Source: a virus
Direction: 5' to 3' (one strand)
Length of the DNA stretch: 34,610 nucleotides
IMG/VR virus record: IMGVR_UViG_3300026120_000125
Location: 1-34,610 of that record
Under the pieces are notes generated by a model, which was given only the letters and a program-made list of their open reading frames with translations, was not told the origin of the DNA and ran no database searches. The first letter of the stretch is position 1. Every line of letters begins with the position of its first letter. This document shows, in pieces, positions 1 to 34,610 of the stretch. Position numbers and translations under genes: made by a program.

Positions 1-80
1 TCATCCTTTGTTTCACCAACCCAAACACGAACTCCGCCTTTGGTATCACGCTTGTAAATAGGTCCAAATTTCATTATCAT
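1..80 (-). CDS. N-terminus of a probable ATP-dependent DNA ligase (partial)
   Basis: Only the first 26 codons are in the window; the gene runs off the left edge. The translation begins MIMKFGPIYKRDTKGG and continues VRVWVGETKD. This resembles the short N-terminal stretch that precedes the adenylation domain in phage ATP-dependent ligases (pattern PxxYKRDxKGxxRVW). The start at position 80 follows GGAG eight bases upstream; an in-frame ATG at 74 is also possible. It is the last visible gene of the polysaccharide operon, 38 bases after the GH16 gene. The family call rests on a short stretch and could be wrong; nucleotidyltransferase motif I (KxDG) would lie outside the window. Confidence 0.45.
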   Translation of the reverse strand, partial: MIMKFGPIYKRDTKGGVRVWVGETKD

Positions 81-97
81 TGCTGTTTCTCCGTTTG

Positions 98-109
98 ATG
101 GTTAACCAT
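98..109. other. 12-bp perfect palindrome between GH16 and ligase genes
   Basis: ATGGTTAACCAT is a perfect inverted repeat in the 38-base gap before the ligase start. It could be an operator, but a palindrome this short also occurs by chance. Confidence 0.25.
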
Positions 110-118
110 ATCACATTT

Positions 119-847
119 TCACAATGGCGTAAACTGAAAATAGTCAACGTACATGTATCGCGGAACATCTTGTGTGCTCCATCCGCCCCACCATTGACTG
201 TGTGTTCCCCAATGGTTAAAGACCATATGTCCTAACTCGCTAGGAACAACCTGATGATGCTGCCCAATAAGGACACCATCTCTAAAGAAAGAAACTACCC
301 CAGGTTCCCATACGAATTGATATGTGTAAAATTGCTCATGCGGAGCAGGGCCATCCAGTGACAGTTCTGAGTGTTGGTTATCTCTATTTTCTCCTTGCCA
401 TGATAGCAGGTGTGTCTTGTCACTACGCTCACCGCTCTCAAACTCAATATCAATTTCAGTCACTGCACCAGGAGCATAAACAAAAGATGCGCTTACCGCC
501 CCGCTGACGGCTTCTCCTTCACCATAAGGGGTCGGACTGGTTGTTGATGCCCTCATACGAAATTCATAGGTACCGTAACCAAATTGCTGATGGGTATAGA
601 TCTCTCCACCGGAAGAGATAAACATACCGGCAGCATTTCTCTCTTGATCAACGCGAATACGCAAATACCCGTCAATGATATCAATATTTCCTGGGTAAAA
701 GTCACCTGCATGATTACCCGTGTTACCCGGAGCGCGCCAATCAGCAATTATCCACATATCTTGATTCAATGAGTCAAAATTTTCCACAAAAGATTCATCA
801 GACATAGGGAAAAGACCCATCAACCCTGCAAATACGATGTTGAACAT
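119..847 (-). CDS. GH16-family glycoside hydrolase (concanavalin-like fold)
   Basis: A 242-residue protein with the GH16 catalytic signature ExDxE at E131, D133 and E135 (TEIDIEFESGE). It also has the typical preceding strand QFGYGTYEFRMRAS (88-101) and aromatic-rich C-terminal strands. In this family E131 would be the nucleophile and E135 the acid/base for cleavage of beta-glycosidic bonds in polysaccharides. The N-terminus is hydrophobic (MFNIVFAGLMGLF) but lacks a basic residue, so it is a poor Sec signal; the enzyme may be exported weakly or act in the cytoplasm. AGGA lies seven bases before the ATG. The gene starts just after the GT2 stop codon, so it is the third member of a deacetylase-synthase-hydrolase cassette. 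The substrate cannot be read from the sequence. Confidence 0.82.
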   Translation of the reverse strand: MFNIVFAGLMGLFPMSDESFVENFDSLNQDMWIIADWRAPGNTGNHAGDFYPGNIDIIDGYLRIRVDQERNAAGMFISSGGEIYTHQQFGYGTYEFRMRASTTSPTPYGEGEAVSGAVSASFVYAPGAVTEIDIEFESGERSDKTHLLSWQGENRDNQHSELSLDGPAPHEQFYTYQFVWEPGVVSFFRDGVLIGQHHQVVPSELGHMVFNHWGTHSQWWGGWSTQDVPRYMYVDYFQFTPL

Positions 848-848
848 G

Positions 849-1955
849 TCAGTGTCCTTTAACCCAAACTTTGAGTGTCTTGCCGATGATCAGTTCGTTG
901 ACCATCGCTTCAATGAAGATTCCATAGTTGATGAACCCAGCCACCACCATGTAAGCAACATTACGTGGATATCGACTCACATCAAATCGATTCCATACAC
1001 CATGAAAATATGCTGGAACAAGCAAGGACAGATACATTGAGATCACAATGATGATTGTTAGCCCTGGTGACCAAAGTGTACCAAACACAAGTAGTGCAAC
1101 AGTCATCGGAGCCGCCAACAATGCCCAAATAGCGTAGAAGTAAATTACGATACCCAATTTGGGATTTTTGCTGAACAAATCAAATCGACGCTGTTTGATA
1201 CATTGCCACATACCAGCATACCAACGATAAACCTGCTTGTGAAAAAGATACCAGCTGTCAGGATCAATCACATAACAATATGCGTCTTTGACGAAAACCA
1301 CATCATAACCATCTTCAATAACCGACCATGTCAAATCCATATCCTCAGCCATGGTGCGATCGTCGAATTTATGCTCTTTGAGGATTTCTGATCGTATAGC
1401 AAAAAAGCAACCGCTTGCAACAAATACAGAGTTGGCATTTTCTTGAGCACTTTTGATAATGCTCTGACCTACAATGTAGTCACCACGACGAGCACACTGC
1501 CAGAAGTTTTGATCATGTTTGGAAATCACGAACCCACTTGCAACTGCGACATTGGGATTGTTGAATGCGCGCATGAGCTTTCGAACCGCATCAGGCTCGA
1601 GGAAAGTATCAGCATCAACACAGATGAAGATGTTGGTGGTTACAAATGGAATTGCATAATTCAGAGCTTGGCTTTTGCTGCCAGCCTTTTCAACAACATC
1701 AATGACTTTGACATCATAGTATTCTCGAGCAATTTCGCCTGTTCGGTCGGTGGAGCGATCATTGACCACGATCACTTTCAAAAGGTCTATTGGATAGTCT
1801 TGATCCAATACACTCTCGATTGTATCTGCAATTGAATCTTCTTCATTCCATGCTGGGATAACAACAGTCACAGAGAGATCTGATTCGGTAGCCGAGAACT
1901 TGTTTCGACCTAACCAAAATCGAGGAGAGAAGATTGTCTTACGGAACCAGTTCAT
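849..1955 (-). CDS. Processive GT2 glycosyltransferase (PgaC/NodC-like polysaccharide synthase)
   Basis: A 368-residue membrane glycosyltransferase. Family 2 motifs are in order: VTVVIPAWNEE (29-39), nucleotide-binding D66, DAD at 114-116 (metal/UDP-sugar), catalytic-base AEDMD (203-207) and QVYRW (241-245). The last is the QxxRW signature of processive synthases such as PgaC, NodC, hyaluronan and cellulose synthases. Three hydrophobic segments follow (about 267-291, 298-317 and 332-352), as in inner-membrane synthases that extrude the chain. The start overlaps the deacetylase stop as ATGA. A deacetylase next to a GT2 recalls PgaB/PgaC and NodB/NodC, so an N-acetylglucosamine polymer is the leading guess. 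The sugar is inference; the processive class is well supported. Confidence 0.9.
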   Translation of the reverse strand: MNWFRKTIFSPRFWLGRNKFSATESDLSVTVVIPAWNEEDSIADTIESVLDQDYPIDLLKVIVVNDRSTDRTGEIAREYYDVKVIDVVEKAGSKSQALNYAIPFVTTNIFICVDADTFLEPDAVRKLMRAFNNPNVAVASGFVISKHDQNFWQCARRGDYIVGQSIIKSAQENANSVFVASGCFFAIRSEILKEHKFDDRTMAEDMDLTWSVIEDGYDVVFVKDAYCYVIDPDSWYLFHKQVYRWYAGMWQCIKQRRFDLFSKNPKLGIVIYFYAIWALLAAPMTVALLVFGTLWSPGLTIIIVISMYLSLLVPAYFHGVWNRFDVSRYPRNVAYMVVAGFINYGIFIEAMVNELIIGKTLKVWVKGH

Positions 1956-2722
1956 TGTGCTGCATCCTGCATTGCTAGTGTACCTTGGCTAATGGTTACA
2001 GTTTGAACATTGCTGTCTTCAATACAATCGAGTACCGCATAAAAGTCCTCGGGTGACATGCTATAATCGCCCGGAACATCGGTAATCTGATGAAAGATGA
2101 TAGCATAAAATTCGTTATCTTGCAATGCAGCAAATACCTCACAGAGCTCAGGTACCGAAATATTCGCAGTATCAATACGGTTAATGTTGTTGGGATTGAA
2201 GGTATCAGGAGTATTCATACCATATGCATCACTCCATGCGTTCACATGTGTGATATATGCTGAATCAGCATGACCAAGAATCATATCGTTGAAGGAACCA
2301 TATGGCGTGCTGAATGTAGTTACAGGATGACCGATCCAGTCACTCAAGAACATTTGCGGGAGATAAATGTTTCTGATTACCTCTTCTTCATTTAAGGTAG
2401 TCAGATCATCATGGGCAAGACTGTGAGCGCCAATTTCCCAACTAGCAACTACAAAATCGTGAAGTTGTTCTTGGGTAATATACCGCGGATCGCCTGATGT
2501 GACAAAGTCAGTTGTGATGTAGTTGGTACCAACCATACCACGCTGTGTCATTTCTGGTAACGCGATTTCATGAACACTACGCCATCCATCATCAAACGTG
2601 ATAGCGACCATTGCCTTTGAATCTTCTTGTACGTAAAAGTACAGACTCGTGGCAAGAGCAGCACTTACCAACGGAAACTTTATCATCAAATGACCCATTG
2701 CCCATATTGGGCCAACCGGCAT
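1952..2722 (-). CDS. Membrane-anchored polysaccharide deacetylase (NodB/PgaB-type CE4 domain)
   Basis: A 256-residue protein with carbohydrate esterase 4 motifs: TFDDG (42-46, catalytic Asp44 and metal Asp45), HSLAH (H100 and H104, metal ligands), STPYG (138-142) and FHQ (H211). CE4 enzymes remove N-acetyl groups from GlcNAc polymers. Residues 10-31 form one hydrophobic segment that could be an uncleaved signal anchor, placing the domain in the periplasm. I chose the ATG at 2722 because GAGG lies eight bases upstream; longer in-frame starts run back through the previous gene, and starts at 2698 or 2686 are weaker alternatives. The stop overlaps the GT2 start, so translation is probably coupled. 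The usual Arg of motif 3 is replaced by Thr (TPYG), a divergence that also occurs in other CE4 members. Confidence 0.88.
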   Translation of the reverse strand: MPVGPIWAMGHLMIKFPLVSAALATSLYFYVQEDSKAMVAITFDDGWRSVHEIALPEMTQRGMVGTNYITTDFVTSGDPRYITQEQLHDFVVASWEIGAHSLAHDDLTTLNEEEVIRNIYLPQMFLSDWIGHPVTTFSTPYGSFNDMILGHADSAYITHVNAWSDAYGMNTPDTFNPNNINRIDTANISVPELCEVFAALQDNEFYAIIFHQITDVPGDYSMSPEDFYAVLDCIEDSNVQTVTISQGTLAMQDAAQ

Positions 2723-2765
2723 AGACATATCCTCAATCCTCGGATTTGTTATACCCCCACTATTA

Positions 2766-2794
2766 CTTGTAACACAATTCCTCTTGAATGTAAA
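2766..2794 (-). promoter_or_regulatory. Weak candidate promoter before the polysaccharide cassette
   Basis: TTTACA (2794 to 2789) is followed after 17 bases by TACAAG. The -35 matches the phage early set but the -10 is poor. If used, it would add transcription to the deacetylase-GT2-GH16 genes alone. Confidence 0.25.
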
Positions 2795-2798
2795 CAGG

Positions 2799-3008
2799 TC
2801 AATACACTCGTGTGGGCAATTCTTCGACACTGCAAGAGCCATCACCGGACTCTGTTGTCTCCCACCATGTTGGTTGTTTTCCTTCAACCCAAAGAACGAA
2901 TTCACTGCGACGTTCGCCACAATCCTTACACCGAACCTCGGATCCAGACGGATGAGTTGATTCCCAACGATGGAGTTTGAACCCCAGTTTTCTCAGAAAA
3001 TTGATCAT
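2799..3008 (-). CDS. Small CxxC-containing protein
   Basis: A 69-residue protein beginning MINFLRKLGFKLHRW, with CKDCGERR at about 27-34 and one further Cys near the C-terminus. The single CxxC pair suggests half of a zinc ribbon or a redox motif. The start at 3008 follows TTGAGG six bases upstream; an in-frame upstream ATG at 3035 would overlap the preceding exported protein and has no better ribosome site. It lies inside the operon that leads to the polysaccharide genes. I do not recognise the family. Confidence 0.6.
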   Translation of the reverse strand: MINFLRKLGFKLHRWESTHPSGSEVRCKDCGERRSEFVLWVEGKQPTWWETTESGDGSCSVEELPTRVY

Positions 3009-3016
3009 TTGATACC

Positions 3017-3502
3017 TCAAAGACTTTGTGCGCAATTCATGAACTCAACCATCGATGCAGCAGTACCATCGAGTGAGAACCAATGCGTCTCGTTTCCATT
3101 GTCATCAAGAACATAGAGCGTATTCCCGAGTGTGAAATCGACAAGAAACTCCAAATCGTCCAGGCCATTCATGAAAATGCTTTCGTCGATAGCAACCGCA
3201 GCGCCAACCACTGGCTGTTTGTCATCAATTTGAAGGACAAGGTGGCCACTGGTTCCAGGTTCAAAATCAAAGGTGTCATCATACAGCTGAATATCGTAAA
3301 AGCCATCACCATATGTCCAGACCATGAAAGAGATGCCCACTTCTGGTTCCGCGTTTTCCATAACGCAGCTCAGAGGTTCGTTTTCAAGGTCGACAAGAAA
3401 AACTTTCCAGTCGGCATTTTCGGAGAGAAGCCAATCTTGACTTTCAGCAAATGCTGAGGTAGTCATAAGTGTCGCGATTGCGGTCATTGCCAAGGTTTTC
3501 AT
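3017..3502 (-). CDS. Exported protein with Sec signal, distantly IalB-like
   Basis: A 161-residue protein starting with a textbook Sec signal peptide (MKTLAMTAIATLMT, then SAFA and mature ESQDW). The mature part has two cysteines, one near the start and one in the last ten residues. The ending FSLDGTAASMVEFMNC resembles the C-terminal pattern of IalB-type periplasmic proteins of alphaproteobacteria. The IalB link is by pattern only. The start at 3502 was chosen for AAAGGA seven bases upstream. It is the first gene after a strong promoter (3536-3564), so it should be among the earliest products and would act in the periplasm or outside. Confidence 0.7.
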   Translation of the reverse strand: MKTLAMTAIATLMTTSAFAESQDWLLSENADWKVFLVDLENEPLSCVMENAEPEVGISFMVWTYGDGFYDIQLYDDTFDFEPGTSGHLVLQIDDKQPVVGAAVAIDESIFMNGLDDLEFLVDFTLGNTLYVLDDNGNETHWFSLDGTAASMVEFMNCAQSL

Positions 3503-3535
3503 AATGTATCCTTTCATAAATTTGGCCGATATGTC

Positions 3536-3564
3536 ATTATAACATACCGGCCAAAACTTGTAAA
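3536..3564 (-). promoter_or_regulatory. Strong early promoter for the exported/polysaccharide operon
   Basis: TTTACA (3564 to 3559), a 17-base spacer, then a perfect TATAAT (3541 to 3536). Transcription would start near 3529 and run through the 161-aa exported protein, the CxxC protein, the deacetylase, GT2, GH16 and the ligase, with no clear terminator between them. Confidence 0.85.
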
Positions 3565-3577
3565 CCCTTAAGAAGGA

Positions 3578-4276
3578 TTAGTTGATGGCTTCACCAGGGA
3601 AACCGCAACGGTCGGTGCGAGGACCAGGCTGGTAGAATTCAGCCTCATCAAGCTCAACAGTTACCGTACGGGTAACTTCTTCGACAGTAGTATCGTCGAA
3701 TTGCCGCTCAGGGCTCGACGTATGACGTCCACGTTCAACACCATTGCTGAAATAGCCATCATATTGCGCTGATCCGTTGAACCCAGTGTCACGAACAAGG
3801 GTGTAACCAGGGCCAACCTCAACTGTACGAACAACGCCAGTTCCGACACGCTCGAGATTGAAAGTTTGAGCTTCAGGGGAGTAAACACCGAAGACGTTGT
3901 CGCCGTGAGTCACCGAAACACCATTGAATGCAAAGTTTTCCTTGCGATTCGTTGCATCGGTGCCCCAAGGGGTTTGAGGATTGGAGACGTCATAATCGAG
4001 AACGCCTTCGACTTCCTCGGTGACCTCTTCCTCTTCGGTTCCACCCGATGCATAGCTCTCAACAGAGCAATGTGCGCCAAGGTTCAGAACCTGAGCTTCG
4101 GTCATCGGCTGATACTGGAAGCGATCACAGCCATGGGGATAGAAGGTCAGTGTCGAAGTGTCGACGAGTTGGCCGTCCTGGTAGAGCGTGATTTCCCGTT
4201 CACAGATCGGGCCATCCGCAAATGCCGCGCCTGCCGTAAGAGCGATTGCAGCGGTCGTCATGATAAAGGTTTTCAT
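3578..4276 (-). CDS. Exported protein of unknown function
   Basis: A 232-residue protein with a Sec signal peptide (MKTFIMTTAAIALTAG, then AAFA before mature DGPICE). The mature part has four cysteines (in ICERE, HGCDR, HCSVE and RCGFP), enough for two disulfides, and an acidic stretch GGTEEEEVTEEVEG near the middle. The start at 4276 follows a GGAG/AAAGG tract; the in-frame ATG at 4300 has no such site. It is alone behind its own early promoter (4355-4383), and a second promoter begins just after its stop. I do not recognise the family; its signal closely resembles those of two other exported proteins here. Confidence 0.7.
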   Translation of the reverse strand: MKTFIMTTAAIALTAGAAFADGPICEREITLYQDGQLVDTSTLTFYPHGCDRFQYQPMTEAQVLNLGAHCSVESYASGGTEEEEVTEEVEGVLDYDVSNPQTPWGTDATNRKENFAFNGVSVTHGDNVFGVYSPEAQTFNLERVGTGVVRTVEVGPGYTLVRDTGFNGSAQYDGYFSNGVERGRHTSSPERQFDDTTVEEVTRTVTVELDEAEFYQPGPRTDRCGFPGEAIN

Positions 4277-4354
4277 GTGTACCTTTCTCCTTAGTTTCAA
4301 TATGCCCCCACCCAGGGGTTAATGGGCCCAAATACATTGAGGGCCGATATGATT

Positions 4355-4383
4355 AGTATATCATACCGACCCTCGTTTGTAAA
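4355..4383 (-). promoter_or_regulatory. Early promoter for the 232-aa exported protein
   Basis: TTTACA (4383 to 4378), 17 bases, TATACT (4360 to 4355). The start would be near 4348, giving a leader of about 70 bases that contains G/C-rich short inverted repeats (GGGCCC and CCCC/GGGG), unusually long for this phage. Confidence 0.8.
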
Positions 4384-4387
4384 CCCT

Positions 4388-4555
4388 TTATTTGATCTTT
4401 GTTGACATAATTTCAGTGATGCGAGCGTTGAGATATTCTAGCTTGGCTTCGATTTTCTGTGCTCTGTGGTTGTCACCGTCTCTTCGTAGGTCATCTACGA
4501 ATGATACAAGTTGTGCTGAATCGTTTTGAAGTCGCTCGATCTGTGCTGAAACCAT
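4388..4555 (-). CDS. Small coiled-coil protein
   Basis: A 55-residue ORF (MVSAQIERLQND...ITEIMSTKIK). The heptad-like spacing of Leu, Ile and Val and the abundance of charged residues suggest one long amphipathic helix. GGGAG lies seven bases before the ATG. The stop sits five bases before the -35 box of the next promoter, so it closes the early operon that begins at 5262. No function recognised. Confidence 0.6.
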   Translation of the reverse strand: MVSAQIERLQNDSAQLVSFVDDLRRDGDNHRAQKIEAKLEYLNARITEIMSTKIK

Positions 4556-4579
4556 GGGTTGTCTCCCGTGAAATTATGG

Positions 4580-5005
4580 TTACGGAAGGAGATCAGGGAA
4601 GGCCTCCTTCACGGTTGCTTTGGTTACCCCTTTAATAGGCTTCTTGTTGATGGTATTGACCAACAGTTCTGCATCTTTGGGGTGGATCGACTCAAGAATG
4701 CCAATGAAGATACGCTCACGCTTCAATTGAAGCATATCATCATATCCGGCTCCCTTAACCAGATAAGCTAGTTTCTTGCATTCTTTGAGCAGATTCGAGG
4801 GCACCGATTTTGGTTCGTTCGGTGTATAAGGAGGTGGGGCTCCCGTAGGCAGGAGCCATACGATGCGATCATCGTAAGTCCCTCTGAGAATGTCATAGAG
4901 GGCGCCCGAATTATTTTCTTGGAGGACTTTGATCTTGTCCGCCTTTGATCTCTTGGAGGCCGCTTCAGCAACGACCTCATGTACAAACTTGTTATGTTTT
5001 ATCAA
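4580..5005 (-). CDS. DUF6433-like conserved T4-superfamily phage protein
   Basis: A 141-residue protein. The blocks ALYDILRGTYDDRIVWLLP (35-53), PPPYTPNE (57-64), ERIFIGILESIHPKDAELL and the ending ITKATVKEAFPDLLP pattern (GVTKATVKEAFPDLLP here) match what I remember of DUF6433 proteins, found in many cyanophage and related T4-like genomes. Function is unknown. The start overlaps the stop of the 67-aa gene as ATGA. It is soluble, rich in Lys and Glu, and in the early operon from promoter 5234-5262. Confidence 0.75.
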   Translation of the reverse strand: MIKHNKFVHEVVAEAASKRSKADKIKVLQENNSGALYDILRGTYDDRIVWLLPTGAPPPYTPNEPKSVPSNLLKECKKLAYLVKGAGYDDMLQLKRERIFIGILESIHPKDAELLVNTINKKPIKGVTKATVKEAFPDLLP

Positions 5006-5205
5006 CGTCTTTTCACTTTCGTGTTACGAGTGACGTAACGCTTTTCATCGAAGTAGGGATCGGTTGCAAGATGCGACATGTGCATCGGCCACTTGAATTT
5101 CTTTGCCATTTCAGACTCGATCTCGTTACGATCCGTACCAAGCTTCATCTGTTCAATGATCCAACGACCAATTTCGATCCAGTTCATGTTCTCAGAGAGT
5201 TTCAT
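5002..5205 (-). CDS. Small early protein of unknown function
   Basis: A 67-residue basic protein (MKLSENMNWIEIGRW... ending KVKRR). AAAGGA lies seven bases before the ATG. It is the first gene after an early promoter and overlaps the DUF6433-like gene by four bases. A small, basic, first-expressed protein could be a host-takeover factor, but nothing in it is diagnostic. Confidence 0.65.
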   Translation of the reverse strand: MKLSENMNWIEIGRWIIEQMKLGTDRNEIESEMAKKFKWPMHMSHLATDPYFDEKRYVTRNTKVKRR

Positions 5206-5233
5206 ATCGTAGTCCTTTCATTGCTTATGGTAT

Positions 5234-5262
5234 ATCATACACCATTTTGCACCAAAAGTAAA
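5234..5262 (-). promoter_or_regulatory. Early promoter before the 67-aa/DUF6433 operon
   Basis: TTTACT (5262 to 5257), 17 bases, TATGAT (5239 to 5234). The -35 hexamer touches the stop codon of the RNase H gene. The start would be near 5227, about 22 bases before the 67-aa gene. Confidence 0.8.
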
Positions 5263-6120
5263 CTACTGAGTGAAATCTCCAACCACTTCAAGGAGGTTAC
5301 GGCACCTCTTTTTCATTAGGAAAGGCATAACCTTAGACTTAGGAGCCACATCTTGACTCTCGAAGCTATTTATAATTTCTTGCTTCAGGGCATCAGGCGT
5401 TTCAGAAAGATCGATCATCTTCTTGTTGCGCATGAAATTGCGATAGATGTCCTCACCCATGGCTTTACGAAGATCTTCGGCTGAAGACCATGCTGTAAGC
5501 TTTTTGGTTGAGAGCGGGGTTTGACGACCTTCACGGAGAAAGATGTCGTCGGGTGATAGGACATTTGGTACACCATCCGAACCATCACCACGACAAATAT
5601 GCTCAAACAGATTTGCTTGAGGATTTTCGGTCTTGATCATCTTTTTCGAGACTGGTTCGAACTGCTTGATGTTTGGGAACCGCTGAAGTTGGGCAAAGTC
5701 CTTATCACGAGAGACTATCATCACGTCTTCGTAATTACCGAATTCATTTGTGTATTCAGCCAAAGCCGCGATCACATCATCAGCTTCACATCCATGAACA
5801 TGAACCACTTTATATGGAAAATTCTCCTTCAGTTCATCACGAACCATACTGAGAAGTCTCCAGATTTCTGCCCACTTATCCTCTTCGCCCTTATCCTTGA
5901 CATCCTTGGCGCGATTCATTTTGTAGTTGGGAAAAGTTTCACGACGCCAGTTTCCACCAGCATCGCAACAGATAACGATTTCGCCATACTTGTTCTTGAA
6001 CTTTTTGCGATACATACGAATCGTATTGAGAACCATATGGCGAACCAAATTCTCCTCAATATCAAGGCGGCCAGCAAAAATGTTGGCCATTGCAACGCCG
6101 TTGAAATCAATCAGGATCAT
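5263..6120 (-). CDS. rnh: T4-type RNase H / 5'-3' flap exonuclease
   Basis: A 285-residue member of the FEN/5'-3' exonuclease family, close to the T4 RNase H length (305). Metal-binding acids are in order: D5 (LIDFNG), D53 (CCDAGG), E112/D114/D115 (CEADDVIA) and D139/D141 (SRDKDF). The H3TH region GDGSDGVPN follows. It removes RNA primers and flaps on the lagging strand behind polymerase. I start at 6120, where MILIDFNG matches the family N-terminus; the longer reading to 6198 lies inside the upstream gene. The start overlaps the upstream stop as ATGA. Confidence 0.93.
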   Translation of the reverse strand: MILIDFNGVAMANIFAGRLDIEENLVRHMVLNTIRMYRKKFKNKYGEIVICCDAGGNWRRETFPNYKMNRAKDVKDKGEEDKWAEIWRLLSMVRDELKENFPYKVVHVHGCEADDVIAALAEYTNEFGNYEDVMIVSRDKDFAQLQRFPNIKQFEPVSKKMIKTENPQANLFEHICRGDGSDGVPNVLSPDDIFLREGRQTPLSTKKLTAWSSAEDLRKAMGEDIYRNFMRNKKMIDLSETPDALKQEIINSFESQDVAPKSKVMPFLMKKRCRNLLEVVGDFTQ

Positions 6121-6329
6121 GTTGTTTCTTCTGCCTTCGTGAACATTTCGGCTAAATCCTTGATTGCTTCTGGAGCAATGAAGAAGTAACCTTTCCACTC
6201 TTTTCCGTCATCGGTCCATTCAAGAACAGCCCCATACTTGAAGCCTTGGCCAGCTGGACAATCAGGGTTTGGTCGGAGACGATATGACGCGTCCTCGGTA
6301 TGAGATTCATATGTGATATCGACTGCCAT
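6117..6329 (-). CDS. Small acidic protein of unknown function
   Basis: A 70-residue protein (MAVDITYESHTEDASYRL...). It has WTDDGKEWKGYFF in the centre and a helical acidic C-terminus. It overlaps the membrane protein upstream by one base (TGATG) and RNase H downstream by four, so it is firmly embedded in the operon. No family recognised. Confidence 0.65.
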   Translation of the reverse strand: MAVDITYESHTEDASYRLRPNPDCPAGQGFKYGAVLEWTDDGKEWKGYFFIAPEAIKDLAEMFTKAEETT

Positions 6330-6535
6330 CAGAAGAAGAGCCCCATGATAGCACCAAGGGGAACCACGAAGATACCAACGATTCGAAGAACAAGTTCAAT
6401 GGTTATAACATCGAGCTGAGTACCAACGAGATCAAAGATGTTCATGACCCACCCGACAAGAGTCAGGATCACAAAAGCCCAAACAACGATAGCGCCAGTA
6501 ACCGCGCCGGCATTTTCTACATTATTTCTACGCAT
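6329..6535 (-). CDS. Small two-helix membrane protein
   Basis: A 68-residue protein beginning MRRNNVENAGAVTG. Two hydrophobic segments (about 12-32 and 45-66) are separated by a short loop, so both ends are probably on the same side. AAGGA lies seven bases before the ATG at 6535; the in-frame ATG at 6580 would overlap the promoter and lacks such a site. First gene of the operon leading to RNase H. Small inner-membrane proteins like this are common among phage early genes; the role is unknown. Confidence 0.65.
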   Translation of the reverse strand: MRRNNVENAGAVTGAIVVWAFVILTLVGWVMNIFDLVGTQLDVITIELVLRIVGIFVVPLGAIMGLFF

Positions 6536-6569
6536 AACATATTCCTTTTCATGTAACATGTGTGATGTT

Positions 6570-6598
6570 ACTATACACAAACCATGTTAGTTTGTAAA
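6570..6598 (-). promoter_or_regulatory. Early promoter for the membrane protein-RNase H operon
   Basis: TTTACA (6598 to 6593), 17 bases, TATAGT (6575 to 6570). The start would be near 6563, 28 bases upstream of the 68-aa membrane protein. Confidence 0.82.
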
Positions 6599-7018
6599 CT
6601 ACTTTTTGAGATGTTTCACCGCAAGATGGTTGATACGACAATGGATGATTCCATTGTAGTAATCATCCCGAAGGAGAACTTCTCGGTCGAATTGTTCCTT
6701 TGTTTCGTGATAAGCCATCTCACCTTTGGTCTTACACAGTCGTAAGATTTCTCGAGTAAATGCGTCAGCACCTTTTTCTTCTACCAAAAGATTAACAGCA
6801 TCCGAAGAACCGAAGTACTCACGCCAATCAGATTGAACCGTCTCGATTCGCTTTCGCTTCTTACCCTTTAGAGGGGGTCGCTTGATGGTTTTCCAAAAAA
6901 GCTTTTTGCCTACATACATCATACCGGTGTCGTTCTCGGTAATCAAGTACACGAACCCAGCGAAGGGTTTCAGATCCTCATCGCTGGGTTCGAATTTTTT
7001 GTTTTCATAGAGCCACAT
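6599..7018 (-). CDS. GIY-YIG-superfamily nuclease-like protein
   Basis: A 139-residue protein. GFVYLITEND (21-30) followed by MMYVGKKLFW (33-42) fits the GIY...YIG core, and the conserved block DWREYFGSS follows with R and E residues at plausible catalytic spacing. A very basic stretch (KRPPLKGKKRKR, 46-57) could bind DNA. There is no obvious separate DNA-binding domain of the type seen in GIY-YIG homing endonucleases, and no intron around it, so it may be a free-standing nuclease acting on host or phage DNA. The ribosome site is weak (AGAG). Confidence 0.65.
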   Translation of the reverse strand: MWLYENKKFEPSDEDLKPFAGFVYLITENDTGMMYVGKKLFWKTIKRPPLKGKKRKRIETVQSDWREYFGSSDAVNLLVEEKGADAFTREILRLCKTKGEMAYHETKEQFDREVLLRDDYYNGIIHCRINHLAVKHLKK

Positions 7019-7034
7019 AACTCTATGTATAAGT

Positions 7035-7226
7035 TCATTTTGGGAGTTCTCCCGTTTCTTCAGCCTTCTGGATCAGATCCCAGGCTTTAGAAGGATTTTC
7101 CTCATAGAAAATGGTTGGACATGCATATGACGGCCAGAGGCGGTTCATATAGCTTTGACCAACACGAAGACCCATTCGATAATCCTCAGGCCAACCAATC
7201 GTTACCCATTGATCGAAGCGAGTCAT
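7035..7226 (-). CDS. Small hypothetical protein
   Basis: A 63-residue protein (MTRFDQWVTIGWPEDYRM...). It is rich in Trp and Tyr and ends in a short acidic helix. GGAGG lies upstream of the ATG at 7226, which overlaps the preceding stop as ATGA. The longer in-frame reading to 7319 is an overlap artefact. No family recognised. Confidence 0.6.
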   Translation of the reverse strand: MTRFDQWVTIGWPEDYRMGLRVGQSYMNRLWPSYACPTIFYEENPSKAWDLIQKAEETGELPK

Positions 7227-7507
7227 GACAAATCCTCCAAGATGAGATACTTTGCTCCGCGATCGCGGGCGTATGCGGCTCCAAGAGCGGGAAAGAAGCC
7301 TTCCCGAGGTGCGGCCCAATAAGCAATGTTATGCTCTGCACACCATGCCTGGAAGAGCTTGACGCCTTCCTCACTGTATGCATCAACATCACCCCAAATT
7401 TCTTTGGCAGTGTCGCCATAGAAAATCTCGTACCCATTCAGGGTTTCGATGGTGAAATCACGGTCCCAAGTGGAGGCCGTACCAGAGATGAGGGTTTCAA
7501 CGTTCAT
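7223..7507 (-). CDS. Small hypothetical early protein
   Basis: A 94-residue acidic protein (MNVETLISGTASTWDRDF...). The arrangement WCAEHNIAYWAAPREGFFPALGAAYARDRG resembles proteins that bind a small ligand, but I cannot assign it. AAAGGA lies eight bases before the ATG at 7507. First gene after the promoter at 7539-7567. Confidence 0.6.
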   Translation of the reverse strand: MNVETLISGTASTWDRDFTIETLNGYEIFYGDTAKEIWGDVDAYSEEGVKLFQAWCAEHNIAYWAAPREGFFPALGAAYARDRGAKYLILEDLS

Positions 7508-7538
7508 TGTGTTGTTCCTTTCCATTGCTTGTAAGTAT

Positions 7539-7567
7539 AGTATAATACATTCAAGAGGAAAAGTACA
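7539..7567 (-). promoter_or_regulatory. Early promoter with TGTACT -35 variant
   Basis: TGTACT (7567 to 7562), 17 bases, TATACT (7544 to 7539). The start would be near 7532. It shares with the promoter at 12312-12340 a conserved A/T-rich block just upstream of the -35 box. Confidence 0.78.
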
Positions 7568-7571
7568 CAAC

Positions 7572-7596
7572 TTTTCACTTTAGAGCAAAAATTACA
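7572..7596 (-). repeat. Conserved A/T-rich upstream element, copy 1
   Basis: On the minus strand this reads TGTAATTTTTGCTCTAAAG then TGAAAA and ends five bases before the -35 box. A near-identical block is at 12347-12372 before another early promoter. Position and composition fit an UP element for the RNA polymerase alpha subunit. Confidence 0.55.
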
Positions 7597-7601
7597 ATGT
7601 G

Positions 7602-7850
7602 TTACCACCAAACCGTTTCATCTATGATTAAGTTGCGAACTTCATCACGAACCTCAATGAAACCATACATGAATGTCGAAATGATTACCACAACAACAAA
7701 CCAAATCCATGTAAAGGGGTGCACCCTACGGAGTTTCTGTTGAGCATCACCATTTTCAGTTTCATGCCAGGCGACCATACCAAGATAATTCATGATACGC
7801 AAGCCCAACATTCTGTCTAGCTTTCTCTGCTTGTGTTCTTCAAAAGTCAT
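7602..7850 (-). CDS. Small single-pass membrane protein downstream of rtcB
   Basis: An 82-residue protein with a basic N-terminal half, one hydrophobic helix (about 46-64, FTWIWFVVVVIISTFMYGF) and a short acidic tail. By the positive-inside rule the N-terminus is cytoplasmic. AAGGA lies eight bases before the ATG, inside the end of rtcB, and only one base separates the two genes. Function unknown. Confidence 0.65.
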   Translation of the reverse strand: MTFEEHKQRKLDRMLGLRIMNYLGMVAWHETENGDAQQKLRRVHPFTWIWFVVVVIISTFMYGFIEVRDEVRNLIIDETVWW

Positions 7851-7851
7851 A

Positions 7852-9264
7852 TTATCGTTCCTTCTTTTTCAACCATGGCTTGTCAAGCTCTCCAGCCATC
7901 ATCGACCCAAGAGGCATGATGCGATCAACAATCTTCGCAAGACCATAATCTACGATCTGGCGCTGAACTTCCTCAGCGTCCTTGTATGCGCCCGGAAGTT
8001 CCGATGCATCAGGCTTTCCAGAGTAGAATCGTGCATCAACATGACCAGTCTGTTCTACCATGATCTGTTCAGCGGTTTTACCCGCGTTGAGTTTCATGAA
8101 CTGAGTACGAGACATGTTTCGACCAGCACCATGTGGAGCAAATCCCAGAGAGTTCTTAGGATCGTTCTTCACAATGAGGATTGGTTCACCCATGTTGAGT
8201 GGGATGATGGTACGACCATATATATCTGCATCATGAGCATGCGATCCCCATACCGGAGTTGAACCCTTGGCATGGTAGAAAACATCATCACGCTGGAATA
8301 CAAAGTTATGCTCGTTCCAGAAACGATCGTAGATGTCACGTTCGAATAGACCAAGTTCGGCCATCACTGCATTGTGGATAACGCGATGGTTGTACTCGGT
8401 CCAAGCACGAATGATCTGCAACGCTTCCCAATACAATCGTCCCTCATCAGTGTCAAATGGGATCCATGCATTCTGCTTCAGGGTATCAGGTGAAAGTTCC
8501 TTCCGAAATTGCTCAGCAACTCGCATACCTTCCTTGTAGAGCAAGGCACCAGGATTACGAGACCCATGATGAGTCACCAAGACCATCCGACCTGAAGTCT
8601 CAGACCGACCAATAAAGAAGAAATGGTTACCATCACCCTGAGTTCCAAGGTGATCAGACATTGCTTTGAACATCTTCGCACTTGAGAGGAAACGGTTCTC
8701 GGATGCCCGCTTGGTGATGTCGTGTCCACGTAAAAGCCGCCCCATTGGCGTGTCTTTACGGCCACCATATCCGAAGTGAGATGCTTTCTGAACAGCATCA
8801 AGAACCTTACCCACCTCACGATCATCGTTGAGTTCGGTAAGATACATCGAGCAACAGATATCCGAAGAGTGCATACCTGGATGGATCGCATTCTTTGCAC
8901 CAACAACCCCACCCACTGGAATGGTACCAAGTGGACCAGCTGGACATGCATCTGGCATGATTGCTGCATCAACAACGGTCGGAGTCTTTACGACTTCCGC
9001 CATAGTATCATGAACAGCTTGATTGTTGTTACGCTCAAATTCGTTGCGGCCCTCATCGAGGTACACGTCGAAACTGTTGTTCACCTTCAGAGGAATCGTC
9101 GGCTTCACGAAAGTCGCTTCGGCATAGATTTCGTCGAGTGCTTCGACGAGCTTAGCATGTGGTACTTCATTTTCAACGAGAGAGTTGCCAACGGCAAGCA
9201 TCTCAGAGAAATGCTTGCCTGGTTCGTAACCCATATCGATCAGATCATTACCTGAGAGTTTCAT
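7852..9264 (-). CDS. rtcB: RtcB-type RNA ligase
   Basis: A 470-residue RtcB family ligase, which joins 2',3'-cyclic-phosphate or 3'-phosphate RNA ends to 5'-hydroxyl ends using GTP and Mn2+. Visible motifs: SSDICCSM (133-140, metal Asp and Cys), LGTQGDGNHFFF (206-217, metal His214), THHGSRNPGA (231-240), HAKGSTP (331-337) and HGAGR (378-382), whose His is the guanylylated residue in the family. AAAGG lies seven bases before the ATG. It is first after its own early promoter. In a phage the obvious job is repair of tRNAs cut by host anticodon nucleases, a role filled in T4 by Pnkp and Rnl1. Confidence 0.95.
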   Translation of the reverse strand: MKLSGNDLIDMGYEPGKHFSEMLAVGNSLVENEVPHAKLVEALDEIYAEATFVKPTIPLKVNNSFDVYLDEGRNEFERNNNQAVHDTMAEVVKTPTVVDAAIMPDACPAGPLGTIPVGGVVGAKNAIHPGMHSSDICCSMYLTELNDDREVGKVLDAVQKASHFGYGGRKDTPMGRLLRGHDITKRASENRFLSSAKMFKAMSDHLGTQGDGNHFFFIGRSETSGRMVLVTHHGSRNPGALLYKEGMRVAEQFRKELSPDTLKQNAWIPFDTDEGRLYWEALQIIRAWTEYNHRVIHNAVMAELGLFERDIYDRFWNEHNFVFQRDDVFYHAKGSTPVWGSHAHDADIYGRTIIPLNMGEPILIVKNDPKNSLGFAPHGAGRNMSRTQFMKLNAGKTAEQIMVEQTGHVDARFYSGKPDASELPGAYKDAEEVQRQIVDYGLAKIVDRIMPLGSMMAGELDKPWLKKKER

Positions 9265-9286
9265 GATATAACCTTTCTTTGAATTG

Positions 9287-9315
9287 ATTCTATATCATTA
9301 GAAAGGGTTTGTAAA
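9287..9315 (-). promoter_or_regulatory. Early promoter for rtcB
   Basis: TTTACA (9315 to 9310), 17 bases, TAGAAT (9292 to 9287). The start would be near 9280, 16 bases before the rtcB ATG. It lies just after the stop of the zinc-ribbon protein. Confidence 0.75.
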
Positions 9316-9323
9316 CAAGAAAA

Positions 9324-9476
9324 TTACACTTCTTCAATTTCCTCGGCTTCGATTCCATCGTTACCACAATTGAAGCAGCATCCTACTTCAACCTCATCGG
9401 CATAATCACCACCTTCGGTGATTTCTATGATGGCTTCGACTCCGCAGTCTGAGCAGTAAAATCGGTATTTAGTCAT
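9324..9476 (-). CDS. Small zinc-ribbon protein downstream of ribonucleotide reductase
   Basis: A 50-residue protein (MTKYRFYCSDCGVEA...). CSDC (8-11) and CCFNC (33-37) form a four-Cys zinc ribbon, followed by a strongly acidic tail (EAEEIEEV). The start overlaps the reductase stop as TAATG, so translation is probably coupled. It could be a partner of the reductase or a glutaredoxin-like helper, but it lacks a redox CPxC; a structural zinc role is more likely. Confidence 0.65.
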   Translation of the reverse strand: MTKYRFYCSDCGVEAIIEITEGGDYADEVEVGCCFNCGNDGIEAEEIEEV

Positions 9477-11692
9477 TAGAAGTCTATCTCACACCCGTTG
9501 CCAACACAGCTCGCTGCGCCGATTGTATCGACTTCGGTAAACTTCTTAGAATGAAGTTCATCGATCCAGTCGATTGGTTGATACTCTTTCTGGATCTTCT
9601 TCCACTTATGAAGAAGGTATACGTCTTTCAGACATTCTTCTCCTTTGGCAAGATCTCCGTCAAGGTAGTTATCGGTGAACTTTTCAAAGCGTCGAATCCA
9701 GTCTCTCTTGACCGCATTTTCACGTGAGTCATGGCTTAGATCTTCACCATTGGATTTCGCCGTTTCGATCGCTGACCACAAATCGCGAAAAGCATCGAGA
9801 CCATCTACGATAAGACCAGATGCAAAGATACCGGCGGTACCATATTTCTTAACGATTTGATTGGCATCAATAACTGCTGTGAATGGCGCCTGGTTGAATG
9901 CCTTATCACCAGTCGCAGCCAGGAAAGAAATGCCGGCAAAGTAATGGCGATTCTCAAACACGTAATCCTCAACCTTATCCCAATCATCAACCTCAACAGT
10001 GTTGGATACGTTGTGGCGAAGTGTTGGATCAACACATAGATTTACATCAGTACCGCCTTCGACCCATGCACTCTGGGCTAGCTTAACCTTTTCAAGGAAT
10101 TTTATGCCACGAGCATTTTCCTTGAAGTAAGATCCTTCTTGAGGAACAATTGGAAATGATACCGTGAAGTCCGAATTTGTTGAAGACCAAATTGAATCTT
10201 CAACCATCGCTGGGTTAGTACGGCCGATTAGCTGGGCTACTTCGGTTTCCTTATTGAGCTGTACATTTCGTAGATACATTGCTGAGTGTTCAGCATGGAT
10301 ACCGGAAGCAGTTTCGAGGAGGACCGATGCGTTTCCAGAAGGCTTAACACATGTAGACCGTGCAGCAGGATTGATACCTAAAGCTTGTGCAACTTCTTTG
10401 TTGACTTCAAGGACAATTTCTGCCCCTTTCTTCAAGACTTCTTCATCAAACAAAACGTCGGGTGAATTCATCCATCCTGTGATCGAGACACCAATGAGGG
10501 CTTCTCGTTCAAAGATCTTGCGAGACGTTTCTGGTAGAAATTTGAAATCAGTATATCCAGCCTGAAGAGTGCCAAGAATAGAAGCAGCACGGCAAGCCTC
10601 ATAAAATTCCTCAGGGGTGTGGCACGCACCTCCATTAATTTCGGTGAGATTGCATCCTTGCCAGCCCGATTTACCGTCGATTTGTGGGTACATTCCGATT
10701 TCGACACATGGGTTGACACAGTGTTCGGTTGATTCTGCGAAGACAAAGCCTGGTTCTCCATATTCCTTTACCGACTTCATGATTTCGGCAAACTGTTCAC
10801 GTGTAATCTCATCGCGAACAATGAGAGCTGAATTGTTTGACCGTGCTCGCTGTCGGTTATCAACAAGCCAGTTGCCGGTTTTTGCTGTCAGCATCTCAAG
10901 GTCGTCAGGAGAGAAGAGACAGATTGTTGCTGAACGGCGTACTCCACCAGAAAGGACAGCATCGGCAATGTGCATCACGATGTCGTAAACGTGGATTGGT
11001 CTGAGAGTATTTATTCCCTCCATGATGACGAGTTTCTGAAGGAGAAACTCGATACGATTAAGAGCAAGGTTAAGACCGTCTGGGCCTGGTGCCTTAAATC
11101 CACCGGAAATCATCGAACCCTTTGGTCGAATCTGAGAAAGGTCAAAATACACACGACGACCTTCATATTCTGGGTGCTTACCACCACCCACGAAATACGA
11201 CGACATCAAAATGTCAACGGCATTTGCCCAACCCTCGATAGAGTCTTCGACAACATAAGTCTTTGGTTGCTTTTTGCGCTCAGCAATCTTTGGAATTTTT
11301 GCGACATGGTGTTTCTGAACAGAGAAACCAGCGCCTGCACCACAAAGAAGAATGTAGAAAATTTCTCCAAAAAATTCTGCACGATCAGCATAAGAGCTGG
11401 TGCAGTTGTACATCTTCATTTGGTGCTTGAGGATCTGTTCACCCCCAAATTGAAGGGAGCGCTGAGCACCCAAGACCTTCTTGTTGGCATAGGCGACTCG
11501 TGCTTCTTCAAGATATGGCGCGATCTTGTTTTGCTTTTCAGCGTAGAAGTTCTTGTGCATGTCGATTACTCGATCGACAGCTTCTTCCCAGGTTTCGTAT
11601 CTCTGTTCAGCATCATTAAAGCGTGAGTAGGATTCGTAGAATTTGGCTTCGGACATAAGTCGACGTGTGTCGACAGCTGATGCTGGGGACAT
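9476..11692 (-). CDS. nrdJ: Class II (adenosylcobalamin-dependent) ribonucleotide reductase
   Basis: A 738-residue monomeric-type class II reductase, about the size of the Lactobacillus enzyme. C97 (MYNC) and C347 (WQGCNLTE) are the reducing pair; C329 in NPCVE (327-331) is the thiyl-radical cysteine with N327 and E331. C729 and C734 near the C-terminus (CVGNGCEIDF) are the shuttle thiols. GAGAGFSV (118-125) and the DAVLSGGVRRSA block (244-255) are typical. It makes deoxynucleotides from ribonucleotides without oxygen or an NrdB subunit but needs host cobalamin, common in marine and soil alphaproteobacteria. GAAGG lies eight bases upstream of the ATG. It feeds the ThyX, dCMP deaminase and hydroxymethylase steps. 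Confidence 0.95.
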   Translation of the reverse strand: MSPASAVDTRRLMSEAKFYESYSRFNDAEQRYETWEEAVDRVIDMHKNFYAEKQNKIAPYLEEARVAYANKKVLGAQRSLQFGGEQILKHQMKMYNCTSSYADRAEFFGEIFYILLCGAGAGFSVQKHHVAKIPKIAERKKQPKTYVVEDSIEGWANAVDILMSSYFVGGGKHPEYEGRRVYFDLSQIRPKGSMISGGFKAPGPDGLNLALNRIEFLLQKLVIMEGINTLRPIHVYDIVMHIADAVLSGGVRRSATICLFSPDDLEMLTAKTGNWLVDNRQRARSNNSALIVRDEITREQFAEIMKSVKEYGEPGFVFAESTEHCVNPCVEIGMYPQIDGKSGWQGCNLTEINGGACHTPEEFYEACRAASILGTLQAGYTDFKFLPETSRKIFEREALIGVSITGWMNSPDVLFDEEVLKKGAEIVLEVNKEVAQALGINPAARSTCVKPSGNASVLLETASGIHAEHSAMYLRNVQLNKETEVAQLIGRTNPAMVEDSIWSSTNSDFTVSFPIVPQEGSYFKENARGIKFLEKVKLAQSAWVEGGTDVNLCVDPTLRHNVSNTVEVDDWDKVEDYVFENRHYFAGISFLAATGDKAFNQAPFTAVIDANQIVKKYGTAGIFASGLIVDGLDAFRDLWSAIETAKSNGEDLSHDSRENAVKRDWIRRFEKFTDNYLDGDLAKGEECLKDVYLLHKWKKIQKEYQPIDWIDELHSKKFTEVDTIGAASCVGNGCEIDF

Positions 11693-11775
11693 GGATTGTA
11701 CCTTCTATATGTAGTTGATTTTTTAAATGTGATACTATATATGCAATTGTATGTCCCCACTGCGTAACATACGAA

Positions 11776-11803
11776 ATAAAAAAGAGACCCGGAGGCCTCT
11801 TTT
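11776..11803 (-). terminator. Rho-independent terminator after the 95-aa exported protein
   Basis: On the minus strand a 10-bp stem (AAAAGAGGCC paired with GGTCTCTTTT, one G-U) closes a TCCG tetraloop and runs into T6. It ends transcription of the 55-aa/95-aa operon 23 bases after the stop. The remaining intergenic sequence up to the reductase (11693-11775) holds an A/T-rich stretch with TATATAGTAT but no convincing promoter. Confidence 0.88.
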
Positions 11804-11825
11804 GTTGTCATCATGTTGATTGAAA

Positions 11826-12113
11826 TTACTGGGTCAGACGAACACACTCGATGGAATAGTCATCAAAGTGGACGATCGCATTGACTCCCCAAGCCGAAGC
11901 GTTTTGACCGAAGGGATTGTGAAGGTCAAAACCAACTTCGATGTCATCACGGATTGCATCTCGCTGGGAGAGACATCCACTGGCGGTACCAAAGGGACCG
12001 ACTTGAGTCGTGACGGTTTCCTGAATTGCGATCTCAACCGCATAAAAGCTTTGTGCGTGTGCGGCCATACCCGTGAGGGCGATCGTTGCGGCGAGGGTAA
12101 GAGTCTTGAGCAT
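11826..12113 (-). CDS. Small exported protein with Sec signal
   Basis: A 95-residue protein with a clear signal peptide (MLKTLTLAATIALTGMA then AHA before mature QSFYAVE). The mature 75 residues hold two cysteines (SGCLSQ and IECVRL), suggesting one disulfide in the periplasm. AGGAGG, located in the end of the upstream 55-aa gene, precedes the ATG, and only one base separates the genes. A strong terminator follows. No family recognised; the signal resembles those of the other two exported proteins. Confidence 0.72.
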   Translation of the reverse strand: MLKTLTLAATIALTGMAAHAQSFYAVEIAIQETVTTQVGPFGTASGCLSQRDAIRDDIEVGFDLHNPFGQNASAWGVNAIVHFDDYSIECVRLTQ

Positions 12114-12114
12114 T

Positions 12115-12282
12115 TTACATCCTCCTAGGATAGCCTTTGTAAATAACTGAGTTCATCTTGTAATACACTTCAGCAAGTGTAGTGTCAACTATGCGATTGT
12201 CTCGATCGAAGGCTTTCTGTCCTATTTCTTTTCTAAGACGAAGCAAATCTTCAACAACATGTTCGTTATATTTGAGTTCCAT
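12115..12282 (-). CDS. Small helical protein, first gene of the exported-protein operon
   Basis: A 55-residue basic protein (MELKYNEHVVEDLLRL...YKGYPRRM). It is predominantly helical in composition. GAGG lies seven bases before the ATG, and the gene sits 23 bases downstream of the predicted start of the promoter at 12312-12340. Its last codons encode the ribosome site of the next gene. Function unknown. Confidence 0.6.
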   Translation of the reverse strand: MELKYNEHVVEDLLRLRKEIGQKAFDRDNRIVDTTLAEVYYKMNSVIYKGYPRRM

Positions 12283-12311
12283 TAGTCCACCTCGTATGCA
12301 TCTATACTAGT

Positions 12312-12340
12312 AATATACTACAACTGGAAAGGAATGTAAA
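12312..12340 (-). promoter_or_regulatory. Early promoter for the 55-aa/95-aa operon
   Basis: TTTACA (12340 to 12335), 17 bases, TATATT (12317 to 12312). Start near 12305. The upstream block at 12347-12372 repeats that of the promoter at 7539-7567. Confidence 0.8.
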
Positions 12341-12346
12341 CGACTT

Positions 12347-12372
12347 TTTTCACTTTAAAGCAAAAAATTACA
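12347..12372 (-). repeat. Conserved A/T-rich upstream element, copy 2
   Basis: On the minus strand it reads TGTAATTTTTTGCTTTAAAG then TGAAAA, differing from the copy at 7572-7596 by one inserted T and one C/T change. It overlaps the end of the gapR-like gene and lies just upstream of a -35 box. Confidence 0.55.
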
Positions 12373-12613
12373 GCCCCAGAGCTGATTTGTACATGTCAAG
12401 GACAGCTTCTTCCTCAGCAACATCATCAGGATCTCGACGCCTCATCTCGATAACCTTCTTCATCACCTTGGTGTCATATCCACGACTCTTGGCTTCACCC
12501 ATAACTTCCTTTTGCTGTTCATTGATATCACGCTTTTCAGCATCAAGTCGTTCCCAGCGTTCGACGAACTGACGAAGTTCGTCAGCCGTTACCATATAAG
12601 CGTCATCACTCAT
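12368..12613 (-). CDS. gapR: GapR homologue (DUF2312, overtwisted-DNA-binding chromatin protein)
   Basis: An 81-residue protein matching the DUF2312/GapR family almost end to end. The helix ADELRQFVERWERLDAEKR is followed by VMGEAKSRGYDTK, then VIEMRRRDPDD and the C-terminal EEAVLDMYKSAL. In Caulobacter, GapR forms a clamp around overtwisted DNA ahead of forks and stimulates topoisomerases. The family is essentially alphaproteobacterial, which points to the host. A phage copy could support its own fork movement or displace the host protein. GGAG lies eight bases before the ATG. The upstream VWA gene ends in a terminator-like hairpin, so the promoter for this gene is unclear. Confidence 0.9.
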   Translation of the reverse strand: MSDDAYMVTADELRQFVERWERLDAEKRDINEQQKEVMGEAKSRGYDTKVMKKVIEMRRRDPDDVAEEEAVLDMYKSALGL

Positions 12614-12630
12614 GATCTATCTCCATATTG

Positions 12631-12659
12631 AAAAGATGCGGAGCTAACCGTGGCTCCGC
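12631..12659 (-). terminator. Probable terminator after the VWA gene
   Basis: On the minus strand GCGGAGC pairs with GCTCCGC around an 8-base loop, followed by ATCTTTTC. Seven G/C-rich pairs and a short T tract make it a moderate rho-independent terminator between the VWA and gapR-like genes. Confidence 0.65.
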
Positions 12660-12684
12660 GCGGGTTTATTACGTAACCACCCGA

Positions 12685-13452
12685 TCAGTTTGCTTCTTCA
12701 CGTTCTGTGTCGGTGAACGTTGTTGCAACATAAGCATCCATTGTTGCCATACCCGTCGCTTTAGCAGCAGACATGTCAGAAGTCATACGAGACGCAACTC
12801 GCATGGTATCACCCATTTTGGAGGTGTTGTACTGAAGCGTGTTATGGTGTCCAAATCCAAGAGCGCCACCAGCATCAAATGCATCGATGTTTGCACCAAG
12901 GAACATGAACGACCAATTTTTACCTTCAGCCTTTTCAACCATAGCCTTGATATCTGCGCTACCATAAAACTGAGAAGAATTTTCCTGGCCGTCAGTCAAG
13001 ATCACGATGGTCACCGAGTCTCGATTGGCCTTCTTTACCAACTTGAGGCGGCGATTGACTTCATTCATCGCATTGCCGATACCATCATAGAGATTGGTCG
13101 AGCCCCATGGATTATACGTAGTATTGTTAAGTGGTTCAACAATTGCGGCATCAACATGATCAAATACGCAGTGTGTTGCGCTGCCATCAAACTTGAAAAG
13201 GGAGACATAGGTCTTTACCTTCGAGTCTTTTTGACCCTGAAGGAATTCGTTGAAACCCTTAATGGTTGAATCACGACAACTCTGCATTGATGCGGAATCA
13301 TCAAGAACAAAGATCACGTGTGCGGTGTCTTTACCAGCCTTCTTAGGCTTGAACTCAGGAATGTCAACCCTGCGAGGAGGAATGTGCGCCCACGCTGGCG
13401 AAGGCGGCATAGTATTTGGAAATATGATGGGATTGGTTCGACTAATTGTCAT
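12685..13452 (-). CDS. von Willebrand factor A (VWA) domain protein
   Basis: A 255-residue protein with a complete MIDAS metal site: D51xS53xS55 (LDDSASM), the Thr in WGSTNLYDG and the Asp in LTDGQEN. Residues 1-40 are a Pro-rich extension; 41-240 form the VWA fold. VWA domains mediate metal-dependent protein-protein contacts, for example with AAA+ ATPases such as MoxR, but no such partner is adjacent. AAAGG lies seven bases before the ATG at 13452; the in-frame ATG at 13467 has no good site. A perfect TATAAATA octamer upstream suggests late expression, hence a role in assembly, lysis or virion-associated function. Confidence 0.85.
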   Translation of the reverse strand: MTISRTNPIIFPNTMPPSPAWAHIPPRRVDIPEFKPKKAGKDTAHVIFVLDDSASMQSCRDSTIKGFNEFLQGQKDSKVKTYVSLFKFDGSATHCVFDHVDAAIVEPLNNTTYNPWGSTNLYDGIGNAMNEVNRRLKLVKKANRDSVTIVILTDGQENSSQFYGSADIKAMVEKAEGKNWSFMFLGANIDAFDAGGALGFGHHNTLQYNTSKMGDTMRVASRMTSDMSAAKATGMATMDAYVATTFTDTEREEAN

Positions 13453-13494
13453 AGAGAGACCTTTCATGCTATGGTCAGAGTGGAGGTTCTGTAG

Positions 13495-13722
13495 TTATTT
13501 ATATCTGGTGTCACTTTTTTGCAAAACATCTCTGACTTTTTTCGTAAAAAATTCGCGTTCTGCAGCATGGTCTTTCTCTGTGTGATCGTCACCAAGCACA
13601 GCGACAGAGTCAAATTCTAAATCAACCCACTTATCATCAATCAACACAAAATGCTGCAAAGTGTTATCATCATGCCAAGTCATCGACACTTGATATTCTT
13701 TGCCATCAATTTGAATGTTCAT
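13495..13722 (-). CDS. Small hypothetical protein downstream of the tmRNA gene
   Basis: A 75-residue acidic protein (MNIQIDGKEYQVSMTWHDDN...). The first half looks like beta-strands and the C-terminal part like a charged helix. Its end covers the late-type promoter of the VWA gene. The ribosome site is weak. It may be cotranscribed with the tmRNA. No family recognised. Confidence 0.55.
   Translation of the reverse strand: MNIQIDGKEYQVSMTWHDDNTLQHFVLIDDKWVDLEFDSVAVLGDDHTEKDHAAEREFFTKKVRDVLQKSDTRYK
13496..13503 (-). promoter_or_regulatory. T4-late-type promoter before the VWA gene
   Basis: The octamer TATAAATA (13503 to 13496) is the exact T4 late promoter sequence recognised by gp55 sigma. 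It lies 43 bases before the VWA start codon, with no early-type -35 box at the right distance. Confidence 0.6.
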
Positions 13723-13739
13723 GATATCATCTATTGTTG

Positions 13740-14069
13740 GGAAATGACGGGATTCTGTTTCGAGGCTCCCGTCGGGCCCAAGAAGATCAAGCCGCGAGGG
13801 CGAGAGCTTCAGGAGCTGCGTTAGTGTTTGCAGTTATTAAGTTCGACCGAATAACGTAGGTCAACACGATAATCTACTCTCATCTCCCACACGCTGTCGA
13901 ATCCTATATCGGCCCCATCAAGAACACACCAGGAGATTACGAGGTAGCAATCCTCTCCTAAATTCACCCAGCTACGAGTTTCATGGTCATCGTGCTGATG
14001 TGTTCGTGGTGGAGCCGCTCGGTACTGCCCCGAGGTCCAACGAATGTTTGAATCGTATCAACGATTACA
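13740..14069 (-). ncRNA. ssrA: Circularly permuted (two-piece) tmRNA precursor
   Basis: tmRNA rescues stalled ribosomes and tags the nascent protein. Order on the minus strand: acceptor piece (about 14069-14007), joining segment (14006-13917), coding piece (from 13916). The coding piece opens GGGGCCGATATAGGATTCGAC, nearly the E. coli tmRNA 5' end. The first seven bases (13916-13910) pair with CGGCTCC (14017-14011), followed by ACCA. P2 forms between 13896-13888 and 14046-14038 (8 of 9 pairs, some G-U), then GGAC leads into the T stem (14034-14030 with 14022-14018). The tag ORF at 13831-13787 reads ANTNAAPEALALAA then stop; LAA is a ClpXP-type end. GAACACA (14005-13999) pairs with 13928-13922, closing the joining loop. 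The T-loop, GGCAGTA, is not canonical. The 3' end is uncertain; a hairpin (13773-13767 with 13752-13746) may mark it. Confidence 0.93.
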
Positions 14070-14073
14070 AGAC

Positions 14074-14104
14074 TATTTATATACTATGATGACTCAGTTG
14101 TAAA
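14074..14104 (-). promoter_or_regulatory. Dual early/late-type promoter for the tmRNA
   Basis: TTTACA (14104 to 14099), 17 bases, TATAAA (14081 to 14076). The -10 is also part of a perfect TATAAATA octamer (14081 to 14074), so both host sigma70 and a T4-type late sigma could use it. The start would be near 14068, just before the acceptor piece. It overlaps the end of the P-loop kinase gene. Confidence 0.82.
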
Positions 14105-14635
14105 CTGCTTTTTTACGAGATCAGCAACTTTTTCCACCGTGTCTTTGTCGGTAGAAACGATATGATACCGATCACAGCAGGCATGTACCACGTCAAGAAT
14201 TTCGTGATCCATGATTTCGGCTTCATTTGCATCTTGCATACGACCGAGTTGTTGGTATTTGTGTGTTCGCTTCAAGAACACGTTGAGTGGTGTACCAAGA
14301 TCATCAGCAAAGAACTTGATCGTGTCATGGAATGCTTCAGGTAGTGCTGGATTGTATTTCATTCCATAATAGGAAGAATTCAGCAAGGGAGCATCGGTAA
14401 TGACAACATCAACTCCAGCATCTACGACTCGAGCCATATTTCGATACTGTTTGCCGGCAATATAGAATTGGTAACCAAGAGTTGTGTGACGATTTTCCCA
14501 AACCAAATCTTTGGCATATTCGGTCACAAGCTCGACATTAAGTTTGGTCTCAACTTTGAGCTTAGCAAACAAGGCCGCGGCGGTCGTAGATTTACCACTA
14601 CCTGGACCACCAAATAGGTTAACTATTAGGGCCAT
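14084..14635 (-). CDS. P-loop nucleoside/nucleotide kinase-like ATPase (AAA_28-like)
   Basis: A 183-residue P-loop protein with Walker A GGPGSGKST (9-17) at the N-terminus, a VVITDAPLL block in the Walker B position and a FLKRTHKYQQLGRMQ lid-like segment rich in Arg. This layout fits small phage kinases of the AAA_28/NadR-like or dNMP kinase type. By context (ThyX, deaminase, hydroxymethylase) a deoxynucleotide kinase role comparable to T4 gp1 is possible, but the substrate is not evident. The start overlaps the DUF1289 gene by 17 bases, and the C-terminal codons carry the tmRNA promoter. Confidence 0.75.
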   Translation of the reverse strand: MALIVNLFGGPGSGKSTTAAALFAKLKVETKLNVELVTEYAKDLVWENRHTTLGYQFYIAGKQYRNMARVVDAGVDVVITDAPLLNSSYYGMKYNPALPEAFHDTIKFFADDLGTPLNVFLKRTHKYQQLGRMQDANEAEIMDHEILDVVHACCDRYHIVSTDKDTVEKVADLVKKQFTTESS

Positions 14636-14774
14636 TCAATTTCTCCATGATTTCATCGCGCTCATCGGAGTCGAGTATGGACCATTCTCTAATTTGGTCC
14701 ATACTCCGTCCGCATCCAGTGCATTTTCTTGTCTGTGAGTCGATGTTACAGACGAGTATGCATGGTGTTTTCAT
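14619..14774 (-). CDS. DUF1289-family small cysteine protein
   Basis: A 51-residue protein: MKTPCILVCNIDSQ, then CTGCGRSMDQIREWS and a helical ending DERDEIMEKL. The pattern PCIxVCxID...CxGCGRxxxEIxxWSxLxxxER is diagnostic of DUF1289, a small four-Cys, probably iron- or zinc-binding family of proteobacteria with no known function. The start overlaps the stop of the gene upstream as ATGA and its end overlaps the kinase gene by 17 bases. Confidence 0.82.
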   Translation of the reverse strand: MKTPCILVCNIDSQTRKCTGCGRSMDQIREWSILDSDERDEIMEKLNGPNS

Positions 14775-14959
14775 AGGTCTTCTTCATCATCAAAAAACCC
14801 ACCATCTCGAAGAGAATCGGAATACCATTCCCAATTATCTACTCCGCCTTGGTGAAGACATGAAAGTTCATGTGCTTGGCGAAGAAGAGAATTGTATTCC
14901 TCCTTCGTAATGGTTACGGTTTCTGGTTCATCTACACCACGATCTTCAAATTCTGGCAT
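14771..14959 (-). CDS. Small acidic protein
   Basis: A 62-residue, very acidic protein (MPEFEDRGVDEPETVTIT... ending DDEEDL). TITKEEYNSLLRQAHELSCLH looks like a short helix as in phage coiled-coil proteins. GAAGG precedes the ATG at 14959; a GTG at 14974 in frame is the alternative. It overlaps the DUF1289 gene by four bases. Function unknown. Confidence 0.6.
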   Translation of the reverse strand: MPEFEDRGVDEPETVTITKEEYNSLLRQAHELSCLHQGGVDNWEWYSDSLRDGGFFDDEEDL

Positions 14960-14970
14960 GATTTCTTCCT

Positions 14971-15318
14971 TCACGATTGGTTGTCATGTACGTATAGTTG
15001 GAGAAGGGCATAATGCAGAACCTTCATCAAGTCCTTGCGGGCGTCCGCTTGAGTTCCCTTTTTACCATACCTCTGAGCGTATTTAAGAACATTGCCAATA
15101 TTGAAACCAGTACCATGACCGCCATCAAAGATGAATTCGGTAGCCTGGAACTTGTCACGAGAATAATGCTGACCATAGGTTTTGTCGATATACTCGTGAA
15201 GCTCTTCTAGATACTTGCCTTCATCGAACTTGTAATCAAGGTATTGTACGTTGGTCGGCACATCGAAAGTGGTGAAACCATCTTCTTCTACTTCATCTTT
15301 AAGCACTTCGTTTCTCAT
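14971..15318 (-). CDS. DUF3310-like phage protein
   Basis: A 115-residue protein. The core DKFQATEFIFDGG, FNIGNVLKYAQRYGKKG and ARKDLMKVLHYALLQL matches the DUF3310 pattern (xATExIxxxx, GNxxKYxxRxxxK, DLxKxxxYxxxL), sometimes annotated as phage nucleotide-kinase-associated. Its helical, metal-free look gives no clear catalysis. GAGG lies eight bases before the ATG at 15318, which overlaps the previous stop as ATGA. Confidence 0.75.
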   Translation of the reverse strand: MRNEVLKDEVEEDGFTTFDVPTNVQYLDYKFDEGKYLEELHEYIDKTYGQHYSRDKFQATEFIFDGGHGTGFNIGNVLKYAQRYGKKGTQADARKDLMKVLHYALLQLYVHDNQS

Positions 15319-15527
15319 ACTGCATCCTCTAGTTTTTTGATACCAAGAGCCCAATTTTCTGCGGCGTCTTCAACATATCGTAGTGATTTCTCTGGGTATT
15401 CTTCAAAAAAGAAATGGTGACCTTGGTCATCATAGTAATTGATGACTAACATTCCTTTGTTATCTGCACCAACAACAGCTTTACCTCGGCTGCCTTCTGC
15501 AAAGTATTCGGAAATGATTGTGGTCAT
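15315..15527 (-). CDS. Small hypothetical protein
   Basis: A 70-residue protein (MTTIISEYFAEGSRGKAV...). Alternating strands are followed by a C-terminal helix (RYVEDAAENWALGIKKL). GGAG lies eight bases before the ATG and 11 bases separate it from thyX. Similar short proteins accompany DUF3310 in other T4-like phages as far as I recall, without known function. Confidence 0.65.
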   Translation of the reverse strand: MTTIISEYFAEGSRGKAVVGADNKGMLVINYYDDQGHHFFFEEYPEKSLRYVEDAAENWALGIKKLEDAV

Positions 15528-15538
15528 TGGTCTTCTCC

Positions 15539-16219
15539 TTATGAGTGGACGAACTCTCCGATCATTGGAAATACTGGGCGGAGAGCATCAGCACATTGGC
15601 GTGCTAATTCCATGTGTTCGAGCTGAGTGCCCGGGGTTGTGCGAAGATCGATATAGTGGATCCATGATCGCATGGTACCATTCACATAAAGACGTGAATT
15701 GGTATTTCCTTCTGGTAGAACTGATCTTGCTTGCTCTTTGGCGATGCCGTTTTCAATCGCCCACTTATATGCTAAGCTTGTTTCATGGATCAATTGTTGC
15801 TGTTTGGCTTCCCAAGACCTTTTAAGCTCTTCATCGTCAGTATGTATACTGTTTTGGCGATTTTTTTGATCCTGTAGGCGAGCTTCTCGTACATTAAATG
15901 CTAGGTCTGAAGTTGGATCTGCATACCTTTGAGAGAACTCCTGAAAGGAAAAGGAACGATGTCGCAGAAGCTGACGAGCAATATCGCGAGTCGTATTGAT
16001 CTCGATCAGTGCTGACACCATTTCAAATGGTGACCAATGTCGATGCTTTGTCAGGTATCGAATAAGCCTACCGGGTTCTTTGTCTACGCTCTGCCCAGAT
16101 GGATTAGAAACCCTAGCACAGTATTCAATCAGTTCTTGAAGGCCTTTCTGTTTGTCCTTTTCATCATTGAAAAGAGTTGGAATCTCTTGAGTGTATCCCT
16201 TTAGTATTGCGCTGCTCAA
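15539..16219 (-). CDS. thyX: Flavin-dependent thymidylate synthase ThyX
   Basis: A 226-residue ThyX. The signature RHRSFSFQEFSQRY (86-99) fits RHRx2SxNExSxRY with Gln in place of Asn. ThyX methylates dUMP to dTMP using methylenetetrahydrofolate and FADH2. The LLRHRS and VLPEG(N)TNSRLYVNG blocks fit the active-site Ser/Arg region. The start codon is TTG at 16219, with GGAG six bases upstream and no nearby ATG that keeps the conserved N-terminus. Since this phage makes dTMP with ThyX, the thymidylate-synthase-fold protein at 25574-26263 is free to do another reaction. Confidence 0.95.
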   Translation of the reverse strand: MSSAILKGYTQEIPTLFNDEKDKQKGLQELIEYCARVSNPSGQSVDKEPGRLIRYLTKHRHWSPFEMVSALIEINTTRDIARQLLRHRSFSFQEFSQRYADPTSDLAFNVREARLQDQKNRQNSIHTDDEELKRSWEAKQQQLIHETSLAYKWAIENGIAKEQARSVLPEGNTNSRLYVNGTMRSWIHYIDLRTTPGTQLEHMELARQCADALRPVFPMIGEFVHS

Positions 16220-16228
16220 CGTTTTCTC

Positions 16229-17626
16229 CTATTCGTCGAATCTCATCCCTTTTCCAGCATCCTTGAGACCAAGTGTGTCTCTACCTTCATCATGGGATAT
16301 TTGTTGGGTTGTATCATCCATTAGTTCTTTACCGGTAAGATTTTCTGCATCAAAGAGTCGCATATGAGATCGATTGACACCGATAAGGAATCGTTTGTAT
16401 CTATTTGGATCGGCATACCGATTCTTAAGCTGTTTGACCATAAGCTGACCATCTTCTTCCAATTCTTCGGTGGATACTAGTGCAAACATAAGGTCAGCCG
16501 TTGCTGGTAGACCAAATGACTCAGAGGTATCTTCAAGCCCTGGATCAGATGATGTATAGCCTGTACGGGTGGTTTGTGTTGCTGAAACAATCGGCAATTC
16601 AAATTCAACCGCAAGGCCACGAAGTTCTTCGGCAATTGCCTTGATGTATGAGTATGAATTGATCGAACCACCCATACCGCGCAGGCGCGCAGAAGAACAG
16701 ATATTCAAGTAGTCAATGAAGACCAATCGTGGTCGGAATTCCTTCTTAAGCTTAAGCTCATTCAGCAAAGCACGAAAGTGATTTGAATTTGCTTGGCCAG
16801 TTGGATATTCTTTGATGATCAGTTTTCCGGTAGTTTTGGCTTTGAGTCCAGAGATCTTATCTTTGAACATCTGCTCAGGAACGTTTTGCATTCGCTCGAT
16901 TGGGATGTCCAGAAGATTTGCGTCAATTCTCTCAGCAATCTTCTCTTCGCTCATTTCCATAGTTATGTATAGTACGTCGTAACCCATTGAGAGGGCTGCG
17001 GCTGCACAATGACACATAAACAGGGACTTACCAACACCGGTACCAGCCAAAGCAATGGTGAGTGACTTATCAACAATACCACCACGAGTGATCTTGTTGA
17101 ACATATCCAGGTCCCATGGGATCCGAGCAAGATCTTCATGGTAGAATTCAAACCGGGACTCAAAGTCTTCGAGATAATCGTGACCTACATTTGTATCAAA
17201 GGAGACACCCAGCGCCTTCTGTAGAAGGTCAGGAATAGCATTCTTGGTAAGCTTTTCATGTTTACCATCGATGATTGAAATGGAGTCCATGATCGCGATA
17301 TGAATGGCACGATCTTGACACCACTTTTCTGTGGTCTCCATCAACCATTCTTCGTCAACCTTTTCTTTTTCAAAGATGTCCGGGATCAGACGACTCAGGT
17401 CTGTATGTTGTTCGTCGGAGGAAACAAAATCACTGGCATCAAGCTCAATTTGGAATGCTTCTTTAGTCGGTAGTCGGTTGTATTGACCGACATACTTACA
17501 CAACACCTTGAAGAGTGTGTAATAATGACCTTGAAAGTATTTTGGCTTGACGAACGGCAGGACTCGCCGCATGTATTGATCGTTAGTGATGATGTTTCTC
17601 AGAACGGTACGTTCGAGATTGCTCAT
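16229..17626 (-). CDS. 41: Replicative DNA helicase, T4 gp41/DnaB family
   Basis: A 465-residue DnaB-type helicase. Residues 1-150 form the helical N-terminal domain; the RecA-like domain follows with Walker A AGTGVGKS (194-201), MEMSEE (DnaB motif 1a, about 224) and Walker B RLVFIDYLNIC, then the QTTR arginine/glutamine region. It unwinds DNA at the fork 5'-3' as a hexamer. Length and order relative to UvsX match T4-superfamily phages. GGAG lies seven bases before the ATG. No DnaG/gp61-type primase is visible in the window; see the AEP-like protein at 27309. Confidence 0.95.
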   Translation of the reverse strand: MSNLERTVLRNIITNDQYMRRVLPFVKPKYFQGHYYTLFKVLCKYVGQYNRLPTKEAFQIELDASDFVSSDEQHTDLSRLIPDIFEKEKVDEEWLMETTEKWCQDRAIHIAIMDSISIIDGKHEKLTKNAIPDLLQKALGVSFDTNVGHDYLEDFESRFEFYHEDLARIPWDLDMFNKITRGGIVDKSLTIALAGTGVGKSLFMCHCAAAALSMGYDVLYITMEMSEEKIAERIDANLLDIPIERMQNVPEQMFKDKISGLKAKTTGKLIIKEYPTGQANSNHFRALLNELKLKKEFRPRLVFIDYLNICSSARLRGMGGSINSYSYIKAIAEELRGLAVEFELPIVSATQTTRTGYTSSDPGLEDTSESFGLPATADLMFALVSTEELEEDGQLMVKQLKNRYADPNRYKRFLIGVNRSHMRLFDAENLTGKELMDDTTQQISHDEGRDTLGLKDAGKGMRFDE

Positions 17627-17648
17627 GTATCACTCCATGTTAAGACAA

Positions 17649-17936
17649 TTACTTGTCTTCCAATAGGACAGTTCCATCATTTATGGAGTTGTCGATCAGG
17701 TCGCCGAGGATTTCCCCCGCGACCTGCTGTAGTTCTTTGTTCTCTTCATCGATGCCGTCACCCGGAGAATGGGTAACCATGAAGTTGAAGTTTAGAGCTT
17801 CATTTGGACCATCGATTGAGATGTTACCAAATCGTAGCACAGTCTCGACGAATTCGCCAGTCAAGATCCGAATTTCCCAAGCTTGTTCATTATCAACCTG
17901 AGCTGGAATAAGCTTGTAGTCAACATCTTCTTTCAT
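17649..17936 (-). CDS. Conserved hypothetical between uvsX and gene 41
   Basis: A 95-residue acidic protein (MKEDVDYKLIPAQVDNEQ...). A first part rich in beta-strands (WEIRILTGEFVETVLRFG, NFNFMV) is followed by an acidic helical tail. Proteins of this size and layout occur at the same place in other T4-like phages as far as I recall; the function is unknown. AGGA precedes the ATG, and the gene follows uvsX by 14 bases. Confidence 0.65.
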   Translation of the reverse strand: MKEDVDYKLIPAQVDNEQAWEIRILTGEFVETVLRFGNISIDGPNEALNFNFMVTHSPGDGIDEENKELQQVAGEILGDLIDNSINDGTVLLEDK

Positions 17937-17950
17937 AATATCATATCCTC

Positions 17951-19030
17951 TTAGGATTGTACATCAATTAGATCATCGTCATCGACAACAAGGTCTTCTT
18001 CATCTAAAGGTGAATATGCGACCTTGAATGTCTTTTCAATGTATTGAGCAAAATCTGAATTGACCATTACCTTTTCCCAAAATTCAGCATTCATGGTCTC
18101 GCGCTCGTAATAAGCATGATCTTCAACTTCACCAGTTTCGTGGTTCATGTGGAAGTAACCAAGTGAACGGCCTTTCTTCCCCTTGTAAACGAATCCACCT
18201 TCAACCGCAATTTCAAGAAGACCTGACCATTTCTGGATACCACCTTCCCATGATACCGAAATCGGAATTTTGGACTTCTCTTTTACAAAGCGAGATTTCT
18301 CGACATTGATGATGAAGTGATAGCCTTTGATTTCAGCCCCATCTTTGTCTTGACGGCGACCAATGATCCACACATTGTCGGCCGAATACATGACACCGGT
18401 ACCACCGGACACAACAGCTCTGGAGAACATTTCCTGAGTCTGGTATGTGTGGTTGATGGCAATCATCGGAATATCATGCATTGACAGATATGGTGTCACC
18501 ATTCTGAAGTAACTCTTCAACTGCTTAGCGCGAGTCATATCTGCTGCAGTGTTTTCCTTCAGAGCGTCATCAAGTTCTTTCTTCGAAGCGATATTACCAA
18601 TGGAGTCGATAATGATGATGACCTTATCATCCTCATCAATAGCTTCCAAGTGCGGCATTGTAATGAATTTCAGTTCCTCGATATGCTTGACTGGCTCATG
18701 AAATACACGATCGGTATCGATACCATAAGCTTGGAAATAGCCCTGAGGTGAACCGAATTCGGTGTCAAAGAAAAGAATAGCAGCGTCTGGATACTTTTTT
18801 AGGTATGCAGCCGCCATGAGAAGGGCAAAAGATGTTTTGAAGTGCTTTGACGGTCCAGCTAGAACTGTAAGACCAGATGTAAGACCACCCGAAAGAGAAC
18901 CTGATAGGGCGACGTTGACCATCGGTACATCGGTCGGAATAACGTCCTTGTTCATGAAAAACTTGGAAGCTGAAAGAATACCAGAATTCTTATTCTTGGA
19001 GTTCTTCTTGAGTTTATCCATGATGCTCAT
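17951..19030 (-). CDS. uvsX: UvsX, RecA-like recombinase
   Basis: A 359-residue UvsX. Walker A is GPSKHFKT (59-66), close to the T4 form GPSKSFKS; the Walker B strand KVIIIIDSIGNI follows, then the DMTRAKQLKSYFRM loop and AINHTYQTQEMF. The acidic C-terminus (DEEDLVVDDDD) fits the family. UvsX forms filaments on ssDNA for strand exchange and recombination-dependent replication. GAGG lies seven bases before the ATG. The start overlaps the stop of the upstream gene as ATGA. Confidence 0.96.
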   Translation of the reverse strand: MSIMDKLKKNSKNKNSGILSASKFFMNKDVIPTDVPMVNVALSGSLSGGLTSGLTVLAGPSKHFKTSFALLMAAAYLKKYPDAAILFFDTEFGSPQGYFQAYGIDTDRVFHEPVKHIEELKFITMPHLEAIDEDDKVIIIIDSIGNIASKKELDDALKENTAADMTRAKQLKSYFRMVTPYLSMHDIPMIAINHTYQTQEMFSRAVVSGGTGVMYSADNVWIIGRRQDKDGAEIKGYHFIINVEKSRFVKEKSKIPISVSWEGGIQKWSGLLEIAVEGGFVYKGKKGRSLGYFHMNHETGEVEDHAYYERETMNAEFWEKVMVNSDFAQYIEKTFKVAYSPLDEEDLVVDDDDLIDVQS

Positions 19031-19260
19031 GATTGTGCCTCGATTGGTTGAAACATACGTACCTCAACCGCATTTTTGACGGGGGAGTATGTGGCAGCTC
19101 TTGCCATGGTTGAATATAAGGTAACTGGTTTTGTACGTCTATGGCGGCCTTGGCCAAGCGTTGGCTGATAAGGTTTTCCGTCCTTATCCAATGGTACATA
19201 TCCAATAATTGGATGATTTACCCATTGGTGTTCAGCCATCATGTCTCTTTGTTTCGTCAT
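19027..19260 (-). CDS. Small hypothetical protein upstream of uvsX
   Basis: A 77-residue basic protein (MTKQRDMMAEHQWVNHP...). It contains LGQGRHRRTKPVTLYSTMARAATYSP, a basic, Ser/Thr-rich centre. AGGA lies ten bases before the ATG at 19260; ATGs at 19242 and 19239 are alternatives. It is coupled to uvsX. The upstream leader carries a 14-bp direct repeat. Function unknown. Confidence 0.5.
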   Translation of the reverse strand: MTKQRDMMAEHQWVNHPIIGYVPLDKDGKPYQPTLGQGRHRRTKPVTLYSTMARAATYSPVKNAVEVRMFQPIEAQS

Positions 19261-19300
19261 ATGCGTAGTATCCTGTGTTTGGCGGTATATGCGTAGTATC
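19259..19300. repeat. 14-bp direct repeat in the leader of the pre-uvsX gene
   Basis: ATATGCGTAGTATC occurs at 19259-19272 and again at 19287-19300. The first copy includes the start codon of the 77-aa gene (minus strand). It may be a short tandem duplication or a paired protein-binding site. Confidence 0.55.
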
Positions 19301-19316
19301 ACATATATCTATCACC

Positions 19317-20318
19317 TCAGGCAAAGAAATCTTCAAGAGATGGTGATTTTTGTGGATTTTGTTCACCAGTCCAAAATGGATACGAGGATCTTGCCAAATG
19401 AACAGATCTTGGTTTTTCCATATGGTCGAAACTGAGTTCACCCTTTGGGTTTATCAGATAATTGGCCCATGATGAATCAAATGTGATATCTGTGTTATTG
19501 CATAGTTTCTGCATAGTTTCAATGAAGAAGTTTCTGGCATCGTTTCTTTCCTGCCAGGTTCCCCAAAAGGGCTTACCCTTGTAATACCCCGACTTTGGTA
19601 CGACTCGAGACTCGTTTTCAATTGGAAGGGGCGCATAAACTATTTTGGTTTCAGTGTCAATTGCATTGACTTGTTTCACGTACTCATTGAGAATAGGAGT
19701 CAACACTTCTTTGTAATCCCCCAATCGACAAACATGATGGCGTATATCGATATTTCCAAAATAGAAACCAGCTTCGGCCAATTCTGTTTCCGGTAAAAAC
19801 GATTTCAGACCCTCTTTCAAAGCACCATTCAGGGTTTTGAAAGGAACAGAGTTGATCATCATTCCAGGTCGGTACATACAAATAGTATGCGAATCACCAA
19901 CAGTTACTCGTTTGGTGATTTTTGGATGAACTGTAGCTGAAATTCCGGTCCATTTTCCAAATTGATCTAGATCAATATCATCCCAGGATTTCGGATATTC
20001 ACCCTTAAGGCGACCTCTTATCATTTCAGCGTAATCAGGGAAATCATAATGTAGGGAATACACCTTACCCTTAAATTTGGATAGGTTTATAAGCTTATCA
20101 ACTCCACCAAATTTTTTGACTCCACCAAAAATGTTTAAGCCGCCTGAGAAATCATTTCCATGGTAGAACCATATCTCGTCATACTCAGAATAGTCGGAAA
20201 TGTCACCAAAATCAATATCTGCTCCAATCATGTCGGCATACATGAAAGCTTGAGCAGATTTGTGTGATGTTGGTCTAGCCGAAATATTGTAGAATGGAGA
20301 AGATATAAGCTTTCTCAT
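19317..20318 (-). CDS. SGNH-hydrolase-like protein with a clamp-binding-like C-terminal tail
   Basis: A 333-residue protein. VGDSHT (140-145), YFGNIDIR (187-193) and DHMEKPRSVH (298-307) line up with SGNH blocks I, III and V, giving a possible Ser143/Asp/His307 triad for ester hydrolysis or acyl transfer. The first 130 residues are an uncharacterised Rossmann-like part with a Gly-rich GGLNIFGG stretch. It ends SPSLEDFFA, nearly the ending of the phage DNA polymerase (SSLEDFFT). It is the last gene of the coupled INO1-HAD-HhH-FkbM chain; the start overlaps the FkbM stop as ATGA with GAGGAG upstream. A role in acylating or deacylating a base modification at the fork is inference. Confidence 0.6.
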   Translation of the reverse strand: MRKLISSPFYNISARPTSHKSAQAFMYADMIGADIDFGDISDYSEYDEIWFYHGNDFSGGLNIFGGVKKFGGVDKLINLSKFKGKVYSLHYDFPDYAEMIRGRLKGEYPKSWDDIDLDQFGKWTGISATVHPKITKRVTVGDSHTICMYRPGMMINSVPFKTLNGALKEGLKSFLPETELAEAGFYFGNIDIRHHVCRLGDYKEVLTPILNEYVKQVNAIDTETKIVYAPLPIENESRVVPKSGYYKGKPFWGTWQERNDARNFFIETMQKLCNNTDITFDSSWANYLINPKGELSFDHMEKPRSVHLARSSYPFWTGEQNPQKSPSLEDFFA

Positions 20319-21028
20319 TTTCTCCTCAAAAACATATCAATTCCAAACAGTGTACCAGTATGAGAAAATCCTAGATTGGGATATTCGACCTCTTTATCGT
20401 TGGCAAATCCTGTACATGGATCAATTTCAACAATATCGAAATCTTCTTTTAGCTGGTGGATCCAGATATCATTCAGTTTTTGGATGTCACTAGTTCTATG
20501 TATCTCAATTGCCAATTCCTGAACGTGATCAGGAATCGAAAAGTCGGTATCATTCAACCATTTCGATTCAGCCGATTCAATATCAACTTTAAGATGAGTT
20601 GGTTTATACATCTCGAGAACATCAGGTAGAAAGTAATTGTCTACGATTGTTCTCTTTTTCCGCATACCAGGCTTGATTGGATCTACAGTTCCAGAACATG
20701 GAGCATTCTTGCTCTCGGTCTGGTAAAAAGTAAGACTTGCTTCCGTATTCATTGATGCGGCTCCCTTAATCAGGATCGCATCAGACGGAGCATTCTGTTT
20801 CAGGACTTGAAAATTGTCTTCATCGGGCTCAAAGGCGACATATTTATCGTGCTCTGATCCTTTAACAATGTGGGCAAATCCACCAATGTTGGCGCCCAAA
20901 TCCATTATTATCGATGAACTATCGAATGTGAAATTGGTGTAATGATTGAGGCAATCATTGACCATTCCCTTATCGACATTGTAACCTTCTCGTACAAAAA
21001 TACCCTTGTACATAATCAAATCAGTCAT
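20315..21028 (-). CDS. FkbM-family SAM-dependent methyltransferase
   Basis: A 237-residue methyltransferase. SAM motif I is IIMDLGANIGGF (40-51), motif II AFEPDEDNF (65-73) and the family marker LKVDIESAE (146-154). FkbM enzymes O-methylate small hydroxylated substrates such as sugars. It overlaps both neighbours by ATGA: the HhH protein upstream and the SGNH-like protein downstream. In this setting the acceptor could be a hydroxyl of an inositol- or sugar-like group on DNA; that is inference. It lacks the SLEDFF-like tail that its two neighbours carry. Confidence 0.85.
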   Translation of the reverse strand: MTDLIMYKGIFVREGYNVDKGMVNDCLNHYTNFTFDSSSIIMDLGANIGGFAHIVKGSEHDKYVAFEPDEDNFQVLKQNAPSDAILIKGAASMNTEASLTFYQTESKNAPCSGTVDPIKPGMRKKRTIVDNYFLPDVLEMYKPTHLKVDIESAESKWLNDTDFSIPDHVQELAIEIHRTSDIQKLNDIWIHQLKEDFDIVEIDPCTGFANDKEVEYPNLGFSHTGTLFGIDMFLRRK

Positions 21029-22101
21029 TGGAAGAAGCTTTCTAGTGTAGGTGTTTCATCAGAGAAATCTTTGGCCCTTGATACTTTTCTTCGATCACAA
21101 GCCTTCTTATCATTTCTAATTTGGAGATAGATACCAAACTGACAAGAAACAACCTCAGTGCCATAGTATTTCAGCGTGTTCTGTTGCTCAGTGAACAACT
21201 TTTCTCCATTTGATAATTCGATATTATCACTTTCTGGATGAAAGTAAACATCTTTTGTGAGTCCGATCTCGTCAGCGTTTTCTCTTAGAAAGTAAATCGC
21301 CTCTGGATAGAGCTTCTTAGGAGCTTCTGGCCACATTCTCTTAATGAGATATACAGCACCAGGTCCAGGTGCAACAAATCTCTGATCATGGTGATACTTG
21401 AGAAATGGTAATACTGAAGTCGAAGCACTGCCATGGAAGCCATAATACTCACCGATCCCTGGAAGTTTTCGTAATGCCTTGTACGCGTCCGAGATATGCT
21501 CAGATTTCAAGAGCTCTTCAAATGTTCCAGCATCTTTGTAAGAAGCGACCCACTCTAGAACATCAGAAGTTTGGAATTTCCGTTCTGAGTTGTTGTATTT
21601 TGTTCGACAAAAATTCCTAGCCCCAGTCTGAATGGAGGTATGAAGTTCGGTTGTGCCCCAGATTGGGAGCTTATTCTTCTTAGCTCTTTCGATATTTCCC
21701 TTTAAGACATTAAGGTATTCATTATCATCAGCAGCAATACGATCAAAGTCAACAAATTCTTCTTTGGAACCAGTGATCGCGGAATGGACACCCCTTGCCC
21801 CATAAAAGTGGGAAATAAGAGTATTGCCAAGAATGTTGAATTGGGACATGTCTTGTTGAGCAATAACTGTCCCAATATGACGCATACGGTCATCTAATGT
21901 AATTGTAGGGTGGAAGTATTCAACATTGAAACCTAATCCATAATCAGGTTCACCGTGTCTATTGACAGCTTCATATTTCTCCTGTATGAAACCATTTTGA
22001 ATACATGCGCGGGTATTGATTTTCTTTAGGAACCAATTGAAATCTTTCAGAGTTTCCTTATCGAGATTTTTTTCCCAGTCATACTCGTATGTCGTTGACA
22101 T
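21025..22101 (-). CDS. HhH DNA-glycosylase-like protein (aGPT-PPlase/HMUDK-helical type) with clamp-binding-like tail
   Basis: A 358-residue mainly helical protein. LRKLPGIGEYYGFH (210-223) is a helix-hairpin-helix-like turn, and a second Gly-rich loop APGPGAV (244-250) follows. This pairing recalls the helical families tied to thymine hypermodification in phages (alpha-glutamyl/putrescinyl-thymine pyrophosphorylases and the helical domain of 5-hydroxymethyl-dU kinase). That match is from memory of patterns, not alignment. The C-terminus TPTLESFFQ resembles the polymerase tail. I use ATG 22101 with AGGA upstream; 22131 is possible. It is coupled to FkbM downstream and overlaps the HAD gene upstream. 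Confidence 0.62.
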   Translation of the reverse strand: MSTTYEYDWEKNLDKETLKDFNWFLKKINTRACIQNGFIQEKYEAVNRHGEPDYGLGFNVEYFHPTITLDDRMRHIGTVIAQQDMSQFNILGNTLISHFYGARGVHSAITGSKEEFVDFDRIAADDNEYLNVLKGNIERAKKNKLPIWGTTELHTSIQTGARNFCRTKYNNSERKFQTSDVLEWVASYKDAGTFEELLKSEHISDAYKALRKLPGIGEYYGFHGSASTSVLPFLKYHHDQRFVAPGPGAVYLIKRMWPEAPKKLYPEAIYFLRENADEIGLTKDVYFHPESDNIELSNGEKLFTEQQNTLKYYGTEVVSCQFGIYLQIRNDKKACDRRKVSRAKDFSDETPTLESFFQ

Positions 22102-22483
22102 GTCGGACGTTTTCCTTTTCAACCAAATCATGTTGAATCAATACACAATGAATATGAGGCATGATCTTCTTGATTTCTTTGATTTGAATTGGATCATCAT
22201 CAAAATGGATCCCAAATCGATATCCAGCACTTTCAAGATGGAAAAGTGTCATACCTTTATGCCTACCAGAGCTTGTTCTGGTCTTATCCTCAAATTTCAC
22301 TGGGTTCATAAACAACTCATTATGTATACCCTTGCTATTCAACAATTCGACAGTTTCGTCATACTCATCGAACTTTGATCTTCCAGTAATGATGATATCG
22401 TTGGGGCCCGGGTAGATACCATCGTATCTACCCATGTTGATAACCCCATCAATATCAAAAGAATTGATCAGCCGATTAGTCAT
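22079..22483 (-). CDS. HAD-superfamily phosphatase-like protein
   Basis: A 134-residue HAD-like protein. Motif I is FDIDG (9-13, D10 nucleophile, D12 acid/base), motif II ITGRS (32-36), motif III Lys in RHKGMTL (K76), motif IV FDDDP (94-98). It lacks a cap domain, as in small phosphatases. Directly downstream of the inositol-phosphate synthase, it could dephosphorylate inositol phosphate to inositol; that is an inference from order. The start at 22483 overlaps the previous stop; a start at 22498 would overlap more. No strong ribosome site, so coupling is likely. Confidence 0.78.
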   Translation of the reverse strand: MTNRLINSFDIDGVINMGRYDGIYPGPNDIIITGRSKFDEYDETVELLNSKGIHNELFMNPVKFEDKTRTSSGRHKGMTLFHLESAGYRFGIHFDDDPIQIKEIKKIMPHIHCVLIQHDLVEKENVRHVNDIRV

Positions 22484-23771
22484 AATCAGTGACAACATCT
22501 TGGAATGTGTATGGAAGATCTGCAGCTTTTGGATTGTTCTCCTTAAGCTGTGCTTTGGTAAGATCAGTCAATACTCGGCGTGCGAGTGCATCACACTCAA
22601 ATTTGGAATCATCAGTTGAAAGCTGAAGAGGCGGTGTCTTCTGTGTCCAAGCTGATGGACCTCGAAGATAACCAACAATACCCATTTCAGCTGCAACAAT
22701 ACAGAATCGAATTGCCGAAACCACAACACCACCAGAGTTTGGAGAGTCTTGAACTGAAAGTCGAGCAGAAAGCTCATATCGAGCACCACCAAAACCATAA
22801 GCAATTATGTCAAAGTTGGCGACCTTGTTATCGGAACCAGTGTATTGACCTCCAGGCTTTTGAAACACAGTAAGCGATGGTCCAGCATACAGGGTTTGAC
22901 CCGCAGTAGAAACATCTCTGACTGAGTTCTGCCCTTTAAGGACGTTTTCCTTCGAAATGTGCTTGTTCTTCAGGCGAGACTCATTGGACATATTCAGGAA
23001 GTCAGTGTTTGCTGTACGCCCGGTACGAATATGCTCTTGTCCCTGGGTTGACCCTGAGGCCATATTCATCTGAATGTGTTGCGTAACCATTAACCCAGAA
23101 TCAATCATTGCACCCTGAAGCACCTCAGACATTCTGGATGCGCCCCAAGCTGATCTCATATCTGAACCAACAATAGTCAAGCCAGCATCAATGAACTTTT
23201 GTTCGATTTCTTTTGTTTCTTCAGTACCAATGAGTGTTGGAATACAATTGACGAAGTGAACCCCAGCGTCAATAGCTACATCAATCCAGAACCTAGATGC
23301 ATCTTCGGATCCAACTGGGAGGTAATTGATAAGAACATCAACATTTGCTCCTTTGACCAATTCAACATAATGGTCAATCAGCTCTTCTCGTGTGTGAGAT
23401 TTTTCGATGTCATCAGAATGAAGACGAAAAGAAACATCTTCCGGATATTCGAGCATGTAATCCATAACTCCATCAAATCGAGGAGCAAGGTAGACTTTTA
23501 CATTTTCTGGGATATCGATTTCGTCGACATGATCCATTGCGCAATTTGGCTTGGCTCGAAGGGCTTCCTTGAGAGGCATGCCGACTTTACGTTCATCGAT
23601 ATCAAACCCAATCGTGAATTTGATATGCTCAGTACCGTATCCTCCGATGTTGGCATACATTAGACCAACTTTGTCATCAGGATTTTGATTGTAGTACTGA
23701 ACGCCTTCGACAAGTGACTTGGCGCAGTTGCCGGCACCGATGATGCCGACGTTAATGTTTTCGTTTGTCAT
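22476..23771 (-). CDS. myo-Inositol-1-phosphate synthase homologue
   Basis: A 431-residue protein. The NAD-binding loop VGIIGAGNCAKSLVEG (8-23) and FDIDERKVG match INO1 proteins; INYLPVGSE, VNCIPTLIG, IVGSDMRSAWGAS, TDFLNMSNESRL, HISKENVL and the ending GPSAWTQKTPPLQ follow the family order. INO1 converts glucose-6-phosphate to inositol-1-phosphate. Some conserved residues differ (GDDxKSQxGAT reads GSDMRSAWGAS; GGNxDF reads TANTDF), so the substrate may have changed. First gene of the five-gene chain, behind a TATAAATA box and a hairpin. Phages rarely carry such an enzyme for metabolism; a role in DNA or glycan modification is more likely. Confidence 0.88.
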   Translation of the reverse strand: MTNENINVGIIGAGNCAKSLVEGVQYYNQNPDDKVGLMYANIGGYGTEHIKFTIGFDIDERKVGMPLKEALRAKPNCAMDHVDEIDIPENVKVYLAPRFDGVMDYMLEYPEDVSFRLHSDDIEKSHTREELIDHYVELVKGANVDVLINYLPVGSEDASRFWIDVAIDAGVHFVNCIPTLIGTEETKEIEQKFIDAGLTIVGSDMRSAWGASRMSEVLQGAMIDSGLMVTQHIQMNMASGSTQGQEHIRTGRTANTDFLNMSNESRLKNKHISKENVLKGQNSVRDVSTAGQTLYAGPSLTVFQKPGGQYTGSDNKVANFDIIAYGFGGARYELSARLSVQDSPNSGGVVVSAIRFCIVAAEMGIVGYLRGPSAWTQKTPPLQLSTDDSKFECDALARRVLTDLTKAQLKENNPKAADLPYTFQDVVTDYD

Positions 23772-23809
23772 GAAATTTCCTTACATTTCAGTTTATCGAC
23801 TAATTTTGG

Positions 23810-23829
23810 TCCTGACGTTATTGTCAGGA
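23810..23829 (-). other. Leader hairpin of the INO1-like operon
   Basis: TCCTGAC pairs perfectly with GTCAGGA around a six-base loop, close to the 5' end of a transcript starting from the TATAAATA at 23844-23851. No T tract follows, so it is more likely an RNA-stabilising or regulatory hairpin than a terminator. Confidence 0.5.
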
Positions 23830-23843
23830 GTAGGTCGTGCATG

Positions 23844-23851
23844 TATTTATA
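23844..23851 (-). promoter_or_regulatory. T4-late-type promoter before the INO1-HAD-HhH-FkbM-SGNH chain
   Basis: A perfect TATAAATA octamer on the minus strand in the only sizeable gap (23772-23855) of this region, about 75 bases before the INO1-like start codon. This would put the chain under late control. Confidence 0.58.
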
Positions 23852-23855
23852 GTGG

Positions 23856-24116
23856 TTATCGATCGTACCATACTACAAATTGGAGATTAAGTTTGTCATT
23901 GTACTTCGCGAGCACAATGTCGACGTTTGAAGGTTTGACCATGATGTTGGTTTCTTGACTTTCATTGGCAAGGAAACCATGACCATCATAATCCATCAAA
24001 GCTCCGAGTTCCACATCTTCGAGGAACTCTTCGATTGTCATGATGTCGCCATATTCGTTGAAGTCACGATACACGAGGTCTGTTTCCAAACCCCACATAT
24101 GATCATACACTTTCAT
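23856..24116 (-). CDS. Small acidic hypothetical protein
   Basis: An 86-residue acidic protein (MKVYDHMWGLETDLVYRD...). MTIEEFLEDVELGALMDYDGHGFLA is followed by two strands. The start overlaps the end of dCMP deaminase by 14 bases, so its expression follows that gene. It is the last gene before the late-type promoter. No family recognised. Confidence 0.62.
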   Translation of the reverse strand: MKVYDHMWGLETDLVYRDFNEYGDIMTIEEFLEDVELGALMDYDGHGFLANESQETNIMVKPSNVDIVLAKYNDKLNLQFVVWYDR

Positions 24117-24612
24117 AATCGTATTCTTTGACTCTTACACCAGCTTCAGTGAACACAGATTTTGTGTGCTTGAAAGACTCTTCCCATCTTTCGCTTGGTT
24201 TGTACGCACATACGGCGCGGGATACTCCAGCTTGGACAACACCAAGAGAGCAAGATGCGCAAATTGGAAGACCATACACATAAATGGTAGAACCGTGTAG
24301 GGATACCCCATTCCATGTAGCATTATATATCGCATTCATCTCGGCATGTACAATGTATTTGTACTTTTCTTCGCGATCTGCCAGGCGAGAATTGTCTTCA
24401 ATTCCACGAGGAAAACCGTTGTAGCCAGTAGAAAGAATGCGGCGGTTTTCACCAACTACAACGGCTCCGATCTGAGAAGAAGGATCCTTTGACCAGGTTG
24501 AAATAAGCTTGGCCATTTTCAAGAATCGAAGGTCCCACTTCTCGGATCCACCATCATTTATGGTATACATCGGAGATCCTGGTACCGAAATCATTTCACA
24601 ATCAAAGTCCAT
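24103..24612 (-). CDS. cd: dCMP deaminase
   Basis: A 169-residue zinc deaminase. HAE at 89-91 supplies the zinc His and catalytic Glu, and CASC at 118-121 the two zinc Cys (usual form PCxxC; here PICASC). The QIGAVVV and STGYNGFPRG strands are typical of dCMP deaminases. It turns dCMP into dUMP, the substrate of ThyX, and in T4 helps balance pyrimidine pools while hydroxymethyl-dCMP is made. The start at 24612 has AGGA six bases upstream and overlaps the previous stop by one base (TGATG). Confidence 0.95.
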   Translation of the reverse strand: MDFDCEMISVPGSPMYTINDGGSEKWDLRFLKMAKLISTWSKDPSSQIGAVVVGENRRILSTGYNGFPRGIEDNSRLADREEKYKYIVHAEMNAIYNATWNGVSLHGSTIYVYGLPICASCSLGVVQAGVSRAVCAYKPSERWEESFKHTKSVFTEAGVRVKEYDYESV

Positions 24613-24848
24613 CAGTTTTCCTGTTCTTCGGTTGTCTTGATATGCTTACGAATGTATCGCATCATCAAGAGAGCGCGCTCGGTGTGATTGAAGGTTGCAT
24701 TGCCAATATCTTCAATCGGAACGGGAAACATGAATTCTTGGATGCTCAGGTTTTGTGCCATCCACTGGACACGGTACCACAAGTTGCCATCACGATAGTA
24801 TCGAAACTCGGCAATATTATCATTTCGGACCATTTCCTTGATATTCAT
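24612..24848 (-). CDS. Small hypothetical protein
   Basis: A 78-residue protein (MNIKEMVRNDNIAEFRYY...). A strand-rich first half (FRYYRDGNLWYRVQW) ends at FPVPIEDIG, followed by a helix ending in TTEEQEN. The middle resembles short phage proteins that precede dCMP deaminase in other T4-like genomes. AAAGG lies seven bases before the ATG at 24848. Function unknown. Confidence 0.62.
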   Translation of the reverse strand: MNIKEMVRNDNIAEFRYYRDGNLWYRVQWMAQNLSIQEFMFPVPIEDIGNATFNHTERALLMMRYIRKHIKTTEEQEN

Positions 24849-25038
24849 TTGATAGCCTTTCAAGATCTGCAGCGAATTGATTTGCTGCATTAGAATTCAT
24901 CACAATCGCCACAGTCACAGTATCGGTGAACATAGCATGGGTTTTTACAGAGGTTCCGATCCGGCGCAAGATCTCTGCGTACTCCGCCGGATCGGTTACA
25001 TCATCGCTGTCGGTCAGAATTGGTTGATGCATCATCAT
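24820..25038 (-). CDS. Small hypothetical protein bridging two overlaps
   Basis: A 72-residue ORF (MMMHQPILTDSDDVTDPA...). It fills the gap between the membrane protein and the 78-aa gene, overlapping them by 38 and 29 bases. Three consecutive ATG codons make the exact start unclear and no strong ribosome site is present. The regular helix DPAEYAEILRRIG and the lack of another candidate in this stretch favour a real gene. Confidence 0.5.
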   Translation of the reverse strand: MMMHQPILTDSDDVTDPAEYAEILRRIGTSVKTHAMFTDTVTVAIVMNSNAANQFAADLERLSNEYQGNGPK

Positions 25039-25567
25039 TCAAAATCTGATCTGAAACTCGGATACCAACTTTTACAAATGCGGTCGCAAGAAACTCGTAA
25101 GTTGTTTCCCAAGCCCATTTCACTGGCTCAGAGATAACCCGCCAAATTGCATCGAAAATCCATAGGGTAATGTATGCGGAAATTCGCTCTACATTGTATG
25201 AAGCGGTGAAATCACGGTAATGATACGTATCATAGAAGTCTTTATCATTACGTGTTTCGTCATATTTCAGTTTTGCGAACTTGATATTATCGGCATTTCC
25301 CCTCAGAAATCTTGGCCATGAGACGAAAAGGGCGTATAGCCCACCACACACAAAATAGAGAAAGAAGCCCAAGACGATGGGCATCGGATTTGACAATACT
25401 GGTACGTCAAACAAGAAGACTAGACCAGCCATGAAGATGACAAATCCAATCAGAAACCCTGTAACAGTCTCAAATGAGGCGGAAACAAAGCCGATCGAAA
25501 GGATCGCCAAGATCCAGACAAAGTGCCAGAAGGTGAGGCCTACAAAAAGGCCAGCTAGAAATTCCAT
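25001..25567 (-). CDS. Multi-pass membrane protein
   Basis: A 188-residue protein with three or four hydrophobic helices in the first 85 residues (about 5-25, 27-52 and 62-84) and a long polar C-terminal part with a Tyr-rich stretch (FYDTYHYRDFTASYN) and an amphipathic WIFDAIWRVISEPVKWAW helix. Likely an inner-membrane protein. GGAG lies ten bases before the ATG. Possible roles include superinfection exclusion or host membrane remodelling, but nothing diagnostic is seen. Confidence 0.68.
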   Translation of the reverse strand: MEFLAGLFVGLTFWHFVWILAILSIGFVSASFETVTGFLIGFVIFMAGLVFLFDVPVLSNPMPIVLGFFLYFVCGGLYALFVSWPRFLRGNADNIKFAKLKYDETRNDKDFYDTYHYRDFTASYNVERISAYITLWIFDAIWRVISEPVKWAWETTYEFLATAFVKVGIRVSDQILNDDASTNSDRQR

Positions 25568-25573
25568 AGTATT

Positions 25574-26263
25574 TTACTCCACTAGGTGAAAATGTCTTTC
25601 GTAGACATGAAGGTTCTGAACTTGCCAGTAAATGTTGCCAGGTTCAATCTTTTCAAGATGACGCATATGACTGTATTTGGCCAAGTCATTGTATTCTCGG
25701 ACCATAAAGTCCAAGACATATTTTGCCCACGCATAATCGTTCTTGTAGCCGTATATTACATCATTCGAGCGCATTTGTACACATGCGTGTAGTCTTTTGT
25801 CACGAATGTAATATGCCACAGCATTGGTACAAATGAAATCATTCTTACCGTTTTCATTGTACTCGTCCCAAATTGATGGCCGATTGTAAATCATCACAGC
25901 ACGGCGAGAATCGGGATTATCAACAAGTTCACCAATAGCACGGTCGAATTGGTTACCATATTTAGGTGAGAAAATCAGATGACCATAATTGGAATTGATT
26001 TCACCATGTTCGTTGGCCGTATACTTCCATGCGGCTGGTGGTTCTTTGTCTTCGTAAATGTCGTTGATGTTGGTCGAACCAGATTCATACCATTCAATCT
26101 CAGCATCAACATAATCTTGATTGACAGTACCAAAAATTGCTGGTTCATCAGCAATGAAGGATGCACCGATCATTTCAATGGTTTTGGATCCAGTACGATC
26201 TGTGGTGAATCGCTCAGCAGCGAGTTCACCCTTGAAGTATTCACGGATATCTGCAACATTCAT
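25574..26263 (-). CDS. Thymidylate-synthase-fold pyrimidine hydroxymethylase, probably dCMP type
   Basis: A 229-residue member of the thymidylate synthase superfamily. C145 (FICTN) is the catalytic Cys; R165-S166 and D168 (QMRSNDV) are phosphate and active-site residues; H219 and Y221 (LHVYERH) match TS HxY. Aligning RSNDVIYGYKND without gaps to E. coli TS RSCDVFLGLPFN puts D176 at Asn177. In T4 dCMP hydroxymethylase this residue is Asp, which selects dCMP; Asn selects dUMP. The product would be hydroxymethyl-dCMP. The adjacent N175 leaves a small doubt about register. GGAG precedes the ATG, which overlaps the Nmad1 stop as ATGA. ThyX elsewhere covers dTMP synthesis. Confidence 0.82.
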   Translation of the reverse strand: MNVADIREYFKGELAAERFTTDRTGSKTIEMIGASFIADEPAIFGTVNQDYVDAEIEWYESGSTNINDIYEDKEPPAAWKYTANEHGEINSNYGHLIFSPKYGNQFDRAIGELVDNPDSRRAVMIYNRPSIWDEYNENGKNDFICTNAVAYYIRDKRLHACVQMRSNDVIYGYKNDYAWAKYVLDFMVREYNDLAKYSHMRHLEKIEPGNIYWQVQNLHVYERHFHLVE

Positions 26264-26625
26264 GACTCGTCTCCTTCAGACGTCGGATTCGATTTCTTGA
26301 TCTTGCGATTGAACATATCACGATCACGCGTCTGACCTGGAACACCGTACTCAAGATATGCACCGTAGAAGGTTGCATAGTTGATCAGATCGATCACCGA
26401 GTCACGAAGCGATTCGTGGTTTGGTTCATAATTGGGATCATTCAGCATGGTCTCCTGAATTGACCGCATGCGAAGCATCTTACCATGCATGATGTCAAAG
26501 ATCGACTGGATGCCGTTGGCATAGTAATCGGCCTGTTCAACCGACGATGCATCGTTCTGGTAGTCTTGTGCTTTCTTGTTCTGGATTTCCGCACATTCTT
26601 TCAAGATCTTCAAGGATGGTTTCAT
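26260..26625 (-). CDS. Nmad1/DUF1599-family nucleotide-modification-associated protein
   Basis: A 121-residue helical protein: CAEIQNKKAQDYQ, then YYANGIQSIFDIMHGKMLRMRSI and ESLRDSVIDLINYATFYGAYLE. This is the pattern of DUF1599, also known as nucleotide modification associated domain 1, with K/DY near the start, GKMLR in the middle and ESxxDxxxDLxNY at the end. Such proteins occur with base-modification enzymes and may bind or process modified dNMPs. It is translationally coupled to the hydroxymethylase downstream. Start ATG 26625 has GGAG six bases upstream. It overlaps the gene upstream by 89 bases in another frame, unusually long for this phage. Confidence 0.8.
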   Translation of the reverse strand: MKPSLKILKECAEIQNKKAQDYQNDASSVEQADYYANGIQSIFDIMHGKMLRMRSIQETMLNDPNYEPNHESLRDSVIDLINYATFYGAYLEYGVPGQTRDRDMFNRKIKKSNPTSEGDES

Positions 26626-27097
26626 TCTCTTCTCCAAGTATTTCAATTGTTTCACGTGTTACATACGCCTCGCAATTCTCATAGTATGAGGGCTTGGCTG
26701 ATTTCCAAATTTTCTTGGCATCACACAATGAATAAGGGGTTATGGTGACAATATCTCCAGCTTTGAGGACAACCGTATCATCTCGGTCTGAAAAGTAAAA
26801 CAAAAAGTGAGTCAGATCGCCAATATTGATCGACTCTTTGTATTGTTCCAGTTTTGTTTGATTGTATTTTAATGGATGGATGTTGAACCACTTTCCGTTG
26901 ACTTCCTTTGCGTCAACCTTCATACCATTATATATGAAGTCGTGACGCCAATTTAGAGGGCGCTGGACAATTTTGTTTCTTTCAAGTTCCCATTCAAAGA
27001 GGAGAGCATCAGCATTCTCACGGCGCCGCCATCCACCCGACAAGAACATGTGTTGTGCATGCCGAACGAACGCTTCTTCTACCTCAATTTGTATCAT
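26537..27097 (-). CDS. Hypothetical protein, possible PD-(D/E)XK-like fold
   Basis: A 186-residue protein (MIQIEVEEAFVRHAQHMF...). The run FIYNGMKVDAKEVNGKWFNI (54-73) looks like the beta-hairpin of PD-(D/E)XK enzymes, where an Asp and a (D/E)xK pair bind metal: D62 with K64/E65 here, so the match is imperfect. The centre HPLKYNQTKLEQYKESINIGD and FYFSDRDD would form the rest of the sheet. The C-terminal 29 residues are read in the same DNA as the start of the Nmad1 gene. The start overlaps the previous stop by four bases. Confidence 0.6.
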   Translation of the reverse strand: MIQIEVEEAFVRHAQHMFLSGGWRRRENADALLFEWELERNKIVQRPLNWRHDFIYNGMKVDAKEVNGKWFNIHPLKYNQTKLEQYKESINIGDLTHFLFYFSDRDDTVVLKAGDIVTITPYSLCDAKKIWKSAKPSYYENCEAYVTRETIEILGEENETILEDLERMCGNPEQESTRLPERCIVG

Positions 27098-27309
27098 GCA
27101 TGTTCTCCTCTTTCATACACAACCCAATTTTGATCATAGGTTGTGCCGGTGATAATCCCATCGCGACGTCGGACGATCCTGTAATACACCAAAGGGCGAT
27201 TTTCTGCAAAATCTTCAATAGCTTGAATTGCTTCATGCTTCACAGTAAAGGTACCCAAGATTTCGTTGAATTGATTTTCAACCAAATAGATGTAGTTTGA
27301 TCTAGCCAT
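27094..27309 (-). CDS. Small hypothetical protein
   Basis: A 71-residue protein (MARSNYIYLVENQFNEIL...). Strand-helix-strand composition: YIYLVENQFNEILGTFTVKHEAIQAIEDF, then YYRIVRRRDG. It begins in the stop codon of the primase-like gene (TAATG) and ends in the next start (ATGA). Function unknown. Confidence 0.65.
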   Translation of the reverse strand: MARSNYIYLVENQFNEILGTFTVKHEAIQAIEDFAENRPLVYYRIVRRRDGIITGTTYDQNWVVYERGEHA

Positions 27310-28241
27310 TATGCTCCGCTCCTATATACGAATTCAATTGCTCGGTTTGCTTCAGTTTCAAAGTCTCGGTCTTTGTACCATCCACCAGTTTCAGCATCAA
27401 ATTCGAAACACATTTGAGCGATTTCATTTGCTGTGATTGGATACTTTTCTCGAATAGCATTTGACGCCACCGCGACCATGATTTGGTAGAATTTATGATA
27501 CCAACCTGATTCGACGATGTTCATATATTCAGCTGCAAGCGACTTGGGCCAAAATGGACAATTGCGATATGCAGTCCAAGAGATAGTCGTATTGTCCATC
27601 TGCTGCTTGCGATGCTCGATGATCTGTTGCTGAACTTCTTCAGGCAAGTTATCAAAGAAAGATACTGATCGTGGCTTCGGTGCTGGGTACTTTTCCATCA
27701 AGACGTCTGGATCAAGAAATGCACCGTCTCTCTGAGAAAATATGAAGTTGTGAGCATCCCGATAAGTAGCGGGAACATAATACATGCGAGAGAGGTCTTT
27801 ACATTGTGGATCGACTGGAAGATCGGAGAGTGTGACCAGTGCGTGCCAGAACGGCCGAATGTCCTCACTTTGTACTCTTCGAGTAGTTGGAAACACAACA
27901 CGAAACTTGGGGTGTTCCACACGAGAAGAAGCGGTAGAATAAGCCACAAATCGATAACCAGAAAATCGCTCACGAAACTCATCCTCCAAATTCCCCTCAG
28001 GGATAAAGGTGTCAACATCAAGGGCACACCATCCACCCCAATCGATCACGTTTACGTTACGGCGCTTTTCGCCTTTCACGTACGTAGCCGGAGAGATGAG
28101 TGGTGCATCCTCTTTGGTGTTATACCTTACATCCGTAAGTTCGTACAACAGTTTTTCAAAAGCATCAAAGGACGGGAAGTCCATACGCTTGTGAGTCTTG
28201 TTATCGAACTTGGATTTGAATATTGTCAGCGACGTTTTCAT
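27309..28241 (-). CDS. Archaeo-eukaryotic primase (PrimPol)-like replication protein
   Basis: A 310-residue protein. WCALDVDTF (71-79) supplies a DxD pair (D75, D77), YSTASSRVEHPKFRVVFP (101-118) has the His/Arg of AEP motif II, and CKDLSRMYYVP (147-157) fits the third block seen in plasmid and phage PrimPol-type primases. A helical C-terminal domain (about 205-305) looks like the PriCT or accessory region. The gene could make primers for the gp41 helicase in place of a DnaG-type gp61, which is not visible here. ATG 28241 has GGA seven bases upstream; GTG 28247 is an alternative. It overlaps the membrane-anchored gene upstream by 41 bases. Confidence 0.65.
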   Translation of the reverse strand: MKTSLTIFKSKFDNKTHKRMDFPSFDAFEKLLYELTDVRYNTKEDAPLISPATYVKGEKRRNVNVIDWGGWCALDVDTFIPEGNLEDEFRERFSGYRFVAYSTASSRVEHPKFRVVFPTTRRVQSEDIRPFWHALVTLSDLPVDPQCKDLSRMYYVPATYRDAHNFIFSQRDGAFLDPDVLMEKYPAPKPRSVSFFDNLPEEVQQQIIEHRKQQMDNTTISWTAYRNCPFWPKSLAAEYMNIVESGWYHKFYQIMVAVASNAIREKYPITANEIAQMCFEFDAETGGWYKDRDFETEANRAIEFVYRSGA

Positions 28242-28587
28242 TATCACATCCGGGCCAAATTAGTCCCCAGCTTTCATCTCCAAGTGTATAGGTCAGGTTG
28301 TCATGACCATTGCAATAGTAATTGACCGAATACTCAAGTGGAATTCGTTCGCCATCAACATCAAAGGTACATTGCGGGGCTTGAAAATCACTTGAATATG
28401 TCGTGATGCCATTACCGGTTTCCCATGAATCGAAACAGGTAATGGCATATTGTGCTCCGATCCAACGATCAAGTGTAGTAAAATTGATCTGGGTCGTATT
28501 GCCTGGATACGTAAAAAATACGATGGCAATGAAACAACAAACCATAGACGCGAAAACGGCGTACAAACTAAGATCTTCTCTTGACAT
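28201..28587 (-). CDS. Membrane-anchored, cysteine-containing protein
   Basis: A 128-residue protein with one N-terminal hydrophobic helix (about 8-27, LYAVFASMVCCFIAIVFFTY), then a polar domain with four cysteines (TCFDS, QCTFD, YYCNG, PGCDN) that could form two disulfides outside the cytoplasm. This looks like a signal-anchored periplasmic protein. GGAG lies six bases before the ATG. No family recognised. Confidence 0.65.
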   Translation of the reverse strand: MSREDLSLYAVFASMVCCFIAIVFFTYPGNTTQINFTTLDRWIGAQYAITCFDSWETGNGITTYSSDFQAPQCTFDVDGERIPLEYSVNYYCNGHDNLTYTLGDESWGLIWPGCDNENVADNIQIQVR

Positions 28588-28590
28588 GCC

Positions 28591-28776
28591 TTACTCCTTT
28601 AAGAACGGTTTTAACCTATCGATGTACAAAAGTAAACCGTTAACTTCGCTTTGATTGCTCGCAAGGAGAATTATGTTCGTGCAACTATTATGACTATGGC
28701 GAATATAAAGTCGATCATCTTCACCAACAACCAGTTCGGTGCCCGAACCCAATGTTATGAAAGCGGAACCACTCAT
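28591..28776 (-). CDS. Small hypothetical protein
   Basis: A 61-residue protein (MSGSAFITLGSGTELVVG...). Two strands (ELVVGEDDRLYIRH) are followed by a helix (EVNGLLLYIDRLKPFL). The start overlaps the MazG-like stop as ATGA and the stop is three bases before the next gene. Function unknown. Confidence 0.6.
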   Translation of the reverse strand: MSGSAFITLGSGTELVVGEDDRLYIRHSHNSCTNIILLASNQSEVNGLLLYIDRLKPFLKE

Positions 28777-29219
28777 ACCGGACCCACCCCAGGAACATGA
28801 TCATCCTCCATAGCAAGTGGAAGAAGGCCATAGTTTCCTTCGTGAGATGGCTTTCTCCAACCCGATGGTTTGGTCAAATCCGGAAGTCCAAGTGGGTTTG
28901 GACGATTTGCCTTTACACCACGGATTTTGGACATATTGGCTTTATGAACTTCATCCCAAGCCTGAACTCCGTCTACCTGCATAAGATCAAGAGTCCCAAC
29001 TGCGACAACACAGAAATCGATTAGACCATCGATGAACTCTTCGGGATCACCATCAACATAAGCCTTGGTAATCTCGGTCCATTCCTCCAAGAGGAACTTG
29101 TAACGGAAAGCCAAGAGTCGCTTGAGCATGTCCGGATTGTCTTTGTTCTGTTCGATCCAATCGTGGAATCCGAACTTGTAGTGCATATCTTCGTTGTCGT
29201 TTACCCATTGTTCTGACAT
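28773..29219 (-). CDS. MazG-like nucleotide pyrophosphohydrolase (dCTPase candidate)
   Basis: A 148-residue protein of the all-alpha NTP-pyrophosphatase type. E46xxE49 (EEWTE) and E61xxD64 (EEFID), 11 residues apart, fit the ExxE-x(11-28)-ExxD metal motif, followed by DFCVVAVGTL. These enzymes split dNTPs to dNMP and pyrophosphate. Next to DNA polymerase and with a hydroxymethylase in the same genome, a role like T4 gp56 dCTPase is plausible; that is inference. The last 40 residues are Pro/Gly-rich and probably disordered. ATG 29219 has AAGGA eight bases upstream. Confidence 0.8.
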   Translation of the reverse strand: MSEQWVNDNEDMHYKFGFHDWIEQNKDNPDMLKRLLAFRYKFLLEEWTEITKAYVDGDPEEFIDGLIDFCVVAVGTLDLMQVDGVQAWDEVHKANMSKIRGVKANRPNPLGLPDLTKPSGWRKPSHEGNYGLLPLAMEDDHVPGVGPV

Positions 29220-29229
29220 GGTATAGTCC

Positions 29230-31740
29230 TTATGTAAAGAAGTCTTCAAGGGAGCTGGCTTCTTCTGCTGTCCAGCCAATTGCGTGTAAAATGAGGTTCA
29301 ATGGATCCAAAAAGGTCTTCTCGAACTGTTTCTCATAATCGATATACTTATGTAGTTTGAGCTCTTCCGGTAGAAAGTTTGGGAAAGCGATTACGTTTTC
29401 TTTCACCGGATTTGGTTTACGAAGATAGACATATTTCATCTTCGAACCTGGTGTAATAAGCTCGTACTTCTTTTCAAGACCAGCGTCTTTGATCGCGTTA
29501 TTGTATACGATCGCTGCTCGTGAATTGATCGGCGTGCCTTTCTTGTACACCGTTGTGCGGTCTACATATTTAGTGATTTCAGTAACACCCCTTGGAGCTG
29601 CAAGCTCATGGGGTGGCTTTGACTTGAACTCAGACTTGAACTTGGCAATGAATGCTTGAGTCGCTTCTTCATCACCAGTCAACATGATCTTGAACGCTTC
29701 TTTGAATTTGTCACGACAAATTTGGGGTGTCGAAGACTTGATTGCTTCAATACCCATCATTTTCAATTCAGGTTCAGCGTATTGAACACCTTCTGAGTTG
29801 TGTACGTTTAAGATGTATCGCTTCTTGGCTGTCCAGATACCACGATCAGCGATAACCTCTCGTTCCATCCACATACGATTGACCAAGCAATTCTGCTTGA
29901 TATGCAATCGTTCATATGCGTCATTGATAGTCTTCTGGAAAAAATCGGCACATGCCTTGTCAAGAAACTTGACTGGATCTTTTGGATCGAACTTCTTGAC
30001 CATAGGTCCAAAATTCAGGTATACCGAGTCGGTATCAATTGCAATCACGTAATTCTTATCCTTGGTTTCAAGGATTTCGTTCATTTTCTCATTGAGTGCT
30101 TTTTCGGCCCATCGAATGGCCAACTGGCCTGATAGTGTAATGGCTTCGGCCATTTTGAGCTCGAAGTATCGAAAATACTGATTTCCAAGTGCGCCATACA
30201 AAGAGTTGAGAAGATACTTAATAGCCTGCTCGTTGTTTCTGGCCTTTTGAATTTCTACTTTGAGAAGGTCATTCTTGGTTTTCTCGTATTCTTGCTTGTT
30301 CTTAAGCATTGATTTCTTGACGATCTTACGTTCGTCATAATACAGCTCAATGATGGTTGGGAGAATACCCTTTTTCTCTTTAATGAATGCCGCACCGTTA
30401 GCAGCAATAGCACAATTTGACTTGACCTTCTTTTCAGTGTTAAGATAGTGATCAACACTCGACATATGGCCTGGTTCATTTCGAAGAGTTTCAGGTGACA
30501 TGTTATATTGGACAATCAGGTTTGGATACAGAGAGTTGAGGTCAAATGACACAACCCAATCGTACATACCTGGTTTTGGTTCTTTCACATATCCACCCGG
30601 ATACGGTGCTTTGTATTTTGCTTCGTTTGGAAGGACGACGGTTTTCTTCTCGTATAGGAATCGATGGATAATCGAGTCCCAAATCGCGGTGGTTCCAAGG
30701 GTATCCGAATAGTTCACACCAGCTTTATAGGCCATGGTGTAGACCAATTCGAGAAGACCCATTTCAGAGTCGATCCGCTCTACAAGATCAATGTCCTTGA
30801 GGTTATAGTCAATGAACAGTTGGTGATTTTCTCGAAACAGGTTGTTGAGGTTACCATACTCCTCATACGACAATTTGCGCTCACCAAGGACAGTGTACGC
30901 AATGTGATCTAATTTGTATGACTCTTGTGGTCCGTACGCGTGACCAAACTTAAGGAACAGATCTTGATAGTCTAGGATCTGAATTCCCTTCAGATCAAAT
31001 GCTTCGGACGTTCGACCACCCTTGAATGATACTGTACGACGATCGACCATTTTCCATGGTGATAGAAGCTTGGCCTTGTCTTCACCAAGAACACGAGAAA
31101 TACGATTGACGAGATACGGGATATCGAAGAAACGGATATACCAACCCGTCACAACGTCTGGGCAATATTCTTCTTTGGACCATTGCCGTAGAAACCGTTC
31201 AATGAGATCTAGCTCATCCTTACACTTGACATATTGGATGTTACATCCTGGACGAGACTCATGAAGATACGATTTAGACGAATCGTAATCACCAAGACCA
31301 TAGATGCGCCATACATTATCAAATGTAGAGTGCATCGCGATCGAGATGATCGGTTTTTCAGCTACTTCTGGTTCGGGAAATCCATCGTCTGACGCAACCT
31401 CGATATCGATCGTGTTGACATTGATTACTCGAGGGTCAAACTTGATTTTTCCAGGAAATCTGTCATTGAGATACTGGAAAATGTAATTCTGCATACCGTA
31501 AATTGTATGCTGCTCAACATCTTTATAGGTGCTGATGAAGTCCTTTGCATCTCGCATGGACTCGAAGTTGATAGGTCTGACTGGCGTCCCGTCAAGGGAT
31601 TGCCAATCAGTTTCCTTTTGGGTACCAAGCCATAGTGTCGGCTTGAACCATACCTTCTTCTCTATTCGCTTGCCGTTGTCGTTATACCCTCTGTAAAGAA
31701 GATTGTTACCGTATCTAGACACTGAGGTATAGAATGACAT
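29230..31740 (-). CDS. 43: DNA polymerase, family B, T4 gp43 type
   Basis: An 836-residue polymerase with proofreading. Exo I D112/E114 (IDIEVA, same numbering as T4), Exo II D206 (RFFDIPY), Exo III Y312/D316 (DYNLKD). Polymerase motif A D400 (FDLNSLYP), motif B KYLLNSLYG (508-516), motif C D569/D571 (IDTDSVY). In Exo II the usual Asn before xxxFD is Tyr201 here. It ends EEASSLEDFFT, a likely sliding-clamp-binding tail comparable to the T4 gp43 C-terminus. GGAG lies seven bases before the ATG. A GATAAATA close to the late consensus lies upstream at 31763-31770. Confidence 0.98.
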   Translation of the reverse strand: MSFYTSVSRYGNNLLYRGYNDNGKRIEKKVWFKPTLWLGTQKETDWQSLDGTPVRPINFESMRDAKDFISTYKDVEQHTIYGMQNYIFQYLNDRFPGKIKFDPRVINVNTIDIEVASDDGFPEPEVAEKPIISIAMHSTFDNVWRIYGLGDYDSSKSYLHESRPGCNIQYVKCKDELDLIERFLRQWSKEEYCPDVVTGWYIRFFDIPYLVNRISRVLGEDKAKLLSPWKMVDRRTVSFKGGRTSEAFDLKGIQILDYQDLFLKFGHAYGPQESYKLDHIAYTVLGERKLSYEEYGNLNNLFRENHQLFIDYNLKDIDLVERIDSEMGLLELVYTMAYKAGVNYSDTLGTTAIWDSIIHRFLYEKKTVVLPNEAKYKAPYPGGYVKEPKPGMYDWVVSFDLNSLYPNLIVQYNMSPETLRNEPGHMSSVDHYLNTEKKVKSNCAIAANGAAFIKEKKGILPTIIELYYDERKIVKKSMLKNKQEYEKTKNDLLKVEIQKARNNEQAIKYLLNSLYGALGNQYFRYFELKMAEAITLSGQLAIRWAEKALNEKMNEILETKDKNYVIAIDTDSVYLNFGPMVKKFDPKDPVKFLDKACADFFQKTINDAYERLHIKQNCLVNRMWMEREVIADRGIWTAKKRYILNVHNSEGVQYAEPELKMMGIEAIKSSTPQICRDKFKEAFKIMLTGDEEATQAFIAKFKSEFKSKPPHELAAPRGVTEITKYVDRTTVYKKGTPINSRAAIVYNNAIKDAGLEKKYELITPGSKMKYVYLRKPNPVKENVIAFPNFLPEELKLHKYIDYEKQFEKTFLDPLNLILHAIGWTAEEASSLEDFFT

Positions 31741-31765
31741 CGTAACTCCATAATGAAAGAGGTAT

Positions 31766-31909
31766 TTATCTATCTAGTGCGCCGTTTTCCAACATTTCGT
31801 ACACACGTTCTACAGATTCATTGCGAAATTCAAGACGCTGAAGAGACTTTGCGGCCTCCCATCGACCTGATTTTTCACGACCAATAATTAGTGCTCTCAG
31901 AAGAGACAT
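31766..31909 (-). CDS. Small helical protein upstream of gene 43
   Basis: A 47-residue basic protein (MSLLRALIIGREKSGRWE... ending NGALDR). WEAAKSLQRLEF forms an amphipathic helix. CGGAG lies eight bases before the ATG. It sits just ahead of DNA polymerase, where T4 has regA; here RegA is further upstream. Nothing recognisable in the 95 bases between this gene and the phosphoesterase (31910-32004). Confidence 0.55.
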   Translation of the reverse strand: MSLLRALIIGREKSGRWEAAKSLQRLEFRNESVERVYEMLENGALDR

Positions 31910-32004
31910 AGTAATACTCCGTAAGTTGTGATTGATATGGAGTATTTAATCAATTTGGGAGGTCGAGAACATATCTATTACTGCATAGTCGATATGCAGT
32001 GGGG

Positions 32005-32640
32005 TTATAGCTCAATGTCCACGTATTTGAGCTCATCGAGGCAAATAAATCGAGTGCCCATGACATCTTGGGTAATAGACTTATGCCAATGGCCAAAAAT
32101 CCAAATCTTTGGCCGATGATTGGTATGATGGAACATTGTATCAAATGCATTTCGAGTCCGCGAATCACACGTTGGATCACGGTAGAAATTGAAAAGCGCT
32201 CTGGCGATAGAATCGGGGCAGTCATGAGTTACCATGACTTCTGGTTTGTACTCTTCATAGTATGCAATCATTTCACCGAGTTGCTGATAAGAAAGTTCTT
32301 CGTCTTCCCACCAACTTACACCCGGGATTCGATGGGCTTGATCGATTGAACGAGCTCCCCCAATATACATGATCCCATTTTCATGGAGACCATCAGGAAT
32401 CCAGTGAGTAGAATTCTCACATTCAAGAGGATTGTCATGATTGCCACGAATGAATCGATGAGAATGTCCCTCTTTAGACATTTCGTCCATAACGTATTGG
32501 CGATATTCAGGTCGCTCACCAAATCCAATTCCAAAATCTCCAACTTGAACTGATTTTGAACAAGGAGATTTTGGATCATGGATTACATTGAGATATTCCA
32601 TCCACTTACCATGAATGTCGCCGACAAAACGAATTTTCAT
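32005..32640 (-). CDS. Calcineurin-like metallophosphoesterase, type 1
   Basis: A 211-residue phosphoesterase with all five motifs: GDIHG (7-11), GDFG (34-37), GNHDN (66-70), THD (139-141) and GHWH (about 188-191). The GNHD-GHxH set binds two metals. Family members cleave phosphomonoesters, phosphodiesters or nucleotide signals such as Ap4A; the substrate cannot be told. The start overlaps the 59-aa gene as ATGA. Confidence 0.9.
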   Translation of the reverse strand: MKIRFVGDIHGKWMEYLNVIHDPKSPCSKSVQVGDFGIGFGERPEYRQYVMDEMSKEGHSHRFIRGNHDNPLECENSTHWIPDGLHENGIMYIGGARSIDQAHRIPGVSWWEDEELSYQQLGEMIAYYEEYKPEVMVTHDCPDSIARALFNFYRDPTCDSRTRNAFDTMFHHTNHRPKIWIFGHWHKSITQDVMGTRFICLDELKYVDIEL

Positions 32641-32816
32641 TTCTTGTATTCCAAATTCTCATAGCGATTCTTGAGATCATTGATGTATTTGTCAGCATCA
32701 ACCCAGCGTCCCTGTGAATCACGAACTACCCACATTCCACTATGTGAAAGCCCCATAAGAGGATGAATGGTTTCATATTCACGCCGGGCGGTGAAGATTT
32801 GATCGGTATCGTACAT
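32637..32816 (-). CDS. Small hypothetical protein
   Basis: A 59-residue protein (MYDTDQIFTARREYETIH...). WVVRDSQGRWVDADKYINDLKNRYENL has a strand then a helix. GGAG lies six bases before the ATG at 32816; the in-frame ATG at 32828 has no site. First gene after the promoter at 32843-32871 and coupled to the phosphoesterase. Confidence 0.6.
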   Translation of the reverse strand: MYDTDQIFTARREYETIHPLMGLSHSGMWVVRDSQGRWVDADKYINDLKNRYENLEYKK

Positions 32817-32842
32817 GTTGATCTCCATTTGCTGTTAGTAAT

Positions 32843-32871
32843 ACTATACTACAAGCAAAAGGAAAAGTACA
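32843..32871 (-). promoter_or_regulatory. Early promoter for the 59-aa/phosphoesterase genes
   Basis: TGTACT (32871 to 32866), 17 bases, TATAGT (32848 to 32843). Start near 32836, 20 bases before the 59-aa gene. Confidence 0.78.
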
Positions 32872-32881
32872 CCCTTAAATG

Positions 32882-32926
32882 CTATTTGTTGATCTCGACA
32901 TCCTTAAATCTTTGAGGCCAACTCAT
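32882..32926 (-). CDS. Possible 14-residue peptide ORF
   Basis: MSWPQRFKDVEINK follows the second phosphoesterase with an ATGA overlap, and AAAGG lies seven bases before its ATG. The arrangement mimics the real coupled genes of this phage, but the length makes it a weak call. Confidence 0.25.
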   Translation of the reverse strand: MSWPQRFKDVEINK

Positions 32927-33480
32927 AACGAGGCCTTTCGCTTTCTCAGTTTATCACGGAGATCTTCATAGTGGATTGGAGACCAATTATTGACCTCCAC
33001 ACATGCATTGTAATGGCGAAGTGTTGGTGATAGATTATTGTGGATATGGCCATGCACATTGAATGTAACACGGTAGTCACCTTCAAAGGTATTCTGAAGT
33101 TGCATCGGAACATGGGTAAGTAGCATGTCATCCATGTATTTCCACACTGCAATCTTCTCAAAGAACCATTGTCCTTTATGACCTTTACCAGATAGGTAAC
33201 GAATGTCATCATGGTTGCCAACGATCAAGCGCTTGTGACCTTGAAGCTTTACCCAAATCTTTTCGAAATCAGTTTTGGGGCCAATGAAGACATCACCGAG
33301 ATGCCACACATGATCTTCGGGTTTGATCACGGCGTTCCAATTCTCGATCATCAGTTCGTCGCACTCAGCCTGATCCTTGAAATGCTTTCCTCTGAAAGGA
33401 AGCCCATCTTCACCAAGGAATTTCAGCATGTTGGCATGCAAGAAATGGGTATCGGATATGATCCAAACGTTTCGAGTCAT
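32923..33480 (-). CDS. Calcineurin-like metallophosphoesterase, type 2
   Basis: A 185-residue phosphoesterase of the group common in phages. SDTHFLHANM (9-18), HLGDV (60-64), GNHDD (88-92), THVPM (118-122) and NVHGHIHNN (about 141-149) give the full metal site. It is not closely similar to the neighbour at 32005-32640 beyond the motifs, so this is not a recent duplication. The start overlaps the 81-aa gene as ATGA. Substrate unknown; RNA or nucleotide cleavage is possible. Confidence 0.9.
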   Translation of the reverse strand: MTRNVWIISDTHFLHANMLKFLGEDGLPFRGKHFKDQAECDELMIENWNAVIKPEDHVWHLGDVFIGPKTDFEKIWVKLQGHKRLIVGNHDDIRYLSGKGHKGQWFFEKIAVWKYMDDMLLTHVPMQLQNTFEGDYRVTFNVHGHIHNNLSPTLRHYNACVEVNNWSPIHYEDLRDKLRKRKASL

Positions 33481-33722
33481 TTGCTTGACAACGCTATTGA
33501 TGGAACATCCATTGTCTGGATCTTGGTCATTGGCCGATATGCTATCGTATGATGAAACGGTCGTTGACGGAACGCACCATGATTGTTGGAAAGCGTGTGA
33601 GTTTCACGTTCCATTTGACCGCGGTCGTTTCGCTTGAAAATTGAGATTTCGATAAAATCGATATCTTCGTCGTACATAACTTCATTACCGAAGTCAGCGA
33701 CGGCACCATACACGCTTTTCAT
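33477..33722 (-). CDS. Small hypothetical early protein
   Basis: An 81-residue protein (MKSVYGAVADFGNEVMYD...). DIDFIEISIFKRND looks like a strand pair, and the rest is polar. AGGA lies seven bases before the ATG. It is the first gene after the promoter at 33729-33757 and is coupled to phosphoesterase type 2. Function unknown. Confidence 0.62.
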   Translation of the reverse strand: MKSVYGAVADFGNEVMYDEDIDFIEISIFKRNDRGQMERETHTLSNNHGAFRQRPFHHTIAYRPMTKIQTMDVPSIALSSK

Positions 33723-33728
33723 AATCTA

Positions 33729-33757
33729 ATCCTATCATATTTCGAAAGGGATGTAAA
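33729..33757 (-). promoter_or_regulatory. Early promoter downstream of regA
   Basis: TTTACA (33757 to 33752), 17 bases, TAGGAT (33734 to 33729); a TATGAT five bases closer is too near to serve. The -10 overlaps the ribosome site of the 81-aa gene, so the transcript would be nearly leaderless unless it starts at the hexamer edge. Confidence 0.6.
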
Positions 33758-33765
33758 CCCTCAAC

Positions 33766-34137
33766 TCATACCTTTGCACCAATATTGTACTTGGGACATA
33801 GTTCCCACTGATCTTTCTCTTTGAAGGAAATGATCTTGATTTGACGAAGAGGAGCACAATCAAGCGTACCATCTTTTACGATATCAACCAAACCCCAATC
33901 AGAGAGAAGGGTTGCAATCGTATTTCGTCTCATCACATCATTCTTCTCAAGATTGGATTTCTTTCCATCAAGAAGAAAAAGCTCCTTGAAGTGGACAATG
34001 AAATATCGACCTTGCTTATGGAGAATATGACACGACTGATATAGCTTCTTATCCTTACGAGAAGCAACACCAATTCGTGTGAGTGTCTCTTTGACCTTTA
34101 GAAAATCATCGGGTTCTGCGAGGGTAATTTCGAGCAT
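33766..34137 (-). CDS. regA: RegA translational repressor
   Basis: A 123-residue RegA, one residue longer than T4 RegA. MLEITLAEPDDFLKVKETL matches the T4 N-terminus, and LYQSCHIL, YFIVHFKE and the ending KYNIG are conserved. RegA binds the start region of early mRNAs and blocks translation, including its own. I chose ATG 34137 by the family N-terminus; the in-frame ATG at 34158 is possible. The ribosome site is weak at both, compatible with autoregulation. It follows gp62 as in T4. Confidence 0.95.
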   Translation of the reverse strand: MLEITLAEPDDFLKVKETLTRIGVASRKDKKLYQSCHILHKQGRYFIVHFKELFLLDGKKSNLEKNDVMRRNTIATLLSDWGLVDIVKDGTLDCAPLRQIKIISFKEKDQWELCPKYNIGAKV

Positions 34138-34162
34138 ATCGCCCGGCTGCCACGCCATCAAT

Positions 34163-34543
34163 TCATTTTGTTCGACCACCTTTAGTCACCTTGCTTTTTA
34201 TCGTTGTTATTTGGTCAGGTGATAGGAGCGCCAAGGCCTGGTGCGCTTTTGCATCGCTATAGCCATAATATGCTTTGACTGCCTCAATATCACTTACGGT
34301 TTGTGGCTTCAACCACTTGGAAAAGCGCTTGCGTTTCCTAACCATATTTATAAACCAGTCAAATTGAAGTCTATTGGGCAGATGGGCGTTGATGTTCATC
34401 TCATTGGCAATCTGAACGGTGTCCGGAAAATAGGACAACCCACGATTTACCATAAAGGCGTTGTACTTCTTCTCGGTCTCTTCATCAACGATGAGATCTT
34501 CTTTGGTATCATTGATTGCTTTGAGATAATCAAACGGGGACAT
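34163..34543 (-). CDS. 62: Clamp-loader small subunit, T4 gp62
   Basis: A 126-residue gp62. SPFDYLKAINDTKEDL, AFMVNRGLSYFPDTVQIANEMN (29-50), RLQFDWFINMVRKRKRFSKW and VKAYYGYSDAKAHQAL match the family, which is shorter in cyanophage-like members than in T4 (187). With gp44 it loads the gp45 clamp onto DNA. The ribosome site is weak; it overlaps the ORF upstream by 14 bases, so coupling is likely. A TATAAATA inside the gene (34345-34352) may be chance. Confidence 0.93.
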   Translation of the reverse strand: MSPFDYLKAINDTKEDLIVDEETEKKYNAFMVNRGLSYFPDTVQIANEMNINAHLPNRLQFDWFINMVRKRKRFSKWLKPQTVSDIEAVKAYYGYSDAKAHQALALLSPDQITTIKSKVTKGGRTK

Positions 34544-34610
34544 TGGTGTCTATTTGAACTCCACGTTGGTGGCAATATTTCACCTCGGTTGGATTAAGGT
34601 GATTGACAAG
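34530..34610 (-). CDS. C-terminus of the gene upstream of gp62 (partial, perhaps gp44)
   Basis: The frame is open from the window edge to a stop at 34532-34530 and reads LVNHLNPTEVKYCHQRG...TNVPV. It overlaps the gp62 start by 14 bases, like other coupled genes here. By T4 order this place belongs to the clamp-loader ATPase gp44, but these 26 residues do not show a recognisable motif. Confidence 0.4.
   Translation of the reverse strand, partial: LVNHLNPTEVKYCHQRGVQIDTNVPV

Follow-up and report, generated by a model that had tools for sequence, protein, structure and literature searches.

The window analyzed here, a 34,610-nt stretch of viral DNA taken as a whole, carries on its minus strand a chain of 5 tightly coupled genes (19317-23771) that encode, in order, an inositol-3-phosphate synthase (INO1), a HAD phosphatase, an HhH helical protein, an FkbM-type methyltransferase, and an SGNH-fold enzyme (Table 1). 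The few-base overlaps described in an earlier note on this DNA are present, with 23 nt shared by INO1 and HAD, 4 nt by HhH and FkbM, and 4 nt by FkbM and SGNH. The overlap of HAD with HhH is 53 nt if the longest HhH ORF is used and 23 nt from the ATG at 22101, the start favored by homologs; the first 11 residues of the HhH model have a pLDDT below 50. Translation of HAD probably begins at an inner ATG near 22480. The late-type promoter that the 5 genes were thought to share contains a real T4-type element, since TATAAATA occurs 5 times in the window, always on the coding strand, against an expectation of 0.74 and no more than 3 in any of 100 shuffles; transcription of the whole chain from the copy upstream of INO1 would be expected. 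The gene order recurs in many contigs, which makes the cassette arrangement more than chance.

Table 1. Genes and promoter element of the cassette and its surroundings in the window.
Feature	Coordinates	Strand	Evidence or remark
UvsX/RecA	17951..19030	-	Downstream border of the cassette, kept after SGNH in relatives
SGNH-fold enzyme, predicted to act on hmC DNA	19317..20318	-	AlphaFold model and Foldseek
FkbM-type methyltransferase, optional O-methylation	20315..21028	-	phrog_8156 methyltransferase, 9.3e-10
HhH helical protein, predicted inositol:DNA transferase on hmC	21025..22101	-	Longest ORF starts at 22131
HAD phosphatase, predicted to free inositol	22079..22498	-	phrog_415 polynucleotide kinase, 4.4e-8
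INO1, inositol-3-phosphate synthase (mycobacterial type)	22476..23771	-	1gr0, 1.6e-52; PF01658, 1.9e-9
T4-type late promoter element TATAAATA	23844-23851	-	72 nt 5' of the INO1 ATG
dCMP deaminase	24103..24612	-	PF00383, 1.6e-17
dCMP 5-hydroxymethylase, T4 gp42 type, hmC source	25574..26263	-	PDB 1b49, 2.6e-69
DUF1599/nucleotide-modification-associated domain 1	26260..26655	-	PF07659, 2.9e-4, below the curated cutoff
DNA polymerase B	29230..31740	-	PF00136, 9.7e-31; C-terminal SLEDFFT, the tail reference

The first 2 genes of the chain would supply inositol, as had been proposed, and homology, conserved residues, and gene context all bear this out. INO1 is homologous to inositol-3-phosphate synthases over its whole length, and D204, K270, K316, D342, and K378, which align with D197, K248, K284, D310, and K346 of 1gr0, respectively, are invariant in 84 phage sequences; we take these Asp and Lys positions to be catalytic. 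Among 83 sequences, the full DxD/T/K/DD motif set of the HAD protein (D15/D17, T38, K81, D101/D102) is kept in 95% or more, and its gene comes immediately after INO1 in 75/75 INO1 contigs.

The base to be modified had been left open as a hydroxymethyl-pyrimidine. The hydroxymethyl base stands, and the choice can be narrowed by the enzyme encoded just upstream, which matches 1b49 far better (2.6e-69) than the best thymidylate synthase (2e-8), identifying it as a hydroxymethylase, and which by our own reading has Asp where E. coli TS has Asn177. The slot of the cassette, between gp42 and uvsX, is that of the beta-glucosyltransferase gene b-gt in T4. This position, combined with the gp42-type enzyme, points to 5-hydroxymethylcytosine (hmC) as almost certainly the predicted acceptor. 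The polymerase/gp42-to-uvsX region is described as plastic and as housing hmC-modification genes (PMC6024577; PMC8056088). The DUF1599 gene, in a conserved position immediately 5' of the hydroxymethylase gene, possibly encodes a dCTP/dUTP pyrophosphohydrolase.

The suggested resemblance of HhH to thymine-hypermodification enzymes holds at the level of both sequence and fold. The protein matches PF18723, the 5-hmdU DNA kinase helical domain, at 1.3e-10 and 41.5 bits (gathering cutoff 25), and its predicted fold matches ORF233c of phage 31, 5-hmdU DNA kinase, PPlase1 (pyrophosphorylase), and ADDT, which makes it a member of the PF18723 family and places it among the 5-hmdU kinases and amino-acid:DNA transferases. 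Outside the 44RR-type proteins, the top named fold match is the SP10 5-hmdU DNA kinase, and the PDB match of best probability is the glycinyltransferase 8z2n (0.54, with an E-value that is not significant). E326 and C330 form an Ex3C signature common to the superfamily. Membership in the ADDT family PF18724 (amino acid:DNA transferase) was rejected, as Pfam gave no match of HhH to PF18724, the hhalign comparison of HhH and ADDT alignments found no significant similarity, and the likeness lies at the fold level only. Protein X was not significantly similar to either alignment by hhalign, and a solved-structure search with the HhH alignment gave no match. An ORF tried as an M6-type kinase query turned out to encode a PF18723 protein on its own, spuriously extended at the N terminus and lacking a P-loop, and the search made with it was discounted as evidence on kinases; in the PF18751 kinase search, TET-type contigs alone scored above the cutoff, and neither the window nor contig L033 had a reported hit. 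Because PF18723 is named for a kinase and sequence similarity to ADDT is absent, base transfer by HhH is argued from fold and context, in a superfamily that includes both base kinases and base transferases. HhH occurs with INO1 in 37/37 contigs, as against only half for SGNH, a pattern that suggests HhH to be the enzyme specific for inositol; as a prediction from fold and context, we hold its role as inositol transferase to be evenly balanced.

The AlphaFold model of the SGNH protein matches SGNH esterases in Foldseek (20 PDB chains at E ≤ 1e-3, probability 1.0). In a 16-sequence alignment S143, N189, and H307 are invariant, with blocks GDSH at 141-144 and GNID at 188-191, so that both the fold and the Ser, Gly, Asn, and His blocks of the SGNH hydrolase superfamily are present. 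The fold assigned in the earlier note is thus confirmed, but the acyl or ester chemistry envisaged there is less likely as acylation of inositol, given that a hydroxymethylase gene lies upstream at 38/38 SGNH loci and INO1 accompanies 19/38. An N-terminal segment of about 50 residues aligns with T4 beta-glucosyltransferase in hhalign (E 9.7e-5, probability 58%). A beta-glucosyltransferase with a full GT-B fold was rejected, the likeness being confined to this segment and the comparison with 1c3j giving E 2.2e-3 and TM 0.24. A solved-structure search with the SGNH alignment returned a weak match to Oskar (0.16), which we take as chance. SGNH tracks gp42 and carries both a clamp-like tail and the BGT-like segment, so its probable substrate is hmC DNA generally. 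Hydroxymethyl activation is the leading but doubtful candidate for its role there: we know of no biochemical precedent for an SGNH enzyme in such a role, and the occurrence of SGNH in phage 25 beside UDP-galactopyranose mutase and an unknown protein, without HhH, argues against it.

Both clamp-like tails that had been noticed, QKSPSLEDFFA in SGNH and DETPTLESFFQ in HhH, match that of the polymerase on the same contig (EEASSLEDFFT). Among relatives the tail is found in polymerase (28/30), SGNH (50/52), and HhH (56/58), and it was not found in INO1 (0/85), HAD (0/80), the hydroxymethylase (0/59), or dCMP deaminase (0/64). A rule by which DNA-acting enzymes share the clamp tail of the polymerase and supply enzymes do not offers a simple sorting of modification genes in other phages. 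O-methylation by FkbM, previously a core step, is better seen as an optional extra: the methyltransferase match stands, and the gene is present in 6 of the 47 HhH-query contigs. The window protein has no match to PF05050, which its homologs L008 (3.2e-10) and L086 do match.

HhH-query contigs contain INO1 and HAD in 37/37 cases, the hydroxymethylase in 34/34, and SGNH in 47/47, counts that are not independent trials because the contigs are related. The INO1-HAD pair is carried on 3 chassis: gp42 with HhH and SGNH; TET/JBP and ADDT with TAGT, or with FkbM and a P-loop kinase (Cr30, L059, L085, L086); and QueC/DpdA/QueE in 7-deazaguanine phages. The INO1 tree requires at least 2 changes between chassis. 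The cassette is found in a widespread T4-like phage family. In the cultured Aeromonas phages 44RR and 31, SGNH and HhH are fused into one protein, and in 44RR the fusion occurs without a detected INO1 or a demonstrated inositol source. The symporter of 44RR, considered as a possible inositol transporter, is closest to vSGLT, a Na+/sugar transporter. 44RR has gp42, and an hmC glucosyltransferase is not known from it (PMC2993671).

As to the inositol hypermodification pathway put forward earlier, comparative genomics backs its core but not FkbM as a core step or the role given to SGNH. From sequence comparison, we propose, with a probability of roughly 0.6, that the cassette is a pathway placing inositol, O-methyl-inositol in this phage, on hmC, likely as a defense against host nucleases; that the DNA bears some inositol-derived group is a safer prediction, and a likely one. 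In the first step, for which homology support is very good, the gp42-type enzyme would yield hm-dCMP, then hm-dCTP for incorporation. INO1 would convert host glucose-6-phosphate to inositol-3-phosphate, from which HAD would strip the phosphate, a step that is also well supported. FkbM, where present, may O-methylate the inositol before or after transfer. The clamp-tethered HhH could then flip hmC out and form an ether between its 5-methylene carbon and a hydroxyl of inositol, a reaction modeled on related amino-acid:DNA transferases. Lastly, the clamp-tethered SGNH would perform a step common to all hmC systems; our leading, though speculative, guess is hydroxymethyl activation, perhaps through an acyl ester, in the place that a P-loop kinase takes in TET-type relatives. 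The likely benefit would be DNA resistant to host nucleases. The fuller picture of an ether-linked cyclitol on hmC, a clamp-tethered helical transferase with a new DNA-acting SGNH class, and an inositol module that has passed among hmC, TET-derived, and 7-deazaguanine systems could as easily be wrong as right.

The alternative that survives best, though we consider it unlikely, is that the DNA receives another cyclitol or a processed inositol (methyl, acyl, glycoside), with inositol as the precursor only. It draws on FkbM in some members, on nucleotide-sugar epimerase or UDP-glucose dehydrogenase genes close to the cassette in some relatives, and on a match of INO1 to the five-membered-cyclitol phosphate synthase 6k96 (4.6e-27), which is nevertheless far poorer than that to 1gr0. 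Less probable still is the same pathway with HhH as an hmC DNA kinase and with SGNH or another enzyme transferring inositol to the phosphomethyl base. The name of PF18723 and the SP10 fold match favor a kinase, and the SGNH fusion would fit 2 successive steps, yet a kinase should be indifferent to the attached group, whereas HhH, and not SGNH, is always found with INO1; TET-type INO1 phages moreover pair INO1 with ADDT transferases, some of them with a separate kinase in addition.

It is improbable that INO1 and HAD merely adjoin base-modification genes while working in the host metabolism of lipids, osmolytes, or glycans. Cells do in general use inositol in these ways, the nucleotide-sugar genes just mentioned would suit them, and in menderavirus Ps15, which has INO1-HAD, no HhH, ADDT, or TET was found, so that inositol may have another role there. 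Against this, a base-modification gene is present in at least 78/80 INO1 contigs, spanning 3 different chemistries, and the INO1-HAD-HhH order is strict in a conserved core without a lipid or cell-wall enzyme. Equally improbable is an HhH that works without an activating enzyme, its conserved Cys/Glu pair attacking C6 of hmC in the way of C5-methyltransferases so that water is expelled and inositol adds, with SGNH editing or acylating the product: Ex3C is conserved throughout the superfamily and C5-methyltransferases are able to join thiols to hmC by condensation in vitro, but the Cys may be structural and 8z2n, the solved relative that ranks first by probability, is titled as acting on a phosphomethyl base.

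If inositol is indeed placed on hmC by this cassette, no earlier case of a cyclitol on DNA is known to us, and this one would belong to an abundant group of phage contigs; the finding would also suggest which group the Aeromonas phages 44RR and 31 add to their hmC and would single out an SGNH enzyme acting on DNA at the replication fork. The literature searched, a scope that Iyer 2013 and Burke 2021 lay outside, held nothing relevant on inositol in phage DNA. Inositol-hmC and glucosyl-hmC are equal in mass, both nucleosides being hmdC + 162.053, since C6H10O5 is common to inositol and hexose; O-methylation adds 14.016. The mass-spectrometry check suggested in the earlier note thus cannot tell inositol from hexose, and mass alone cannot separate the two nucleosides; past mass-only assignments of hexosyl-hmC could therefore conceal inositol.

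Among known systems, T-even hmC glucosylation shares with the cassette the gp42-type hydroxymethylase, the b-gt slot, and the BGT-like segment of SGNH, while the cassette has no detected glucosyltransferase and brings its own inositol synthesis with helical transferase-type and SGNH enzymes. The arabinosyl-hmC system of RB69 likewise has a phage carbohydrate-precursor module, with a phosphatase-domain protein as part of it, in the polymerase-to-UvsX region (PMC6024577; PMC8056088), but it uses UDP-arabinose and an arabinosyltransferase, and a nucleotide-sugar route is not evident in the window. Thymidine hypermodification in Pseudomonas phage M6 (PF18723, ADDT, PLP, radical SAM) offers a PF18723-type helical protein with GPGA and Ex3C; it acts on hmU with an amino-acid nucleophile, whereas the cassette would use hmC, a predicted cyclitol nucleophile, and an SGNH partner without radical SAM or PLP enzymes. 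An M6-type pathway was rejected for the window since the synthase is of the gp42 rather than the hmU type and the supply is INO1 rather than an amino acid. ORF233c of Aeromonas phages 44RR2.8t/31 joins SGNH and HhH in one 795-residue protein alongside gp42, and differs from the cassette in having no detected INO1 and a Na+/sugar-type symporter gene upstream. TET/JBP phages such as the cultured Caulobacter phage Cr30 carry INO1-HAD beside ADDT in a base-modification block; there hmC presumably arises through 5mC oxidation, and ADDT and TAGT take the place of HhH and SGNH.

The cassette is real, conserved and widespread, and by gene content it points to a new form, of predicted chemistry, of the known phage DNA hypermodifications. 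Its source is a 34.6 kb IMG/VR virus record of a T4-like phage, with genes for a B-family DNA polymerase, MazG-type hydrolases, gp42, dCMP deaminase, UvsX, a DnaB-type helicase, ThyX and RNase H. The five genes (INO1, HAD, HhH, FkbM and SGNH) overlap as the earlier note had described, and the late-type promoter it proposed was found as a T4 late promoter box 72 nt before INO1 (5 such boxes in the window versus 0.74 expected). Elsewhere the phage encodes a permuted two-piece tmRNA with the tag ANTNAAPEALALAA, whose alphaproteobacterial type (RF04321, 91 bits; RF01849, 78 bits) suggests an alphaproteobacterial host. The window also holds a ribonucleotide reductase with weak matches to the B12-dependent (class II) type and, close to the contig end, a GT2 glycosyltransferase adjoining a GH16-type glycosyl hydrolase.

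Coordinates of features in the window and in related phage loci
Feature	Locus	Position	Strand
INO1-HAD-HhH-FkbM-SGNH cassette	window	19317-23771	-
tmRNA	window	13743-14108	-
Ribonucleotide reductase	window	9476-11692	
GT2 and GH16-type genes	window	119-1955	
7-deazaguanine block enclosing INO1-HAD	L002	7992-12615	
7-deazaguanine block enclosing INO1-HAD	L040	9971-19692	
Symporter	L001 (44RR)	3256-4779	
SGNH homologue locus	L004 (Aeromonas phage 25)	3776-7047	
SGNH homologue locus	L005 (Stenotrophomonas phage IME13)	1270-5047	
Alternative cassette	L111	6941-8991	
C5-cytosine-methyltransferase-like gene	L033	13764-14951	
C5-cytosine-methyltransferase-like gene	L007	8294-9511	

By its match to 1gr0 (1.6e-52), INO1 is an inositol-3-phosphate synthase of the mycobacterial type, and the positions aligned with 1gr0 D197, K248, K284, D310 and K346, which we take to be catalytic, are invariant in 84 phage sequences. 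HAD keeps all four of its motifs. The SGNH protein has a true SGNH fold (model pLDDT 79), and its N-terminal stretch resembles T4 beta-glucosyltransferase (hhalign E 9.7e-5, probability 58%). The FkbM gene of the window is assigned through its homologues. HhH matches PF18723 above the cut-off; the models closest to its AlphaFold fold (pLDDT 86) are phage 31 ORF233c, followed by those of 5-hmdU DNA kinase, PPlase1 and ADDT (amino-acid:DNA transferase), and the highest-probability solved structure is the 5-phosphomethyl-dU glycinyltransferase 8z2n (0.54, E-value not significant).

The acceptor base is almost certainly 5-hydroxymethylcytosine (hmC), because the thymidylate-synthase-like neighbour is a dCMP hydroxymethylase (1b49, 2.6e-69, versus 2e-8 for thymidylate synthase) and the cassette is set between this gene and uvsX, the place of b-gt in T4 and, in published accounts (PMC6024577; PMC8056088), of genes for hmC modification. 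Supply of hmC and of inositol phosphate is established by homology; HAD would then free inositol, HhH would attach it, FkbM would methylate, and SGNH would act on hmC DNA, its role there being the weakest point of the reading. HhH is taken as the inositol-specific enzyme because, unlike SGNH, it never occurs without INO1 in the tested IMG/VR contigs, and because TET-type INO1 phages have ADDT in its place. HhH could instead be a kinase, as the 5-hmdU DNA kinase model is among those near its fold. A kinase search with an ORF of Pseudomonas phage M6 as query was negative but does not count as evidence, since that ORF is a PF18723 protein lacking a P-loop.

Among newly fetched HhH-query contigs with enough flank, INO1 and HAD occur in 37/37, hydroxymethylase in 34/34, SGNH in 47/47 and FkbM in 6/47. 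From INO1 queries, HAD is adjacent in 75/75 contigs and a base-modification gene is present in 78 of 80, one of the two exceptions (L078) having a weak ADDT match in another comparison. SGNH-query contigs carry hydroxymethylase in 38/38 and INO1 in only 19/38. The contigs of all three sets are interrelated, so that the counts do not represent independent trials, but the HhH set still spans 15 groups at 85% identity plus a divergent subfamily at ~25%. In the inspected SGNH loci without INO1, the slot is filled by a protein of ~383 residues (383 in L111), with no Pfam match in L111-type loci and containing AEDVCC, and a PLP-type enzyme, the pair lying between hydroxymethylase/deaminase and SGNH. 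This enzyme and the M6 PLP gene are alike in family, both matching PF00291, the former weakly, and the pair possibly serves amino-acid hypermodification of hmC. Wherever the flank of an HhH-query contig is long enough (42/42), a C5-cytosine-methyltransferase-like gene lies 3' of SGNH, although the window lacks it. It has 111 further copies besides the two tabulated; the motifs PCAGLS and GENA are invariant in them, and most carry an LxxFM tail. Such a gene is odd where C is expected to be replaced by hmC.

Besides the setting described so far, INO1-HAD is found in two others. In Cr30, L059, L082, L085 and L086 it accompanies TET/JBP and ADDT together with TAGT or FkbM, and some such loci add a P-loop kinase; in menderavirus Ps15 and L040 it accompanies QueC/DpdA/QueE. 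On the INO1 tree the setting must have changed at least twice. Use of the INO1-HAD product in base modification is the best explanation, because the module moves between base-modification systems. In two loci a 7-deazaguanine block (QueC, DpdA-like, QueE) encloses INO1-HAD, and inositol on a deazaguanine base is possible there.

Clamp-binding tails are known from T4. The two clamp-binding-like tails noticed earlier in the cassette recur widely as a C-terminal L..F[FLM], in 56/58 HhH and 50/52 SGNH proteins as in 28/30 DNA polymerases, and in none of the INO1 (85), HAD (80), hydroxymethylase (59), dCMP deaminase (64) or UvsX (38) sequences. Because this pattern is common to all three and, within a contig, HhH and SGNH end much as the polymerase does, we infer that both bind the clamp; the split polymerase of 44RR ends LFDMFDI and phage 25 SGNH ends LELFDI.

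No link between inositol and phage DNA was found in the literature searched; priority is not established, two key papers lying outside its coverage. The inositol-hypermodification reading is testable now in cultured phages. 44RR is the exception to the pairing of HhH with INO1, which tblastn did not detect there: HhH is fused to SGNH and adjoins a vSGLT-like, sugar-type symporter that, as we read the alignment, keeps the vSGLT site residues E88, N260, K294 and Q428, with Q69 changed to H and S91 to G. In phages 25 and IME13 an SGNH homologue lies beside UDP-galactopyranose mutase and a 358-aa protein, GT-like by eye, and galactofuranosyl-hmC is possible in both. Phages 44RR, 31 and 25 are listed with gp42 and without a glucosyltransferase (Petrov 2010; PMC2993671).
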